In this document: positions 1 to 64,000 of the stretch, one piece after another
Layout of the letters: the number at the start of each line of letters is the position of its first letter
How positions within the stretch are numbered: position 1 is the stretch's first letter
Position numbers and translations under genes: made by a program
NCBI RefSeq assembly: GCF_000766945.1
Contig: NZ_KN266209.1
Span: 263,374-327,373 of the forward strand
From: Cellvibrio mixtus subsp. mixtus J3-8
Lineage (GTDB): Bacteria; Pseudomonadota; Gammaproteobacteria; Pseudomonadales; Cellvibrionaceae
Direction: 5' to 3'
Length of the DNA stretch: 64,000 nucleotides
The notes under the pieces: model-generated
The model's database searches: none
Seen by the model: only the letters and a program-made list of their open reading frames with translations
What the model was told of the DNA's origin: nothing

Positions 1-2604
1 CAATATGTTGTGGAATCGTTCGATGAAGAACAAGAAGATGACGATTTCGATCCCGAAATTGTAGAGATCTTCCTCGAAGAAGCTGGCGAATTGCTGGAAG
101 AAATCGACGGTTCGCTCAACGAATGGCAAGACGACTGGAACAACACGGATTGCGTCGAGCAACTCAAACGTTCCCTGCATACTTTCAAAGGCGGTGCACG
201 CCTCGCCGGCATGATGGATCTGGGCGACCTCTCCCACGATTTTGAAACCATGCTGATTGAGATGGATGAGGATGCGGAGTTGGACCAATCCTTCTTCAAT
301 CGCCTGCATAACTTCCAGGATCGCATGCATTCCGGCGTCGAACTTGCCCGTTCGCGCCTGAATGGCGACGTTGTACCCGAACCGGCTGCCCCCAAATTGC
401 AAGCAGAAGTCGAACCGCCACTGCTGGAAAATTATGTCAGTGTTGATGAAGTCGTGGACGACATCCGCTTTGCGCCGGAAGACTTTAACACCGATAAAGA
501 ACCGAACGAGCCCCAAGGCGCTGGCGATAATCACACCGAATTACCGGTATTCGATAAACCTCGCGTAGTGGTGGATAACACCCGCGAGATCGCAACGCCA
601 TTTAGCACCGATGGTTTCGCCACCGAGAAGCCAAATGTTCTGACCTTCGCCCCTAAAGCCAAACCGGTTAGTACCAATAGCCCGAGCGTTCCGGGCACCG
701 AATACGGCGGCGGTTTACGCGCAGGCAACACTGGCCCCGCGCAAGTGCAGCACTTGGCAGCGCGCCGTACCGGCCCGCAAGAAGTGGTTAAGGTTTCCGC
801 TGAACTGCTGGAAGAACTGGTAAACCTCGCCGGGGAAACCTCGATCAGCCGTGGCCGTATGGAACAACAGGTCAGCGACTTGAGCGGCTCGATCGAAGAG
901 ATGGATTCCACCATCCAGCGCTTGCAAGAACAGCTGCGTCGCCTGGATATCGAAACCGAAGCCCAGGTGCTATTTCGCCAGGAACAAATGGCCCAGCATG
1001 AAGAATTCGACCCGCTGGAGATGGACCGCTATTCGCAATTGCAGCAACTGTCACGCTCGCTGATCGAGTCCGCGTCTGACTTGATGGACTTGAAATATAC
1101 CCTCGCGGACAAAACCCGCGATACTGAAACCCTGCTGCTGCAACAGTCGCGCATTAATACCGATTTGCAGGAAGGCCTGATGCGCTCGCGCATGGTGCCC
1201 TTCTCGCGCCTGGTGCCGCGCTTGCGCCGTATCGTGCGCCAGGCGGCGAGCGAGCTCGGGAAGGAAGTGGATTTCGAACTCGATAATGTCGAAGGTGAAC
1301 TGGACCGTACCGTTTTGGAACGCATGGTTGCACCCCTCGAACACATGCTGCGTAACGCCGTGGACCACGGGATCGAAATGCCCGACGAGCGTATCGCTGC
1401 CGGTAAAAATCCGAATGGCCGTATCCTGTTGACCCTTGGTCGTGAAGGTGGCGATGTAATTCTGCGTTTGGTTGACGATGGCCGTGGTATCAACCTGAAA
1501 CGCGTACGCGAAAAAGCCATCGAACGCGGTTTGATGGCAGCTGATGCCCAGCTTGCCGACCAGGATGTGATCCAGTTTATTCTCCACGCCGGTTTCAGTA
1601 CGGCGGAAAAAGTCACCCAGATTTCCGGCCGCGGTGTGGGCATGGACGTGGTGCACTCCGAGATCAAACAGCTCGGCGGCGCCATGTTTATCGATTCCAA
1701 CTGGGGCCAGGGCACGGAGTTCACCATCCGCTTGCCGTTCACTGTATCGGTAAATCGCGCATTGATGGTGCAGATTGGCGACGATCTCTACGCAATCCCG
1801 CTTAATACCATCGAAGGTATTGTGCGCGTCAGCCCATTTGAACTTGAACATTACTATCAAGATGAAAGCGCGCGCTTCGACTATGCCGGCGAGCAATATC
1901 TCGTCCGTTATCTGGGCGCGCTGCTGGATTCCGCAGCCCAACCCAAGCTGGATGGCCAGTTGTTGCCATTGCCGGTAGTGCTGGTACGCAGCACCGAGCA
2001 TACCGTAGCGCTGCAAGTAGATCGCCTGCTGGGTTCACGCGAAATCGTGGTGAAAACCCTGGGTGCCCAATTCAGTGCTGTGCGCGGGGTATCCGGTGCG
2101 ACGGTAATGGGTGATGGTAACGTGGTAGTCATCCTGGATCTGCACGCCATGATCCGCGAGCAACTGGCATTGGGTAACACGCATGCCATCCAGCTGGAAC
2201 CGCTCAAGGCTTTGCCAAGCGCCGAAGAAGACCAAAGCGAAAAAACCATTATGGTGGTGGACGATTCGGTAACGGTACGCAAGGTAACCGGCCGCTTCCT
2301 GGAGCGCGAGGGCTTCCGTGTGATCACCGCCAAAGACGGGGTGGAGGCGCTGCAATTACTGCAAGACCACCTGCCCGATGTGATGTTGCTGGATATCGAA
2401 ATGCCGCGCATGGACGGCTTCGAAGTGGCTAAAAACGTGCGCACCAGCTCGCGCCTGAAAGATCTGCCGATCATCATGATCACCTCGCGTACCGGTGAAA
2501 AACACCGCGAGCGCGCGTTCAGCCTGGGCGTGAACAAGTACATGGGTAAACCTTACCAGGAGGATCTGCTGCTCACCAATATCCACGAGCTGCTGAAAAA
2601 ATAA
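1..2604 (+). CDS. chpA: ChpA/PilL-type hybrid chemotaxis histidine kinase, C-terminal part
   Basis: The reading frame is open to the left edge, so only the last 867 codons are present; the GTG at position 10 is not taken as the start. Counting from that GTG, an Hpt domain lies near residues 15-110, with the phospho-accepting His57 in an HTFKGGA motif. A low-complexity linker follows, then the CheA dimerisation and HATPase regions (NAVDHG, DDGRGI, GRGVGMD). A CheW-like domain starts near residue 580, and a C-terminal receiver has Asp795 in LLDIEMPRMDG. This order is that of the Pil-Chp kinase controlling type IV pilus twitching motility; family members are often about 2,000 residues with several upstream Hpt domains. 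The chpB and chpC genes follow directly, supporting the call. Whether more Hpt domains precede it cannot be seen. Confidence 0.93.
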   Translation, partial: QYVVESFDEEQEDDDFDPEIVEIFLEEAGELLEEIDGSLNEWQDDWNNTDCVEQLKRSLHTFKGGARLAGMMDLGDLSHDFETMLIEMDEDAELDQSFFNRLHNFQDRMHSGVELARSRLNGDVVPEPAAPKLQAEVEPPLLENYVSVDEVVDDIRFAPEDFNTDKEPNEPQGAGDNHTELPVFDKPRVVVDNTREIATPFSTDGFATEKPNVLTFAPKAKPVSTNSPSVPGTEYGGGLRAGNTGPAQVQHLAARRTGPQEVVKVSAELLEELVNLAGETSISRGRMEQQVSDLSGSIEEMDSTIQRLQEQLRRLDIETEAQVLFRQEQMAQHEEFDPLEMDRYSQLQQLSRSLIESASDLMDLKYTLADKTRDTETLLLQQSRINTDLQEGLMRSRMVPFSRLVPRLRRIVRQAASELGKEVDFELDNVEGELDRTVLERMVAPLEHMLRNAVDHGIEMPDERIAAGKNPNGRILLTLGREGGDVILRLVDDGRGINLKRVREKAIERGLMAADAQLADQDVIQFILHAGFSTAEKVTQISGRGVGMDVVHSEIKQLGGAMFIDSNWGQGTEFTIRLPFTVSVNRALMVQIGDDLYAIPLNTIEGIVRVSPFELEHYYQDESARFDYAGEQYLVRYLGALLDSAAQPKLDGQLLPLPVVLVRSTEHTVALQVDRLLGSREIVVKTLGAQFSAVRGVSGATVMGDGNVVVILDLHAMIREQLALGNTHAIQLEPLKALPSAEEDQSEKTIMVVDDSVTVRKVTGRFLEREGFRVITAKDGVEALQLLQDHLPDVMLLDIEMPRMDGFEVAKNVRTSSRLKDLPIIMITSRTGEKHRERAFSLGVNKYMGKPYQEDLLLTNIHELLKK

Positions 2605-2616
2605 GGGGCAGCAGCC

Positions 2617-3585
2617 ATGCTTCGTCTGGGCATACTGGTCGACAGCGCCCCCAAGCAGCAGGTATTGGCGCAGTTGATTGCCAAATCCGGCCATAAACTG
2701 GCCCATCAACTGCTGTTGGGCCACGCCCGGCAGCTGGTGGACGATGAAAACCTGGATGCCTGGCTGGTTGATGTCGCTGAAGATTACGATGATGACCAGC
2801 AGTTGCTGGACACCCTGTTTAGCAACAGTCGTATCCCGGTCATCCTCAGCGATAGCAGTGAATTTACAGCAGGCTCGGAAGAACACACAGCCTGGTTGCG
2901 CCGTACCAGTGTGCGGTTACAGCGGCTGCGCGGGGATATCAACCTGCAACAGTCGGAGCCGGCAAGTGAACTCTGGGTCCTGGCTGCATCGACGGGCGGT
3001 CCGGCAGCAGTAAAACGATTTTTGGCAGCCCTGCCGGCTAATTTGGGCATCGCGTTTGTGTATGTGCAGCATATCGATGCCAACCAGGCCATAACCCTGA
3101 ACCGCATGATGACCAATGCCGGCAGTTACCCCGCGATGGTCGCCAGCCAGGGCCTGGTGCTGGAAGCGAACAGCCTGACGCTGATCACCGCCAAAGATTC
3201 GGTAGAGCTGCTCGCCAACGGTACGTTGGTTATCAATTATGGCCAACCATGGAAAGGTAGTTATGCGCCCTCCATCGATCAGGTCGCAGCTAACGCCGCA
3301 CAGATCTATCGCGAGCGCAGTGGTTTGATTATTTTTACCGGTATGGGCGATGATGGTGCCGCCAGCTGTCGAATCATGAAACAGGTCGGCGGGCAAGTAT
3401 GGGTCCAGCGGCCGGATGATTGCACCAGTGATTCAATGCCGGTGTCGGCACTGGCAACCGGTTGTGTCGGGCTGTCGGGAACGCCAGAATACCTGGCGCG
3501 CGCTTTAGGTAAGCTGGCCAATAAACACCGGCTCACCAAAACCTATAAAAGCCCGGTCCGGGTCATTAAAAACGCAAATTCGTAA
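2617..3585 (+). CDS. chpB: ChpB, CheB-type protein-glutamate methylesterase
   Basis: This 322-residue protein would demethylate (or deamidate) glutamyl residues of the Pil-Chp chemoreceptor. The C-terminal half is a CheB methylesterase domain with the catalytic Ser in AASTGGP, His in YVQHID and Asp in GMGDDGA. The N-terminal ~105 residues resemble a receiver fold, but I do not see a clean phospho-acceptor set followed by the usual Thr and Lys. It may therefore be a degenerate receiver, as in ChpB homologues. The ATG at 2617 lies 12 bases after the chpA stop with a GGGG-rich site before it, so it is translated from the same operon mRNA. Confidence 0.9.
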   Translation: MLRLGILVDSAPKQQVLAQLIAKSGHKLAHQLLLGHARQLVDDENLDAWLVDVAEDYDDDQQLLDTLFSNSRIPVILSDSSEFTAGSEEHTAWLRRTSVRLQRLRGDINLQQSEPASELWVLAASTGGPAAVKRFLAALPANLGIAFVYVQHIDANQAITLNRMMTNAGSYPAMVASQGLVLEANSLTLITAKDSVELLANGTLVINYGQPWKGSYAPSIDQVAANAAQIYRERSGLIIFTGMGDDGAASCRIMKQVGGQVWVQRPDDCTSDSMPVSALATGCVGLSGTPEYLARALGKLANKHRLTKTYKSPVRVIKNANS

Positions 3586-3620
3586 ACCTGAATAACTGTC
3601 AGCAAGTCACAGGAAATACC

Positions 3621-4106
3621 ATGAGAGCGCCCCAACGCATAGAGAAAAAAATCGAAGAAGTGGCGAGCCTGCTTATCCCCCTGCAAGGGCGGCAACTGCT
3701 GGCACCCAACGTGACCGTAGCCGAAATCGTTCCCGTCTCTCAAGTCATTCCCGTGCAAGATGCACCCGCCTGGTACCTTGGCAACTGTAGCTGGCGCGAA
3801 CAAACCATTCCCCTGCTCGCTTTTGAAGTCATGAACGGCGAGGACAAACCCGGTGTTTCCAACCGTTCGCGTTTTGCCGTAATCAACACCACCGGCGTTC
3901 ACGAATCACTCCCCTTCATCGCCATCCTCACCCAGGGTTTGCCTCGCCTTGCGCGCGTAACCGAAGAAGAAATCACCGAACGCGAAGACGCCGACAACAA
4001 ACCCTTTGAATTAATGCACGTCTCCTGGGCCGGAGAAGAAGCGGTGATTCCCGATGTTGAAGCCATGGAACGTGCGTTCCTCGATTATCTGCATTTGGAA
4101 AACTAG
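3621..4106 (+). CDS. chpC: ChpC, CheW-like adaptor protein
   Basis: This 161-residue CheW-domain protein is expected to couple a chemoreceptor to the ChpA kinase. The visible CheW pattern runs from about residue 20 (hydrophobic strand with LLIPLQGRQLLAP) through the receptor-contact segment near WYLGNCSWREQTIPLLAFE. It is the third gene of the chpA-chpB-chpC series and begins 35 bases after chpB. ChpC is the usual companion at this position in Pil-Chp loci; a generic CheW is the alternative. Confidence 0.85.
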   Translation: MRAPQRIEKKIEEVASLLIPLQGRQLLAPNVTVAEIVPVSQVIPVQDAPAWYLGNCSWREQTIPLLAFEVMNGEDKPGVSNRSRFAVINTTGVHESLPFIAILTQGLPRLARVTEEEITEREDADNKPFELMHVSWAGEEAVIPDVEAMERAFLDYLHLEN

Positions 4107-4147
4107 CCTGTATTTAGAAAATGAATCTGCACCTGGAATAAGCCATC

Positions 4148-4495
4148 ATGTCTGGCATCACTGAATTGATTGTCGAGGATCTCATCCCCGGCACCGGTAA
4201 AGCTGTGGTCAAAGGCGCCCTCATCATCACCCATTACACTGGCTGGCTTGAAGACGGCACTGAATTTGATTCCTCCCATCGCAAAGGCCAACCCTTCCAA
4301 TGCGTTATCGGCACTGGCCGCGTTATTAAAGGGTGGGACCAAGGCTTGATGGGCATGCAAGTCGGCGGCAAACGCAAACTGCACGTTCCCGCACATCTCG
4401 CGTATGGCGAACGTCAAATCGGCGCGCTGATAAAACCCAATTCGAATTTAATTTTTGAAATTGAATTGCTGGAAGTGCTGACAAGGGACGATTAA
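4148..4495 (+). CDS. FKBP-type peptidyl-prolyl cis-trans isomerase
   Basis: This compact 115-residue FKBP domain has no signal peptide, so it is probably cytoplasmic. Family landmarks are visible in order: GKAVVKGALIITHYTGWLEDG, FDSSHRKGQPF, IGTGRVIKGWDQGLMGMQVG, and HLAYGERQIG near the C-terminus. These cover the active-site Tyr, Phe, Val-Ile and Trp positions. It would catalyse prolyl bond isomerisation during protein folding. It follows chpC by 41 bases on the same strand and may be read through from that operon, but a role in chemotaxis is not implied. Confidence 0.9.
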   Translation: MSGITELIVEDLIPGTGKAVVKGALIITHYTGWLEDGTEFDSSHRKGQPFQCVIGTGRVIKGWDQGLMGMQVGGKRKLHVPAHLAYGERQIGALIKPNSNLIFEIELLEVLTRDD

Positions 4496-4566
4496 TCTCT
4501 CCGCACCAAATCCTCGTGAAAGATTTCAGTTAACGCAGTGTTTTTGCAAACAAGGAATTTAAAATT

Positions 4567-5211
4567 ATGACGAATGAAGAAGCTAAAGTTTTGGTAAGAA
4601 AAGTTTTCGCATCAATCAGCTGCGCCAAATCATCTGAAGATTTAGAAAAAATTATTGAAAATAACCCAGCATTAAAAAAGAATAAACTTGATACCTCAAA
4701 ATATCCTAACCTCCATATTTTTATTAGCGCGAACGATATTGCTGCGCTTAAGAAATTAGATATTTTATCAAATGAAAATAAGCTAATACCCATAGCTGAC
4801 TCAGCCAATCTCACACCGTTAGAAAAACTCCTCTATTCTATACTTTGGAAAAATGGGGACCTGGGAAAAGAGATGCATATTGTAGACGGCATAATAGCGG
4901 GCCTAGAAGGACAAGATAATTATTCCAAAAAAAGTGGTCTTGTGTTTTACCAATATGGAAAGCATTTAGCGAATCGGGAAGAGCCCATCGTTGACCAGCA
5001 TACTATTAGAGCATTTTTGTTATTTCAAAATTTACAATCTAATGATTCAGAAATTACAAAAATAAGAAAGAAGAAAACTATAAAAACCCAAGAGATATTA
5101 GATTTTAAGTCATGGCTCAAATCCCGTGAGATTGGCAAAATAGAACATCAGTTTCACACGGACAAAATCCTATTTTCACTTGGAAAGTCTATTAAGATAA
5201 ACACCAAATAA
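4567..5211 (+). CDS. AT-rich orphan gene of unknown function
   Basis: The predicted product is 214 residues and I do not recognise the family. There is no signal peptide and no membrane segment. The sequence is charged and Lys/Ile/Asn-rich, ending in a basic stretch. The most conserved-looking part is mid-protein: LTPLEKLLYSILWKNG, then VFYQYGKHL and IVDQHTIRAF. An AAGGA site lies about 11 bases before the ATG. Base composition is clearly more AT-rich than the chp genes to the left, which suggests horizontal acquisition. The frame is uninterrupted, so it looks like a real, intact accessory gene. Confidence 0.7.
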   Translation: MTNEEAKVLVRKVFASISCAKSSEDLEKIIENNPALKKNKLDTSKYPNLHIFISANDIAALKKLDILSNENKLIPIADSANLTPLEKLLYSILWKNGDLGKEMHIVDGIIAGLEGQDNYSKKSGLVFYQYGKHLANREEPIVDQHTIRAFLLFQNLQSNDSEITKIRKKKTIKTQEILDFKSWLKSREIGKIEHQFHTDKILFSLGKSIKINTK

Positions 5212-5323
5212 TTATCCTAAAAGCTTGGCTTTCGAATTCTTCGTGCTGAGTTTTATAGGCGGACATTCAATGCTTTTGTCTAGCGTAGGCTGCATAGCTG
5301 CAACCTACTAATTAGTAAACACA

Positions 5324-5587
5324 CTAGGCTTTTTTAGTTGAACCAAGCCTCCCATCCTCAATTCTCGATTTAATCCCCGCCGCACCCCAAGCAGTTGCTA
5401 TTTTTGCCTGTTCTTCTGCACTCATCACTTCAAAGCTTCCAACCAGTGATTTATCAAAGGTTAACTCATCGTGATGAATTTGTTTGCCGGATTCGGTAAC
5501 GGTGCGGGTCACGCTGTTAGTCGATGGGTTGTAGTTTACACTTACGTGTAGCCCTTCATATTCAAATTGCAGATTGTTCTCTGACAT
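5324..5587 (-). CDS. Conserved-looking 87-aa protein of unknown function
   Basis: This small soluble protein is not recognised. It has an N-terminal beta-rich segment (FEYEGLHVSVNYNP), a central helix with EEQAKIATAWGAAG, and a basic C-terminus. A strong ribosome site (CGAGGGA) lies a few bases before the ATG. It is the last gene of a minus-strand unit: the 40-aa ORF ends 16 bases upstream, and the subtilase-like gene lies before that. A role connected with the protease is possible but is inferred only from proximity. Confidence 0.65.
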   Translation of the reverse strand: MSENNLQFEYEGLHVSVNYNPSTNSVTRTVTESGKQIHHDELTFDKSLVGSFEVMSAEEQAKIATAWGAAGIKSRIEDGRLGSTKKA

Positions 5588-5603
5588 ATCAATTCCCTCG
5601 CTG

Positions 5604-5726
5604 TTAAAAGATTTTTGCGTAATGCATTAGCTGGATCAATTTATCGCGCGTTGTGAGAAACAGGTTACTAAACAGCATCAATGTAAGTGCTGCAATTCTT
5701 AACCATGAATAGCGAATTTTCTGCAT
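5604..5726 (-). CDS. 40-aa predicted single-span membrane peptide
   Basis: This short ORF fits exactly between the protease gene and the 87-aa gene. It encodes a 40-residue peptide beginning MQKIRYSWLR, followed by a hydrophobic stretch (IAALTLMLFSNLFL), then a polar, basic tail ending HYAKIF. A good ribosome site (TAGGAGAAAT) precedes the ATG. Gaps are 36 bases to the upstream gene and 16 to the downstream gene, so all three are probably co-transcribed. Length and hydrophobicity fit either a small inner-membrane protein or an exported short peptide. No family is recognised. Confidence 0.5.
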   Translation of the reverse strand: MQKIRYSWLRIAALTLMLFSNLFLTTRDKLIQLMHYAKIF

Positions 5727-5762
5727 ATTATTTCTCCTACCGATTTGAATTTATTATTCACA

Positions 5763-7565
5763 TCAACGCACACGTTTAAGACTTTGCACCGTCAGATCAA
5801 GTGCCTTATGCATATCCAACCGCGCTGAGCGACCAATATCCGGATGATTCAATTCGTTATTGCGTTCGGACGGTAAAATCGGCGATGTAAGATCATCCGC
5901 ATCGGTCGGTTCAAAATCGGCTTCTTCACCAATTGTCATGGCACTGCGACGCAATAAAATTCGAATTTGCTCCGGCTCAAGCGTCGGATTAATCGACAAC
6001 ATAGCCGCAACTAACCCCGCTACCAATGGCGTTGCGTAAGAAGTGCCGCAATGTTTTTCGCCTTCTGAATTGATGACTAATACCGAGCTGTGAACACAGG
6101 CAGCCGCCGTAATATCTACGCGTTTATCAATGTTGGATGCGCCGCGTTTCACTGCATAGTCAGCATCAGTCACGCGAGCATCTTTTTTATTGCTAAGCTC
6201 ATGCCCGCCCACGACTAACAATTGTTCCGTCACAAATGACGATGGCAAACGGTATTCATCAAGACCGGAAAAGGATGCGCCGTTACCCGCCGAATTAATC
6301 ACGATCACATCGGGATGTTTCAACCGCAACCATAAGAAAAATTCCTCCAGTAATTCTTCATAGCCACTCATCGCCAAACCGGATCGCACCAGTGAATCTA
6401 TATCTTTGCCATCTACATTTTTTGCACCTACGCGATGAATGCCCCAACTCCAGTTGAGCACACGCACACCATCTTCAACAAGATTTACTGATGCGGCGAT
6501 ATTTGCGGTAATACCCGCATCAGAATTGCGATCCACAATCACATCAAAACCCGGCCCTGCTTTATCCAGGCCGCGCAGGAAACCGGAATTGCCACCGTTA
6601 TTCCAGGTAGCCGCAAAAATTCCGGCAACAGTCGAGCCGTGCGATTCCGGTTTTTCTGCATCGCGTGCATAAAGGCAAATGCGCTTTTTATCGCGGCGAC
6701 AGTCGCCAACATAATCGGCAAAGTCCGGCGAATCAAAATCCACATCACGCTCGATCACACCAATTTTTATAGGCGCGGTTTTTATCAGTTGTGTTTTGGC
6801 GGGGATACGGCGCAAGTAAAAATCAACCGCATCGAGAAAACGATTCGATGCCCACTCGCCTTTATCAAGTGAATCAGCGTGTGCAGGATTATTTCTGAGT
6901 ATTTCGCTTTCTATTTCTTTTTCCGCACCACTTTCTTCAATGATCACCGCATCAACACCGATTTCTGTGCCGATGCGTAGCACCAACGCATCACGCTCGA
7001 TAAGATTGCGTACCGGTAAACGTAACTGATAGGTATTTAATGGAGGAATAGCGCCAACAATTTTAGCATCGTACTTTTTTGCCAATTCGCGCGCGGTTTG
7101 CAAACCATCAGCATTCTCCTCAATGATGACACTGATTAAATCCACATAAGTAATCAAGCCATCACCATTTTTTGCGACTTCCGATTTATTCGCCGCAATC
7201 ACATGGCTGCCTTTCATACTCAACCAAACCTCATTACTTTTTTGCTCACCTTGCTCCAACCATAAGGGACCACTCTGGTATTTATTATTGGCCAACGTTA
7301 TGCGCAAAAGATCGCCATCGTGTTTAATTTCACGGGTCGCCAGCAGCTTTTCCCCAACCCGGATTTTTAATTGCTGGCTGGACAATTTTCCCGTGGTACT
7401 AACACAAAATTCCTGCTGCGCCTGCGAAAAAAAATCGCCGCAGCGTTCTATGTGTTTTATGCGTAAGAGTTCTTGAGTTTTTACAAGTAGCCGTTCTTCC
7501 GCGTAACCAACGCAGGAAAAAAGAAAGAGGAGCAACCAATAAGGCTGGCGTTGTTTTATGCGCAT
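5763..7565 (-). CDS. S8 subtilisin-like peptidase homologue, exported
   Basis: Start chosen at the ATG at 7565, which has GGGGATGGG upstream and gives a clean signal peptide (MRIKQRQPYW, then LLLFLFSC, cut near GYA-EE). An in-frame ATG at 7595 would bury that signal. About 240 residues of unassigned N-terminal region precede the S8 domain. The His motif is SHGSTVAG (His309), the oxyanion Asn is in VIVINSAGN, and the Ser motif is CGTSYATP (Ser509). At the first catalytic position, where subtilases have Asp-Thr/Ser-Gly, this protein reads VIERDVD, placing Glu272 where Asp is expected. It may be a variant-active or impaired protease. It leads a unit with two small genes downstream. Confidence 0.85.
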   Translation of the reverse strand: MRIKQRQPYWLLLFLFSCVGYAEERLLVKTQELLRIKHIERCGDFFSQAQQEFCVSTTGKLSSQQLKIRVGEKLLATREIKHDGDLLRITLANNKYQSGPLWLEQGEQKSNEVWLSMKGSHVIAANKSEVAKNGDGLITYVDLISVIIEENADGLQTARELAKKYDAKIVGAIPPLNTYQLRLPVRNLIERDALVLRIGTEIGVDAVIIEESGAEKEIESEILRNNPAHADSLDKGEWASNRFLDAVDFYLRRIPAKTQLIKTAPIKIGVIERDVDFDSPDFADYVGDCRRDKKRICLYARDAEKPESHGSTVAGIFAATWNNGGNSGFLRGLDKAGPGFDVIVDRNSDAGITANIAASVNLVEDGVRVLNWSWGIHRVGAKNVDGKDIDSLVRSGLAMSGYEELLEEFFLWLRLKHPDVIVINSAGNGASFSGLDEYRLPSSFVTEQLLVVGGHELSNKKDARVTDADYAVKRGASNIDKRVDITAAACVHSSVLVINSEGEKHCGTSYATPLVAGLVAAMLSINPTLEPEQIRILLRRSAMTIGEEADFEPTDADDLTSPILPSERNNELNHPDIGRSARLDMHKALDLTVQSLKRVR

Positions 7566-7686
7566 AAAGTCCCATCCCCGGTAAATAATTGCCATCCGCC
7601 TGGATTACTTTACGACTTGAAATGCCTACGCTTGGTTCCGGGTAAAACAAAAAACCCTGACTGACTAGCCAAAACGGTTGACTCGA

Positions 7687-8412
7687 TTAAAAATCCCCCC
7701 ACAAATACTGCACCAGACTAATCGCCGCAACCGGTGCAGTTTCGGTGCGCAAGACTCGTGGGCCGAGAGTCAGTGCATTGAAGTGTTTTGCTTGCGCTTG
7801 CGCAATTTCGCTTTCGCTTAATCCGCCTTCGGGGCCAATTAATAGTGTTACGCTTTGCGGTTTTTGTTCAGCGGGAAGGGTTTTGCTGTCGCGGTGGTGG
7901 AGGACAAAACGCAGCTCGGAATTCACAGTGGCTAGCCAATCCGATATTTGAAGCGGTGTGGATAATTCGGGTAATAGATTGCGCTGGCATTGTTCGCAGG
8001 CGCTGATAATAATTTGCTGCCAGCGATCAATCAGTTTTTCTTGGCGATCACCACCCACTTTTACTTCCGTGCGCTCGGTAATTAGCGGTGTAATTTTGGT
8101 AACGCCGAGTTCGGTGGCTTTTTGCAGTACCCATTCGAAGCGTTCACCGCGTGAAATGCCGATGGCTAATTCCAGTTGCAACGGTGATTCGCGATTATCG
8201 GCAAGGTGTTCAGCAATAGCGACCGTCACAGACTTTTTACTGACGTCCTGAATAACCGCTGCGAATTCACCGCCCGCACCATTGAATAAAATCAATTCGC
8301 GCCCGGCTTGCATGCGCAATACTTTGCTCAGGTGATGCGAGGCGGCTTCTTCCAATTGCAACAACTCGCCGGTAATTAATGCTTGTTCAGTAAAAATTCG
8401 TGGAATGCGCAT
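7687..8412 (-). CDS. rsmE: 16S rRNA (uracil1498-N3)-methyltransferase
   Basis: This 241-residue protein matches RsmE in length and in its SPOUT-fold signatures: LLIGPEGGLSESE in the cofactor-binding knot and LGPRVLRTETA near the C-terminus. The N-terminal PUA-like part includes HHLSKVLRM. It methylates N3 of U1498 in 16S rRNA using S-adenosylmethionine. It starts four bases after the stop of the toroid-protein gene and is the last gene of a four-gene minus-strand run. That placement looks like shared transcription rather than shared pathway. Confidence 0.94.
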   Translation of the reverse strand: MRIPRIFTEQALITGELLQLEEAASHHLSKVLRMQAGRELILFNGAGGEFAAVIQDVSKKSVTVAIAEHLADNRESPLQLELAIGISRGERFEWVLQKATELGVTKITPLITERTEVKVGGDRQEKLIDRWQQIIISACEQCQRNLLPELSTPLQISDWLATVNSELRFVLHHRDSKTLPAEQKPQSVTLLIGPEGGLSESEIAQAQAKHFNALTLGPRVLRTETAPVAAISLVQYLWGDF

Positions 8413-8416
8413 GGTA

Positions 8417-9487
8417 TTAATGTTCGGTATGAAGTTGAACGTCGGTGTTGTCGTGGGTGAGCGCTGCGCGGATAAATAAACGCGCAGCGCCGGTGTGTTC
8501 AGTTAATGCATCGGCGGCTAGTAAAATCGCACCGGTAGTCCAGGTGGTTTTTTCGCGCGGCCAAATTACCTGATCGCGAAAATTAAAGCCGGTCCAATAG
8601 CCGCCGTCGTCATCCATAAATTGATGCAGCCAGCTAAAAAGAGTTACGGCTTTGGCATGTTCACCGGCAGCGAGTAATGCGAGCGTTAATTCGCAGGATT
8701 CGGCTACGGTGACCCAGGGCTCATCAGAGACACAACGGCAACCCACATTGGTTTCTACAAAAATGTGCCATTTATGTTCGATGCGTTGTTGTGCGGCTTT
8801 GCCCGCTACCACACCAGTGAGTATCGGATAAAACCAATCCATGGAAAACCGGGTTTTGGGTGCCCAGGTGCGATCAAAATATTCGGGATGATGACGTAAT
8901 GTGTTGCCTAATTTTTGATGGGCACTACGCCAGTGATTTACATTAAAACCGATCTGATCGGCACACAAAATGGCACACTCGAGGCTTTTATAAATCGAGC
9001 TGGATGCCGTCACTAGCGCATCTTTTTTCGCACTACCGTCTTCTGCTACCGCCCAATAAATTTCACCAGTAGGCGCTTGGTAACTCAACACAAAATCAAT
9101 TGCTTTTTGCACTGCCGGGAAAAAGCGCAATAAAAATTTAATATCACTGGTAACTAAAAAATAATGCCAGATACCGGTAGCGATATAGGCGATAAAATTA
9201 GTTTCGCGATGATCTTTATCCACCGGTTGATCATCCAGATAATTGGCCCACCAGCTACCATCTGCTAATTGTTCATGCATCAACCATTCGTATGCGCGTT
9301 GCGCTGCATCATATTCACCACCAATAGTTAAACCCATCGCCGCTTCAATATGATCCCAAGGATCAGCTTTCCCGCCAGTAAACCAGGGAATACAACCGTT
9401 GGGTAATTGCGTGCGCAAAATATAATTGATGGTGGGGCGCAACAAACTTTCGGGAAAAAATCCTTTGGTGAGTAATAAATTTTTCAT
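8417..9487 (-). CDS. Alpha/alpha-toroid protein (prenyltransferase/terpene-cyclase-like fold)
   Basis: This 356-residue protein is built of repeated helix pairs with QW-like motifs typical of alpha-alpha barrels: LPNGCIPWF, QLADGSWWANYLDD, QAPTGEIYWAVAEDG and MDDDGGYWTGFNF. Automated annotation often names such proteins prenyltransferases, but no allylic diphosphate-binding motif is evident, so the activity is unknown. The ATG overlaps the methyltransferase stop by four bases (ATGA), indicating translational coupling. With a methyltransferase and a GT4 glycosyltransferase upstream, it probably belongs to a small glycan or lipid modification pathway; that is inference. Confidence 0.7.
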   Translation of the reverse strand: MKNLLLTKGFFPESLLRPTINYILRTQLPNGCIPWFTGGKADPWDHIEAAMGLTIGGEYDAAQRAYEWLMHEQLADGSWWANYLDDQPVDKDHRETNFIAYIATGIWHYFLVTSDIKFLLRFFPAVQKAIDFVLSYQAPTGEIYWAVAEDGSAKKDALVTASSSIYKSLECAILCADQIGFNVNHWRSAHQKLGNTLRHHPEYFDRTWAPKTRFSMDWFYPILTGVVAGKAAQQRIEHKWHIFVETNVGCRCVSDEPWVTVAESCELTLALLAAGEHAKAVTLFSWLHQFMDDDGGYWTGFNFRDQVIWPREKTTWTTGAILLAADALTEHTGAARLFIRAALTHDNTDVQLHTEH

Positions 9488-10290
9488 TTTTTTAACCCCC
9501 TTCCTGCCTCCCCCTTAAAAAGAGGGGAGGAGTTAACGGTGCCATATGCTGTTCCCTCCCCTGCCAAAGGGAGGGCCAGGGTGGGGTTATCTTTTTTAAA
9601 ATACATCACAACACTTTTTCCCATCATCGGGTTGAGGATTTTTTCCAGGGTTTGGGTGAGCCAGGGTTTTTGCATTAAATCCCAGACTAATAAACGGTGA
9701 TAGGCTTTTATCAATGGGTTGGTGTCTTGCGTCTTCCACCACCAACATTTTAGCCACCAAAAAGGCGAATGCAGTGCGTGCGCCCAATGGCGGCGGTAAA
9801 AGGTAAAACCGGATTTTTCAATTTCCGTGCGCAATGCTTGCGCGTTAAAAATACGGATATGCCCGCCTTCTACCTGATGATATTCCGCACTCAGCCACCA
9901 GCAAATTTTTTCCGGCCAAGCACGCGGTACGGTCACAGCTAACAAGCCATTTGGTTTTAAGATGCGTTTAATTTCAGCCAGCACTCCCTGATAATCAGGA
10001 ATATGTTCCAATACTTCGCTGCAAATGATTTTATCGATGCTGGCATCCGCAAACGGCAAACATGTGGCATCTGCTTGCTGTAAATAAAATGCTTTTTCCA
10101 GGTCAGGCTGGGCGAAAGGAATAAAGCGTGAACGCGCAGTCAGCAAATCATTAAAATTCAGATCCACCGCAATTGCATTTACGTTAGCCTGTAAATAGAC
10201 ATTGATGGCGTGGCGACCTTCACCGCAACCAAGGTCCAGTACATGGTCACCCGCAGCGAGTGGAAAATCATTGAAATTGATGGTCAGCAT
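9484..10290 (-). CDS. Class I SAM-dependent methyltransferase with repeat-derived tail
   Basis: The Rossmann-fold signatures are clear: motif I VLDLGCGEGRHA near residue 20, an acidic residue in AIAVDLN, CLPFADASIDKIICSEVLEHIPD in the middle, and LKPNGLLAVTVP. This is the methyltransferase-11 type; the substrate is unknown. The last ~35 residues (from about NPTLALPLAGEG to FKGEAGRGLKK) are encoded by a palindromic repeat at 9493-9590, so the natural C-terminus was probably extended by insertion. The stop still overlaps the next start by four bases, so coupling survived. The gene starts three bases after the glycosyltransferase stop. Confidence 0.85.
   Translation of the reverse strand: MLTINFNDFPLAAGDHVLDLGCGEGRHAINVYLQANVNAIAVDLNFNDLLTARSRFIPFAQPDLEKAFYLQQADATCLPFADASIDKIICSEVLEHIPDYQGVLAEIKRILKPNGLLAVTVPRAWPEKICWWLSAEYHQVEGGHIRIFNAQALRTEIEKSGFTFYRRHWAHALHSPFWWLKCWWWKTQDTNPLIKAYHRLLVWDLMQKPWLTQTLEKILNPMMGKSVVMYFKKDNPTLALPLAGEGTAYGTVNSSPLFKGEAGRGLKK
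9493..9590. repeat. Twin-hairpin REP-like palindromic element inside a CDS
   Basis: The element is bounded by an outer inverted pair, AACCCC on the left and GGGGTT on the right. Inside are two hairpins: CCTCCCC/GGGGAGG around 9507-9530 and CCCTCCC/GGGAGGG around 9554-9575. The spacer contains GTTAACGGTGCCATATGC. This two-arm arrangement resembles dispersed REP/BIME-type or small non-autonomous repeats. It lies in frame at the 3' end of the methyltransferase gene and supplies its last codons. No second copy was seen in this window. Confidence 0.7.
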
Positions 10291-10292
10291 TT

Positions 10293-11624
10293 TTATTTGC
10301 CACCATTATTGTTAAGCAACTCGAAATAAAACGCCTGCATTTTTTTGCCAACACAGTCCCAGCTTAATTGCTGCAAGATATGTTCGCGGCCGCGTGCGCC
10401 TAATTGTGTGCGCAATTCTGCGTTGCCGATTAATTCGCGTAACGCATCGATTAACGATTCTACGTTTCCAGCCGTCACCAGCCGCGCACCATCGCCAACC
10501 ACTTCCGGCAAGGCACCGCCGTCGCTACAAATTAATGGCACACCGCAAGCCATGGCTTCGGCCGCAGGCAAACCAAACCCTTCATACAACGAGGGTACTA
10601 CGGCAATTTCCGCGCGTGCGTATTCTTCCACCAATTCCTGATTACTGATGCCAGATTTGAATTGCACTGCATCCAGTAATTGCAATGCCGCTAATTCTTT
10701 TTGGGTATCACCATCGTCTTTTAATTTTCCAATGACCGTGAGTCGCAACTGCGGAAATTCAACACGCAGTCGCGCAATCGCGCGCAATAGAATGCTCAAG
10801 CCTTTTAACGGCTGGTCAGAAGACGCTGTGGTAATTAACGAAAATTCGCGCCGGGCAATTTCCGGCACCGGTTTGAAGATATTGGTATCCACACCGTTGG
10901 GAATAATATGGATATTTTCTGCCGGGCGCGCGAAGGCTTGTTCAATATCGCGTTGTGATTGCGTTGAAACAGTAATCACATGCCGTAAATTTTGTACAAC
11001 TTTTTTCTGCATTGACAAAAAACTGTACCAGCGATTGATCAACCAACGCTGGCCTTTTTCCGTTGCGGCTGCGAGCGCCAGATCGCGGTCGCGGGTGATG
11101 GGATGATGCACCGTGGCGACAACATTCACACCGCGTTTTTGTAATTGCAGCAAACCGTAGCCGAGGCTTTGGTTATCGTGAACGATGTCGTATTGCGGGG
11201 CATGGGTTTTGAAATGTTTTACCAACCGGCGACCAAAACAATAAGGTTCACCAAAGGCGCCGCTCAGCTTGCTCCACCATTCGTAAAAATCCGCAAACGA
11301 CAATAAATGGTGCGGGCGCAATGCGCAGGTGGGATTCGGGTGGGCGTATAAATCCAGGCTGGGGATTTTAATCAGGGTCACGCGCGCGTCCAACTCCGGG
11401 TACGGCGGGCCGGAAATTACGTCCACACTGTGGCCGAGATCGACCAGTGCCTTACTCAAATAATGGAGATAAATCCCCTGCCCGCCCACATGCGGATGGC
11501 TGCGATAACCCAGTAATGCGATACGCAAACTGCCAGACGCTACTGACTGTGTTGTCGTATTAGGGACAGCAACCCGGGCCGTCGAATTTATATGGGCGTT
11601 GTACGCCAAAGGTTGATATGACAT
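10293..11624 (-). CDS. GT4-family glycosyltransferase
   Basis: The protein is 443 residues with a GT-B fold. The N-terminal half has GYRSHPHVGGQGIYLHYLS, typical of the glycine-rich acceptor loop. The C-terminal half has IPNGVDTNIFKP, the donor-site EX7E region VVPSLYEGFGLPAAEAMACG, and ICSDGGALPEV. It would be a cytoplasmic retaining enzyme transferring sugar from a nucleotide donor; the acceptor is unknown. It is the first gene of the GT4-methyltransferase-toroid-rsmE unit. About 30 residues precede the fold, so an internal start cannot be excluded. Confidence 0.88.
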   Translation of the reverse strand: MSYQPLAYNAHINSTARVAVPNTTTQSVASGSLRIALLGYRSHPHVGGQGIYLHYLSKALVDLGHSVDVISGPPYPELDARVTLIKIPSLDLYAHPNPTCALRPHHLLSFADFYEWWSKLSGAFGEPYCFGRRLVKHFKTHAPQYDIVHDNQSLGYGLLQLQKRGVNVVATVHHPITRDRDLALAAATEKGQRWLINRWYSFLSMQKKVVQNLRHVITVSTQSQRDIEQAFARPAENIHIIPNGVDTNIFKPVPEIARREFSLITTASSDQPLKGLSILLRAIARLRVEFPQLRLTVIGKLKDDGDTQKELAALQLLDAVQFKSGISNQELVEEYARAEIAVVPSLYEGFGLPAAEAMACGVPLICSDGGALPEVVGDGARLVTAGNVESLIDALRELIGNAELRTQLGARGREHILQQLSWDCVGKKMQAFYFELLNNNGGK

Positions 11625-12032
11625 GGAGCGCCGCTACCTGATCAGTTGCACGCATTATAGGTGGTTACAGGCATCGACAACAAACTTCACCCTATTGGTT
11701 ATACCTCACGCACGTGTTTTTAATTGATCATCACCTGATTCGGTAAAAACAACAGCCTGTATTTTCACCAACAATGGCAACCGCACTGACGAGGAATTTG
11801 AACTATTGCGATTTCAACTGGCGGATTGGTTTTATCAACATCTGTAAAAAACTTGCCTTATAAATCACGATTAATTTTTCTTTTCCAACAATTTCCCGAA
11901 TATTTTCTCGCGCGGGCTGAAGCAAAAACAACACTCGATAAGTGGCACAATTTTCGCTGTGTCTGATTGCGCAGTTATTAAAAATATTTGCAAAGAATAA
12001 ATTATTGTTTTTGACCGGTGTTGGAGCCAGCC
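11625..12032. other. Intergenic region between divergent genes
   Basis: About 400 bases separate the glycosyltransferase start (minus) from the aminotransferase start (plus), so promoters for both must lie here. The sequence is AT-rich in the right half. I found no convincing hairpin terminator, riboswitch or RNA gene. Reading frames in this stretch lack coding character. Confidence 0.5.
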
Positions 12033-13358
12033 ATGGAAAAATTTTCAGGAATTTCACGTCGCGCGTTATTGCGCGGTTCAGTCGCAGCCGCTGTTGCGGC
12101 GAATGGTTTAGCGCTCTCTCGGCCTTTATTGGCGCAAACAGGTTTTCCGTTGCCAAAAATCCTGGGAACCGATGCGAGTAAAAATGCGCGCGTTGAAAAA
12201 TACTGGGACCAGATCGCCAGCTTATTCAAGTTATCGCCGGATTTTATTAATCTGGAAAATGGTTTTTACGGTGTACTTTCCAAACCGGTACTCGCTGAAT
12301 ACCAACAACACATTGCGCGGCTTAACGAAACCAGTTCGTATTTTTTACGGCAGCAGTATGCCCAGGAAGCCGCAAAAATTCGCGCGCAAATTGCCGAGGT
12401 TGCGGGTGTTGATGTGAGCGAAATTGCGTTAACGCGCAATGCCACTGAAGCATTGCAAAATTTAATTGTGAATTACAATAAACTCAAACCCGGCGATACT
12501 GTGCTTTACGCTGATCTCGATTACGACAGTGCCCAGGAGAATATCGAATATTTGCGTGAAACGCGCGGCATTAACACCGTAAAAATTACGCTTCCGGAAC
12601 CGGCCACGTATGAATCCATCATCGAAACCTATGAGCGGGCGTTTGCGGAACATCCGCGTATTAAATTAGTGTTGTTAACGCACATTGGCCATCGCACTGG
12701 CCTGGCGATTCCAGTAACGGAAATCGCGGAACTCGCCAAACAAAAAGATATTGATGTATTAGTGGATGCAGCCCATTCATGGGGCCACCTGGATTTTAAA
12801 GTCCCTGAATTAAAAGCCGACTTCGGCGCATTTAATTTGCATAAATGGATTGGCGCACCCCTGGGTGTGGGGTTTATTTATATTCGCAAGGCAAAACTGG
12901 CGGCGATTAATCCGCATTTAGTCAGCAGTGAAAAAGCCGCGACCGATATCAGCTCGCGCGTGCACACCGGCACTACCGCGACCGCGAATGTACTTACCGT
13001 GCCAGCGGCACTGGATTTCCATCGCCAACTCGGCCCAGCTAACAAAGAAGCGCGCTTGCGTTACTTGCGCGATTACTGGGTGACGCGTGTGCGCCAGGAA
13101 ATTCCCAATATCCAGATCCTTACGCCCGATGATCCACGCCTTTACGGCGCAATTACGTCGCTGCGCATCAAAGGCAAAACCGGTAAGGCTGACAACCAAT
13201 TGCTAGCGCAGCAACTGCGCGAACAACACAATATTTTTACCGTGGCGCGCGGTGGTGCTGCCTCCGGCGATAGCGTGCGCATTACGCCGGCGATTTTTAC
13301 GCGCACCAGCGACCTGGACAAATTGGTCGCCGCGTTGAAAACGGTGGCGCGAAGCTGA
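12033..13358 (+). CDS. Tat-exported class V PLP aminotransferase (isopenicillin-N-epimerase-like)
   Basis: Start chosen at the ATG at 12033, with TTGGAG nine bases upstream; a GTG at 12018 is in frame but less likely. The N-terminus carries a twin-arginine signal (ISRRALLRGS, hydrophobic Ala-rich core, then PLLAQ), so a folded enzyme would be moved to the periplasm. The fold-type I core shows RNATEALQNLI, DLDYDSAQ, DAAHSWGHL and the PLP lysine in FNLHKWIGAPLG. This is the class V subgroup containing isopenicillin N epimerase-like and selenocysteine lyase-like enzymes; the substrate is unknown. A TonB-dependent receptor follows by 76 bases, suggesting use of an imported compound. Confidence 0.88.
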   Translation: MEKFSGISRRALLRGSVAAAVAANGLALSRPLLAQTGFPLPKILGTDASKNARVEKYWDQIASLFKLSPDFINLENGFYGVLSKPVLAEYQQHIARLNETSSYFLRQQYAQEAAKIRAQIAEVAGVDVSEIALTRNATEALQNLIVNYNKLKPGDTVLYADLDYDSAQENIEYLRETRGINTVKITLPEPATYESIIETYERAFAEHPRIKLVLLTHIGHRTGLAIPVTEIAELAKQKDIDVLVDAAHSWGHLDFKVPELKADFGAFNLHKWIGAPLGVGFIYIRKAKLAAINPHLVSSEKAATDISSRVHTGTTATANVLTVPAALDFHRQLGPANKEARLRYLRDYWVTRVRQEIPNIQILTPDDPRLYGAITSLRIKGKTGKADNQLLAQQLREQHNIFTVARGGAASGDSVRITPAIFTRTSDLDKLVAALKTVARS

Positions 13359-13434
13359 TGGCTTGATTGCGGCGACTGACCCGACAAATCCCCTGACCAC
13401 ATTGGCGTAAGCCATTTATCGCAAGGAGTTACTT

Positions 13435-15852
13435 GTGCACGCTCTTTTTTTGCCTGAAAAAAATCGCTTGTCACTGTTCATTAGTGCATTGCTGTTAAGC
13501 AATATATCGTTGGCAAGCGCCCAGGAATTACTGGCGCCGGCCGATGGGCGCGGTGGTGCGGACGTGGAAACATTAATCGTTACCGGCACCCGCGAACGCG
13601 GCACCAGCGCGCGTGAAAGCAGCTCACCGGTTGAGGTGATTTCTGCTGAAACATTAAAAGCCACCGGCCAGGTGAATTTGATCGATAGCTTGAGCAAGCT
13701 GGAGCCTTCGTTTTATGTACCAGCGCGCAGTGGCGACGTGGGTAACCTGACCCGGCAAGCGCAAATCCGCCAATTGGGGCCGAACCAGACATTGGTATTA
13801 ATTAATGGCAAACGCCGCCACCAGACCGCCATCGTCAACGCTTCTGCGACCTTTGCCGGCGCTACGGGTGTGGACCTTGCGCAAATTCCGGTAACGGCAA
13901 TTGAACGCATCGAAGTGTTAAAAGATGGCGCGGCCGCGCAATACGGCACCGATGCAATCGCCGGCGTGATCAACGTGATCCTTAAATCCGATAAAGAAAA
14001 CGGCGTGTTGAATATTGATTACGGCACTTATGGCTCGAGCGATATCAACCCGCAGCGCGAAGACAAGGGCGAAAATCGCCATGTCGCCGTGAACAATGGT
14101 TTCAGTGTGGGTGATGAGGGTTACCTCAACCTGAGCCTGGAGTGGACCGATAAGGACCACACCAATAATTCCGGCCAGCATCCCACCATTCAAGCCGCGA
14201 ATATTCCCAGCCCCGGTTGGGTAAACCGCATCGCCGGCGAACCGGCGTATGAATTGTTTACCCTGGGTTTTAATGCGGGCACCAAAATAGGTGATGATCT
14301 TGAACTCTATGCATTCGGCACCGCTGGCCAACGCGAGGCGGTAGCGCAGCAGAATTTCCGCCGCTACAACTCGGCGCCGGCGATTTACCCCAAGGGCTAT
14401 ATTCCCACTATTGGTATCGATGAGACCGACTATGCGCTCACCACCGGCATTGAAGGTCAATTCCTCGGCGATGGCCATTGGGATTTGAGCACCACCTATG
14501 GCGCCGATGAAGCCGATGTGCTGGTGAAGAATTCCGCCAACCTGAATCTGCTTGCCGATACCGGCAGCACGCCCAGGGATTTTTACAACGGCACGTTCAA
14601 CAATAGCCAGTGGACCACCAACCTGGATTTAAGCAAACCGGTTGCGCTGGATTTCCTGCCCGCGCCGCTGAATCTGGCCGGCGGAACCGAATATCGCCAT
14701 GAAACCTACCAACTCGAAGCGGGCGATGCAGCCTCGCGTTACAAAGCTGGCTCACAGGCATTCCCCGGTTACCAGTTCACCGACGCGCGCGATGTGGAGC
14801 GCGATATTGTTGCGGTGTACACCGAACTGGGCACGCGCTTTACGCCGGAATGGCAAGTGTCGTTGGCGACGCGCGCGGAGCATTACAGCGATGCCGGCGA
14901 TACCGCCATCGGTAAACTGGCGACCCGTTACGATTTCAATCCGCGCTTCGCATTGCGTGCGACGGCCAGCACCGGCTTTCGCGCACCCACGCTCGCCGAA
15001 CAAAATTTTTCTGCGACTAACGTAACGCCCACCGTTTCCAATATCCAGTTAGCCGTTAATTCACCTGCTGCAAAATTGTTAGGTGCGCCACGTTTGAAGC
15101 CGGAGGAGTCTGAAAATATTAGCCTCGGTTTGGTGTTTGAACCGCTGGAAAAAGTTTTCGCATCGATTGATGTATTCCAGATTGATATCGACGAGCGAAT
15201 TATTAATACCGGCAATTTAAATGGCCCGGCGGTGCGCGATGCAATCGCCAGCAACGGTATTTTTTTCCAGGGCAGTTCCGCCAACCTCGCGTTTTTTACC
15301 AACGGCGTGGATACCCAAACCAAAGGGGTGGATCTGGTGCTGGACTGGAGCACTGACCTGGAAGCCTACGGGCAAATCCGCTGGAACCTGACCGGCACGC
15401 GCATTAAAACGGAAGTCACGCATATCAAAAATGCATCGCTGCAATTGGGCGGTGGTTTATTGATTACACCGGTTATTATTTCGGGATTGGAAGACAGCAC
15501 GCCGGAACATAAAATCTCGCTCAGCGCGAATTATTACCTGGGCAACTTTAATGCTTTATTGCGCCTGACGCGTTACGGCGAAAGTTCACAATTATCATCC
15601 GACGCCGGCACCGGACTCGCGCCGTTTACGCTAAATACCATTTCACCCGCGACGCTAACGGATATCGCCTTGGGCTACGATTTTAACGATGCCTTCTCGC
15701 TCACCCTGGGCGCCAATAATCTGTTTGATAAACACCCCGGGGAAACTATCCCTATTACACGCGGTGCAACCAATGCATCGGTCTACCCGACTTTTGCGCC
15801 CTATTCGGTGGATGGAACTTATTACTACTTGCGTAGCAGTTTCCGGTTTTAA
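13435..15852 (+). CDS. TonB-dependent outer membrane receptor
   Basis: The start is GTG at 13435 with AAGGAG eight bases upstream. The 805-residue product has a signal peptide ending near LASAQE. A likely TonB box/plug entry is VETLIVTGTRERG. The plug domain contains LVLINGKRRHQT and IERIEVLKDGAAAQYGTDAIAGVINVILK. A long beta-barrel follows and ends in the terminal aromatic YLRSSFRF, typical of outer-membrane proteins. It imports an unknown ligand using TonB energy. Pairing with the exported aminotransferase suggests an amino-acid-derived or small organic substrate, but that is inference. A terminator follows. Confidence 0.92.
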   Translation: MHALFLPEKNRLSLFISALLLSNISLASAQELLAPADGRGGADVETLIVTGTRERGTSARESSSPVEVISAETLKATGQVNLIDSLSKLEPSFYVPARSGDVGNLTRQAQIRQLGPNQTLVLINGKRRHQTAIVNASATFAGATGVDLAQIPVTAIERIEVLKDGAAAQYGTDAIAGVINVILKSDKENGVLNIDYGTYGSSDINPQREDKGENRHVAVNNGFSVGDEGYLNLSLEWTDKDHTNNSGQHPTIQAANIPSPGWVNRIAGEPAYELFTLGFNAGTKIGDDLELYAFGTAGQREAVAQQNFRRYNSAPAIYPKGYIPTIGIDETDYALTTGIEGQFLGDGHWDLSTTYGADEADVLVKNSANLNLLADTGSTPRDFYNGTFNNSQWTTNLDLSKPVALDFLPAPLNLAGGTEYRHETYQLEAGDAASRYKAGSQAFPGYQFTDARDVERDIVAVYTELGTRFTPEWQVSLATRAEHYSDAGDTAIGKLATRYDFNPRFALRATASTGFRAPTLAEQNFSATNVTPTVSNIQLAVNSPAAKLLGAPRLKPEESENISLGLVFEPLEKVFASIDVFQIDIDERIINTGNLNGPAVRDAIASNGIFFQGSSANLAFFTNGVDTQTKGVDLVLDWSTDLEAYGQIRWNLTGTRIKTEVTHIKNASLQLGGGLLITPVIISGLEDSTPEHKISLSANYYLGNFNALLRLTRYGESSQLSSDAGTGLAPFTLNTISPATLTDIALGYDFNDAFSLTLGANNLFDKHPGETIPITRGATNASVYPTFAPYSVDGTYYYLRSSFRF

Positions 15853-15896
15853 TCCACGGATTTTTTCACTCCCGAGCGTTTCACTCTCCACGAGTT

Positions 15897-15922
15897 GCCA
15901 GGCAGCGATGCCTGGCTTTTTT
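15897..15922 (+). terminator. Rho-independent terminator after the TonB receptor gene
   Basis: A perfect 8-bp stem, GCCAGGCA/TGCCTGGC with loop GCGA, is followed by six T residues. It lies 45 bases after the receptor stop. Confidence 0.85.
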
Positions 15923-15948
15923 ATCGGGCGGCGCACATCCGGCGCTAA

Positions 15949-16068
15949 TTAATGCTCGCGGTGCGCGTCCGCTTTTTTATCCACTACGGCTAACGCCACA
16001 CCGCCGATAAACAATAAAATCAAAACCGCCACCAAAGCACCAGTACCAACAATACCTGAAACTAACAT
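15949..16068 (-). CDS. 39-aa single-span membrane peptide, paralogue A
   Basis: The ORF encodes 39 residues beginning MLVSGIVGTG, then a hydrophobic helix (ALVAVLILLFIGGVALAVV), then a charged tail DKKADAHREH. The ribosome site GGAGAA precedes the ATG. Two similar ORFs lie at 17544-17666 and 17888-18007. All three share a short polar start with Ser and Ile/Val-Gly, one transmembrane helix ending in (L/V)V(D/E), and an Arg/Glu/His-bearing tail. This makes real translation much more likely than for an isolated small ORF. Function unknown; likely an inner-membrane microprotein tied to the neighbouring envelope cluster. Confidence 0.75.
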   Translation of the reverse strand: MLVSGIVGTGALVAVLILLFIGGVALAVVDKKADAHREH

Positions 16069-16265
16069 AGTGATTTCTCCATCTGGAATCGCGCTGGTTA
16101 TCAGCGCCCTCAGGAGTAGGTTGCGCCTTTGCGGGCAGGTATTTTTTGATATCGATCAAGCAATTTTTTACAGCATTTGATCTGGCGCAAACAAAGAAAA
16201 AACTGTGTAAACCTATTCTTGTCTCTCTACAGCGCGTGCATTGCCCACGTCATCGCTGGAAATAA

Positions 16266-17396
16266 TTATTCAATCAAATTCATCAGCGGTGTTTTTATCG
16301 CCGCGTCCGGCGTAACGGGTACCGATGAAGATGTTGCTGATGGGGTGCTTTCCGGTGAGTCCGCTACATTGTCACTTGCGGCGCCGGCGACCACCGTAAA
16401 ACGCAAAATACCGATTAACTGGTTAGCTTCTGTCACCACATGGATTTGCCAGCGGCCGAGGGCATTCTCGGGGAAATTCACTTTATGGCTCCAGGCGCGA
16501 TAACCGGCTTCGCGGCCGCCGTTAATGTCCAGCGCGACCTTATCCACCAATTTTCCATTCAATAGCCAGACGTGGTAGATACGTTCGTTTAAACCGCGCG
16601 GTGCATGGATCGCGGTGTACGCATAGAGGCCTTTACGTAAATCTGCCTGGCTTAATGTTTTGAGGTGATTTTCCGGTGCGCGGTTGGCGTCGTCGATGGA
16701 ATGGGTAATAGCAACCTCGGTCAACCACAAGGTTGCCGGAGGAATCCATGGCCGCGCCCATAATCCCGCCGCACCCAAGACTCCCGCCAGGATTAAGACC
16801 AACAGTCCGCGCTTCCACCATCGCCATTGGGACTCGCTGGCGACTGCGGCCAGGGTCACCAGCAACGCAATAGCCAACGCCCAGTAATAACTTTTGGCAG
16901 TGGGCAAATGAAAAATAATCGGCAATGCCGTTAACAGAATGGCAAATAACGTAAGGCCATGAAACGTGAAATACCAACTGCGGCGCGGCACCAAACCGCG
17001 AAAGTAAATGGGATCAACAATAGAAATGACCGCAGCGATCATCAACAAACCTGTATAAATTGCCTGGCCGCTGTTCCACGCTGTCGTAATAAAAAAGAAC
17101 GGGATCACGAAGAACAGGCTTTCCTGATGGACGAGCTGGGTCGCATACGCAAAGAGCGGTTGCGGCAACTGGAAACCGAACCATCGAAATACCAGTCGAT
17201 GCATGCTTTTTTCCATCAATAACCAGCACCAACTCGCCAGAATTAATGCCGCGAGTATTTGTGCCAATTCCTGCTTGCGCTCAACCAATAGAAAACTGGC
17301 TACGCCCGAACCGAATCCAAAGAGCGGGATCGCCCACGGAAAGCGGTCGGATAGTGCAATGACCTTGGGGGCCAGATCGCTGAGAAATTTAAACAT
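16266..17396 (-). CDS. DUF5924-type membrane protein with C-terminal DUF2914 domain
   Basis: The N-terminal ~220 residues hold about six to seven hydrophobic segments, for example WAIPLFGFGSGVASFLLV and YYWALAIALLVTLAAVA. The C-terminal ~130 residues form a soluble domain with the DUF2914 pattern ERIYHVWLLNGKLVDKVAL followed by GRWQIHVVTEANQLIGILRF, probably periplasmic. The molecular function is unknown. It lies between two of the 40-aa membrane peptides and next to the ATP-grasp/7TM-transglutaminase genes, which suggests a shared envelope role. A 147-base gap upstream allows its own promoter. Confidence 0.8.
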   Translation of the reverse strand: MFKFLSDLAPKVIALSDRFPWAIPLFGFGSGVASFLLVERKQELAQILAALILASWCWLLMEKSMHRLVFRWFGFQLPQPLFAYATQLVHQESLFFVIPFFFITTAWNSGQAIYTGLLMIAAVISIVDPIYFRGLVPRRSWYFTFHGLTLFAILLTALPIIFHLPTAKSYYWALAIALLVTLAAVASESQWRWWKRGLLVLILAGVLGAAGLWARPWIPPATLWLTEVAITHSIDDANRAPENHLKTLSQADLRKGLYAYTAIHAPRGLNERIYHVWLLNGKLVDKVALDINGGREAGYRAWSHKVNFPENALGRWQIHVVTEANQLIGILRFTVVAGAASDNVADSPESTPSATSSSVPVTPDAAIKTPLMNLIE

Positions 17397-17543
17397 CCTT
17401 CACCCTGGGTGTATTTAGCAATCCAGATTACGTAATTAAAGGACACCCAAAATGCCGAACTTACTCACTTTCGCAATTAGGCCGAACGACCATCACACCA
17501 CTAAGCCACGTTAAATCTTACTTTCACTGGAACCACGCAGGCT

Positions 17544-17666
17544 CTATTGCAAAAAGCGGGAAGGTTCACGTTGATGGTCAACCAGGGTTAACGCAGCGCC
17601 CACCACCAGCAATACCGTGAAGGCACCAATCAGTAACGTACTCGCAATTACACCGGAAACTAACAT
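17544..17666 (-). CDS. 40-aa single-span membrane peptide, paralogue B
   Basis: The ORF encodes 40 residues beginning MLVSGVIAST, with hydrophobic core LLIGAFTVLLVVGAALTLV and tail DHQREPSRFLQ. A strong ribosome site, GAGGAGA, precedes the ATG. The first five residues are identical to paralogue A, and the helix and VD junction align without gaps. A terminator at 17828-17857 separates it from paralogue C upstream, so it probably has its own promoter in the ~160 bases between. Function unknown. Confidence 0.75.
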   Translation of the reverse strand: MLVSGVIASTLLIGAFTVLLVVGAALTLVDHQREPSRFLQ

Positions 17667-17827
17667 GGTAATGTCTCCTCATTTTCAGACACATTACTTT
17701 GACCGCCGGACTCTGGTGATGTTTGACGCCTCTTACTGCGCCTTTATCATCGATTGGATAAACGGGAGAAATTAAAATAATGTGACGTTATTAGTATTCT
17801 TACCGCACTACCAAAATATCGATCGAA

Positions 17828-17857
17828 AAAAAACCGGGCACGCTGGCCCGGTTTTTT
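17828..17857. terminator. Terminator downstream of paralogue C
   Basis: A 12-bp stem (AAAAAACCGGGC/GCCCGGTTTTTT, loop ACGCTG) has runs of A on the left and T on the right, so it can act in both directions. It ends the minus-strand transcript of the 17888-18007 ORF and the ATP-grasp operon before it. Confidence 0.85.
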
Positions 17858-17887
17858 CATTTCATTGCCGCGTGCAGCAAACTTATC

Positions 17888-18007
17888 TCAATGTTCACGC
17901 GAAGCCGCCAGGCGACCCTCAATGACCGAGAGTGCAAAGCCAATCAGGATGATAAGTGCAAACGTACCCATTAACAGACCTGGCCCAACAATAGCTGATG
18001 TCGACAT
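17888..18007 (-). CDS. 39-aa single-span membrane peptide, paralogue C
   Basis: The ORF encodes 39 residues beginning MSTSAIVGPG, with core LLMGTFALIILIGFALSVI and tail EGRLAASREH. The final REH matches the end of paralogue A, and the start matches MLVSGIVG-type starts in spacing. GGAG lies eight bases before the ATG. It starts 53 bases after the ATP-grasp gene stop and ends before a strong terminator, so it is most simply the last gene of that operon. This links the peptide family to the ATP-grasp/7TM genes. Function unknown. Confidence 0.75.
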   Translation of the reverse strand: MSTSAIVGPGLLMGTFALIILIGFALSVIEGRLAASREH

Positions 18008-18060
18008 AAATAATGCTCCAACTGTATGGCGATGCTCGCCGTTGATTAAAAAATAAAAAG

Positions 18061-19107
18061 TTACAACCCATCTGCCGTGAATGTTTTCATCACGTAATCC
18101 ACACGCTGCTCGGCCGTGCGATGCATGCGCTCTTTCAGCGATTCGATATGGCGCAAACGTGGCAACAGGCCACGGCCATTGGCGACCTGGATTGCCAGGC
18201 CGGGCCGGGCGTTGAGTTCCAGCAATTGCGCACCGCGTACTTTATCCAATACCAGATCGGTACCGATATAACCCAGGCCCGTCATTTCATAACAACGCGC
18301 GGCAAGCAACAACCAATTGCGCCAGTGGGCGATTTCGATCTCATTGAGCGCGCGTTTGGTATCGGGGTGATGGGTAACCGGTTTGGAATGTTGTACGGCG
18401 TTGAGCGCACGCCCGGTGGCAATATCCAGCCCCACCCCCACCGCGCCCTGGTGCAGGTTGGCTTTGCCGTCGGACTTGTGGGTGGCGAGGCGCAACATCG
18501 CCATCACCGGATAACCTTTAAAAATAATGATGCGGATATCCGGCACGCCTTCGTAGGAATAATCCTTGAAGTAGTCGTCGAACTGGATCAGGTCCTCCAC
18601 GATCACCACATCGGGTTTACCGCCCAGGGAATAGAGGCCCGCGAGGGCGTTACTCATGTGGCGGCGAATATCTTCAATGCTGATTTCCACACCCGAGGAT
18701 TTGATGAACTTGTCCCCGCGGCGACCGATGATTACCAGGATACCCTTGCCGCCCGAGCCTTTGGCCGGCTTCACCGCAAAGGCTTCCAGCGCCATCAACT
18801 TGTCTTCGATGTGGGAAATCTCGTGCTGGGAGTTGACCACAAAAAACAGCTTGGGCGTGGCGACTTCGTATTCTTCCGCCAGCAACTTGGTCTTGAGTTT
18901 GTTATCCACCAGCGGGAACAGGCTGCGCGGGTTGTACGCCGCGATAAAATCGTGGTTGCGGCAGTTCATTCCCAGTATGCCCATGCGCTTCAAACGCCAG
19001 GGGCTGACCCAGGAATTCCACCAGCGCTTGATGCCTGCGGGTGCCGCCAGCGCTGGCTTGGTCACCGGAGCAGTTGCCGGTGTAGACGCCGGAGCTGATT
19101 CACTCAT
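18061..19107 (-). CDS. Alpha-L-glutamate ligase-like ATP-grasp protein
   Basis: The 348-residue ATP-grasp enzyme is of the RimK-like kind. The ATP-binding glycine loop is KPAKGSGGKGI near residues 112-122, and the metal-binding end motif is ELNARPGLAIQVANGRG near 294, so the catalytic residues look intact. It would join an amino acid or amine to a carboxylate via an acyl phosphate; the substrate is unknown. The gene start overlaps the stop of the upstream 7TM gene by four bases. This pairing of ATP-grasp ligase, inactive transglutaminase with 7TM, and retropepsin-like protein is a recurrent bacterial neighbourhood described for amidoligases. Confidence 0.87.
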   Translation of the reverse strand: MSESAPASTPATAPVTKPALAAPAGIKRWWNSWVSPWRLKRMGILGMNCRNHDFIAAYNPRSLFPLVDNKLKTKLLAEEYEVATPKLFFVVNSQHEISHIEDKLMALEAFAVKPAKGSGGKGILVIIGRRGDKFIKSSGVEISIEDIRRHMSNALAGLYSLGGKPDVVIVEDLIQFDDYFKDYSYEGVPDIRIIIFKGYPVMAMLRLATHKSDGKANLHQGAVGVGLDIATGRALNAVQHSKPVTHHPDTKRALNEIEIAHWRNWLLLAARCYEMTGLGYIGTDLVLDKVRGAQLLELNARPGLAIQVANGRGLLPRLRHIESLKERMHRTAEQRVDYVMKTFTADGL

Positions 19108-20660
19108 GACTCAGCTCCTTTGCGCTCCTGGCTATTCTGGTTATCCACCATGGCGCGGAAACGGCGCAGTTCGGAAAGTTTGTAGCCGGTGTATTGACCC
19201 ATCAACATGATCAGCGCCAGCGCCACCAGGTTCAGCTCGGGGAAGTTGAACGTGAGGTGCCCCACCAGCGGGAATTGCATCAAGGTATACGCCAGTACCG
19301 CAACCAGCAAGCTGCCACCGCCCTGTACCATGACCTCCTTGGGGCCTTCTTCTTCCCAAAGGATGGACATGCGCTCAATGGTCCAGGCGATGATGATCAT
19401 CGGGAAGAAAGTGATGGTCATGCCGGTGTTAAAGCCCATCTGGTAACCGATCAGGCTGAGCGCGGAAATAATGAAAATCACCAGCACCACCAGCGTCGCA
19501 ATCCGCGAGATCAACAACAGGTTCAAGCGCGATAAATAGGTACGCAACACCAGTCCCATCGCCACTACCGTGACAAAGCTCACCACCCCCAACACCAGCG
19601 ACGTTTGCAAAAACGCCATGGCGATCAGGATCGGCATAAATGTACCGGAAGTTTTCAGGCCGATAATAATGCGCATAAACACCACCACCAGGGCGCCGAT
19701 AGGCAGCAATAGCAGCAGCTTGAACATACTTTGTTCTTCAATCGGCAAATGCTGGATGCTCAGCACACTGAACGCGCTTTCCTTGAATTGCGCTTTGATC
19801 AGGTCCAGCGCCGGCACGGTTTGGTGGATCATCGAGAAACTCACGCGCGAGCGGTTGCCACCCGCCACATCCAGGATCGATTCGCCACCGGTATGCCATA
19901 ACAACAGGTTTTCCGGCACGCCTTGCTCGCCGGTGGTCGGGTTAAACAGCACCCACTCGTGGCCGTCGTATACCTGGACCAGCCGGGTCAGGTTCTGGTG
20001 GCGACGGGCATCTTCCAGGTAAAGACCGAGGGCAGGGCGCGCCGGGATGCCGGCCTGGTTGATCAGTTTTTCCACCAGCGCCGAACGATCAGTTTGGGCG
20101 GATAACAACAGCGCCGCGTTCTGGTCGAGGTTATCGCTGTTGAGCAATTTGATCAGTTCCCGCGTCAGGCTTTGCGGGCTGCTGGATTTGCTCCAGGCGG
20201 TATCCAGTACTTGTTGGGCGGCGGTTTCCTGTGAGGAGCCATCCCAATCGACATGGGCGGGTGTAGGTTGCCCGGTGGGAATATCGTGGGCAGCTTCATC
20301 ATCTACATCAATAAACTGGGTCTTGTAATAGATAGTCTGCGGGCCAATCGCCTCGCGCTTGGACCACTCGCCCCGGCGCACGCCGTTTTCCGCTACCACC
20401 GAATAACCATAACCGGGTGCTGCGGCTTGCTCGCTGAAGCTGCGATAGCCGGGCGGGTTATCCGGCAAGCCCAGGCGCGCAGTGACCGGTTCACCGGTCG
20501 CGTCAAAATCGATCCGCGCTTCAATCAGCCATACCGGTTTTTGCACACCGGGGGTAAAGGGGATTTCCATCTGCACATGGCGCATCCAGGCGGTAACCAA
20601 ACCGATCAGGGCCAGCATGCCAATGACAGTGTAAAACGGGGCACGGGAGGGTTTTTTCAT
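19104..20660 (-). CDS. Inactive transglutaminase-like protein with 7TM domain
   Basis: Start chosen at the ATG at 20660, with AGGAAC nine bases upstream; a TTG at 20678 is possible but weaker. An N-terminal anchor helix is followed by a periplasmic region to about residue 300. That region resembles a transglutaminase core (QAGIPARPALGLYLED, VYDGHEWVLFNPTTGE) but lacks the catalytic Cys and His at the expected places. The C-terminal ~220 residues contain about seven membrane helices. Such proteins are thought to bind peptides or present substrates rather than catalyse. The stop is coupled to the ATP-grasp start. Confidence 0.87.
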   Translation of the reverse strand: MKKPSRAPFYTVIGMLALIGLVTAWMRHVQMEIPFTPGVQKPVWLIEARIDFDATGEPVTARLGLPDNPPGYRSFSEQAAAPGYGYSVVAENGVRRGEWSKREAIGPQTIYYKTQFIDVDDEAAHDIPTGQPTPAHVDWDGSSQETAAQQVLDTAWSKSSSPQSLTRELIKLLNSDNLDQNAALLLSAQTDRSALVEKLINQAGIPARPALGLYLEDARRHQNLTRLVQVYDGHEWVLFNPTTGEQGVPENLLLWHTGGESILDVAGGNRSRVSFSMIHQTVPALDLIKAQFKESAFSVLSIQHLPIEEQSMFKLLLLLPIGALVVVFMRIIIGLKTSGTFMPILIAMAFLQTSLVLGVVSFVTVVAMGLVLRTYLSRLNLLLISRIATLVVLVIFIISALSLIGYQMGFNTGMTITFFPMIIIAWTIERMSILWEEEGPKEVMVQGGGSLLVAVLAYTLMQFPLVGHLTFNFPELNLVALALIMLMGQYTGYKLSELRRFRAMVDNQNSQERKGAES

Positions 20661-20731
20661 GGGATTTGTTCCTGGCAAAGCCGGTGCATGGACCGGCTCT
20701 ACTTGTTAATCACAGATAGTAGAAGCAAGGC

Positions 20732-21541
20732 CTAGTTTTTGGCCGCGGCTGAGCTGGAAGCATCGCTGCGCTGGAGCGGGGCGAGGTTATTGCCGCTAAC
20801 ATCCACCAGCATCACATCGCGCAACAGGTTGCGGCCAATCAGGATGGGATATTCAGAGGTACTGCGGTCCGCGAGGATAAATTCACCGCGCTGGTTCAGC
20901 TTGCCGATGGTAAAGCGGATTTCCACTACCGGCCGGCGATCCGGCGTCGGGTTGGAAGTCTGAACGGTCTGGAAACGCAGGCGCTTGCGTTCAAGCACAT
21001 GGGGCTCCTTGGTATCCGGATTGAAAATGGTAAAGCGCACCCACTCTTCGCCGTTGCGCTCGAACATTTGGATATTACGGGCATCAATCACCGAGTTGGC
21101 GACATTGGTATTGATACGGGCATTCATCACCACATTCAAACCGGCAATTAATGTCTGCTCGCGTAAACCGACGATTTGTTTGTCCGTCTGGCCCTGGTCT
21201 TTGGCATTGGCTTTTTTAGCACCATTGTCTACCGGGGCCGGACAATCGGCTTTGGGGATCAACCGCTCAACTACCTGGGGCCTGGCTTCCAGGGCTTTTT
21301 GCTGCAAGTCCAACTGGCTTTGAAGCTGCTGCAATTGGGCGAGGATTTGGGTCTGCTGCTGGCCATGTTCGGCACTGTGGGCCTGGTGTGCCGCAATACA
21401 TTCTTGTGCACTGGCCAGATTGGCCTGGTTTTGCTGCTGCAGTTTTTGGCTGGTACATGCATTGAGCGATGCCAATGCCAGGGTAAGCAGGCCGAAACGA
21501 TACAAAGTACGGCCACAAGGAAAATGGGTTTTTAGTTTCAT
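20732..21541 (-). CDS. Retropepsin-like (ATP-dependent zinc protease family) lipoprotein, catalytic motif altered
   Basis: A lipoprotein signal with lipobox SLNAC is followed by a helical Gln-rich coiled-coil-like stretch (LAQLQQLQSQLDLQQKAL), then the conserved domain. Family members usually carry AKIDTGAKTS-type catalytic sequence. Here the aligned stretch reads ARINTNVANS, with Asn for the catalytic Asp and Asn for Gly, near residues 142-150. The rest of the domain matches (NGEEWVRFTIFNP, YPILIGRNLLRDVMLVD). This predicts a non-catalytic, periplasmic-facing lipoprotein. The start is uncertain: ATG 21541 is chosen, and GTG 21562 is the alternative. It is probably first in the operon with the 7TM and ATP-grasp genes. 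Confidence 0.8.
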   Translation of the reverse strand: MKLKTHFPCGRTLYRFGLLTLALASLNACTSQKLQQQNQANLASAQECIAAHQAHSAEHGQQQTQILAQLQQLQSQLDLQQKALEARPQVVERLIPKADCPAPVDNGAKKANAKDQGQTDKQIVGLREQTLIAGLNVVMNARINTNVANSVIDARNIQMFERNGEEWVRFTIFNPDTKEPHVLERKRLRFQTVQTSNPTPDRRPVVEIRFTIGKLNQRGEFILADRSTSEYPILIGRNLLRDVMLVDVSGNNLAPLQRSDASSSAAAKN

Positions 21542-21655
21542 CACAACAACCGGCAATATCACGAGGGTGAAAATGGTTATAAAAATTCGAGTGGGCTAAT
21601 TGTAGCTGCTAGGGCCGGTTAAACACACGCCCCCTTAGGTAAATCCACTTGGCTT

Positions 21656-22540
21656 TTAACGGGAAACATAGACTTTTGCGTATTCAGGCGGCAACCGGCG
21701 GAAGCGTTTGTACTCCCATTGATACTGTGCGGGTGCACGACGCACACAGGCAGCAACGCTGGCATTCAGGCCGGTAACCGAGGTGTGTTGGTCCGCACTG
21801 TAGATATCGGGATCAGCCTCCAGCACCACTATTTTGAATCCGCCCGGCACCCGCTCGGCATAACAGGAACACACCGCGCAGCCGGTGCGCTGGATCAACC
21901 CGTGGACCAGCGTCATCGTCAATGCCGGCTGGCCCATAAAGGGAGCGACCTCACCGCCGGCATCGCGCGCCGGCACCTGGTCCGGCAAAATCCCCACAAT
22001 AGTTCCGCCCTGCAAGGCTTTGAACAACATCATCACGCCCTTGCGATTGGTGGGCGCCATAGTGATGTTCAACTTACTGCGCCCCGCCAGCACCAGTTCA
22101 TCCATTTTGGGATTTTCCAGCGGCTGGTACATCGCCGTAAGGTTGGCCACACTCGCCAGGTAGGGCGCAACCACTTCCCAATTACCGTGGTGCGGCGCCA
22201 GCACCAGCACGCCTTTACCTTCAGCCAATTTGGCGCGCAGCAGATCATCGCCTTCTTTGGTGACAATCCGGCGATCCAGCCATTCCCAGGAATTGCGCCA
22301 GATCGCCCCGGCTTCCATCGCCGTTTTGGCAGTTTCCTGCAGGCTTTGTTGGGCAAGGCGGGTTTGTTCGGCGGGCGATAATTCGGGAAAACACAGGGCG
22401 ATATTGGTGCGCGTCACCTTGGCCGAGCGGTCATTCATCCACCACACAATACGCCCCGCGAGGCTGCCGATACGGCGCAACAATCCCAGCGGTAGACGGG
22501 CCATGGCTTTAACCAGCAAGGGGGCCAGATGGTTTTTCAT
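21656..22540 (-). CDS. LpxL/LpxM-type lipid A acyltransferase family protein
   Basis: This 294-residue member of the Kdo2-lipid A lauroyl/myristoyl acyltransferase family has the HX4E catalytic pattern in LAPHHGNWEVVAPYL. Later signatures are GILPDQVPARDAGGEVAPFMGQPA and the C-terminal YQWEYKRFRRLP. It has a hydrophobic N-terminal segment for inner-membrane association. It would transfer an acyl chain from acyl-ACP to a lipid A precursor or related lipid. It stands alone on the minus strand, with the next gene divergent. Confidence 0.87.
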   Translation of the reverse strand: MKNHLAPLLVKAMARLPLGLLRRIGSLAGRIVWWMNDRSAKVTRTNIALCFPELSPAEQTRLAQQSLQETAKTAMEAGAIWRNSWEWLDRRIVTKEGDDLLRAKLAEGKGVLVLAPHHGNWEVVAPYLASVANLTAMYQPLENPKMDELVLAGRSKLNITMAPTNRKGVMMLFKALQGGTIVGILPDQVPARDAGGEVAPFMGQPALTMTLVHGLIQRTGCAVCSCYAERVPGGFKIVVLEADPDIYSADQHTSVTGLNASVAACVRRAPAQYQWEYKRFRRLPPEYAKVYVSR

Positions 22541-22677
22541 GGGTTGGATGACTCACTCAAAAAAGTGCGCGCAGCTTACCGGAATTTGCCACGCAACTAA
22601 ACGCTTCCAGGTCGCCTTTAGCCGGCAAGGGGTTTAGAGTAAGTTTCTTCAGAGTAGTGCCATTTGGAGGCAACACT

Positions 22678-23358
22678 GTGCAACCCGTCCACAACACCTG
22701 GTTAGTATTCCTGTTGCCACTGTTGGTAGTACACGGGGCCTGGTTGTGGAGCAGCGTGGCCGGTGCTATCGATTGGTGCCTGCCGTACTGGAGTGGTTGC
22801 ACGTCGATCAGCAAGGCAGCGCGCTCCAGCGATGCGCTGTTTTTGTTCCGCGCCGTGATGACTTTTAATGCCGCCCTGCTCGCCAATTACTGGTTGCATG
22901 CCAGCCGGTTTTTAACGCTCTATGCAGCTCCCAAAAGCGCAACCTGCACGCTCAATATCATCGGCATTACCGGCGCTATTTTTTTAGTGCTCTACGCCAA
23001 CTTTCTAGGCAGTGATGGTAGTTTTTACCAGCTGCTGCGTCGCTACGGCGTGACGATTTATTTTTCCTTTACCGTGTTGGCGCAAATGCTTTTCTTACGG
23101 CAGTTGATATTACGAATACCGATCAATTCGCGCTGGATAAAATATAAAACGCGCCTTTCCATCGGGTTACTTTTTTTGGGCTTGGCCAGCGTATTTTGCA
23201 ACGCATTGTTAAGCGGTACAGCCAAGGACACGTGGGAAAATATAATCGAATGGCATTTTGCGTTGGGGATGAATTTTTATTTTCTGTTTTCTGCGCTCTT
23301 GTGGCAAAACGCAGGTTACTCCTTGCAAGCGCGAACAACCGTCACTGCCCCAAAATAA
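22678..23358 (+). CDS. Polytopic membrane protein, possibly Frag1/DRAM-like
   Basis: Start chosen at GTG 22678, with GGAGG seven bases upstream; the earlier GTG at 22657 lies before that site. The product is 226 residues with about six hydrophobic helices, starting WLVFLLPLLVV and ending NFYFLFSALLW. The arrangement, with an early loop carrying a Cys pair and SKAARSSDALFLFR, loosely resembles Frag1/DRAM/Sfk1 proteins, but I would not assign function on that. The stop codon lies inside the left arm of the following terminator. Confidence 0.65.
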   Translation: MQPVHNTWLVFLLPLLVVHGAWLWSSVAGAIDWCLPYWSGCTSISKAARSSDALFLFRAVMTFNAALLANYWLHASRFLTLYAAPKSATCTLNIIGITGAIFLVLYANFLGSDGSFYQLLRRYGVTIYFSFTVLAQMLFLRQLILRIPINSRWIKYKTRLSIGLLFLGLASVFCNALLSGTAKDTWENIIEWHFALGMNFYFLFSALLWQNAGYSLQARTTVTAPK

Positions 23359-23389
23359 AACGGGCCGCAACTGCGGCCCGTTTTATTTT
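23352..23389. terminator. Bidirectional terminator
   Basis: A perfect 17-bp stem (arms 23352-23368 and 23373-23389, loop AACT) has A-rich and T-rich ends. It sits between convergent genes and serves both the membrane-protein gene (plus) and the CBS gene (minus). Confidence 0.92.
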
Positions 23390-23406
23390 GCAGATTCACG
23401 TATTAA

Positions 23407-23973
23407 TCAAAACACTCGCACCGCAGTGAAAATATCAATAAACGTTAATTCTTTTTCAATTTCCACCGGCGTGTGCAAGCGACGGGAAATATCGCGCGAT
23501 GACACTATGCCGCGGATATGGTGTGCATCAGTATCCACCACCAGCAGGTATTCCTGGTGGGTTTTCTTCAGCGTGGAAACCACATCGGCAACCGTAGCGC
23601 GTTTGAATTGGTGGTAGTCAATCGCATTAATGCTGCTGCGGCTGTGCATTAAATCGCGCACCAGCAATTCATCGCGTTTAATGCGCAACGCCATTTGTTT
23701 TAACAACATACTGTGATCAGAAAGATCATCGCGGCTAATCACACCAATAAATTCTTTTTGATCATCCACGACCAACTTAATTGAAACATCTTCAGCCAGC
23801 ATCAACTCCAGCGCTTCAGACGCTTCCAGGTGACTGTCCACCATATGGGGTTTATGGCTGCGGAAATCGGTGAGGATTGCCAGGGCGGAAGTGCTGCCCT
23901 GGATATCTTCGAATTCTTCGGGTTGTACCAAATGATCATTTTCAGCTAACGCAAACACGTTCAAATTTTTCAT
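23407..23973 (-). CDS. CBS-domain protein
   Basis: The 188-residue protein has two CBS motifs forming one Bateman module: one ends KLVVDDQKEFIGVISRDDLSD, the other YLLVVDTDAHHIRGIVSSRDISRRL. No enzyme or channel domain is attached, so it is a stand-alone probable nucleotide sensor. Ligand and partner are unknown. It appears monocistronic: a terminator lies after it, and a 212-base gap upstream contains no gene. Confidence 0.85.
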   Translation of the reverse strand: MKNLNVFALAENDHLVQPEEFEDIQGSTSALAILTDFRSHKPHMVDSHLEASEALELMLAEDVSIKLVVDDQKEFIGVISRDDLSDHSMLLKQMALRIKRDELLVRDLMHSRSSINAIDYHQFKRATVADVVSTLKKTHQEYLLVVDTDAHHIRGIVSSRDISRRLHTPVEIEKELTFIDIFTAVRVF

Positions 23974-24185
23974 AATGAGCCCACTCCAATCAACGTAATA
24001 AGGAAGAGATTGCAGCGCTCCACTGTTGTTGCCGTCTCTTCGTTAACCCTGTGATTAAAAAAATAGGCCTCTGGTTCAACAATTAACACTCGAATATGGC
24101 GGCTTTTACGCGTTATTTACTCGCTGTTTACGGTTGGTTTACTGGAACCCGCTTTGAACCTGAATGGCATCTGAATTTAGTTTAT

Positions 24186-24728
24186 TTAGCGACCAATCAT
24201 GCGTAGTAAGGTACGGTCTTTATCGAGCAGATGGTGCTTAAGTGCACCGACGATATGCAGGATAATTGCCGCCGCCAATACATAACCCAGCCACTCATGG
24301 GTGAACGCGCCTAATTGCGATAACCCCGCGTGGAAAGGTTCCACCTCACCGTCTGCATTGTGGTTGCCCGGGATCAATATCCAGCCAAAAACCTTAACGC
24401 CATAGCCACCCAAACCGGAATACATCATGCCGGAAACCGGCATCAACACCGTCCCCACGATCAAAACCCAATGAGTCACTTGCGCCAGGCGATGTTCCAG
24501 CGCGGGATACTCGCGCACCGGCGTCGGCCAACCATTTTTAAGTCGCCACCACACCCGAACTAACACCAACAGGAAGATCACCACGCCGAAGGATTTATGC
24601 CAGTCGTACAACGGATACACCTCATACCACGACATATAAAAACCAATACCGGTCAGGGCGATAATCGTCAGCGCAATAATCCAGTGCAGGCCGATGGTGA
24701 GTGGGGAAAATTTTTGTTGGTTATCCAT
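24186..24728 (-). CDS. Cytochrome b561 family protein
   Basis: The 180-residue protein has four hydrophobic helices and histidines placed as haem b ligands: GLHWIIAL, DWHKSFGVV, LAQVTHWVL and LHIVGALKHH. The family transfers electrons in the inner membrane, for example superoxide oxidase or nickel-hydrogenase-type cytochromes. No hydrogenase or partner gene is nearby, so the donor and acceptor are unknown. A 242-base gap to the divergent glyQ gene holds both promoters. Confidence 0.88.
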   Translation of the reverse strand: MDNQQKFSPLTIGLHWIIALTIIALTGIGFYMSWYEVYPLYDWHKSFGVVIFLLVLVRVWWRLKNGWPTPVREYPALEHRLAQVTHWVLIVGTVLMPVSGMMYSGLGGYGVKVFGWILIPGNHNADGEVEPFHAGLSQLGAFTHEWLGYVLAAAIILHIVGALKHHLLDKDRTLLRMIGR

Positions 24729-24887
24729 AGGGTTTTCCTTTGGTAGATTTTTTGTCTTGTTATACGCGATAACACGATTGAATTGCCGACGAGCGGCTGT
24801 TGGTCATAGCAAGCGCGAAATTGTTCCAATGGCACCTGAATTTTTACAGAACTTGACCAAGCGCTGCCATTGGCCGGGCAAGATGGC

Positions 24888-24893
24888 TATAAT
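24888..24893 (+). promoter_or_regulatory. Possible -10 box for glyQS
   Basis: A perfect TATAAT lies 77 bases before the glyQ start. The hexamer 17 bases upstream (TGCCAT) is a poor -35 match, so this is only a candidate. Confidence 0.35.
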
Positions 24894-24970
24894 CGCCGCA
24901 TTTTTCTGCTTGCAATCTACCTGTATTGCAAAAACTTGTTCCCTAATCCGAATGCGGAGCCATTTTTACC

Positions 24971-25924
24971 GTGTCTAACTCAAAACAATATGACGTAAGC
25001 ACCTTCCAGGGTTTGATCCTCGCCCTGCAAGATTACTGGGCGCGCCAAGGCTGCGTGATTTTGCAACCGCTCGACCTCGAAGTCGGCGCCGGTACTTTCC
25101 ACCCCGCAACCTTCCTGCGCGCTATCGGCCCGGAAACCTGGAACACCGCCTACGTGCAACCTTGCCGCCGCCCGAAAGACGGCCGCTACGGTGAAAACCC
25201 CAATCGCTTGCAGCATTACTATCAATTCCAGGTGGCAATGAAGCCTTCCCCGGAAAACATCCAGGATTTGTATCTCGGCTCGCTGCGCGAAATGGGCATC
25301 GACACTAACGTGCACGATATCCGCTTCGTGGAAGATAACTGGGAATCGCCAACATTGGGCGCCTGGGGTTTGGGTTGGGAAGTCTGGTTGAACGGCATGG
25401 AAGTAACGCAGTTCACTTACTTCCAACAAGTTGGCGGCCTGGAGTGTTTCCCGGTGACCGGCGAAATTACTTACGGTATCGAGCGTATTGCCATGTACCT
25501 GCAAGGTGTGGATTCGATCTTTGACCTGGTATGGACCATCAACCCAAATGGCGACAAAGTCACTTACGGCGATGTATTCCATCAAAACGAAGTGGAACAA
25601 TCCACTTACAACTTTGAAGAAGCCGACACTGCATTTTTGTTCAGCAATTTCGATTTCTACGAAAAAGAAAGCCAGCGCTTGATGGAAAAAAATCTGCCAC
25701 TGCCCGCGTATGAAATGGTGATGAAAGCCTCGCACGCGTTTAACTTGCTCGACGCGCGCCACGCAATTTCGGTTACCGAGCGTCAGCGTTTTATTTTGCG
25801 CGTGCGCACTTTATCGCGCGCCGTTGCACAAGCCTATTACGACAGCCGCAAAGCCCTTGGCTTCCCCCTTGCGCCGGAAGCTTTAAGAAATGAATTGCTT
25901 AGCGCTGCTGCGGAGGAAAAATAA
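24971..25924 (+). CDS. glyQ: Glycyl-tRNA synthetase alpha subunit
   Basis: The 317-residue protein begins at GTG and has the full bacterial GlyQ pattern: [19 protein letters not shown] near the start, [54 protein letters not shown] and [16 protein letters not shown]. It forms the class II catalytic core of the alpha2beta2 synthetase, making glycyl-adenylate and charging tRNA-Gly together with GlyS. It overlaps glyS by one base (TAATG), so the subunits are translationally coupled. Confidence 0.98.
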
Positions 25925-28002
25925 TGTCTGCTGATTTTCTTGTTGAGTTGGGAACGGAAGAGTTACCACCCAAAGCGTTAAAAAATTTGATGGCATCTTT
26001 CGCAGAAACCATCGAAGCGAATTTGAAAGCCGAAGAATTAGCATTTACTGCCATCAAACCGTTTGCGGCCCCGCGCCGTTTAGCGGTGTTGGTGGAGAAT
26101 CTCGCGAGTGAAACACCCTCCAAAGAATTGGTTGTGTGGGGCCCGCCCGCCGCAATTGCGTTTGATAAAGAAGGCCAGCCCACCAAAGCGGCACTCGCGT
26201 TCGCCGAAAAAAATGGTATCGCCCCGAGCGAATTAAAAGCCGAAAGCGATGGCAAAGCAGAAAAACTGGTTGCACGCATTAGCACTACCGGCAAAAAAAC
26301 CGTTGATTTACTTGAAGCCGTTGTAGCCGATGCGCTGGCAAAATTGCCGATTGCAAAACGCATGAAGTGGGGCGCAAAGCGCGAAGAATTTGTACGCCCG
26401 GTCCATTGGCTGGTGATGTTGTTTGGCAGCGATGTCGTTAATGCATCTGTGCTTGGATTAACGGCTGGTCGCACCAGCCGCGGCCACCGTTTTCATTACA
26501 ACAATGCTATCGAATTAGCCCGGGCCAGCGACTACGCCACTGTGTTGAAAAACATCGGTTATGTGGTGGCCGATTTCGCCGAGCGCAGCGCAATTATTAA
26601 AGAGCAGGTTGAAGCCGAAGCAAAAAAAGTCGGCGGTGTTGCGGTAATTGATGCATCACTTCTGGATGAAGTAACCGCGCTGGTTGAATGGCCGGTAGCA
26701 TTGACCGGTAAATTTGAAGAACGCTTCCTCGCTGTTCCCTCCGAAGCATTGATTGCTTCCATGAAAGAACACCAGAAATATTTCCACGTGGTGGATGCCA
26801 ACGGCAAATTGAAAAATAATTTCATCACGGTAGCAAATATCCACAGCAAAGACGCATCGCAAATTATCGACGGTAACGAGCGCGTTATTCGCCCCCGTCT
26901 TTCCGATGCTGCCTTCTTTTTTGAAACCGATAAAAAAACCACGCTCGCTGCATTGCGTGAACGGTTAAAAACTATTGTGTTCCAGGCGCAGCTCGGCACC
27001 ATCTTTGAGAAAACCGAACGCGTTGCCAAGCTCGCGCAATTTATTGCGGGCAAATTAAATGCTGACGAAAAGTCAGCTATCCGCGCGGGTGAGTTGTGTA
27101 AATCGGATCTCGTGACCAATATGGTCGGTGAGTTCGACGATATGCAAGGTATTGCAGGCTTCTACTACGCACTGAACGATGGTGAAAACGCAGAAGTTGC
27201 CGCCGCGATGAACGAGCAATATATGCCACGTTTTGCCGGTGACCAATTACCGGCAACGACTACCGGTACAATCATCGCACTGGCAGATCGCATTGATACC
27301 ATCAGCGGTATTTTCGGTATCGGCCAACAACCAACTGGTTCAAAAGATCCGTTCGCATTGCGTCGTGCAAGTATCGCGGTATTGCGTTTGCTGGTGGAAA
27401 AAAAGCTCACGCTCGATTTGCGCGAGTTACTCACGTTCGCCAAAGCACAGCACAAAAATTTAACTGTTGGCGATGAACTGGTAGAGCAAGTGCTCGGCTA
27501 TATGCTCGACCGTTTCCGCGCGATGTTTGAAGATGCAAATATTCCGGCAGAAGTTTTCCAATCCGTTACTGCAAAACAATTATCGCAACCATTGGATATC
27601 AACCAGCGCGTACTCGCAGTCAATGAATTCAGCAAATTGCCGCAAGCGCAAGCCTTGGCTGCTGCCAACAAGCGCGTATCCAATATCCTCGCCAAACAAA
27701 ATGCATCAACCAATGCGGTAGTTCACGCTAATTTGTTGCAGGAAGAGGCTGAAAAACATCTCGCCAGCGCTATTAGCGCCAAAGCGGAATTGGTAACGCC
27801 TTTATTTGCCAAACGCGAATACACCAAAGCACTCGCCGCACTTGCTGACTTGCAACAACCAGTCGATGCGTTTTTTGACAGTGTAATGGTGATGAGTGAT
27901 GACCCGGCGCTGCAACAAAATCGCCTGGCGTTGCTACAGCAATTGCGTGGATTGTTTTTGGAAGTGGCGGATATTTCGTATCTGGTTCCGGCTAAGAATT
28001 AA
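25924..28002 (+). CDS. glyS: Glycyl-tRNA synthetase beta subunit
   Basis: The 692-residue beta subunit, of normal length, begins DFLVELGTEELPPKAL, the classic GlyS start. Other family stretches are KRMKWGAKREEFVRPVHW, SMKEHQKYFHV, RVIRPRLSDAAFFFETD, GEFDDMQGIAGFYY, and a C-terminal anticodon-binding DALR-like region ending in the RGLFLEVADISYL area. It recognises tRNA-Gly and supports the GlyQ active site. It begins at the last base of the glyQ stop. Confidence 0.98.
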   Translation: MSADFLVELGTEELPPKALKNLMASFAETIEANLKAEELAFTAIKPFAAPRRLAVLVENLASETPSKELVVWGPPAAIAFDKEGQPTKAALAFAEKNGIAPSELKAESDGKAEKLVARISTTGKKTVDLLEAVVADALAKLPIAKRMKWGAKREEFVRPVHWLVMLFGSDVVNASVLGLTAGRTSRGHRFHYNNAIELARASDYATVLKNIGYVVADFAERSAIIKEQVEAEAKKVGGVAVIDASLLDEVTALVEWPVALTGKFEERFLAVPSEALIASMKEHQKYFHVVDANGKLKNNFITVANIHSKDASQIIDGNERVIRPRLSDAAFFFETDKKTTLAALRERLKTIVFQAQLGTIFEKTERVAKLAQFIAGKLNADEKSAIRAGELCKSDLVTNMVGEFDDMQGIAGFYYALNDGENAEVAAAMNEQYMPRFAGDQLPATTTGTIIALADRIDTISGIFGIGQQPTGSKDPFALRRASIAVLRLLVEKKLTLDLRELLTFAKAQHKNLTVGDELVEQVLGYMLDRFRAMFEDANIPAEVFQSVTAKQLSQPLDINQRVLAVNEFSKLPQAQALAAANKRVSNILAKQNASTNAVVHANLLQEEAEKHLASAISAKAELVTPLFAKREYTKALAALADLQQPVDAFFDSVMVMSDDPALQQNRLALLQQLRGLFLEVADISYLVPAKN

Positions 28003-28030
28003 TGGCTGGGTGTTTATCGTGTGCGATAAA

Positions 28031-28052
28031 AGGGCGTGGTTTATCACGCCCT
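28031..28052 (+). terminator. Weak hairpin terminator after glyS
   Basis: The stem AGGGCGTG/CACGCCCT with a 6-base loop is followed by an imperfect T-rich tail (GTTTGTT). The weak tail leaves termination uncertain. Confidence 0.45.
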
Positions 28053-28127
28053 GTTTGTTGCCCCTGATTATTGATCCCTGTTTCTTCTGGTATCTTGCTA
28101 AAACATTTCCATTAATTGGGTTACCCA

Positions 28128-28709
28128 ATGAAACTAATCATCCTCGACCGCGACGGCGTTATTAATTACGACCGCGAAGACTTTGTAAAATCTGCTGATG
28201 AATGTGTACCTATTGATGGCAGCATCGATGCAATTGTACGACTCAACAAAGCCGGTTTTACAGTTGTGATTGCCACCAACCAATCAGGCCTCGCCAAAGA
28301 TAAATTTGATTTGGAAGACCTTGAGGCGATGCATGAAAAAATTACGCGGTTAGTAGAAGAACAAGGCGGCGAGATTGGTGCAATTTTTTATTGCCCGCAT
28401 CGCGATGAAGATAATTGCAAATGCCGCAAACCAAAACCCGGCATGTTGGATGCCATTGAAGCTGAATTTAATACTTCTGTGGAAAGTTGTTATTTTATTG
28501 GCGATAGTTTGCGTGACCTCCAAGCCGCTGTTCAAAAAGCGTGTAAACCTGTATTGGTAAGAACAGGTAACGGCGTGCGCACTCTTGCGCAATTGGCTGT
28601 GCCCGGTTTGCAAACAGGTTTTCCCGCTATTGATGCGGAGCAAGTACAAGTATTTGATAATTTATCGGCAGCAGCAGATTTTATAATCGTCGCTGGCCAA
28701 CAACAGTAA
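28128..28709 (+). CDS. gmhB: D-glycero-beta-D-manno-heptose 1,7-bisphosphate 7-phosphatase
   Basis: ATG 28128 is preferred over a TTG at 28116. The 193-residue HAD-IIIA phosphatase has the nucleophile motif LDRDGVIN, TNQSG for motif II, the zinc-binding set CPHRDEDNCKCRKPKPGML, and GDSLRDLQAA for motif IV. It removes the 7-phosphate in ADP-heptose synthesis for lipopolysaccharide. It precedes plsC by 11 bases, a pairing common near glyQS in gammaproteobacteria. Confidence 0.95.
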   Translation: MKLIILDRDGVINYDREDFVKSADECVPIDGSIDAIVRLNKAGFTVVIATNQSGLAKDKFDLEDLEAMHEKITRLVEEQGGEIGAIFYCPHRDEDNCKCRKPKPGMLDAIEAEFNTSVESCYFIGDSLRDLQAAVQKACKPVLVRTGNGVRTLAQLAVPGLQTGFPAIDAEQVQVFDNLSAAADFIIVAGQQQ

Positions 28710-28720
28710 CAGGGCTTCAT

Positions 28721-29494
28721 GTGCTAAAACTTCGCAGTTTAATTTTTGCCATTGGCTATAACATTACCAGCGCCCTGGCTGGTTTGGTTGCAGTAATTAT
28801 CTGGCCCATTTTTCCCTATAGCTGGCGCTGGCGTATTGTCACCTGCTGGAATCGTTTTGTGATGTTCTGGATCTGGTTATGTTGCGGCGTGCGCTTTGAA
28901 ATTACCGGCAGCAAGCATGCCGATAAATTTCCCTGCGTGGTCATGGCCAAGCATCAAAGCACTTGGGAAACCATGTTCCTGCAATATTATTTTGGCCCGG
29001 TCAGCACCATCCTCAAGAAAGAATTATTCCGCATCCCGTTTTTTGGTTGGGGTTTAGCGAGCTTGCGACCTATCGCGATTGATCGCAGTAATCCCATACA
29101 GGCACTTAAAGAAATTAAAAAGAAAGGCATTGAACGTTTGCAACAGGGAAATAATTTTTTAATTTTTCCCGAGGGCACGCGCACACCTGTTGGCCTGGTT
29201 GGAAATTACGCGCGCAGCGGTGCGGATATTGCCATCAGTGCCGGCGTGCCCATTATCGCCGTTGCCCATAATGCCGGTGAGTGTTGGCCACACAAGCATT
29301 TCGTTAAATATCCCGGCACTATTCGTGTCGTAATCAGTGAACCTTTTGCTACAGAAGGGAAAGACCGCAAACAGTTAACAGAAGATATTAAAAACTGGAT
29401 TGAAAATGAAATCGCCAACATGCCACCGGCGCGAGATGATGGTGTGCGTATTGTTGCAACGGCGACTGCGGATATTGAACAACAAGCTAACTAA
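28721..29494 (+). CDS. plsC: 1-acyl-sn-glycerol-3-phosphate acyltransferase
   Basis: The 257-residue protein has a membrane-associated N-terminus and PlsC motifs: HX4E in MAKHQSTWETMF, then LRPIAIDRSNP, the substrate motif FLIFPEGTRTP, and VPIIAVAHNAG. It makes phosphatidic acid by acylating lysophosphatidate at the inner membrane. The Glu in place of Asp in HX4D is common in this subgroup. It is read with gmhB and followed by a terminator. Confidence 0.9.
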   Translation: MLKLRSLIFAIGYNITSALAGLVAVIIWPIFPYSWRWRIVTCWNRFVMFWIWLCCGVRFEITGSKHADKFPCVVMAKHQSTWETMFLQYYFGPVSTILKKELFRIPFFGWGLASLRPIAIDRSNPIQALKEIKKKGIERLQQGNNFLIFPEGTRTPVGLVGNYARSGADIAISAGVPIIAVAHNAGECWPHKHFVKYPGTIRVVISEPFATEGKDRKQLTEDIKNWIENEIANMPPARDDGVRIVATATADIEQQAN

Positions 29495-29506
29495 CAATTC
29501 ATCGTT

Positions 29507-29547
29507 TAAAAAAACCCGTCACTCCGGTGGAGCGACGGGTTTTTTAT
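29507..29547 (+). terminator. Terminator after plsC
   Basis: The stem AAAACCCGTC/GACGGGTTTT has an inner CTCC/GGAG extension and ends in six T residues. The left arm begins with A residues, so it could also act on the minus strand. Confidence 0.88.
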
Positions 29548-29624
29548 TTATAAATTACAATTTAATAAAGCTCGATAATGTCGCTCTTAATTGTATGCAT
29601 GATAACTATCGGAGACATGGACAT

Positions 29625-29649
29625 GTTGGGCATCGCAAGCGTGCCCAAC
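29625..29649. repeat. Short palindromic intergenic element (GTTGGGCA...TGCCCAAC)
   Basis: An 8-bp perfect inverted repeat with loop TCGCAAGCG is followed by CTACGG. The form resembles short palindromic repeats with TTGGGC and GCCCAACCTACG arms that recur in many bacterial genomes. It lies between convergent plsC and the GNAT gene. Only one copy is in this window. Confidence 0.5.
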
Positions 29650-29656
29650 CTACGGT

Positions 29657-30391
29657 TCAACTTCGTTTGTAATTTTTAATTACAAACTGCGGGATAAATC
29701 CAAGCTGCCGGTAAAGTGGCTCGCCAGCGGCCGACGCTTGCAGGGTTAAAAATTTTCCGCCCATGGTAATACTCAATCCAATAACATATTGCATTAATAC
29801 CCGCGCTAAACCTTGTCCGCGAAATTGTTCCGGCACTCCAACTAAATGCACGCCAATAATATCGCCTGTTTGATAAACCAACGCGGTAGCCGCTGCTTGC
29901 CCATCTTGTTTGAGCAATAACAATTTAATATCCGGTAAATCGACAATCGCCTGAATCGCAGCGATATCAATCCAATACCCGAACGCGGCGCTGGCCGTTG
30001 CAGTCCAGGTTTCAATATCCGCTGCGGACTGAACGGTGATAATATCCGGCGCCGGTAATTCAGGTACGGCTGTTAATTGCAAATCCAGGTACATCGCAAG
30101 CTGTGTAAATAAAATCTGGAAGCATTCATCCTTTAAAAAAATTTCCAGTTGTTGTGCAGCTACACCCGCCCCCTCCCATACCGGGACAACAGCAGTTAAT
30201 GGCAACTGATCCAGCACTGGTGCAAGGGCATTAATTTGCTTTATATCTGCATGCCAATCAAACCAGTAACGGTTGGGCCACGTGCGGGAAATTGTTAATC
30301 CATCCACTAAAAATTCGGAATTCTTTTTTAACCCCATTTTTCGCCAGAGTGATGTGAGGTTATCGATATTCAATTGATCCAGATCGCTCAT
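29657..30391 (-). CDS. GNAT family N-acetyltransferase
   Basis: The ATG at 30391 is preferred over GTG 30400 because GGGTGA lies before it. The ~244-residue protein has a C-terminal GNAT core: LVYQTGDIIGVHLVGVPEQFRGQGLARVLMQYVI contains the acetyl-CoA loop (RGQGLA), followed by LQASAAGEPLYRQLGF. The N-terminal ~110 residues are a less conserved lobe. The acceptor substrate is unknown. It starts 28 bases after the transporter gene and probably shares its transcript. Confidence 0.87.
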   Translation of the reverse strand: MSDLDQLNIDNLTSLWRKMGLKKNSEFLVDGLTISRTWPNRYWFDWHADIKQINALAPVLDQLPLTAVVPVWEGAGVAAQQLEIFLKDECFQILFTQLAMYLDLQLTAVPELPAPDIITVQSAADIETWTATASAAFGYWIDIAAIQAIVDLPDIKLLLLKQDGQAAATALVYQTGDIIGVHLVGVPEQFRGQGLARVLMQYVIGLSITMGGKFLTLQASAAGEPLYRQLGFIPQFVIKNYKRS

Positions 30392-30418
30392 ATTTGTCAC
30401 CCGTTAATACAATAAAAA

Positions 30419-30859
30419 TTACGCACGATTAATTAAAACGATGCCGGCAACCATCGCCAGCACACCCATGCATTTGGAAAAACTGATGGGTTTGATCGGT
30501 AAATCAAACCAACCGAAATGACTCACCAGCATCGCAACCAATAATTGCCCGGTCAGTGCAAAAGACATCATGGGGCCGACGCCCATACGTGGAATTAAAA
30601 AATAAAATGAGGCAACACCAAACGCGCTGATCGCACCGGAAAACCATAAATGCAGGGGCACCGATTGCACACTGGTTAACGAAGGCAGTTGGCGTGTTGT
30701 GATCGCAACCACTATCAGCACACAACAACAGGCCACGATAAAAGTTACGGCGGCAGAAAGCAGTGGGCTTTTCAATAACACACCCAACTGTGCATTCATT
30801 CCCGCCTGGATGCCAATGGCGGCGCCCGCAAGTAATGCCAGCCATGAAAAATAATTCAT
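30419..30859 (-). CDS. DMT-type small transporter (DUF606/YdcZ-like)
   Basis: The 146-residue protein has five hydrophobic helices and typical DUF606 features: LLAGAAIGIQAGMNAQLG at the start, LHLWFSGAISAFGVASFYFLIPRMGVGP in the middle and LAMVAGIVLINRA at the end. It is probably a half-size drug/metabolite transporter working as a dimer; substrate unknown. Its ATG overlaps the nitroreductase stop by four bases, so the two are coupled. Confidence 0.85.
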   Translation of the reverse strand: MNYFSWLALLAGAAIGIQAGMNAQLGVLLKSPLLSAAVTFIVACCCVLIVVAITTRQLPSLTSVQSVPLHLWFSGAISAFGVASFYFLIPRMGVGPMMSFALTGQLLVAMLVSHFGWFDLPIKPISFSKCMGVLAMVAGIVLINRA

Positions 30860-31485
30860 AGCAAGGTCACCATGTCATGTTCAGCAAAACGCACTTTCTT
30901 TTCGCGGGCGCTCGCATCCTGCGGATGGCGAATACCAATCGGACATACTGCTGTTGTCGTGAGGTTTTTTTCGCGCAAACCCAACACGCGGTCATAACCT
31001 TCAAATTCAATGCCGGTCATCGGACAGGTATCAATTTTCATCAACGCCGCACAGGTTAGGAAATTTCCCAACGCGATATACACTTGTTGGTGCGCCCATT
31101 CCTGCCTTTGTGATTGATCCATCACTGCCAGCGCCGCTTTGTAATGTTCATCCATATTGGCTAACTGCGAAGCAGCTACACCGCGCGTTTGTGAAAATTG
31201 TTTGACGTAACGGTTGACAGTGGTATCGCCAATATTCGTGTGCGCGGCAAATACAACCAGATGCGAACACTGTGCAACTTTTTCCTGCCCAAGTGAAAAC
31301 TCAACGAGTTGTTGTTTGAGCTGTGGCGATTGGATAACCAGTAAATGATACGGCTGTAACCCGTAGGATGATGCGCTCAGGCGCGTTGCATCCAGCAATT
31401 GCTGTAATTGTTCAGGCGCAATAATGTCGTTGGAAAATTCGCGAACCGCGTAACGCCAGTTCAGTGCATCAATAATATTCACCAT
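30856..31485 (-). CDS. Nitroreductase family protein (NAD(P)H/FMN)
   Basis: The 209-residue protein follows the flavin nitroreductase pattern: NWRYAVREFSND at the start, ATRLSASSYGLQPYHLLVI for FMN contacts, WAHQQVYIALGNFLTCAALMKIDTCPMTGIEFEGYD in the middle, and VCPIGIRHPQDAS near the C-terminus. It probably reduces quinones or nitro compounds as a homodimer with FMN. A Crp-type regulator lies 102 bases upstream on the same strand and may regulate it. Confidence 0.88.
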   Translation of the reverse strand: MVNIIDALNWRYAVREFSNDIIAPEQLQQLLDATRLSASSYGLQPYHLLVIQSPQLKQQLVEFSLGQEKVAQCSHLVVFAAHTNIGDTTVNRYVKQFSQTRGVAASQLANMDEHYKAALAVMDQSQRQEWAHQQVYIALGNFLTCAALMKIDTCPMTGIEFEGYDRVLGLREKNLTTTAVCPIGIRHPQDASAREKKVRFAEHDMVTLL

Positions 31486-31587
31486 ATCACCCTCTCTGCT
31501 TGACTAATAACGCCAGCATAAAGAGCGATTAACGCGAATTCATTTACATAGGTTGATAATTGACATTAAGAAGTTAAAGGGCAAACA

Positions 31588-32178
31588 TCAGAGTTTTTTG
31601 CGGATACGGCTCAACTGGGTGGGCGTAATTCCCAAATGCGACGCGATATGGTGTTGTGATAAACGTTCAACCAGAAATGGATAATCCTCAATAAATTGCA
31701 AGTAGCGCTGGGTCGCATCCTCCTGGACAATGGCTACTTCACGCGCATCCTTGGCGAGTAGCCAATTGCGCTCCAGATAATAAATCTGGAAGAGTTTCAA
31801 ATCCTCACGCGCATGTAGCAGCGAACGATATGCGGGAAAATCGATTTCAATAATCTGCGCTGGCTCCAGTGCCACAATCGCAAATTGCGACGGTTCATGG
31901 CGCAGCAACGCGGTCATGGAGCCGGGAAATGTGCCTTCGTAGAAAAAATTTTTATTATATTCGTTGCCGTTTTCGTCGGTGATAAAGGTTCTGAACAAAC
32001 CCGAATACACAAAGGCAAACGACGGCGGAATTTCTCCCAGCGGGTACAGCACCTGATGTTTTTTTAGTTCGCGGTATTTACCGATATCCCTAAATGCTGC
32101 CCAGGTTTCTGCACCGATAGGCGAATAGGAATCCATGGTTTTTTTCAGGGCGTTAAATGCTTCAATTGCAGTGCTCAT
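31588..32178 (-). CDS. Crp/Fnr-family transcriptional regulator
   Basis: Start chosen at the ATG at 32178, with AGGA six bases upstream; 32241 is an upstream in-frame alternative. The ~196-residue protein has an N-terminal cyclic-nucleotide-binding-like beta-barrel (YPLGEIPPSFAFVYSGLFRTF) and a C-terminal helix-turn-helix, LSQHHIASHLGITPTQLSRIRKKL. No Cys cluster for an iron-sulfur centre is seen. The ligand is unknown. It lies just upstream of the nitroreductase-transporter-acetyltransferase unit on the same strand, a plausible target. Confidence 0.85.
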   Translation of the reverse strand: MSTAIEAFNALKKTMDSYSPIGAETWAAFRDIGKYRELKKHQVLYPLGEIPPSFAFVYSGLFRTFITDENGNEYNKNFFYEGTFPGSMTALLRHEPSQFAIVALEPAQIIEIDFPAYRSLLHAREDLKLFQIYYLERNWLLAKDAREVAIVQEDATQRYLQFIEDYPFLVERLSQHHIASHLGITPTQLSRIRKKL

Positions 32179-32259
32179 GCAAAATCCTGCTCTCTTAATG
32201 CAATGGTACTGATTGTAGGTAATACGTCGGCAATCCTCCACGGTTTTTTGCGCAATAAA

Positions 32260-32288
32260 AAAACCCCGGTGTTATGCACCGGGGTTTT
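32260..32288 (-). terminator. Terminator after the pectate lyase gene
   Basis: A 12-bp stem (AAAACCCCGGTG/CACCGGGGTTTT, loop TTATG), read on the minus strand, ends in a long T run. Confidence 0.9.
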
Positions 32289-32340
32289 CCTAACGCAAAT
32301 TTCTCAACAGGTTTTTAATTTACTGGTTTACCAGAATTGT

Positions 32341-34449
32341 TTAACGATTCTGGCACGACGATTTGCCTAAACCCAGAACGTAATACTTATCCGCAGCTAG
32401 CGGAGAGTTGTACGGAATCTGGCCGTATTTTCCTGCGGTTGCGTTCACGTAATCCACCAGATCCTGACCCGCTGCAAAGCGCCAGTTATTGATGGTCGCT
32501 TGTGATGCAGAATTGTAATTGCTGGCGAGATTGGCAACAGTTCCGTTGGTTGCGGTCAGCGTTGTTTTGGTGGCTGCCGTTAAATTACAGGCGCTATCGC
32601 CAAACCACAGGAAGTTACGGTCATTGCGGAACGAGCCACCGCTAATATCTTTAAATAAATTGCTGCTGATTTCTGCGAGTGATGCTTCCACTGTACTCTT
32701 TTCCTGGTGCACGGCGTTTACCACAAAGACGCTGTCTTCCATTAACGCACTCGCACCGACACGCAAACTCAAAATCTGGTTGCGATAATTCATAAACACG
32801 TTGTTGAACATGTGTGTTTTACCGTGACGCAGCAACGGCACGCGGCGCAACGTGTTGCCCAACAATTGGTAACTATCATCGGTAGTGATAAATGCGTTGT
32901 TGTGCATAGTGGTGGTGATTTGTTTATCGATTGTGTGGCTGTCGCTGGAGCCATGCAGCACGGCGCGTTTCACATTGATCAAACGGTTGAACGACATAGT
33001 CACATTGTACGCACCCACTTTCACATCAAACGCCGAATCGCCAGTGGTGTCGAAATTATTTTTGTGAATCCAGATATCGTGCGATGCGCCGGTGGAGCGA
33101 ATCATATCCGGATCGCAATAATGGTCTTCGGTATGGCCCGCGCCTTTGAAATTCAAATGGGTCAGGATCACGCTGTTGGCGGTTTGGGTGGGTGTGCCGG
33201 TTTGGTCTTTACCAATCGCAAAACCGCTGAACAGGAAATAGGCTTCACTGCCGCGACCATCGATGGTTTTATTGGAACCGATAACCGGATTGCGAATCGG
33301 GTTGTTGGATTTGTTCATCGCCGTGTTAAAAAATTGCGTTACACAATTGGCACTGTTCACGCCATTTTTTGCGCACCATTGCGTGTAATTCACACATTCG
33401 GCTGCGGTTGCACCGAGAATCGATTGCACCGTCGGATTGCTGCAACCCAAACGATACATGCCAATTTCGTGCGGCTGTGCGAACTGGACTTTATCGAACA
33501 CAATCCAGTTATGTGCTTCGCCGGTGATAGCGGTAAGGATTTGTTGTTCAACAGACGTGCTGGAATTTTTGGTGATAATGGTGAGTTTGCTGTTGCCGTT
33601 TGGATCAAAACCACCGAGCGCTTTTTCACCGTAGCCCACAGGTTTGCCTAATGTTTTGGACAAACAACTGACAATTTCCTGATCGGTTTTTAACGAGGTA
33701 TCGCGCCAGTTAACCGATGGGTTGGTTGCCAGGCGAATACAATCGGCACTGATGTTGCCGTTATCGGAAATTGACGAAACACTGCTGCTGGATTTGCTCG
33801 ATACCACACTCGAACTGCTAACAACAATTGCGCTGCTCACCACTGAGGATTTGCTGCTCGAGGAACTGCTCACCACTACGGAAGATTTGCTGCTGGACAC
33901 TGACGATTTGGAAGAGCTGCTTACCACAATACTGGAAGAGGATTTGCTGGATGAAGTAACTGTGCCGGTTGCGTTATACACTTCAAATTCAGCGATACCG
34001 GGAGCGCTGGTCGCATTCACAATTAAATTAATTTTTTTGGAAGAACGCGGGCCAACATTAATCACTTTTTCTGCGCCTATGCCGGTGCCACTCGCATACA
34101 CAGTGCCGCTGTCGTTATCGACTAATTGCCAATTGGTAATTTTGCTGCCGCTTTCGCGCAAGATGACGGTGTTAAAACTCACCGCACTGCCCCACTTCAC
34201 CGACACGCGCTGGTTGCTGGTGCCACTTGCTACCGACACAGTCGCGGTGTTGCCATCGCGCACGAGTTTGGTGTTATCAAAACCGGAGCCATCGGCGCCG
34301 GCGCTGGGGCCAGTCACGGCTAAATTGGAACCTAATGTTTGGGCGTGCACTGTGCCAGCAAAAAAGCTGATCGCTAACGTGAGCGCGGCGCATTGACTAG
34401 CCCTTTTGGAAAATAGGCCAACACGCTTGGAAAAGAGTTTGGTTTTCAT
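32341..34449 (-). CDS. Secreted PL1-type pectate lyase with N-terminal beta-sandwich and Ser linker
   Basis: The 702-residue protein has a signal peptide cut near TVHA-Q (residue 36). Residues ~37-165 form an F5/8-type-C-like module (RVSVKWGSAVSFNTVILRES, IAEFEVYNATG), a possible carbohydrate-binding domain. Residues ~165-225 are a poly-Ser linker of the kind used in Cellvibrio-type secreted hydrolases. The remainder is a parallel beta-helix lyase: DIWIHKNNFDTTGDSAFDVKVG, SFNRLINVKRAVLHGSS, and RRVPLLRHGKTHMFNNVF, matching PL1 substrate-site patterns. It would cut polygalacturonate by beta-elimination outside the cell. It is monocistronic, with a terminator after it and a long upstream region. 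Confidence 0.87.
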   Translation of the reverse strand: MKTKLFSKRVGLFSKRASQCAALTLAISFFAGTVHAQTLGSNLAVTGPSAGADGSGFDNTKLVRDGNTATVSVASGTSNQRVSVKWGSAVSFNTVILRESGSKITNWQLVDNDSGTVYASGTGIGAEKVINVGPRSSKKINLIVNATSAPGIAEFEVYNATGTVTSSSKSSSSIVVSSSSKSSVSSSKSSVVVSSSSSSKSSVVSSAIVVSSSSVVSSKSSSSVSSISDNGNISADCIRLATNPSVNWRDTSLKTDQEIVSCLSKTLGKPVGYGEKALGGFDPNGNSKLTIITKNSSTSVEQQILTAITGEAHNWIVFDKVQFAQPHEIGMYRLGCSNPTVQSILGATAAECVNYTQWCAKNGVNSANCVTQFFNTAMNKSNNPIRNPVIGSNKTIDGRGSEAYFLFSGFAIGKDQTGTPTQTANSVILTHLNFKGAGHTEDHYCDPDMIRSTGASHDIWIHKNNFDTTGDSAFDVKVGAYNVTMSFNRLINVKRAVLHGSSDSHTIDKQITTTMHNNAFITTDDSYQLLGNTLRRVPLLRHGKTHMFNNVFMNYRNQILSLRVGASALMEDSVFVVNAVHQEKSTVEASLAEISSNLFKDISGGSFRNDRNFLWFGDSACNLTAATKTTLTATNGTVANLASNYNSASQATINNWRFAAGQDLVDYVNATAGKYGQIPYNSPLAADKYYVLGLGKSSCQNR

Positions 34450-34797
34450 GTGGATTACCTTGTCGTAGCAATATCGTTGTTATTCGGATTGTTGTTCTGT
34501 TGCTGTACGCAACAATTCCCGCTGGCAGGCAGCAGGGATAAAGACCGAAAACACCGATACGCCGCAAGGCGCAGTGGCTGCTGGGCTACAACGCAGCACT
34601 TGTTGGGAACGCACGGATGGACAACTAAAAACCCATCCCGGATGACCGGCTTTATTGTTGTTGGCGCCGGGCTCCGAAGGGAATGGGTGGAAATTCCCGA
34701 GGCAGCCATAGTGCGCGCCGCCGGGATAATCGTCAAGTTGGGAAATCGCGGAATTAATCTATTTTTGTGATGAATAATCTAATTATAGAGATAAAAA
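34450..34797. other. Long non-coding region upstream of the pectate lyase gene
   Basis: About 350 bases lie between the lyase start (minus) and the terminator of the next gene. Short open stretches have no coding character. The region is GC-richer in its middle and must contain the lyase promoter and leader. I do not recognise a riboswitch class in it. A paired element such as CCCATCCCGG...CCGGGATGGG-like arms near 34636-34650 is only partial. Confidence 0.4.
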
Positions 34798-34831
34798 CGG
34801 TTACATAATTTCCACTTTAATTATGTAACCG
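34798..34831 (-). terminator. AT-rich hairpin terminator after the VOC gene
   Basis: A perfect 13-bp inverted repeat (CGGTTACATAATT and its complement, 8-base spacer) lies three bases beyond the VOC stop. On the minus strand it runs straight into TTTTTAT. The stem is weak in GC but long. Confidence 0.75.
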
Positions 34832-34834
34832 TGA

Positions 34835-35191
34835 TCAATTTGCTTCCGACCAGGCTGCAAATTCATTGCCGCTTGGCTCGGCAAAGTGAAAACGGAAGCC
34901 ACCGGGGAATTCAAAAATCGGGCGGACAATTTTGCCTTTGTTATCAACGACTTTCTTCAATGTGGATTGGATATTTTCACTGTAAAAAACCAATAAAGCG
35001 CCACCGTTTTCTGATTTATTACTCAGGTCCGCTTTATAAAAACCACCATCCAATCCCTGGTTGGAAAAGGCTGTGTATTCAGGGCCATAATCCACAAATT
35101 CCCAACCAAACACAGCCGCGAAAAATGTTTTGGTTGCCTGCAAATCATGCGCAGCGAATTCGACGTAATTCAGTTTTTCGTGGATGTTCAT
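34835..35191 (-). CDS. VOC-family (glyoxalase/bleomycin-resistance-like) protein
   Basis: ATG 35191 is chosen for the GGAG site six bases upstream; the longer frame to 35260 would add a non-conserved leader. The 118-residue product has the VOC pattern NYVEFAAHDLQATKTFFAAVFGWEFVDYG, then GGALLVFYSENIQSTLKKVVDNKG, and FHFAEPSGNEFAAW. Metal-ligand-like His/Glu residues are partly present. The fold is shared by glyoxalases, dioxygenases and resistance proteins, so activity is not assigned. Confidence 0.87.
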   Translation of the reverse strand: MNIHEKLNYVEFAAHDLQATKTFFAAVFGWEFVDYGPEYTAFSNQGLDGGFYKADLSNKSENGGALLVFYSENIQSTLKKVVDNKGKIVRPIFEFPGGFRFHFAEPSGNEFAAWSEAN

Positions 35192-35327
35192 AAATAACTC
35201 CAATGTTGCGATTGAAATGGACCTGTTTATAAAAGCCGCTACGGGATATGACCGTATCACTGTTGTATAACTATCGGCATTACCATAATTAAAAGCCTGA
35301 TATTAGAATGGCCGTGTTATTTTTAAT

Positions 35328-35984
35328 TCAACTGTTATGACGCTTGAGTCTGGACATAGAACACCAATCCAATTCTACCTGCTCATATCTACGCCCGATC
35401 TGGCCCAGTGTTCCAGTGTGTGCCTGGCAAAATATTTTACTTTTCCCGATTGCGAATACCGATTTAATAGCAATACCTATTGTTGGACAAGAAAGTAACC
35501 CAACGGATTTACGCAATGCGTTAAATGTTCTCAACCCCAGACATATGACAATATCCGGTTGTACTATTTCTATTTGCGGAACACCAAATTGTTGCGCAGC
35601 CCACACCATGTCTTTTAGCGGGATATTTGCGCTCAAATTTCCATATTTAATAAATGGAAACAGGTTTGTTGCGTAGGTATCTGAAAGCGAAAGATGGAAA
35701 TGGCGTTCAAGAAGTTCTTTGAGACGTTTATTGGTTGGGAGGGAAGGAATGTGCCCCAAATTAATTGCATCCTGAATGATTGGCCCGGATAACTTATCAA
35801 CACCAACCCAATCTTGCAGCATGATCATTATCGGCGCATCGATATTACAGGCAGATTTTGTGTAGGGGGAAACAAAGTCACATTCATAAATTCCGTTGTG
35901 GAAATCCCCTATATTTTTATAGCCTCCCCGTATGGTTGCTTGCCTTTTTCTGGCAAGGTTTTGTAATTGAATAAGTTTATCCAT
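35328..35984 (-). CDS. Uracil-DNA-glycosylase-superfamily-like protein
   Basis: The 218-residue product has the order of elements seen in UDG-fold proteins. A first loop after a hydrophobic strand reads PIMIMLQDWVG, in the place of GQDP/GEAPG-type motifs. ATNLFPFIKYG follows, then a strand with PDIVICLGLRTFNAL, and finally CQAHTGTLGQIGRR in the place of the HPS/leucine-loop motif. This is a fold-level call from motif layout; base-excision activity is not established. Its gene is 36 bases downstream of the nuclease-like gene, so they probably form one operon. Base composition is more AT-rich than the Mrp genes next to it, suggesting an accessory pair. Confidence 0.55.
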   Translation of the reverse strand: MDKLIQLQNLARKRQATIRGGYKNIGDFHNGIYECDFVSPYTKSACNIDAPIMIMLQDWVGVDKLSGPIIQDAINLGHIPSLPTNKRLKELLERHFHLSLSDTYATNLFPFIKYGNLSANIPLKDMVWAAQQFGVPQIEIVQPDIVICLGLRTFNALRKSVGLLSCPTIGIAIKSVFAIGKSKIFCQAHTGTLGQIGRRYEQVELDWCSMSRLKRHNS

Positions 35985-36020
35985 AACAAATAGACGTATG
36001 CGTTTTTGTTGATTGGAGAA

Positions 36021-36752
36021 TTAAATTGCAGATGCATCAAAAACAGAATCACCAGAATCAAACAAATGTTGATCACCTGTATTTTTTAACGCTTCGATAC
36101 TTTTGATTATCTGGCTGCCGAGTTGGCGAGTATTCAGCGAATTACCATTGGTATTGAGCAAAGCGATATTTAATTGCAACGCAAGCGTTCGCAGTGCCGG
36201 TTTGGCCGGGCTTATTAATTCACCGTCTTTTTCAACTTCAATACTGCCACTTTCCAGCTCGCGTATTTTGTAATTGTTATAGACAACTTCGTTGACCGTT
36301 TTAATTTCCGCGCGCGGCTTTGTTGTTTTAATAAGCCGATTCATCGGCAGTACACGTCGCCCGCCGACGTCGGGGGACATGAGTGTGAGTGCTTCGGCCA
36401 CTGAAACATCCAGCAATGTTTCAACTTGCATTTCTTCGGTGTTAACGCGCAAAACAATTATGCGATCCACTTCTGACAGGGTATTTGGATTGAATGCTAT
36501 GTGCCCGCTATTGCTCATCTTGGCAGTAGTTTTTACCGAGATCCGCTCGCCCTGGCCACTCACAACATCGTAACCGTGCTGGTTTACCTTAAGCGCCATT
36601 TGTCCGTTGGTGATAAGCGCTGCATAAAGTTCACCAATACGTCCGCAAAGGTGTCGAAGTTCAGTGGCAGGAACGCCCCACTGCAACTCGCGCTCGAACC
36701 AGGACATGGCTTCGCCGAGTGATTGAATTAACTGCATTTGCGTCAGTGCCAT
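36021..36752 (-). CDS. Putative PD-(D/E)XK-fold nuclease-like protein
   Basis: Start chosen at the ATG at 36752, with GGAGGAAA upstream. In the 243-residue product the segment GRIGELYAALITNGQMAL...GYDVVSGQGERISVKTTAKM has the layout of restriction-endonuclease-like proteins: Glu41, Asp62 and Lys74 sit on successive core elements. Ser72 stands where the second acidic residue of (D/E)XK is usual, as in relaxed QxK-type variants. The following strand HIAFNPNTLSEVDRIIVLRV fits the core. The C-terminal ~100 residues are unassigned. It lies just upstream of the UDG-like gene. A DNA repair or phage-defence role is possible but unproven. Confidence 0.55.
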   Translation of the reverse strand: MALTQMQLIQSLGEAMSWFERELQWGVPATELRHLCGRIGELYAALITNGQMALKVNQHGYDVVSGQGERISVKTTAKMSNSGHIAFNPNTLSEVDRIIVLRVNTEEMQVETLLDVSVAEALTLMSPDVGGRRVLPMNRLIKTTKPRAEIKTVNEVVYNNYKIRELESGSIEVEKDGELISPAKPALRTLALQLNIALLNTNGNSLNTRQLGSQIIKSIEALKNTGDQHLFDSGDSVFDASAI

Positions 36753-36939
36753 TTTTCCTCCGGGATGTGAATCAGATTTATTCTTATGCACCCAACAACC
36801 GGCGCACTAATACAGATTGCATATCGCGTCAGCCATCAGCGATAACGAAATGATGAAGTTAGATTGAATTATTCGGTAAATAATTTGATGTGGTTTGAAA
36901 ACATTTACTTGAATAACACCTATCCAAAAACGTGTGCAC

Positions 36940-37266
36940 TTAATTTTCCCACGGCTTATTCCTCGTCCGCTCCACTGCCTCCAGTTTTAAATGCAGTGCA
37001 GCTTTGGCGGCGATGTGGGCGCTGACCGGCGCGGTGATAAACAGGAATAAGGCGATTAGCAATTCGTGCAAACTTAATCCGTCGCTGCGGGTGGAAAAGA
37101 ATATCACTGAGCCGGCGATGACGCCGCCAACGCCGAGGGTTGTTGCTTTGGCCGGGCCGTGCAGGCGCATGTAAAAATCCGGCAAACGCGCCAGGCCAAT
37201 TGAGCCGATCAACGCGAATGCGGCACCGGCGAGGACGAAAAAACTGACGAGATATTCAACCCACAT
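36940..37266 (-). CDS. mnhG: Mrp/Mnh Na+/H+ antiporter subunit G
   Basis: ATG 37266 is chosen, with AGGAAA upstream; the frame extends further back but only through the mnhF region. The 108-residue product has three hydrophobic helices with the family stretch SIGLARLPDFYMRLHGPAKATTLGVGGV. It is the last gene of the Mrp operon and a small membrane subunit of the multi-protein sodium/proton antiporter. The gap to mnhF is 10 bases. Confidence 0.92.
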   Translation of the reverse strand: MWVEYLVSFFVLAGAAFALIGSIGLARLPDFYMRLHGPAKATTLGVGGVIAGSVIFFSTRSDGLSLHELLIALFLFITAPVSAHIAAKAALHLKLEAVERTRNKPWEN

Positions 37267-37276
37267 GTTGGTTTTC

Positions 37277-37546
37277 CTATTCGATGATATCGCCGCGCAA
37301 TAAATATTTGGACAACGCCACCGTGCCGATAAAACCCATGATCGCAATCAGCAACGCCGCTTCGAAATACAACATGCTGCCCTGGTAAATCCCGAACAAC
37401 ACCAGCAGCGCAATGGTGTTGATGTACATGGTGTCGAGCGCGACTATGCGGTCCGGCAACGACGGGCCGATCACCAGCCGGCGCATATTCAGTGCAATGG
37501 CAACGGCAAACATAAACATGGCGATACCCACAGCGGTAGTTAGCAT
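37277..37546 (-). CDS. mnhF: Mrp/Mnh antiporter subunit F
   Basis: ATG 37546 follows AAGGAGAT, and its first seven bases overlap the end of mnhE. The 89-residue product has three helices and the typical RRLVIGPSLPDRIVALDT motif. It is a small integral subunit of the Mrp complex. Confidence 0.92.
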   Translation of the reverse strand: MLTTAVGIAMFMFAVAIALNMRRLVIGPSLPDRIVALDTMYINTIALLVLFGIYQGSMLYFEAALLIAIMGFIGTVALSKYLLRGDIIE

Positions 37547-38097
37547 TCGAATATCTCCTTGAGCGGGGCTTCGTAGCGGTCTTTGACCAGGCGGATTTCC
37601 GCCTCCGGATCGGCGACGTGCAGGCAATGCAGTAATAAATAACCGCCTTCTTTGTTCACATCGGCGGATACCGTGCCGGGCGTGAGCGAAATAATGCTGG
37701 CGAGCAGTGCGATGGTGAAATCGTGGTCGATGTCGAGCGGGACTTTTACAAATGCCGGTTGCAAGTTATTGACCGGCCCGAGGATGCGCACCGCAAGGAC
37801 CAGGTTAGCGATGATGATGTCATAAAAAATAATGGCAGCCATTTTCAGCACCAGCAGCGGTTTGCGAATATGCAGGACCTCCGGCCAAAACGCCTGGGTT
37901 AACCAGGGAATCAACCAGCCAAGGAAGACGGCAAGCAAAATATGGCCGGGGCTGATGCTGTTATTGAGCAACAACCAGACGATGACCATGTAAACGCTGA
38001 GCGCCTTGTGGGGAAACCAGCGGCGCGGTTTGAGCGCGCTTTCATCCGCAACCGGGTCCGGGTTTTGAATTGACTGTGGGTTCGAATCAGGATTCAT
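37540..38097 (-). CDS. mnhE: Mrp/Mnh antiporter subunit E
   Basis: ATG 38097 follows AAGGGG. The 185-residue product has a polar N-terminal ~30 residues, hydrophobic helices, then the MnhE pattern FVKVPLDIDHDFTIALLASIISLTPGTVSADV and an Asp/Glu-rich C-terminal part. It sits between mnhD (10-base gap) and mnhF (overlap), in standard Mrp order. Confidence 0.92.
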   Translation of the reverse strand: MNPDSNPQSIQNPDPVADESALKPRRWFPHKALSVYMVIVWLLLNNSISPGHILLAVFLGWLIPWLTQAFWPEVLHIRKPLLVLKMAAIIFYDIIIANLVLAVRILGPVNNLQPAFVKVPLDIDHDFTIALLASIISLTPGTVSADVNKEGGYLLLHCLHVADPEAEIRLVKDRYEAPLKEIFEC

Positions 38098-38107
38098 TGG
38101 TTTCCCC

Positions 38108-39610
38108 TTATCGCACACGGAATTGTTGCATTGCCTGCAGGTAAACGCCCGGTTCCCGCAGTTGCTGCGCAGCCTTAAAGGTGTAATCCAGTATCGGGCC
38201 AGCGGCAAAAGTCACCACCATCACACAACCGAGCAATCCAATGACAGCGAGCAATGCGCCTTTGTCAGCGGCGGGCGCGGATTCAACCTGGTCGGTGGTT
38301 TGCCAGAAAATCATCGAACCGGAGCGGCTGAGGGCGATGAGAGTGGTCAAACTGCCCGCCAGCACGATTATCCATAGCACTACCGCATCAGCCTGCACGC
38401 CGGCTGCATTGAGCAAAAGCAACTTGCCGATAAATCCGCTGAACGGCGGCAACCCGGCAACGGCAACAGCAGCGATAAAAAACAACACACCCAGCAACGC
38501 CGATTGGCGCAGGCGCGGGCCTTCGCCGATATGATCGAGCAGTTCTCCACGCTGGCGCAGGATTAAATCGGCAAGCAGGAACATGGCACCGCAAATCATT
38601 GTGGAATGGATGAGGTAGTAAAGGCTCGCTGCCAAGCCGGCTTCGCGATTGAGGGCAATCCCCGCCAGCAAAGTACCTACTGAAACAATCACCAGATAGG
38701 CGATTTGCACGCGCAGTTCGCGCGCGGATAAGGCACCGAGCAGACCCATCACCAGTGTGACCAACGCAATTGGCCACAGCCACCACCAGGCGAAATTGGC
38801 CAGGGTTTCAGCGTTTTCGCCGAAGATTTGCGTATAAACCCGGATTATCGCGTAGATACCTACTTTAGTCATAATCGCAAACATGGCCGCGACGGGCGCG
38901 CTTGCGGCGGCATAGGCGCGCGGCAACCAGAAGTAGAACGGAGCCATGGCGGCTTTGAGGCCGAAGACCACCAACAAAAGGATTCCGGCAGTGGCGGCGA
39001 GTGGCGCATCGGCAGGATCGAGTTTGGCCATCTTATCGCCCAGGTCCGCCATGTTGAGCGAACCGGTGATGCCGTAGAGCGCGGAGACCCCCATCAGGAA
39101 CAACGCCGAGCCGATCAGGTTCACGATCACATAATGCAGGCCGGAGCGCGCCCGCTCTACGCCCCGGCCGTGCAATAACAGGCCGTAGGAGGAGATCAAC
39201 AGAATCTCGAAGAACACGAACAGGTTAAACAAATCGCCAGTCAGGAAAGCGCCGTTCACCCCCACGAGCAGGAAATGCACCATCGCATGGAGCTTGTCGC
39301 CCGGAGCGTCGTGGCCGCGGACGGCGTAGGCAATGCTAAAGAACGCCAGCACGGCGGTTACCAGCAACATCAAGGCGCTCAGCCGATCCAGCACCAGCAA
39401 AATACCAAAGGGAGGCTGCCAGTTACCCGGTGCGTAGAGGCGGATCTGGCCATCGCTGGCTTGCATCAACAGCCAGACACAAATCCCCAACGATGCAGTG
39501 GCAGACAACAAGCTGATACTGCGGATCAGGCTACGCCGCCCGGACAGCAGGATCAGCAGGATCGCCGTGATTAGCGGCAGGACGATAGGGGCGAGAATGC
39601 CATGGTTCAA
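38108..39610 (-). CDS. mnhD: Mrp/Mnh antiporter subunit D
   Basis: The 500-residue protein has about 14 membrane helices and is homologous to the proton-pumping NuoM/NuoN subunits of complex I. Key stretches include LFNLFVFFEILLISSYGLL, FGLKAAMAPFYFWLPRAYAAASAPVAAMF with the conserved Lys, and a half-channel Glu in the FEIL segment. It is a likely proton- or sodium-translocating subunit. The ATG overlaps the mnhC stop by four bases. Confidence 0.94.
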   Translation of the reverse strand: MNHGILAPIVLPLITAILLILLSGRRSLIRSISLLSATASLGICVWLLMQASDGQIRLYAPGNWQPPFGILLVLDRLSALMLLVTAVLAFFSIAYAVRGHDAPGDKLHAMVHFLLVGVNGAFLTGDLFNLFVFFEILLISSYGLLLHGRGVERARSGLHYVIVNLIGSALFLMGVSALYGITGSLNMADLGDKMAKLDPADAPLAATAGILLLVVFGLKAAMAPFYFWLPRAYAAASAPVAAMFAIMTKVGIYAIIRVYTQIFGENAETLANFAWWWLWPIALVTLVMGLLGALSARELRVQIAYLVIVSVGTLLAGIALNREAGLAASLYYLIHSTMICGAMFLLADLILRQRGELLDHIGEGPRLRQSALLGVLFFIAAVAVAGLPPFSGFIGKLLLLNAAGVQADAVVLWIIVLAGSLTTLIALSRSGSMIFWQTTDQVESAPAADKGALLAVIGLLGCVMVVTFAAGPILDYTFKAAQQLREPGVYLQAMQQFRVR

Positions 39611-39981
39611 ACCTCGTCCTCCTCTAGCGGACGTACCGGCTTGCTCGGTTTTTCACCGATAGCGGCGCTGCCATCCACATGGTCATTACCAAGTTCGGCG
39701 CGGGCGCGCAGGGAGAGCACCAGCAGGAACGCAGTCATGGCAAAGCCGATGACGATAGCGGTTAACACCAGCGCCTGGGGGATCGGGTCGGCGTAGCTCT
39801 CCGATGAACCAATCACCGCCGGCGCCCCGGAGCGCAAGCGGCCCATTACGAAGATAAACAGGTTCACAGCGTAAGAGAGCAATGTCAGGCCAAGGATCAC
39901 CGGGAAAGTACGGGCACGCAGCAGCAAGTACACTCCACAACTCACCAGCACTGCAATAACAACGGCAACGAGCGCTTCCAT
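39607..39981 (-). CDS. mnhC: Mrp/Mnh antiporter subunit C
   Basis: The 124-residue NuoK-like subunit has three helices: ALVAVVIAVLVSCGVYLLL, VILGLTLLSYAVNLFIFVMG and PQALVLTAIVIGFAMTAFLL. It begins on the last base of the mnhAB stop and overlaps mnhD, so the operon is tightly coupled. Confidence 0.94.
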   Translation of the reverse strand: MEALVAVVIAVLVSCGVYLLLRARTFPVILGLTLLSYAVNLFIFVMGRLRSGAPAVIGSSESYADPIPQALVLTAIVIGFAMTAFLLVLSLRARAELGNDHVDGSAAIGEKPSKPVRPLEEDEV

Positions 39982-42809
39982 TATCTGGATTCCTCAGAAG
40001 TAAAGTCAGGATCAGTTTCAGCCTGGGGATCGATAGTTTGCGCCAGGTTGCCCAATTGCGAGAGCATCAACAGGGTCGCGCCGACTACGGTGACGTAAAC
40101 ACCGATATCAAAGACCATCGCCGAGGCGAGTTCGATATCCCCCACCAGCGGCAAATGCAGGTGGGTAAAGGTGGTGGTCAGGAAGGGATAACCAAACAAC
40201 CAGCTGCCCATCCCGGTAAACACCGCAACCAGGATCCCGACCACACTCATGCGCCCGTAATCCACCGGCAAACGCTGGCGCACCCAGTCGGTGCCGCTGC
40301 AAATATATTGCAGGATCAGGGCGATAGCGGTGATCAAGCCGGCGATAAAGCCACCGCCCGGCTGGTTGTGGCCACGCAGGAAAATAAACACTGACACCAT
40401 TAATGCAAGCGGGAAAAACATGCGCGAGAGCACGGTGATAATGATTGGATAAGGGTCGCGCGTCCATTGGCGGCCGTGACGGTCAGTGCGTGGAACCGAC
40501 AATTCCAGACCTTGCAACACCAGGAATACACCCAGGCCGGCAATTGCCAGTACGGTAATTTCACCAAAGGTATCGAAGCCGCGGAAATCGACCAGAATCA
40601 CGTTGACCACATTGGTGCCGCCACCACCGCTGACACTGTTAGCAATAAAGAAATCGGCGAGGCCGGTGTCGTAAGGCCGGGTGAGGATCGCCAGGGTAAA
40701 CAAACCGACGGCAATACCCGCACCACCTGCCAGTACCATATCGCGAATTGCCCGGCGCCAGCTGGATTCGTAAGGTGTAAGTTGCGGCAGGAAAAAGAGC
40801 GCCAACATCAGCAAAATAATGGTGACCACTTCCACCGAAATTTGCGTGAGCGCCAGATCGGGCGCGGAGAAGCGCACGAACGCCAGTGACACCACCAACC
40901 CCACCGCACTCAACGCCAGTAACGCCGCATAGCGATTGTGATGGCTCGATACGGTGACAACGGCAGCCACAATCATAATACTGGCCATGATCACGCTGAT
41001 ACCATCGATGGGTGTGAGCGGAATTTCACCAAGGATATTCCCGAGCGGCCAGAACTCAATGGCAGCCATGACCAGCGTCGCAGTGATAATCACCGCCACT
41101 GAACGCTGCAACGACCCGTTTTCCACCGCGTCAGTACAGCGCTGGGCAAGGCGCACCAACCGCTGGATACGTTTCTCAAACACTACCTTCTGGTCCACAC
41201 GGTAGCCGCGCTCATAGAAGGCGAATAAACCTTTGCGCTGGTAATAGAGCAATAATCCGCCCCCCAAGGCAACGAAGCTCATCAATAATGGCAGGTTAAA
41301 GCCGTGCCATATCGCCAGGTGATAACGCGGAATATCGGTACCCAACACAGCGTAAGCGGCAGCATGAAGTAAGGGCGATACCAGCAAATTAGGCATAGTT
41401 CCCAGCGCCAGGCACAACAGCCCCAGCACTGCCATCGGCAGGATCATATAGAGCGGCGCTTCATGGGGGGGATAGATCGGCAAATCCTTATTAGGCTCGC
41501 CGTTGAAGAACACATCGTGGATAAACCGATAGGAGTAAGCCACCGCAAAAATACCGGCAAATGTTGCCAACAGCGGAAATATGTAGCTGAAGTTGCCGAG
41601 TTGGTCGAGCTTCAATGTTTCCGAGAAAAACATCTCCTTACTCAGGAAACCGTTGAGTAATGGCACCCCGGCCATGGCCGAGGCCGACACCATCGCCACC
41701 GTCGCCGTTACCGGCATAAATCTCGCCAGCCCGAAGATCCTGCGCATATCGCGCGTGCCGGTTTCGTGGTCGATAATCCCCGCCGCCATGAACAGCGAGG
41801 CCTTGAAGGTCGCGTGGTTGATGATATGGAACAGCGCGGCAATGGTGGCCAGATCACTGCTGAAACCAAACAACATGGTGATCAGGCCGAGGTGGCTGAT
41901 CGTCGAGTAAGCCAGTAACCCTTTCAGGTCGTGCTTGAACAAGGCGTTGTAGGCGCCAAACACCAGGGTTGTCAGACCGGTAAAGGTCACCAGGTAAAAC
42001 CACAAATCCGATCCCGACAACGCCGGATACAAGCGCGCCAGCAAAAACACCCCCGCTTTCACCATAGTCGCTGAATGCAAATAGGCCGAGGCCGGCGTCG
42101 GTGCTGCCATGGCATGAGGCAGCCAGAAATAGAAGGGAAACTGGGCCGACTTGGTAAAGGCACCGATCAAAATCAGGATCAATACTACCGGGTACAACCC
42201 ATGGGACTGGATCAGCGCTGAAGAGTTAAGGATCATATCCAGGTTATAGGAACCGACAATCTGCCCGAGGATCAGCGCACCCGCCAGCAAACTCAATCCA
42301 CCGGCACCGGTAATCGCCAGTGCCATACGCGCACCTTTACGCGCCTCGGTACTGTGCGACCAGTAGCCAATCAACAGGAACGACATCAGGCTGGTCAATT
42401 CCCAGAACACCACCAGTAACAGCAGGTTATCGGCCAGGACTATGCCGAGCATCGCCATCATAAACAGCTGCAACAATGCATAAAGACGACCAAGGGAATC
42501 CTTGTTGGAAATGTAATAGCGGGCGTAAAGGATGACTAATAAACCGATTACCAGAATCATCAACGCGAAGATCATTCCCAACCCATCAAGCCGCAGGCTG
42601 AAATCCAGGCCCAATTGGGGAACCCAGGGTTGGTGCAGGAAAAACATCTGGTGTTGGAGTAACGCAGGGATGTACTGGAGGATCAGGATAAGCGACAACG
42701 CCGGGCCAAGGGCCGCCGAGATTGCACAAATATTACGCCCGAAACGTTCCGTTAACAGCGGTAAGCCGGCTCCGAGCAAAGGCAATGCAATAATCAGCAG
42801 TATTTCCAT
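39981..42809 (-). CDS. mnhA: Mrp/Mnh antiporter fused subunits A and B
   Basis: The 942-residue fusion has a NuoL-like MnhA in its first ~780 residues and a MnhB domain at the end. MnhA landmarks are FFWELTSLMSFLLIGYW, AQFPFYFWLPHAMAAPTPASAYLHSATMVKAG and YNALFKHDLKGLLAYSTISHLG. The MnhB part begins near VLSRMFFPLALMVSVFIFLRGHNQPGGGFIAGL. Such A-B fusions occur in the six-gene Mrp/Pha/Sha operons of many proteobacteria. It is the largest ion-translocating subunit, in the inner membrane. It is first in the operon; nhaA lies 132 bases upstream. Confidence 0.95.
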   Translation of the reverse strand: MEILLIIALPLLGAGLPLLTERFGRNICAISAALGPALSLILILQYIPALLQHQMFFLHQPWVPQLGLDFSLRLDGLGMIFALMILVIGLLVILYARYYISNKDSLGRLYALLQLFMMAMLGIVLADNLLLLVVFWELTSLMSFLLIGYWSHSTEARKGARMALAITGAGGLSLLAGALILGQIVGSYNLDMILNSSALIQSHGLYPVVLILILIGAFTKSAQFPFYFWLPHAMAAPTPASAYLHSATMVKAGVFLLARLYPALSGSDLWFYLVTFTGLTTLVFGAYNALFKHDLKGLLAYSTISHLGLITMLFGFSSDLATIAALFHIINHATFKASLFMAAGIIDHETGTRDMRRIFGLARFMPVTATVAMVSASAMAGVPLLNGFLSKEMFFSETLKLDQLGNFSYIFPLLATFAGIFAVAYSYRFIHDVFFNGEPNKDLPIYPPHEAPLYMILPMAVLGLLCLALGTMPNLLVSPLLHAAAYAVLGTDIPRYHLAIWHGFNLPLLMSFVALGGGLLLYYQRKGLFAFYERGYRVDQKVVFEKRIQRLVRLAQRCTDAVENGSLQRSVAVIITATLVMAAIEFWPLGNILGEIPLTPIDGISVIMASIMIVAAVVTVSSHHNRYAALLALSAVGLVVSLAFVRFSAPDLALTQISVEVVTIILLMLALFFLPQLTPYESSWRRAIRDMVLAGGAGIAVGLFTLAILTRPYDTGLADFFIANSVSGGGGTNVVNVILVDFRGFDTFGEITVLAIAGLGVFLVLQGLELSVPRTDRHGRQWTRDPYPIIITVLSRMFFPLALMVSVFIFLRGHNQPGGGFIAGLITAIALILQYICSGTDWVRQRLPVDYGRMSVVGILVAVFTGMGSWLFGYPFLTTTFTHLHLPLVGDIELASAMVFDIGVYVTVVGATLLMLSQLGNLAQTIDPQAETDPDFTSEESR

Positions 42810-42941
42810 GCAATCTCCTCAATGGCCAATATCCGGAATCACGTCTGCACAAACCCCCTATGGAGTATTATCGCTACACGCGGGTTCATCCATTCGTCAA
42901 TGCAACAGATATGGTGTGATCTGCCGGTTTTGGATTTCAGG

Positions 42942-44138
42942 TCAAGACGAATGTTCATTTTCGCGTAACACCGGTTTGGGCCGGGCCACATAGCGCAGCC
43001 ACAGGTACCCCAACACCGCAGAAAAGAGCGAGCCCACCAGAATTCCCAGGCGGTCACCGGAAACTTCAGTCTGAGTAAAGGCGAGCGAACCGATAAACAG
43101 GCTCATGGTAAATCCAATGCCGCAAATCACCGCCACCCCGTACAGCTGGGACCAGCTTACATCGCCCGGCAACTTGCCGATTTTCAGCACCACCGCCAGC
43201 CAGGTAAACAGCATCACCCCGATCTGTTTGCCAAGGAACAAGCCCAGCGCAATACCAAGGGGCACAGGTGAAAATACATCACCCAAACTCATACCCGCCA
43301 GTGGCAGACCGGCGTTGGCAAAGGCGAAGAGGGGTAAAATGCCAAAGGCGACCGGACTGTGCAGGTCTTTTTCCAGGTCTTGTAACGGATAAACCGGTTT
43401 ATCTTCCGCATTGCGCCCGCTGTAGGGAATGCACAACGCAATGGCGACCCCGGCCAGTGTAGCGTGGACACCGGATTTCAGCAGGCTGACCCACACCACC
43501 AGCCCCACAATCAGGTAGGCTGATTTACTGACCACGCCCTGGCGATTCATAAATATCAACATGGCGATACCCGCCGCTGCAACACTGACGGCCAGCAATG
43601 AAAGATCCGCAGTATAGAAGAGCGCAATAATGATGATCGCACCTATATCGTCGAAGATCGCGAGCGATACCAGGAAGATCTTCAAACTGGGTGGAATCCG
43701 TGAACCCAGTAACCCCAACACCCCCAAGGCAAAGGCGATATCAGTCGCGGTGGGAATGGCCCAACCGTGCAAGGCGTAAGGATCGTGGCGATTGATAAAG
43801 GCATAGATCAACGCCGGTACCAGCATCCCGCCAATCGCGGCGATACCCGGCAAGGCGATCTTGGATAACTGGTTAAGCTCGCCAACCAACACCTCACGTT
43901 TAAGCTCAAGGCCGACCACCAGGAAAAACAGCGCCATCAGGCCATCATTGATCCACAGCAGCAGCGGTTTGGCGATGGCGAATTCGCCGATAGCCACGAT
44001 GACATCGACGTGCAGTAGCTGATCGTAATAAACCTTGAGCGAGGTATTGGCGGCAACCAGCGCCAGAATCGCCGCCAGGATTAGCAAAATACCGCTGGCG
44101 GCTTCCAGTTTAAAAAAGGCTTTCAATCCACTAATCAT
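42942..44138 (-). CDS. nhaA: Na+/H+ antiporter NhaA
   Basis: ATG 44138 is chosen, with AAGGTAAGG before it; a start at 44162 would add eight residues. The 398-residue product, close to the usual 390, has NhaA hallmarks: [40 protein letters not shown] with the ion-binding Asp pair near [19 protein letters not shown], and [15 protein letters not shown]. It exchanges sodium for protons in the inner membrane. Its position just before the Mrp operon gathers two sodium/pH systems in one locus. Confidence 0.96.
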
Positions 44139-44267
44139 CGTAACCTTACCTTGGATGTACATAGTCAGGGGGTAATTGACGGTGATAAGGTCTTGAATTA
44201 CAAGCTTTATTTACTTTCATTTACCTGAAATCAACAGCTTTGGGCGTTTTAAACACGTTTGGACGTT

Positions 44268-44295
44268 AAAAAACCCGGCGCATGGCCGGGTTTTT
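44268..44295 (-). terminator. Terminator after the giant pectinase gene
   Basis: The stem AAAACCCGGC/GCCGGGTTTT with loop GCATG lies about 20 bases past the pectinase stop. It has T runs in both directions. Confidence 0.85.
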
Positions 44296-44313
44296 GCGTT
44301 GCGGGAAACTATC

Positions 44314-47300
44314 TTATTGGTTGCGAACAATCTCCAGAATATTCACTCCCCCGGAAGCCAGGCCTTCGCGGCCATAAATCAGTTTGACCGCGGTTTGGCT
44401 ATGGCTCGCATCCAGTGTCAACGTAATGGAATCACCGGCACTGGCATTGGCGTAGCTGGCATCTTTCACGGCCAGCACTTTGCCATCGCTACCCACCAGC
44501 GCGAACTTGCCGGCAGTCACAGTGTTGGCACCGGTCTGACGATAGCTAATGCTCAAAGCCAAGGCCTTGCCTGATTCCACTGGCACTGCGATATAAGTGC
44601 GCACGTTAGAAGGCAAATCCTCACCTACCGCCGGAATCAGGGTGGCGTTATTGGTGAAGAACGAACCGTTGGTATTCCATACGGCAGTCGCCGTGGCATT
44701 GTTCGCCGAACCCGCCGCACGGTAACGCAGCACATTGGCGGCAGTGGAATTAAACACCAGGCCATCGACAGTGATATCGCCGCCGGTGACCTTGATGCCG
44801 TTATCAGCAGACGCGCTATAGGCAGCGCCAAACAGGCTGGTATCTGCGGTCGCGTAAGCCGCAGAATCAAAGCCCCAGGTTTTGGTTAGGGTCGCTGCCG
44901 CGCTGGACGAACTGGATGAACCATCCCCTGCCGGTGTTGAACTGGCCGATGAACTGGAAGCGCTGGTCTCTGTGGAGGATGCCGCGCTGCTGGTATCGCT
45001 GCTGCTGGCGGTGGAGGCAGCACTGGATGAGCTACCTGCAGACGAGCCTGAATGCCCGAAGTTCACACAGTCGGTACTGTCGCCCGGCAACGGATCCCAC
45101 CCTGCACCACCGTTATATGCGGCAAAAATCTGCGCGCGGTTACAGTAATCGCTCGCCACTTCCGCCAGCGATAACTCACGGCCACCGACACGGCTGGCCA
45201 GGTTGATGGTAGTGCCGCTCGCATCCATAGTCGCAAATTCACGCCAGCCAGTGGTTGCTGACGGTGTGACCGGATTCGGCGCCGGCTGGCCATTCACGCC
45301 TGCCACCGCCCAACCGGCAGCATTGATATGGGTATCCATGCGGCTGTTAATAAACACCACGTTATCCCAGGTAGCAGCCGTACCCGGACTACGCGCCAGG
45401 TAAGTTGCACCCACTGGTATCGTGTGGCCCACCGGGCCTGCGCCCTGGGTCAGGTTGCTGTTCAGGAATACGAAGCCTTTATCCGCCGCCGTCAGGGTGC
45501 GCGCCTGGACCACATAGCCGCCGTTGCTGGCGTTGCTGCTATCGCCCAATGAACGGATCTCACTTTCTTCAAACAGGGAAACGTTGTTGTTACCCCAGAT
45601 GAAATCCACATTGCCTGCCACTAACGTGCGATAGAACCAGCTATAACCCTTGAGCTGGAGCGTGTCCTGCTCGCTGATAAAATTGGCATTTTTGGCGATC
45701 AAACGGCCGGTGGAGTTGAAGTAAATCGTCTCCGCCTGCCCACCACTGCTGGTTTTGATGGTGGTATTTTTCAAGGTCAGGTTTTCCAGCGCCAGCAAAT
45801 CCGCCAATTCCACCAGGAAGACCGGGCGACCGGCAGAACCGGCATTGAGCGCTTCAGAGTTTTGGTACTGGATCACCACACCCTCGCGGCTTTCACCGGT
45901 GATAGTCAGGTTGTCTTTGTTACGCAGGTAAAGCAGCTCCGGATAAGTCCCGTTTTTCACCGTGATCGTTGCCGGATCGGACTTCGTCAGGTTTTGCATC
46001 ACATAGTTAAGTGCGCCTTGCAGGGTGCGGAAATCGGCGCTGGTGCCGTTATCGTCAACAGTGAGTGCGGTCAAACCTGCTGCGGGTGCAGGCCTGGTAG
46101 TAAAGTTCCAGCCTGCGTTTTTACCAATACCCTCAAACGGCAAGGTCGCCAGGGTCGCGCCAGTAAACGCCGAGCCGCTGACCGCCACGTAATAGCTGGT
46201 GTTGTAGTCCAGCTTTTTGCTTTGCAGGGCGATAGTGGCAGTATTGCCGGAAATACTGATCGGGCGCGTATTCAGCGTGCGATAGGTGCTGTAACCAATA
46301 TTGTCTTTGTGACCGACCAGCTTGATGGTATCCACCAGCGAGTCATCGCTGCTTTTGAAAATACGAATCGAACCGGCGCTGCCCAACACCGGTGGGGAAT
46401 CAAAGGTCAGGGTCAGGCTGGTATCCGCATAAGCACCAGTTTCACTTGCGGCCGGTGTCACCCGGCCACTCAGGTTGTAGGTCGCGGTCGGCATTACAAA
46501 TTGCGGTGCGATAGTCGCACCCAGGGTGCGGGTCAGGTTCGGGTCCGAACCACTGGTAAAGGTGATAGTTGCGGTGCCCGCCCCTACCGGGTCCAGGCTC
46601 ACCTGATTACCGTTGATGCTGGCACTGACTACCGCCGGGTTGCTTGACTCTACGGTAAAAGTGTCATTCCCATTCTGCTGGTTTTTGGCAGTGACGGTAA
46701 TGACCAGCGGGTCATCGCCCACTTCCGCGTTGTATTCTGCGGCGGGTGAAATAGTCAGCTGCGACGGTACTGGCGGTTTATCGTTGGCATTACCGACTTT
46801 AATGTCATCGATCTCGAAGGAACGGTTGCTGGTAAAAATACCGATCAGCCCGCGTTGGGTCAGGCTCGCATCACTGAAACTGCCCACCGCCAGGTCATTC
46901 AGGTACAGCGTCATTTCAGTACCAATCATTTCCAGGCGCAGCTTGTACCACTCACCATTAGTCGCCCCGGCGGTACCGAGGTTAATGGTAGTAGGATAAC
47001 GCATGGCGCCGGTGCTGGCCGGATTGCTGGCGCTGTTGCGCTCTACAATTTCCACCCGCGGCTGGCTGCTTTCATGGGCGATCATACCCACGCCGTACCA
47101 GTTATTAACATCCTGGTAGCGCGCCATCACGTAAATGCTGCGTTGGGCGGTGCCACTAGCGTTGAGACGTGGGCGAATACGTGCTTCCACGTAGTAATCA
47201 CCGGAGGTGACGGCGGCTAATTGCTCCGGTTTGATGAGGGCCAAAACGCCGCCAACACCGCCGCTCGAGGCGGCGGTATAGCGCAATACATTGTTATTAC

Positions 47301-50300
47301 CGGCATCGTTGAGGATGTCGAACAGGCCATTGGGCCCAGCCACTGGCAGCAAATCCCATTTACCTGAACCGCTGGCAAAATCATCACAGAAATACAAACC
47401 CGGTTCCGAGCTGCACGCAAACGCCGGTGCCACTGAACTGCTGGCGCCACTGGAAGAGGTATCCGGCGCAGATGAGGTTGCGGCACTGGTGGAACTGCCC
47501 ACTATCACACCGCCAGACGATGTGCCCGCTGATGAACCCGTATCGCCGGCACTGCTCCCCACAGAGGAACTGACAGCCGATGAACTGGTTACACCGATAC
47601 CACTGAAATCGCAGTTGGACAGGTTTTCGGATGCACCATAGCCTTTCACACAACCGATATTCGCCGGCAACAAGTCGGTTAACTGCGCCGGGGTATAGGC
47701 ACCGGTATCGGTCCACACCACCCAATCAATCAGCGCTTTGTAACTGTTGCCGCCACCATCGCCTATCTGCAGGTAGTTATTAGCAGCGGGGGTAGACAAC
47801 ATTTGTACTTCTTCCTGCGCCAGGATTGGCGTATTGGAACCATCCAGATACGCGCGTATCCAGCCAGTCGTGGGGTTGGTCATGGCTACCGTAAAGTGAT
47901 AAACACGATATTGATCCATCGCCATACCGTAGGCGGTAGACGGTAATGCAGCCCCTTCAAACTGTACGCCCTGGTTGGTTCCATCAGCCCGCAACACGAC
48001 TTTCAGGCGGCTGGCCGAAGTCGCCTCTGCATCCCCGCCCAGCGCTGCTTCCAGCTCAATTACCCGGGCATTGGTCGGCGGATTAAAGCCTTTGATACCG
48101 GCGATCAGGGTGAAATATTTGGGATAACCCGTTCCCGCCACATTGTTTACCCGCGCGCGGTTGTTTTTGGTGGTTAACGCGGTGGAATCGAACAGCACAG
48201 AGCCGGTGCCAGTCGCGGTGAAATCGCTGGCGCTGCCCTGGATACCAAAGGTGGTTTTAGAACCATTTGCTAAAGTGATGGAATCCGCTGCAAACGGACT
48301 GAGATCCCCGTTGAAAATGCTCCAATTAACTGTGGTTGGATCAGCGGTTACCGGTTCGTCACCCGGCGGTGGCGGTGGCTCGATATCCCATTCCGGGCGC
48401 GGACAGCTCAAGGTGGCTGGCGCAGTGTTGATCTTGCCAACACCGGCATATTGCTGCACATATCCGGGCACATCTTCGGTAGCAATCAGGCTGGGCAGGT
48501 AAAGGTAGCCCGCTGGCAACGTCAGGTGACCGGTAGAGGCGCTATCAGCCAACAGTTCATCGGCGATGATATTCACCGTGTCAACTGTGTCTTCTTTATC
48601 GACCCAGATAATCGGCTGGCGCAACTGGTTTTCAATCAATTCCCAATAGCCGACTGCCCTGCTGTCCTGCGACAACACCGGATTTTTAGTGTTCTCAAAC
48701 ACGTTGCGCTCAACACGGATAATGGCGCCCATGCGCGAGTTAATCGCTGACGTATCTACACCGTTGTAGTAGTTGTTGTAGATATGGCCCTTACCATAAC
48801 GAAACAGCGGCAAACGCGAATTCACATGGTGCCAATGGTTGTGGTGCCAGGTGATACGGCGGTCAAACGCATCGTCATCCGACGACCCCCAAAGTGAGGT
48901 TTTCCAGCTGTCATGGAGGTAGTTATAGGAAATGGTGATATCTGCCACGTCACTGCGGCCACTGACCAGCTCGTCGTAATAATCTTTCTTGTACTCATCG
49001 CGCAGGACCGGATCAGTAATAGTCGCAGGGATCGGCGTGTTCAGGTCATTAAATAATTCGTTGTGGTCGATCCACACATTGCGCACCGGACCGGTACGGC
49101 CATCAATCGTAATAATGTCGCCCTGGCCGCGGCTTTGCGGTACGTGGTACATCTTCAGGTTGCGCACAATCACATTACTGGCAGTGATATGGATACCCGT
49201 GCCCCAGAATTCAGCGTTCGCCCCGCGCCCGATAATCGATACATTAGGGCGATTGAGTTTGATATCACTGTTGCCAGCGTTGTGCCAGGTAACCACGCCA
49301 TCCACATAAATCGTTAACGGCTTGCCGCTGTAAGCAGGGTTAGCCAATGCCGCCGTGATCTCCGCACCGGTACACACGGCAACTTCTACTTTATCGGCGC
49401 CGGAGCCACCGGTAGTCCCGCCATTGAGCGAGGCAAACCCAAACACAGTATTAAAATCCGGGCCTGCGACCGAAGAACTACTGCTGCTTAAGGAGCTACC
49501 GGCGGCGCTGGACACCGGCGCACTACTGGCAACGGAGGTAGCCGTCACACTGGAACTGGTAGCCAATGAACTGGAACCCGGCGCAGACGTTGTTACCGGC
49601 GTCGCACTGCTGGATTGGCTGCTGCTGGACAGCGTTGCCGGGCTGGAAGAAGGCGCCGATGAAGATACAGGTATTGTGGAAGATGCTGTTGAGCTGGAAC
49701 CTGGCGGAACCACAACTATCACACTGGATGACGAACTGGAACTGGTCGCCACCACCGGCGCACTGCTTTGGGCCGAGCTGCTGGTCTCAACCATAGGCAC
49801 GCCGGCCAGGGTCAGGGTATTGCGCAGATGGTTCAATGCCTGCTGCACCGATACCACGATGGTATTCACCGAGCCGGAATTAGCTACCAGGTTCACCACC
49901 GCTGGCGACGCTGCAAACTGGGCCAGGCTCAGGTTGAAATCCACGGTGGCAGCGAATTGCGCTGCTGTCGGGCTGATAGTAATACCGTTGGCAGGGTCAC
50001 CATCGGTATCCAGGGTTTGCAGCAAGCGTGCAATGTTCAACACCACGGGCGACGCCGGGTTCAGGGTCTGCGCCATATCCAGCGGCGTCACTATACTTTT
50101 GGCGGGTACCGGTGGAAATACCAAATCGCCGATGGAGAAAGTCACTGTCTCGCCCGGCAAATAATTAAACTCGCCACGCGCATTGGTCACCCCGCTTTGG
50201 GTTTCCGTGCGATAGCTAATGCCTGCCACAAAGGCATCCACAAATACCCCGGACGCCAACGTTGGCGCGGTACTGGACGGACTGCTGGATTGGGCCTGGG

Positions 50301-50445
50301 CCGAACTCGCCACAATAACCGGCGCGCTCGACTGGTTGGTGCCCGTGGGCGTCGAACTGGTGTGGGAGCCGCCTTTTTTGGAATCGCCGCCACAGGCAGA
50401 CAACACCAGCGCCAGCCCCAGGGCTGTTAGCAAATGGGTTCTCAT
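44314..50445 (-). CDS. 2043-aa lipoprotein: pectate lyase plus pectin methylesterase
   Basis: Start chosen at ATG 50445, which gives a lipoprotein signal ending LVLSACGG (Cys18); upstream in-frame codons to 50655 are not convincing. Approximate order: Ser-rich linker; a ~160-residue N-terminal domain with GEFNYLPGETVTFSIGDLVF; poly-Ser linker (~217-325); PL1 pectate lyase (~327-680; VWIDHNELFND, WHHNHWHHVNSRLPLFRYG); LamG-like sandwich (~705-935); Ser linker; second LamG-like module (~1015-1220); two Ig-like/BIG-like domains (to ~1450); CE8 pectin methylesterase (~1455-1790) with EQDTL and GNVDFIWG active-site motifs; Ser linker; C-terminal ~190-residue beta module. It should sit on the outer membrane, de-esterifying and cleaving pectin in one polypeptide. 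Confidence 0.88.
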   Translation of the reverse strand: MRTHLLTALGLALVLSACGGDSKKGGSHTSSTPTGTNQSSAPVIVASSAQAQSSSPSSTAPTLASGVFVDAFVAGISYRTETQSGVTNARGEFNYLPGETVTFSIGDLVFPPVPAKSIVTPLDMAQTLNPASPVVLNIARLLQTLDTDGDPANGITISPTAAQFAATVDFNLSLAQFAASPAVVNLVANSGSVNTIVVSVQQALNHLRNTLTLAGVPMVETSSSAQSSAPVVATSSSSSSSVIVVVPPGSSSTASSTIPVSSSAPSSSPATLSSSSQSSSATPVTTSAPGSSSLATSSSVTATSVASSAPVSSAAGSSLSSSSSSVAGPDFNTVFGFASLNGGTTGGSGADKVEVAVCTGAEITAALANPAYSGKPLTIYVDGVVTWHNAGNSDIKLNRPNVSIIGRGANAEFWGTGIHITASNVIVRNLKMYHVPQSRGQGDIITIDGRTGPVRNVWIDHNELFNDLNTPIPATITDPVLRDEYKKDYYDELVSGRSDVADITISYNYLHDSWKTSLWGSSDDDAFDRRITWHHNHWHHVNSRLPLFRYGKGHIYNNYYNGVDTSAINSRMGAIIRVERNVFENTKNPVLSQDSRAVGYWELIENQLRQPIIWVDKEDTVDTVNIIADELLADSASTGHLTLPAGYLYLPSLIATEDVPGYVQQYAGVGKINTAPATLSCPRPEWDIEPPPPPGDEPVTADPTTVNWSIFNGDLSPFAADSITLANGSKTTFGIQGSASDFTATGTGSVLFDSTALTTKNNRARVNNVAGTGYPKYFTLIAGIKGFNPPTNARVIELEAALGGDAEATSASRLKVVLRADGTNQGVQFEGAALPSTAYGMAMDQYRVYHFTVAMTNPTTGWIRAYLDGSNTPILAQEEVQMLSTPAANNYLQIGDGGGNSYKALIDWVVWTDTGAYTPAQLTDLLPANIGCVKGYGASENLSNCDFSGIGVTSSSAVSSSVGSSAGDTGSSAGTSSGGVIVGSSTSAATSSAPDTSSSGASSSVAPAFACSSEPGLYFCDDFASGSGKWDLLPVAGPNGLFDILNDAGNNNVLRYTAASSGGVGGVLALIKPEQLAAVTSGDYYVEARIRPRLNASGTAQRSIYVMARYQDVNNWYGVGMIAHESSQPRVEIVERNSASNPASTGAMRYPTTINLGTAGATNGEWYKLRLEMIGTEMTLYLNDLAVGSFSDASLTQRGLIGIFTSNRSFEIDDIKVGNANDKPPVPSQLTISPAAEYNAEVGDDPLVITVTAKNQQNGNDTFTVESSNPAVVSASINGNQVSLDPVGAGTATITFTSGSDPNLTRTLGATIAPQFVMPTATYNLSGRVTPAASETGAYADTSLTLTFDSPPVLGSAGSIRIFKSSDDSLVDTIKLVGHKDNIGYSTYRTLNTRPISISGNTATIALQSKKLDYNTSYYVAVSGSAFTGATLATLPFEGIGKNAGWNFTTRPAPAAGLTALTVDDNGTSADFRTLQGALNYVMQNLTKSDPATITVKNGTYPELLYLRNKDNLTITGESREGVVIQYQNSEALNAGSAGRPVFLVELADLLALENLTLKNTTIKTSSGGQAETIYFNSTGRLIAKNANFISEQDTLQLKGYSWFYRTLVAGNVDFIWGNNNVSLFEESEIRSLGDSSNASNGGYVVQARTLTAADKGFVFLNSNLTQGAGPVGHTIPVGATYLARSPGTAATWDNVVFINSRMDTHINAAGWAVAGVNGQPAPNPVTPSATTGWREFATMDASGTTINLASRVGGRELSLAEVASDYCNRAQIFAAYNGGAGWDPLPGDSTDCVNFGHSGSSAGSSSSAASTASSSDTSSAASSTETSASSSSASSTPAGDGSSSSSSAAATLTKTWGFDSAAYATADTSLFGAAYSASADNGIKVTGGDITVDGLVFNSTAANVLRYRAAGSANNATATAVWNTNGSFFTNNATLIPAVGEDLPSNVRTYIAVPVESGKALALSISYRQTGANTVTAGKFALVGSDGKVLAVKDASYANASAGDSITLTLDASHSQTAVKLIYGREGLASGGVNILEIVRNQ

Positions 50446-51040
50446 AATGCTTTCTCTTATCGTTATTGTGCGTCCACGCAGTTTGCTAAACGCGGACAAA
50501 ACAACACCGCCAGACATGCCAGCGATGGCCTCTGGTATCGACACGATGATTTGAAAGCATTGCCAGTTATTACACTTCTTATAAGGTCTGCCCATTATCA
50601 ACCAGCGAGGCAGCCAAGGCTCAAGGCCTTTCAATTTTCTATCTGAAAAATACAAACACAGAATGCAACTTACCCGATAAGGAAGCTGCTGGACCGAATA
50701 GCATAGTTGCCGATGGGGATAAACTCTCGTTTATGAGGCTGAACCACTGCAATTGCGAAACATTAATTTTATTGGTGCAAAAACAGGTGCAGTTGGATCG
50801 CCATGCATGATCACGTAAAAATGTGATTCATGGCCCTTTCGTGTGAAGGCGCCCTCATTTTAACCTCAAGGTTTTAATAAGCGCCAGCCCTGTTGTTGCA
50901 CATTTGTTAAACAAATGTGGAATAACAAACCTGGACAGGATTGTGGTAGTAGTCATAGCCACCCCAAAAAATGTAGCAATGTATAAACATTAGAGGAGGG
51001 GAACTGGTTAGCAATAAAAAACTGCCGGTATTGAGGGAGT
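50446..51040. other. Intergenic region upstream of the giant pectinase gene
   Basis: Nearly 600 bases separate the pectinase start from the sensor-kinase stop. Both flanking genes read on the minus strand, so this holds the pectinase promoter and leader. An imperfect inverted repeat (GCCATG...ATCAC/GTGAT...CATGGC, 50801-50836) may be an operator or the kinase-side terminator. No gene or known riboswitch is recognised. Confidence 0.4.
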
Positions 51041-52357
51041 TTATTTCGGCCAACGCACCTGGGCCCGCGCGCCACCCAATTGTTGCGGTTCCACAAATTC
51101 CGCCTTGCCCTTGTGCCATTGCATAATGCGTTTGACGATGGCGAGGCCCAAGCCGAAACCGCCGGTGGCGGAGCCGTTGGATTTTTCGCTGGCGGATTCA
51201 TCTTCATGGTACAAACGCACAAAGGATTCAAAAACCCGTTCGCGCTTGTCAGCAGGAATTCCCGGGCCGTCATCTTCTACTGCAATAATATATTCAGATT
51301 CGGTGTGCCGGATTTCTACAGCGATGTGGGTTTGTGCGTAACGCCTGGCGTTATTGATGAGGTTTTGCAAAACCGTTTCAATTAATTTCCACTCGCAATA
51401 CACCACTGCATTATTGCTGGCGTCATTCACTGTTAATTGCAAATTGCGTTCATTGTGACGGGAAAAACGCAGCTGGATTTCATCGAGTAAATCACCCATA
51501 TAACCTGCCGTTTGGTGCAAGCGCTGGGTTTTTTGTTCGAAACCGGCGTACATTAACAATGAACTGATCAGCGATTCCATCTCCGCGATATCCTGCTCCA
51601 GGCTGCGCAATTGGCGGTGGTCTTTATCGCTGAGTTTTTCCTCATCAATCATCGCCAGCGCAAATTTCATCCGCGCAAGTGGTGTGCGCAATTCGTGGGA
51701 AACCGCGTTAGTCATTTCGCGATGGGAAGTAATTAATTCGCGCAAGCGCTGCGCCATCTGGTTAAACGCAAGTGCTAATGGATAGAGTGTGGAGGTGGGA
51801 GAAATATCCAGCGTTTGCGGTACACCGTCTTTACCCATTGTGCGGGTTTGTACTTCGAGTTTTTTGCTGTCGCGCGATAACGGCCACACCCACAAATAAA
51901 TGGCCAGTGCGATACCGAGATAAAAAACAATGAGCAGCACATCGTACCACGGCGACTCGCGATCATCGGTTTGCGGCACAACCAACATCAATACCTGATG
52001 GGTATCAGCGAGCCGCTTGTACCAGATAATATTGCCATCGCCGCTCGCCGATAAAATTTTCCCTGCGTGCAATTCACGCATGGCTTCCGACTGGGCAACG
52101 TCATCCAGTGCAAGAATTTCCAGGGTTAACTGCAAATCGGCGGAGAGTTGCTGGACCTGTTGTTGGCTTATCGGTTGGTAGGAGGTTTGCGTTTGATGAA
52201 CCAATAAATCGCGTTCGACCAGATTAAACAACGCGTGTACTTCCGCACTGGCTTCCTGTTCAGGCGCGAGCGTTTCCCAAAATTGATTGAGACCCCAACC
52301 GATTAACACCACCGAGGCAACGATAAAAAAATACAGTGAAATAAACGCGCGATTCAT
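51041..52357 (-). CDS. RstB-like sensor histidine kinase
   Basis: The 438-residue kinase begins with one membrane helix (FISLYFFIVASVVLIGWGL), a ~110-residue periplasmic domain, a second helix (VLLIVFYLGIALAIYLWVW), then a HAMP-like linker. The dimerisation box is AVSHELRTPLARMKFAL with the phosphorylated His, and the ATP-binding domain shows NLINNARRYA, EDDGPGIP and GFGLGLAIVKRI. It pairs with the response regulator 67 bases upstream in the operon. The gene order mipA-DUF3019-regulator-kinase supports the RstAB-type assignment; the signal is unknown. Confidence 0.88.
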   Translation of the reverse strand: MNRAFISLYFFIVASVVLIGWGLNQFWETLAPEQEASAEVHALFNLVERDLLVHQTQTSYQPISQQQVQQLSADLQLTLEILALDDVAQSEAMRELHAGKILSASGDGNIIWYKRLADTHQVLMLVVPQTDDRESPWYDVLLIVFYLGIALAIYLWVWPLSRDSKKLEVQTRTMGKDGVPQTLDISPTSTLYPLALAFNQMAQRLRELITSHREMTNAVSHELRTPLARMKFALAMIDEEKLSDKDHRQLRSLEQDIAEMESLISSLLMYAGFEQKTQRLHQTAGYMGDLLDEIQLRFSRHNERNLQLTVNDASNNAVVYCEWKLIETVLQNLINNARRYAQTHIAVEIRHTESEYIIAVEDDGPGIPADKRERVFESFVRLYHEDESASEKSNGSATGGFGLGLAIVKRIMQWHKGKAEFVEPQQLGGARAQVRWPK

Positions 52358-52423
52358 TGATAAATTCTATTCCCGTAGCCTGGGGCGCGCTGCGCAGGTT
52401 GAGCTTTTTATAAAACCGATTTA

Positions 52424-53122
52424 CTACCAGGCATCCGCAATAAATAAATAACCCTTACCCCAAATGGTTTTAATGCGCGTGGGATTTTCCGGATTATCGT
52501 TTAATTTTTTCCGCAGTTGCGAAATGCGCACATCGATAGTTCTATCAAGGCCATCATATTCGCGATTATAAATGTGGTTGAATAAAAATTCGCGGCTGAG
52601 AATTTGTCCGGCTTGCACCGCCAGTGCGAGCAATAAATCAAACTCATGGCTGGACAACACCACTTCCTGCGCGGCTAGTGATACTTTGCGCGCACCCGGC
52701 TGGATATTCAGTTCGCCAAAGGTAATGCTTTCCTGTTCGCGCGGATCGTTTTGATAATAGCGACGCATCAGCGCGCGAATACGCGCAAGCAACACGCGCG
52801 GCTCGGCCGGTTTAATCACATAATCATCGGCACCGTATTCCAGGCCCAGTACCTGGTCCAGATCCGAATCGCGGGCGGTGAGCATCAAAATCGGGCCTTT
52901 AAAATTCGGGCGCAATTCTTTGCACAAGGTGAGACCATCTTTTCCTGGCAACATTAAATCCAGCACGATCAATGCCGGATTCAAGTTTTGTGCCTGGCGA
53001 ATTACACGATTGCCGTTATCTTCTATTGCCACCTGAAAATCATTGCTTTCCAGGAAATCTTTCACCAACTGCGCCAAACGGCGGTCATCCTCGACCAGTA
53101 AAATTAAATTGTTTTGCGACAT
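52424..53122 (-). CDS. OmpR-family response regulator, RstA-like
   Basis: The 232-residue regulator has a receiver domain (LLVEDDRRLAQLV; phospho-Asp in LIVLDLMLPGKDG; Thr in MLTARDSD; Lys in VIKPAEP). A winged-helix DNA-binding domain ends RTIDVRISQLRKKLNDNPENPTRIKTIWGKGYLF. It is cognate to the following kinase. It may control the upstream mipA-DUF3019 genes, but no binding site was identified. Confidence 0.9.
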   Translation of the reverse strand: MSQNNLILLVEDDRRLAQLVKDFLESNDFQVAIEDNGNRVIRQAQNLNPALIVLDLMLPGKDGLTLCKELRPNFKGPILMLTARDSDLDQVLGLEYGADDYVIKPAEPRVLLARIRALMRRYYQNDPREQESITFGELNIQPGARKVSLAAQEVVLSSHEFDLLLALAVQAGQILSREFLFNHIYNREYDGLDRTIDVRISQLRKKLNDNPENPTRIKTIWGKGYLFIADAW

Positions 53123-53146
53123 GGTTTTTACATACCTGCTGACGTG

Positions 53147-53614
53147 TTAAAAAAAACTCCAGGGATTGCGCCGGGCTTTGCGAAACTTCTTGTCATTGTA
53201 GACGACCTGGAAGCGTTGATCGCTTAAAGCTTTATTGCTCAGGGTTTCACGCAATTGGAAATCGGTGCTGACACTTGCCGTCAATTCAAACTGGTATTCG
53301 CCGCGATTTTCATTTTCCCAACAGCGCAACGGATCGGTTTTATCCGATTGATACAAACACAATGAACGTGTCACAGCGGATTCCCATTTCACCTGCAATT
53401 CATCATGGCAAACTTCCTCACCTGCATTCAGTACACACAAGCGCGGCTTAATCGAAAATTGGATCAAAGGTAAGGATGACGACGACTCGGCAGTGGATGG
53501 TTGCGCACGGACATAGCTTCCCGGCAGCAAGGCCGCCAGAAATAACAGTTTAACGAGGGTGGTAACAGCGCGGGCGCTCAGCGGGTTTCCATCAAAAATG
53601 GTACACCCCCCCAA
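53147..53614 (-). CDS. DUF3019 family exported protein
   Basis: The ~155-residue product has a hydrophobic leader (LVKLLFLAALLPG) and cut site near VRAQ. The conserved part, with IKPRLCVLNAGEEVCHDELQVKW and LCLYQ...LRCWENENRGEY, has four Cys residues likely to pair as two disulfides. This is the DUF3019 pattern, usually next to mipA/ompV and RstAB-like genes. The start is awkward: only a TTG at 53614 is available before the signal sequence, it overlaps mipA by 23 bases, and it has no clear ribosome site, so translation must be coupled. A G7 tract lies at that junction. Confidence 0.8.
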   Translation of the reverse strand: MGGCTIFDGNPLSARAVTTLVKLLFLAALLPGSYVRAQPSTAESSSSLPLIQFSIKPRLCVLNAGEEVCHDELQVKWESAVTRSLCLYQSDKTDPLRCWENENRGEYQFELTASVSTDFQLRETLSNKALSDQRFQVVYNDKKFRKARRNPWSFF

Positions 53615-54500
53615 AGAAAACCGTGATCACTTTATTATCGTTTATAAGTGGACTCGCCGAGATTTCATCGGGTAATTGGCGATAACTCGCCAAGAAACGC
53701 AAGTCCCAGCGTTCTGTTAGTTCATAGTTCCAATCAATACGGGCGATACCACTGATAGCAGCATCAGCCACATAGGTGCCGCGCGAATCCGCTTCCGGCG
53801 GCGTTACGCCGTAATAATAATTTACCACTTCCTCACTTTGCCACACGGCACCCAGCGAGCCAATTACGTGATGCTTGCCGCTAACCCAGTGTTTTGCAAC
53901 AGACAGGCGCGCCTCATCGCCGTGATACAAACCGGTAAATTCACTCAAATATTGAAACTGGAAATCTGCCAGCGCTGTTGAGAATTGATATTCAATGCCG
54001 CCAAGGCCAGCGGTGCGACGGTTGCGTAGATCGCGCTGATTTACATCTTTAAAACCGGGGCTGACCAACTCGGTGCCGCCCTCAATCTCCGGTGCAAAAC
54101 CACTATAGTCATTCTTCTTGCCACCGTTAACTCCGGCAGAGACCAGTGTATTGGATTCAGTAAAAAAGTTGGACGGATTCCAGCGATCAAAAAATACCTG
54201 ATCATAACTGGGGGTTATCATGAGGTTGAGTTGTTGGGTTTCGTTTTCCCACACAATCACACCCAGGTCCAGGTTCTGGATAAAAAAATGTTCGCCGTTG
54301 TAATTGATCTGTGGAATCAGTACCAGCGGAATATCATCCCCATCGTCTACCGGATTGGTGCGGACACCAATGCCGATACCTACGCTGATATCCCAGGTAC
54401 CCACCTCTACACAATCTTTCTCACCTTGCTCGCAGGCATAACTGGTGACTGCAAATAATGCAGCTGCGCCAAAGGCAATGGATTTGAAGAAATGGTTCAT
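53592..54500 (-). CDS. MipA/OmpV family outer membrane protein
   Basis: The 302-residue protein has a signal peptide (FGAAALFAVTSYA) and an N-terminal region with an unusual Cys pair (ACEQGEKDC). The beta-barrel follows, ending with the terminal aromatic VFFGGVYHF. MipA/OmpV proteins are outer-membrane barrels, in some species involved in murein-complex scaffolding or in osmotic or antibiotic response. It is first in the operon mipA-DUF3019-rstA-rstB. The last codons overlap the next gene's presumed start. Confidence 0.88.
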   Translation of the reverse strand: MNHFFKSIAFGAAALFAVTSYACEQGEKDCVEVGTWDISVGIGIGVRTNPVDDGDDIPLVLIPQINYNGEHFFIQNLDLGVIVWENETQQLNLMITPSYDQVFFDRWNPSNFFTESNTLVSAGVNGGKKNDYSGFAPEIEGGTELVSPGFKDVNQRDLRNRRTAGLGGIEYQFSTALADFQFQYLSEFTGLYHGDEARLSVAKHWVSGKHHVIGSLGAVWQSEEVVNYYYGVTPPEADSRGTYVADAAISGIARIDWNYELTERWDLRFLASYRQLPDEISASPLINDNKVITVFFGGVYHF

Positions 54501-54885
54501 AGCAATATCAGGTATCAGTTTTACGGTAACCCGTTTTCAGGAAATAGTGTTCTATGGTTATTTATAAACGGCTCGGCGCAATGGCGTTGTAATGATTTGT
54601 AGTAAGCCACAGCCGATTACAAATTATTACAAATTCGTCCAGATCAACTACAGATCCTGCTATCACCATCCGCTTAGGATACCAGCATGCAACGCACACG
54701 CACATCAATGCATCATCTCCACGTTATAAAACCAATTTTCGCCAATTGAATTGTGACAATTACACTTTTTAACGTCCTTCTACATTTCGCCCACAGATTA
54801 GTGGCAGGCAAGCACAGAAAATTATCCGTGTAAAAAAACACTTTTTCGATCTATTGCGTTTTGGACTATTTTTTGGAGCTGTACT
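54501..54885. other. Intergenic region between divergent mipA and lipoprotein genes
   Basis: The 385-base AT-rich region must hold promoters for both directions. TACAAATTATTACAAATT-like repeats around 54615-54632 are suggestive of direct repeats for an OmpR-type regulator, but the match is not strong. No gene or RNA is recognised. Confidence 0.4.
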
Positions 54886-55629
54886 ATGTCAACCCTCGCC
54901 CTGCTGAAAAAAACATTATTGATATTGCCTATCCTTGGCCTGTTCACTGCCTGCGGCAGCGATAGTGATGATTTACCCAAGCCTGATCGCAATACCAAAA
55001 TGCTTTATATCGATTTCAATGATGGCGCCACCGGTTGGAAACCCGGCTTTGCCGATTATCCTGCAGGCCAGGAAACATTTTATGAATTATCCTCCGGCCT
55101 TGAAACCCTACCCACGTCACTGGGTACCAATCGCAAAGGTTTTAAACTAAGCGGCAACAATCACAGTGACGACCTTTATATGTTTGTCACCAAACAGGTA
55201 GACGGCCTGGAGCCAAATACCCGTTACGATTTCCGTTTTAAAGTTACCTTTGGTACTAACGCGCAAAAAAATTGTATGGGCGTCGGCGGTGCACCGGGTG
55301 AAAGTGTGTGGGTAAAAATCGGCGCCAGTAAAACCGAACCTAAAGCCACTAACGATGGAGCCGGCAATTTATTAATGAACATTGATAAAGGCCAACAAGG
55401 CAGCGGCGGCACTGATGCCATTCTGGTCGGGGATTTCGCCAATAATCGCGAATGCGGCGATAACAATACCAGCTATATGAAAAAATCCCTCCTCAGCGAT
55501 AAAGGCGCATTCACCGCAACCACCGACGATAAAGGCAATATCTGGATTCTGTTATCAACCGACTCCGGATTTGAAGCAACCACCACAATTTATTTTATGG
55601 AATTGGAAGTGGCGGCAACCAAGAAGTAG
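54886..55629 (+). CDS. Lipoprotein of unknown function with beta-sandwich-like domain
   Basis: The 247-residue product begins with a lipoprotein signal: LLILPILGLFTACGSDSDD, with Cys as the acylated residue. An acidic spacer follows, then a ~220-residue domain with many alternating hydrophobics (YIDFNDGATGWKPGFADYP, YDFRFKVTFGTNAQKNC, WILLSTDSGFEATTTIYFMELEV). It looks like an all-beta ligand-binding module; two Cys may form a disulfide. I do not recognise a family. It is monocistronic with a strong terminator, and TTGGAG precedes the ATG. Confidence 0.8.
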   Translation: MSTLALLKKTLLILPILGLFTACGSDSDDLPKPDRNTKMLYIDFNDGATGWKPGFADYPAGQETFYELSSGLETLPTSLGTNRKGFKLSGNNHSDDLYMFVTKQVDGLEPNTRYDFRFKVTFGTNAQKNCMGVGGAPGESVWVKIGASKTEPKATNDGAGNLLMNIDKGQQGSGGTDAILVGDFANNRECGDNNTSYMKKSLLSDKGAFTATTDDKGNIWILLSTDSGFEATTTIYFMELEVAATKK

Positions 55630-55645
55630 ATTTCTACACATTAAG

Positions 55646-55706
55646 ATTGGCAATATTCATCGTAGCATCAAGCAACGTTGAATATTGCCAATACAGTTAT
55701 TTTTTT
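55646..55706 (+). terminator. Long-stem terminator after the lipoprotein gene
   Basis: A 14-bp perfect inverted repeat (ATTGGCAATATTCA and its complement, 55646-55659 and 55679-55692) is followed by a T7 run. Confidence 0.8.
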
Positions 55707-55722
55707 ACGGAAAGACAAAAAA

Positions 55723-55749
55723 AAAGAGCGAACCCAAGATTCGCTCTTT
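55723..55749 (-). terminator. Terminator for the ABC export operon
   Basis: The 10-bp stem AAAGAGCGAA/TTCGCTCTTT with loop CCCAAGA, read on the minus strand, ends in at least eight T residues, about 27 bases past the adaptor stop. Confidence 0.92.
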
Positions 55750-55775
55750 GGAGATAATGATGAATTGCTGTTGGC

Positions 55776-56849
55776 TTAACGATGCTTGATCTTATCGCCT
55801 TCTTTCAAACCTTTAATGATTTCAATATTGATACCGTCAGAAATACCGGTTTTAACCTCACGCTTTTCGAATTTTTGCGGGCCGGTTTCTACTTCCACAA
55901 ATTGCGCTTTTTCTTCCACAATCAGGTTGCCTTCATTAATGGCGATGACGTTTTCTTTCTTGTCCAGAACGATATCGGCATTGGCGCTGTAATTGGAACG
56001 CAGGAATAATTTCTCACTCAATTTCACGGCCGCGCGGATCTGGAATTTAATCGTACCCTGATCGGTTACGCCCTTCGGAGAAATATATTCAAGTTTGGCA
56101 GTAAAAGGTTCGCCTTCCAGGGCGCCAACGTCCAATACCAATTCCATACCTTCGCGAATTTTGCCTACCTCCGATTCATCTACCATACCTTCAAAAATCA
56201 TGTCCTTCATATCCGCCAATGTGGCGATAGTAGTGCCTGCACCAAACGAACTGGTCTCAACAATAAATGCACCTTCTTTATAAGGCAGATCCAGAATCAT
56301 ACCGGTGACAGTTGCCGGGATCATGTTTGACACTTTGTCAGATTTCTTGGTCGCACCGGATTTCATCAACAATAAATTGTTTTCTGCCGATGTCACAGCT
56401 TCACGCTGCAAGTCGTAATTCAATAGAAACTTGTTGTACTCAGATGCAGAAATTAATTTATCGGCAAAGAGTTTTTTCTGGCGATCAAACTCAACCGTGG
56501 CATTTTGCAAATTCAATTTTGCAGTTTCCAGTTGGGATTCAGCCTGGTTAAGCAACACCATACTCGGAGCAAGCGTAATCTTGGCGATGATATCGCCTTT
56601 ATTTACGTTCTGGCCGGCAACAACATACAACTGCTCCACCACACCGGATACTTGCGATTTAATTTCCACTTCGCGACGTGGAATCACTTTACCCACGGCG
56701 ACTGTCTTTTTCACGATGGTAGTTTTAAATACAGCATCAGAGGTGTAGGTAACGGGTTTCTCCTGGGATTTGTTATACAAAAATACCGCTGTGCCGATAA
56801 ACACAACCGCAATCAAACCCAACACTGCGTACCAAATAAACTTTTTCAT
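55776..56849 (-). CDS. MacA/HlyD-type periplasmic adaptor subunit
   Basis: The 357-residue protein has an N-terminal membrane anchor (WYAVLGLIAVVFIGTAVFLY). The lipoyl half-motif is EIKSQVSGVVEQLYVVAGQNVNKGDIIAKI, followed by an alpha-helical hairpin (LNQAESQLETAKLNLQNATVEFDRQKKLF) and a beta-barrel/C-terminal region. It would link the inner-membrane ABC transporter to an outer-membrane channel. No TolC-like gene is present in the window. It is the last gene of the export locus. Confidence 0.9.
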   Translation of the reverse strand: MKKFIWYAVLGLIAVVFIGTAVFLYNKSQEKPVTYTSDAVFKTTIVKKTVAVGKVIPRREVEIKSQVSGVVEQLYVVAGQNVNKGDIIAKITLAPSMVLLNQAESQLETAKLNLQNATVEFDRQKKLFADKLISASEYNKFLLNYDLQREAVTSAENNLLLMKSGATKKSDKVSNMIPATVTGMILDLPYKEGAFIVETSSFGAGTTIATLADMKDMIFEGMVDESEVGKIREGMELVLDVGALEGEPFTAKLEYISPKGVTDQGTIKFQIRAAVKLSEKLFLRSNYSANADIVLDKKENVIAINEGNLIVEEKAQFVEVETGPQKFEKREVKTGISDGINIEIIKGLKEGDKIKHR

Positions 56850-56921
56850 GGTGTCCTTCTTTGCTATTGCTGAAAAAAATGTTTTTAGAATATGTAACGG
56901 TTAAACAGGTAAAATTCCTGA

Positions 56922-58187
56922 CTATTCATCTTGCAGCGCAACGATTGGATTTACGCCCGCTGCTTTGGCTGCTGGCATCAACGATGCAAGCAAACCCGAT
57001 ATTACTAATACAATTAACGCCGTGAATGCCGTGGTAAAATCCACTTCCGGTTTACCAAAAAATCCTGCTTTTCCACCGCTGGCTTCCAGCAATTTGGCGA
57101 TACCTTCCAACAGCAACACGCCCATTACCAAACCGAAATACCCCGCTACGGTGGTGATGAAAATCGATTCCTGGACAATCATGCCGATAATAGAATTAGG
57201 TGTGGCGCCGAGCGCTTTGCGCAAACCGATTTCGCGCGTGCGCTCTTTCACTACGATCAGCATGATATTCCCCACTCCGATCGCACCAGCCATGATGGTG
57301 CCAATCGCTACGACCCAACTGAATACTTTTATGCCAGTAAACAAACCTTCGATTTTGTCGAATTCGTTTTGCAAATTAAAACTGCCAAATACACCGACGT
57401 CATTGGGGTCTACTTTTTTTAATTCAGAGAGATATTTTTTTACATTCTCCTCTGCGACGCGCGCATGCAAACCCGGTTTGGGCTGGATAACAAAACTGCC
57501 GATCCATCCAACCTGGTTAAAGGCGTAGCGCAGGGTATCGTTGGGAATATAAATTTTTTCCTCTTCCTGCTGCTGGTTACCATTAGCAAGTGATTTAAAT
57601 ACACCAACTACTTTAAAACTGATGCCGTTGATAGTGATATCAGCACCGACAGGGTTTTCACCTTCGGCAAACAGCTGCGTGCGTACACGTGTACCGATGA
57701 TAACGGTCTTGCGTTTTTCGCGATCATCAAACTCATTGATGCTGCGGCCTTCGATCATTGCCAGTGAGTTAATGTTTTCCATCTTTGCGTGTATCCCTTC
57801 CACAAAGAACGTACCGTTTTTATCCTTGTGTACCGCATAAGGCGGCGTCCCACTCCAGATACCTACGGAATTTTGGCCGCGAATAAAACCGACACTGGGC
57901 ACATTTTTTTCGATCGCGGCAACATCTTCCGGTTTAAAGGCGATTTGCCTGCCGATTGGCATACCCTGGTAAGGCAATTGCGTATGACCTTGTACCCACA
58001 CCCACACAATATTGGGTACGCGCGGGAAACCTTCGTTTACTCCATTTTCCAATCCCTTACCCGCTCCAAGCAGAACGGTAAGCATAAAAATGCCCCAGAA
58101 CACACCAAAGGCAGTCAATGTGGTACGCAATTTATGTTGGCCAAAAGTTTTAAAAATCTCTTGCCACTTTTCGGTATCAATAATCAT
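56922..58187 (-). CDS. MacB-like ABC permease, type 2 (copy 2)
   Basis: The 421-residue permease has one N-terminal helix after KLRTTLTAFGVFWGIFMLTVLLGAG, a ~220-residue periplasmic MacB_PCD domain, and three C-terminal FtsX-like helices (VVAIGTIMAGAIGVGNIMLIVVKERTREIGLRKALGA). No ATP-binding domain is fused. Its closest relative here is the permease at 60414-61673: both begin with a DxxKWQEI-type sequence and share the same layout. It follows the other permease (58200-59435) by 12 bases. Confidence 0.9.
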   Translation of the reverse strand: MIIDTEKWQEIFKTFGQHKLRTTLTAFGVFWGIFMLTVLLGAGKGLENGVNEGFPRVPNIVWVWVQGHTQLPYQGMPIGRQIAFKPEDVAAIEKNVPSVGFIRGQNSVGIWSGTPPYAVHKDKNGTFFVEGIHAKMENINSLAMIEGRSINEFDDREKRKTVIIGTRVRTQLFAEGENPVGADITINGISFKVVGVFKSLANGNQQQEEEKIYIPNDTLRYAFNQVGWIGSFVIQPKPGLHARVAEENVKKYLSELKKVDPNDVGVFGSFNLQNEFDKIEGLFTGIKVFSWVVAIGTIMAGAIGVGNIMLIVVKERTREIGLRKALGATPNSIIGMIVQESIFITTVAGYFGLVMGVLLLEGIAKLLEASGGKAGFFGKPEVDFTTAFTALIVLVISGLLASLMPAAKAAGVNPIVALQDE

Positions 58188-58199
58188 CAGTGGTTCCTG

Positions 58200-59435
58200 C
58201 TAATCCGCACGCATGGCTTCAATCGGCATAATTTTCGCCGCACGCAGTGCGGGTACCAGGCCCGCCAACGCACCGACAACAATCAATAAAATAATGGCCG
58301 TAATGGCAACCTGAAAATTAACTTCCGGATTTTTAAAGAATGGCAATTGCGCGCCCACGGAATTCAATCCAAATGAAATCAATTCAATTAAACCTACCCC
58401 CATAACCAGGCCCGCGTAACCGGCGATACTCGTCACCAGGATCGATTCCAGCAACAAGGTACTTACAATACTGAACGGTGTCGCGCCGAGCGCTTTGCGA
58501 ATACCGATTTCACGGGTGCGCTCCTTCACGGTAATAATCATGATATTGCTCACGCCCACAATACCCGCCATTAACGTGCCCAGTCCTACAAACCAGATAA
58601 ATGAATTAATACCGAGGAATAATCCGTTCACCATTTTCGCTGGCTCCGCCATATTGAATGAGCGGATTGCGCGTTTATCTTCCGGTGATACCGAATGGCG
58701 GCGCTGTAATAATTCGATTACCTTTTTCTCTACTTCAAAACCATCCAACCCTAAATGCGGACGCAACCAGATAGAGCCGATGCGATTACTGGTACCAAAC
58801 ATTTTCTGGAAAGTTGATTGCGGGATGTATACGCGCTCTGAATCGCGTCCGCGGTTTCCTTTGTCGTAAAACACACCCACTACTTTCATTACCACACCGT
58901 TAACGCGAATATCTTTATTGACCGGATCCACATCCTTGCCAAACAAACGTTCCGCCACAACAGTGCCGATCACAGCAATTTTGCGTAATTCTTTTTCATC
59001 AAACGGATTCAGTTTGCGCCCCAGGTTAAAGGGAATACTTTCTTTCACATCAAAATATTCATCGGGCACACCATGCACACCGAAGCTGGCATTCTTGCGC
59101 CCATACACAAGTGAAATGCCATCGCGCTGGCTTTCAGCGGCGATAAAACGAACCTCGGGAATTTGTTGTTTGATTGCATCGACATCGTCTTGTGTTAACT
59201 GGATTTGCCGACCCAACCCCATGCCTTTGTAAGCCACCGAGGTTGTACCTGTGTAGGCGATAATAAAATCCAGTACATCGGAGCCGAAATCTTCATAAAC
59301 ACCGTTTTGCATACCGCGCCCGGCCCCGAGCAGCAGTATCAACATAAATATTCCCCAAAACACACCAAATGCAGTGAGCGCAGTGCGTAATTTATTCATA
59401 CGCAAGGTGTAGAGAATTTCCTGTAAACCGTCCAT
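58200..59435 (-). CDS. MacB-like ABC permease, type 1 (copy 2)
   Basis: This 411-residue FtsX/MacB_PCD permease starts MDGLQEILYTLRMNKLRT, with a periplasmic domain and three C-terminal helices (FVGLGTLMAGIVGVSNIMIITVKERTREIGIRKALGA). It is most like the 61688-62938 product, which starts MDSLQEILFTLRQNKLRT. It lies 22 bases after the ATPase gene and is probably part of the same export complex, forming a heterodimer with the next permease. Confidence 0.9.
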   Translation of the reverse strand: MDGLQEILYTLRMNKLRTALTAFGVFWGIFMLILLLGAGRGMQNGVYEDFGSDVLDFIIAYTGTTSVAYKGMGLGRQIQLTQDDVDAIKQQIPEVRFIAAESQRDGISLVYGRKNASFGVHGVPDEYFDVKESIPFNLGRKLNPFDEKELRKIAVIGTVVAERLFGKDVDPVNKDIRVNGVVMKVVGVFYDKGNRGRDSERVYIPQSTFQKMFGTSNRIGSIWLRPHLGLDGFEVEKKVIELLQRRHSVSPEDKRAIRSFNMAEPAKMVNGLFLGINSFIWFVGLGTLMAGIVGVSNIMIITVKERTREIGIRKALGATPFSIVSTLLLESILVTSIAGYAGLVMGVGLIELISFGLNSVGAQLPFFKNPEVNFQVAITAIILLIVVGALAGLVPALRAAKIMPIEAMRAD

Positions 59436-59457
59436 ATCGCCTTCTTATAGGTAGCAA

Positions 59458-60186
59458 TCAACCAAGGATTTCTTCTTCATCCTGATCGGCAATTTCGTTG
59501 GCATGATGAGAGTGATGATGATGACCAGAAACAATTAATCCATCTTTTAAAATAATCTGGCGCTGGGTTTGGTCAGCAATATCCTGTTCGTGGGTAACAA
59601 TCACAATGGTGTTACCCAGTTGATGGATTTCTTTCATCAACGACATTACTTCTTGCGTCGTCTGGCTATCCAGCGCACCGGTCGGTTCGTCCGCAAGAAT
59701 TACTTTGGGTTTGGTTACCAATGCGCGTGCAATAGCCACACGTTGTTTTTGTCCACCCGACATTTCATTGGGCATGTGTTTGGCGCGATGGGAAAGACCT
59801 ACCATTTCCAGATATTTATCAGCGCGGTAATTGCGCTCTTTTCGACTTATACCCTGGTAATACAACGGCAATGCAACATTCTCGGTCGCATTTTTAAATG
59901 GCAATAAGTTGAACGATTGAAAAACAAAACCGAGCAATTCATTGCGCAATTTAGCGGCGGTTTTTTCTTTTAGATTTTTAATTTCGCGACCGGCGAGAAA
60001 ATAATCGCCCTCATCGTGGCTATCCAGGATACCGAGTATATTTAACAATGTAGATTTGCCGGAACCTGATGACCCCATGATCGATACCAATTCACCTTCG
60101 CGGATATGCAAATCAATTCCCTTTAGCACATGCAAAGGCTGCTCACCGGAATGGTAGTATTTGTGGATGTTATGTAATTTGATCAT
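59458..60186 (-). CDS. MacB/LolD-type ABC ATPase with His-rich tail
   Basis: The 242-residue ATPase has Walker [10 protein letters not shown], the Q-loop [11 protein letters not shown], signature [15 protein letters not shown], Walker B VILADEP and the switch His in VIVTHEQD. It is the only ATPase in the locus, so it presumably serves both permease pairs. The C-terminus is unusual: after the normal end there is a His-rich patch, GHHHHSHH, then an acidic tail DQDEEEILG. These could bind metal or regulate the protein; this is inference. AGGAAG precedes the ATG. Confidence 0.93.
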
Positions 60187-60282
60187 GATGGCTTCCTGTT
60201 ATCTGTATGCTGTGAGCCTGATGTACCTCTCACCAGCTTAGAGGCTTTTGCACTGTTCTCCGATTACATTTACGTTGACTTA

Positions 60283-60301
60283 ACACTTTTGTGACAAGTG
60301 T
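60283..60301. promoter_or_regulatory. Inverted repeat upstream of the ATPase gene
   Basis: ACACTT/AAGTGT with a 7-base spacer lies in the 227-base gap between the upstream permease gene and the ATPase gene. Position suggests an operator or a second promoter region. The match to any known regulator is not established. Confidence 0.3.
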
Positions 60302-60413
60302 CAGTACCTATCGATTAACGAGTATCGGTTGATAAACTTTGACCGGTGCATTTTGCCGCTGTTATTTCATTGGATGTGTATCTAATTGTTTTGGATTCAC
60401 TCGCGCGAAAAAA

Positions 60414-61673
60414 TTATTCATCCTGCAATGCAGTTATAGGATTTACCGACGCGGCCTTGGCGGCGGGCAAGAGTGCAGCGAGAACACCGGTTAACACCAA
60501 AACGCTTAATGCCATAAGGGCGATTTTGATATCAATATAAGGTGAAGCAAATAATCCCTCACCCTGCCCCAACTTGATCAGCAGCGCGCGAATACCTTCT
60601 AGCAGTAATACCCCGGTTGTAAGCCCGGCGTAACCGGCAATAAATGTAATTACTAATGATTCATGGATAATCATTAAACTGATATTCGTCGGTGTTGCCC
60701 CCATGGCTTTGCGCAAACCAATCTCACGTGTGCGTTCTTTCACAACCACCAACATAATATTACCGACGCCGATCACACCAGCGATGATAGTGCCAATCGC
60801 GACCATCCAGCTAAAGCCCAACACCCCGTCAACCAGGCCGCGATTCATCTGGTAGTTTTGTTCCATATTAAAACCTCCAATCACGCCAGTATCGTTCGGA
60901 TGAATCTTTTTACGCTCATATAACAATTTTTTTACGTCGCGCTCCATATCAAAAGCGCTGAAACCGGGTTTGGGTGAAAAAAACAAAACGTGAAAAGCAT
61001 CCATCTGGTTAAAAGCCTGGCGCAAGGTTTCATTGGGTAAAAATATTTTGCCGTTAGCTTCTTGTGCACCATCGGGTTCATTGGATTTATAAATACCGAC
61101 AACTTTAAATTTTACGCCGCCAACAATAATGGACTCACCAATGGGATTAACACCATTTTTAAATAGCACTTCTTTTACACGTGTGCCTATTACGGCGATT
61201 TTTCGTTTTTCTTTTTCATCAAGCGGGTTAATGAAACGGCCTTCGATCATGCGGATAAATTCAAAGGGCTCCCAACCGGCATGGGTGCCCGATACTGAAA
61301 AAGAACCACTTTCTTTACCGTAAACAATATATTGCGCCGCACCAAAGTTACCGAGGTTATTTTTACCATCGACCAGATTTACCGACGCAATAGATTGGCG
61401 AATTGCATCCACATCCTCCTGGGTAAATTTTATTGCACGGCCTTTACTTAATCCTTCAAAACTGAGTTGGGTAGTATTGGAGGTCCAAAAAATCACCACA
61501 CTTTTTGCATCACCAAAAATTTTTTCAATTTTAGTTCCAAAGCCGGTGCCAAAACCGAGCAGTATCACTAACATAAAAATGCCCCAGAAAACCCCGAACG
61601 CCGTTAGGCCGGTGCGTAATTTTTGCTTGCCTAAGCTGGTGAGTATTTCTTGCCACTTATCCACATCAAACAT
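60414..61673 (-). CDS. MacB-like ABC permease, type 2 (copy 1)
   Basis: The 419-residue permease has the same layout as the 56922-58187 product: DVDKWQEILTSLGKQKLRTGLTAFGVFWGIFML at the start, a periplasmic MacB_PCD domain, and C-terminal VAIGTIIAGVIGVGNIMLVVVKERTREIGLRKAMGA. It has no ATPase domain. It begins 14 bases after the type 1 permease, with an AGGAAGT site, so these two form the first pair of the locus. Confidence 0.9.
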   Translation of the reverse strand: MFDVDKWQEILTSLGKQKLRTGLTAFGVFWGIFMLVILLGFGTGFGTKIEKIFGDAKSVVIFWTSNTTQLSFEGLSKGRAIKFTQEDVDAIRQSIASVNLVDGKNNLGNFGAAQYIVYGKESGSFSVSGTHAGWEPFEFIRMIEGRFINPLDEKEKRKIAVIGTRVKEVLFKNGVNPIGESIIVGGVKFKVVGIYKSNEPDGAQEANGKIFLPNETLRQAFNQMDAFHVLFFSPKPGFSAFDMERDVKKLLYERKKIHPNDTGVIGGFNMEQNYQMNRGLVDGVLGFSWMVAIGTIIAGVIGVGNIMLVVVKERTREIGLRKAMGATPTNISLMIIHESLVITFIAGYAGLTTGVLLLEGIRALLIKLGQGEGLFASPYIDIKIALMALSVLVLTGVLAALLPAAKAASVNPITALQDE

Positions 61674-61687
61674 AATTTACTTCCTGT

Positions 61688-62938
61688 TTATTCTGCTTTC
61701 ATGGCTTCAATGGGTGTGATGCGCGCTGCGCGCAAGGCGGGCATTAACCCTGCAATAACACCAGCCAGAATCAGTAATATCAATGCACTCACTGCAACAC
61801 CCATATCAATATCCGGCTGACGAAAAAACGGTAATTCGATTTTCATTTTCGTGAGTAATGCTGATACACCTTCAAGAATCCCCACGCCCAATACCAAACC
61901 GCTATAACCCGCAATACTGGTGACCAATACCGATTCAAATAACAAGCTGCCAACAATGGATGCGGGATTTGCGCCCAATGCTTTACGAATACCGATTTCA
62001 CGCGTGCGTTCTTTCACAGTGATAATCATGATGTTGCTCACGCCCACAATTCCTGCGAGCAAGGTGCCGATTCCCACCATCCAGATAAACATATTCAAAC
62101 CGGTAAACATTGCATTAAGGTCAGCGGCTTCACGCGCTTTATTGCTAACTTCAATTGCACGTACATCGTCGGGTGCAATTTTGTGGCGCTGTTTAAGCAA
62201 CGTTAGAATTTGTTCTTCCAGTTTTATGCCGTCAACACCGGCCTTTGGGCGCACCGTAATCAAAGAAACTTCCTGCCCGCCACCAAATGCCTTTTTGAAA
62301 GCAGTGACCGGCAAATAAACCCGTTCAGACATACGACCCTGATTGCCTTTATCAAAAAACAAACCAATCACTTTGAATGAAATACCGTTGATTTGAATTT
62401 CCTTACCAATCGCTTCAGCATGGGTCGTAAATAATCGTTCACTCACACGCGTGCCGATAACTACCACTTTACGATTGTCATCTTCATCCAATAAATTCAA
62501 ACGGCGACCATCATCGAAGCGGACTTTTTCCTTAATATTGAAATATTGGTCAGCCACACCCAGCACACCGAAGCTGCCGGATTTGGGCCCATATGTAATT
62601 GAAACATCAGAATTGATAAATGAACCGAGCGGGTTCTCACTGGAAATAAAACGCACCCCGGGAATTTGCTGACGCACAGCTGCCATGTCCGCTTCAGTTA
62701 ATGCGATCTTGCGGCCAACGGGTAAGCCCATGTAAGGCACAGAGGTAGTGCTGGGGAAAATCCAGATGGAATCGGCAACGTCATTGCTCCAGCCGTCGGC
62801 CAGGGCTTTTTCCATCCCACGCCCGGCGCCGAGCAACAGGATCAACATTAAAATTCCCCAGAACACACCAAAAGCGGTAAGCCCGGTACGCAGCTTGTTC
62901 TGGCGCAGGGTAAAGAGGATTTCTTGCAAACTATCCAT
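61688..62938 (-). CDS. MacB-like ABC permease, type 1 (copy 1)
   Basis: ATG 62938 is chosen because it matches the start of the 58200-59435 paralogue (MDSLQEIL against MDGLQEIL) and has GGGAAA upstream; the frame extends to 63001. The 416-residue product has an N-terminal helix, a periplasmic domain and three C-terminal helices. It appears to be the first gene of the export locus. Duplication of a permease pair around a single ATPase gene is the simplest origin. Confidence 0.9.
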   Translation of the reverse strand: MDSLQEILFTLRQNKLRTGLTAFGVFWGILMLILLLGAGRGMEKALADGWSNDVADSIWIFPSTTSVPYMGLPVGRKIALTEADMAAVRQQIPGVRFISSENPLGSFINSDVSITYGPKSGSFGVLGVADQYFNIKEKVRFDDGRRLNLLDEDDNRKVVVIGTRVSERLFTTHAEAIGKEIQINGISFKVIGLFFDKGNQGRMSERVYLPVTAFKKAFGGGQEVSLITVRPKAGVDGIKLEEQILTLLKQRHKIAPDDVRAIEVSNKAREAADLNAMFTGLNMFIWMVGIGTLLAGIVGVSNIMIITVKERTREIGIRKALGANPASIVGSLLFESVLVTSIAGYSGLVLGVGILEGVSALLTKMKIELPFFRQPDIDMGVAVSALILLILAGVIAGLMPALRAARITPIEAMKAE

Positions 62939-63134
62939 GACGATTTCCCAATCGAAAGTAGTAGTAACACGGGAACTTGAGGGATTTGACGCACCCGTCA
63001 CCCGATTGGATTCATTTCTGGTTTTTTTATTTAACGTGTACCTATGGGTGCATGCTTCAAATTAACACATGCATCAACCTCTGCAGGTGGTTTCTTCCAT
63101 AAAAGGCGCATAACAATTACCAACGGCAAAAAAT

Positions 63135-63157
63135 CCCCGGCAGTTAAGCTGCCGGGG
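63135..63157 (-). terminator. Minus-strand terminator upstream of the export locus
   Basis: The 9-bp stem CCCCGGCAG/CTGCCGGGG, read on the minus strand, is followed by ATTTTTTG. It would stop a transcript arriving from the right, where only a gene remnant is seen. Confidence 0.8.
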
Positions 63158-63323
63158 TCAACACTGCCATTACCAGAGCGAGGTTATTGGCAGACATACT
63201 CACACGGAGAGAACGCCAAATTCCCAAGTTGGGGTTGGAGGAAATCTGGTATTCCCAATCTATTGGATGAAGGATGTAGAACTTTGGATTCAAGGAGCCA
63301 ATAATTTTTATAGAGCCAATTGT
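63144..63323 (-). pseudogene. Possible 3' remnant of a minus-strand gene
   Basis: An open stretch of 59 codons ends with TAA inside the terminator hairpin. It includes YILHPIDWEYQISSNPNLG and ends NLALVMAVLTPAA, but no good start codon lies before a TGA at 63324-63326. A stop codon within a strong terminator is typical of a real gene end, so this may be the tail of a deleted gene. The alternative is chance. The rest of the 62939-63636 gap, especially the AT-rich part after 63320, shows nothing else recognisable. Confidence 0.3.
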
Positions 63324-63636
63324 TCATGATTGGCTAATAAGAATTTAAAGATGCCGGAGAATTCCCGAAGTTTTTTTAATAGCCATTGGATAAATAACGC
63401 ATTAATTGCTCAAATATTAATAAAACCTTATTCGAATTATTTTCTAAACGTTAATCAATGAATTATATAAATAATAAATTTCTTCTATGAAAATGCTATT
63501 GCGGCTTGATTCATTTTAAAAATATTGCCATTAAAATTTAAAACGACCACCAAATAGGCTAATTGACTTTACTATAGGTTAACACTAACTTTTTAATGCC
63601 ATTACTATCAATGGTATTAACAAGGAATATAAAACT

Positions 63637-63993
63637 ATGAAAGTATTTAGCGTTAAATCTATTTTTCTTTCTTTGGCGGTGTGTGGAATGTTTTCGATTG
63701 CAGCGCAAGCCAGCGCTGAGGTTTTTGAATCGAAAGGTAGTTATTACGGTAATTACACTAAACCTGGTTGTTCATGGAACATGGTTGCCTATGGGTTTTG
63801 GGGTAATCAATCTATTTTGGTTTGCACCCATGCGAGCGGGGCAGAAATTGTTGCAACCAAATCTGTTAGCTATAACAGCTCTGGTGCTGTTGACAGCTGC
63901 ACTGTTAGTGCAAATAGCATTTCTAATGTAGAAACGGTTGGTAGTGGAAGTAGCACCAATACTTGCAGCAGTTATCGTATTTCTCGCAAATAA
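63637..63993 (+). CDS. Small secreted four-cysteine protein of unknown function
   Basis: The 118-residue product has a clear signal peptide (IFLSLAVCGMFSIAAQASA-E). The mature ~90 residues have four Cys residues (in PGCSWN, LVCTHA, DSCTVS, NTCSSY), enough for two disulfides. They are rich in Ser, Asn, Gly and Tyr, suggesting a small all-beta extracellular or periplasmic protein. AAGGAA precedes the ATG. The upstream ~300 bases are strongly AT-rich compared with the ABC locus. No family is recognised. Confidence 0.75.
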   Translation: MKVFSVKSIFLSLAVCGMFSIAAQASAEVFESKGSYYGNYTKPGCSWNMVAYGFWGNQSILVCTHASGAEIVATKSVSYNSSGAVDSCTVSANSISNVETVGSGSSTNTCSSYRISRK

Positions 63994-64000
63994 TTTATCG

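Follow-up and report, generated by a model that had tools for sequence, protein, structure and literature searches.

Three peptides of 39-40 residues, encoded between positions 15949 and 18007 of the window (the whole 64,000-nucleotide stretch of the Cellvibrio mixtus subsp. mixtus J3-8 genome analysed here), belong to one family of small proteins whose features suggest small helper helices, at least one of which would function at low oxygen, more than components of the envelope machinery encoded nearby. The most widespread of the three, p1, is preceded by a perfect FNR/Anr box and is likely to act as an accessory helix in low-oxygen physiology. The preliminary description had taken all three peptides, from their location, to be small partners of the membrane complex encoded beside them. 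It was right about the genes and mostly wrong about why they are located there: a single family, selection at the protein level and the place of p3 at the end of the rlo operon are all supported, and the partnership of all three is not.

Annotation overlooks subunits that consist of a single helix, in respiratory as in other membrane complexes, and such subunits are hard to assign. The family described here has no Pfam or NCBIfam model, yet it bears a clean oxygen-regulator signature, and the apparent capture of a paralogue by another operon is visible in it. It is also a warning that, for such small genes, operon adjacency is no proof of partnership.

Table 1. Features of the window, in window coordinates.
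Feature	Position	Strand	Remarks
p1, 39-aa single-span peptide	15949..16068	-	most widespread member of the family; orthologues, selection and helix model studied
Perfect FNR/Anr box TTGATCGATATCAA	16146..16159 (G000:C3:279519-279532)	-	first base 91 nt 5' of the p1 ATG
Second, degenerate box TTGCGCCAGATCAA	16177..16190	-	exactly 31 nt upstream of the perfect box
DUF5924 + DUF2914 membrane protein	16266..17396	-	neighbour, linkage inconsistent
p2, 40-aa paralogue	17544..17666	-	in 4/21 genus genomes; no FNR box
Inverted repeat TTTATC-N8-GATAAA	17743..17762	-	upstream of p2; in 3/4 p2 genes; by eye
Terminator-like hairpin CCGGGC...GCCCGG + T run	17828..17857	-	right after p3; by eye on the minus strand
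p3, 39-aa paralogue	17888..18007	-	start 53 nt 3' of the RloC stop; reads as terminal rlo gene
RloC-type ATP-grasp ligase	18061..19107	-	TIGR02291, above cut-off
RloB-type inactive transglutaminase + 7TM protein	19104..20678	-	Pfam above cut-off; NCBIfam RloB model below its cut-off
RloA-type retropepsin-like peptidase	20732..21562	-	Pfam Zn_protease above cut-off; NCBIfam RloA models below theirs

A family of single-span peptides in Cellvibrio

The earlier account of the three open reading frames holds in its coordinates, the minus strand, the lengths (39, 40 and 39 residues for p1, p2 and p3) and the GGAG ribosome site at each gene; all three start with ATG. The design it gave them, with a short polar start, a helix of about 19 hydrophobic residues closing in V(D/E) and a charged tail, holds as well except for the closing motif in p3, which reads VIE. 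Two of the peptides, p1 and p3, end in REH as claimed, and the charged tail is approximately net neutral and so gives no clear indication of topology. That this likeness exceeds chance is confirmed by a search of the whole 5.18-Mb genome with p1, in which p3 (E 0.008) and p2 (E 0.046) were the sole further matches at E <= 10. A profile-profile comparison of the p1 and p3 families matched 39 columns with an E-value of 4e-9. The length of 39 residues recurs in 15 of the 17 p1-like proteins and in 7/7 p3 proteins, and D30, R37 and H39 are invariant across 11 aligned family rows.

None of the three peptides has a match above cut-off in Pfam or NCBIfam, and the scan of further family members (16 in each database) gave nothing over the cut-off in NCBIfam and nothing better than E 0.015 in Pfam. 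Solved structures returned three matches at E <= 10, the best of which, photosystem II PsbX (E 0.17), we take as chance, and no title among the literature matches listed names such a peptide family. The identity of p2 as GPS-CTERM was considered and rejected (25.1 bits, below the cut-off of 28, with 3 of 16 members matching), and we read this match as a generic transmembrane tail. Judged by these comparisons, the family is real, has no name so far, and consists of Cellvibrio-restricted small proteins that are predicted to lie in the inner membrane with a single helix.

A family profile built from 16 sequences was searched in 120 genomes of the taxonomic family, 21 of which are from the same genus, and in 293 genomes of the order, which include our own genome and some members of the taxonomic family. 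Reading of the matched loci placed a p1-like gene in 17 of the 21 genus genomes, two of these genes being diverged (G012 and G015), and p3 in seven; p2 is the rarest of the three (Table 1). One genome (G009) carries one extra, longer paralogue, which has no FNR box. No acceptable family member was found in G003, G006, G008 and G017 (best E 0.034 in G006 and 0.33 in G017); because these are assemblies of ~210-470 contigs, loss of p1 is not certain for each of the four. The stretches fetched around glyQ in G003, G006 and G008 contained neither p1 nor a box of at least 9/10 matching bases, and the glyQ search gave no match in G017.

Strong profile matches are restricted to the genus. The best matches outside it (E 5.6e-4 and 9.1e-4) are each partial and within a long frame, and the loci of four weak matches (G062, G175, G214 and G039), when read, held no small open reading frame with a box of at least 9/10; the remaining weak matches were judged by E-value and by the long frames containing them. 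A pattern scan of genome contigs confirmed four loci, three from Cellvibrio and one from a gammaproteobacterial MAG. Orthologues were found across Cellvibrio, with nothing convincing in the other genera searched.

The earlier argument that selection acts on the protein is supported by the pattern of substitution. Pooled in-frame pN/pS is 0.32 for p1 (n = 15, a set that omits the two most diverged sequences), 0.40 for p2 (n = 4) and 0.27 for p3 (n = 7), as compared with 0.82-1.59 when the genes are read in either of the remaining sense frames. The antisense frames give 0.95-2.06, bar one (0.39-0.53) whose third positions coincide. The expected codon-position bias is also found in p1, with 1083, 779 and 2323 differences at positions 1, 2 and 3, respectively.

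The structure model of p1, for which the three window peptides served as input, shows a single helix spanning residues 2-38 with a mean pLDDT of 85.7. Among 14 p1 sequences, conservation over residues 5-30 is concentrated on one side of the helix (p = 0.0001), with a best period of 102 degrees, and the addition of the two diverged p1 sequences again gave p = 0.0001. The signal is weaker across all 27 family sequences (p = 0.045, or 0.086 when restricted to residues 7-29), and in p3 taken by itself there is no one-face conservation (p = 0.25). A single contact face, whether with a partner or between copies of the peptide, would produce such one-sided conservation.

The p1 promoter and putative control elements of p2 and p3

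An exact copy of TTGAT-N4-ATCAA, which we take to be the FNR/Anr consensus, lies ~71-118 nt 5' of the ATG in 16 of the 17 p1-like genes, with variation in the middle four bases; the sole gene without an exact copy, that of G002, has 9/10 matching bases at 64 nt. A second half-site with 8 or 9 of 10 matching bases is found further 5' in 15/17, at a distance of exactly 31 nt (11/17) or 50 nt (4/17), and is absent from the p1-like genes of G005 and G012. A CTA-containing -10-like element, identified by eye, stands behind the box in ~12 of the 17 rows. A sigma-70 scan gave 1 site as compared with 3.2 expected. Our own genome contains 16 exact boxes, as opposed to 4 for a reversed-pattern control. 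Of these 16, the surroundings of 15 were read; ccoN, a CcoM-like gene and p1 are each preceded by one of them, and some of the rest are not followed by an obvious gene start. The p1 promoter fits an FNR/Anr regulon, and its box predicts binding of such a regulator and a response to oxygen.

No FNR site of at least 9/10 occurs within 300 nt upstream of p2 or p3. Instead, p2 seems to have a putative operator of its own in the inverted repeat listed in Table 1. The third peptide gene, p3, stands directly behind RloC and is followed by a terminator-like hairpin in 7 of the 14 RloC-bearing genus genomes, and a GC-rich hairpin with a T run was seen by eye 3' of p3 in 7/7 genomes. The computed list of hairpins gives the p3 hairpin on the plus strand only, and its minus-strand reading was made by eye. 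Since p3 starts 53 nt behind RloC and the hairpin follows it in 7/7 genomes, it reads as the terminal rlo gene and may serve rlo; by gene position p3 is the only one of the three that belongs to this operon.

Neighbouring genes and their linkage to the peptides

The large neighbouring genes are identified, from their domain content, as the known rlo operon plus a DUF5924 gene. They correspond to the RloABC operon of Pseudomonas aeruginosa, with the difference that here p1 and p2 lie outside the operon. A study of P. aeruginosa, the only one on Rlo by title among the literature matches, reports that cells lacking the three RloA peptidases regain hypo-osmotic growth when rloB or rloC is lost (PMC12239564). 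The main text of that paper contains none of the terms 'small ORF', 'downstream', 'oxygen', 'Anr' and 'DUF', and our literature search found nothing on DUF5924. The RloA-type peptidase of the window has ~130 residues ahead of its protease domain; by eye, it shows what looks like a lipoprotein signal and a stretch rich in glutamine.

As previously described, p3 is in the window the terminal gene behind RloC, and the DUF5924 gene is flanked by p2 and p1. RloC and DUF5924 are each present in 14 of the 21 genus genomes. In 12 of 17 genomes no more than ~7 kb separates the p1 gene from RloC, and in G012 and G015 RloC is hundreds of kilobases away. Three p1-bearing genomes (G005, G009 and G020, the last of these assemblies being 77% complete) gave no RloC match at E <= 1e-40, and in all three p1 is ~2 kb or less from glyQ (L091, L093 and L103). 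DUF5924 adjoins p1, on either side, in eight genomes and is not beside it in 9 of 17; in 6 of 14 genomes it resides elsewhere, and the 12-16 kb fetched there held no family member. As its position relative to p1 varies, the placing of DUF5924 between p2 and p1 is a local feature. In six genomes (G007, G011, G012, G014, G015 and G018) p1 is immediately 5' of a glycosyltransferase (GT4)-methyltransferase operon.

We also scanned downstream of RloC genes for open reading frames that code for 28-60 aa, include a hydrophobic span, have a ribosome site and start within 900 nt. Loci were available for 30 of 36 RloC matches, one of which was our own, leaving 29 of the 35 non-own genes. Two such reading frames were recovered at our own locus and none at the 29 RloC genes from other genera of the order. 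The proposal that all three peptides are partners of the envelope complex is not supported, in view of this result, of the p1 genes unlinked to RloC (two genomes) or without detectable RloC (three), of the inconsistent position of DUF5924 and of the FNR/Anr-type promoter that p1 owns. As far as sequence can tell, it is the promoter, and not the rlo neighbourhood, that tracks p1.

Between p1 and the glycosyltransferase operon, positions 12018-15852 of the window hold aminotransferase-like and TonB-dependent receptor genes (by eye) on the opposite strand; these two genes are present in our own genome, G010 and G013, and the remaining loci that were read did not show them. In G004, p3 and p1 are separated by ~6 kb of other genes (L090 6421-12385), three of which resemble window genes at 55776-63001 with 24-52% identity.

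Candidate roles and small oxidase subunits

In size and presumed role, the nearest analogues of p1 are CcoM and CydX, though tests of membership in either family fail. CcoM is a small subunit of the cbb3 cytochrome c oxidase, given as 36 aa in P. stutzeri (PMC10433244). Its length class and single span are those of p1, and a low-oxygen promoter of the CcoM kind is predicted for p1 from the exact box in 16/17 genes; of the 18 Cellvibrio CcoM-like genes read, 17 are preceded at 68-82 nt by an exact FNR box, much as p1 is. The difference is that a separate CcoM-like match is present in 19 of the 21 genus genomes (18 read as small open reading frames). We rejected p1 as CcoM on its score (14.3 bits against the NF041600 cut-off of 40), on the match of 3 of 16 family members to NF041600 at E <= 1 (best E 0.021) and on an hhalign probability of 2.8 of 100 (E 0.016, 20 columns); the CcoM-like comparison profile, for genus and order, used 17 of 27 CcoM-like reading frames.

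CydX of E. coli, with 37 aa and a single helix, is likewise part of a terminal oxidase, cytochrome bd. Its motif is YxxWxxGx15E/D (PMC4325964); the window peptides differ in having no Tyr or Trp and for this reason cannot carry it, and p1 was rejected as CydX on this motif. YbgT_YccB of Pfam matched none of 16 p1-family members, blastp of p1, p2, p3 and the p1 of G018 against E. coli CydX gave no match, and a pattern scan of the fetched loci for a CydX-like start returned none that was convincing. Nor is p1 encoded with cydAB, as CydX is apart from its orphans: contig C5 carries our own gene for cytochrome bd subunit I, and p1 is on C3. In E. coli, a cydX mutant is reported to be complemented by a CydX orphan from C. 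japonicus Ueda107 (PMC4325964); it is conceivable, against the motif, that this orphan is p1. YohP-type proteins, a stress-induced small membrane protein type (PMC12719787), are comparable by description in being small, membrane-located and stress-linked.

All 21 genus genomes have both ccoN (18/21 above the family cut-off) and a gene for cytochrome bd subunit I. Neither oxidase therefore needs p1, as the four genomes with no detectable p1 are among these, and co-occurrence is unable to choose a partner for p1.

We consider it an even call that low oxygen induces p1, that the peptide is an accessory helix in a membrane complex, probably a respiratory one, and that its duplicates were rewired, one of them into rlo. 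An FNR/Anr-type regulator would turn on the p1 promoter at low oxygen, and the p1 helix would pack via its conserved face (G5, L12, L16, L19, L26 and D30) onto a larger membrane protein. It would serve there, much like CcoM or CydX, as a modulator or accessory subunit; the complex is most likely a respiratory one used at low oxygen. With p1 as the core member, p2 and p3 would be tandem duplicates without the oxygen box, p3 having turned into the last rlo gene that acts whenever the operon is expressed, and p2 being apparently under a separate operator. A partner of this kind and the order of duplication are inferred. An extension that we find doubtful is that the same membrane machine is given an interchangeable mini-subunit for each stress, p1 for low oxygen, p3 with rlo and p2 through a regulator acting at TTTATC-N8-GATAAA; if true, this three-input rewiring of one duplicated helix module would link respiration to the RloABC envelope pathway.

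The preliminary description favoured binding of the peptides to RloB or DUF5924, which would tune a polyglutamate-related envelope pathway. The position of p3 between RloC and the hairpin in 7 of 14 genomes speaks for it; however, it is rather unlikely given the 0/29 RloC genes outside the genus with such a peptide within 900 nt downstream, the three genomes with p1 and no detectable RloC, the two in which these are unlinked, the unlinked DUF5924 in 6 of 14 and the FNR-type promoter of p1. We rate about as unlikely a role as general membrane stress peptides, homo-oligomers produced when oxygen is low or under another stress and altering membrane properties or respiration with no single dedicated partner. 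This would suit three paralogues with differing control regions, and no tested gene (DUF5924, RloC, cytochrome bd subunit I or ccoN) co-varies with p1. Homodimers are equally compatible with one-face conservation, but the recurrent 39-residue length and the invariant D30, R37 and H39 exceed the needs of bulk hydrophobicity.

Two further explanations appear to us very improbable. Hydrophobic toxins of tandemly multiplied type I toxin-antitoxin loci would share the small size, the hydrophobicity and the tandem paralogues, and p2 has a sub-threshold Fst_toxin match (E 0.069), but Rfam, which covers known families only, gave no match at gathering score across 15500-18500, and the FNR-type promoter of p1, the location of p3 inside an operon, the purifying selection and the conserved tail all argue against toxins. 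It is similarly hard to credit the peptides as leaders or attenuators of a downstream gene, even though the GT4 operon (six genomes) or DUF5924 (five others) lies just 3' of p1: the identity of the downstream gene varies, terminator-like hairpins seen by eye directly follow p3 in 7/7 genomes and p1 in G020, and what is conserved is the amino acids of the hydrophobic span, not a regulatory codon run.

All CcoM-like matches in the genus score under the NCBIfam cut-off, so that annotation with NF041600 would miss these genes. The one in our own genome (G000:C1:668386, L140) encodes 48 aa and has a perfect FNR box 73 nt upstream. In G006 (L204, G006:C145, 2356-3635), an FNR box and a CcoM-like gene lie directly 5' of a cytochrome bd subunit I gene.
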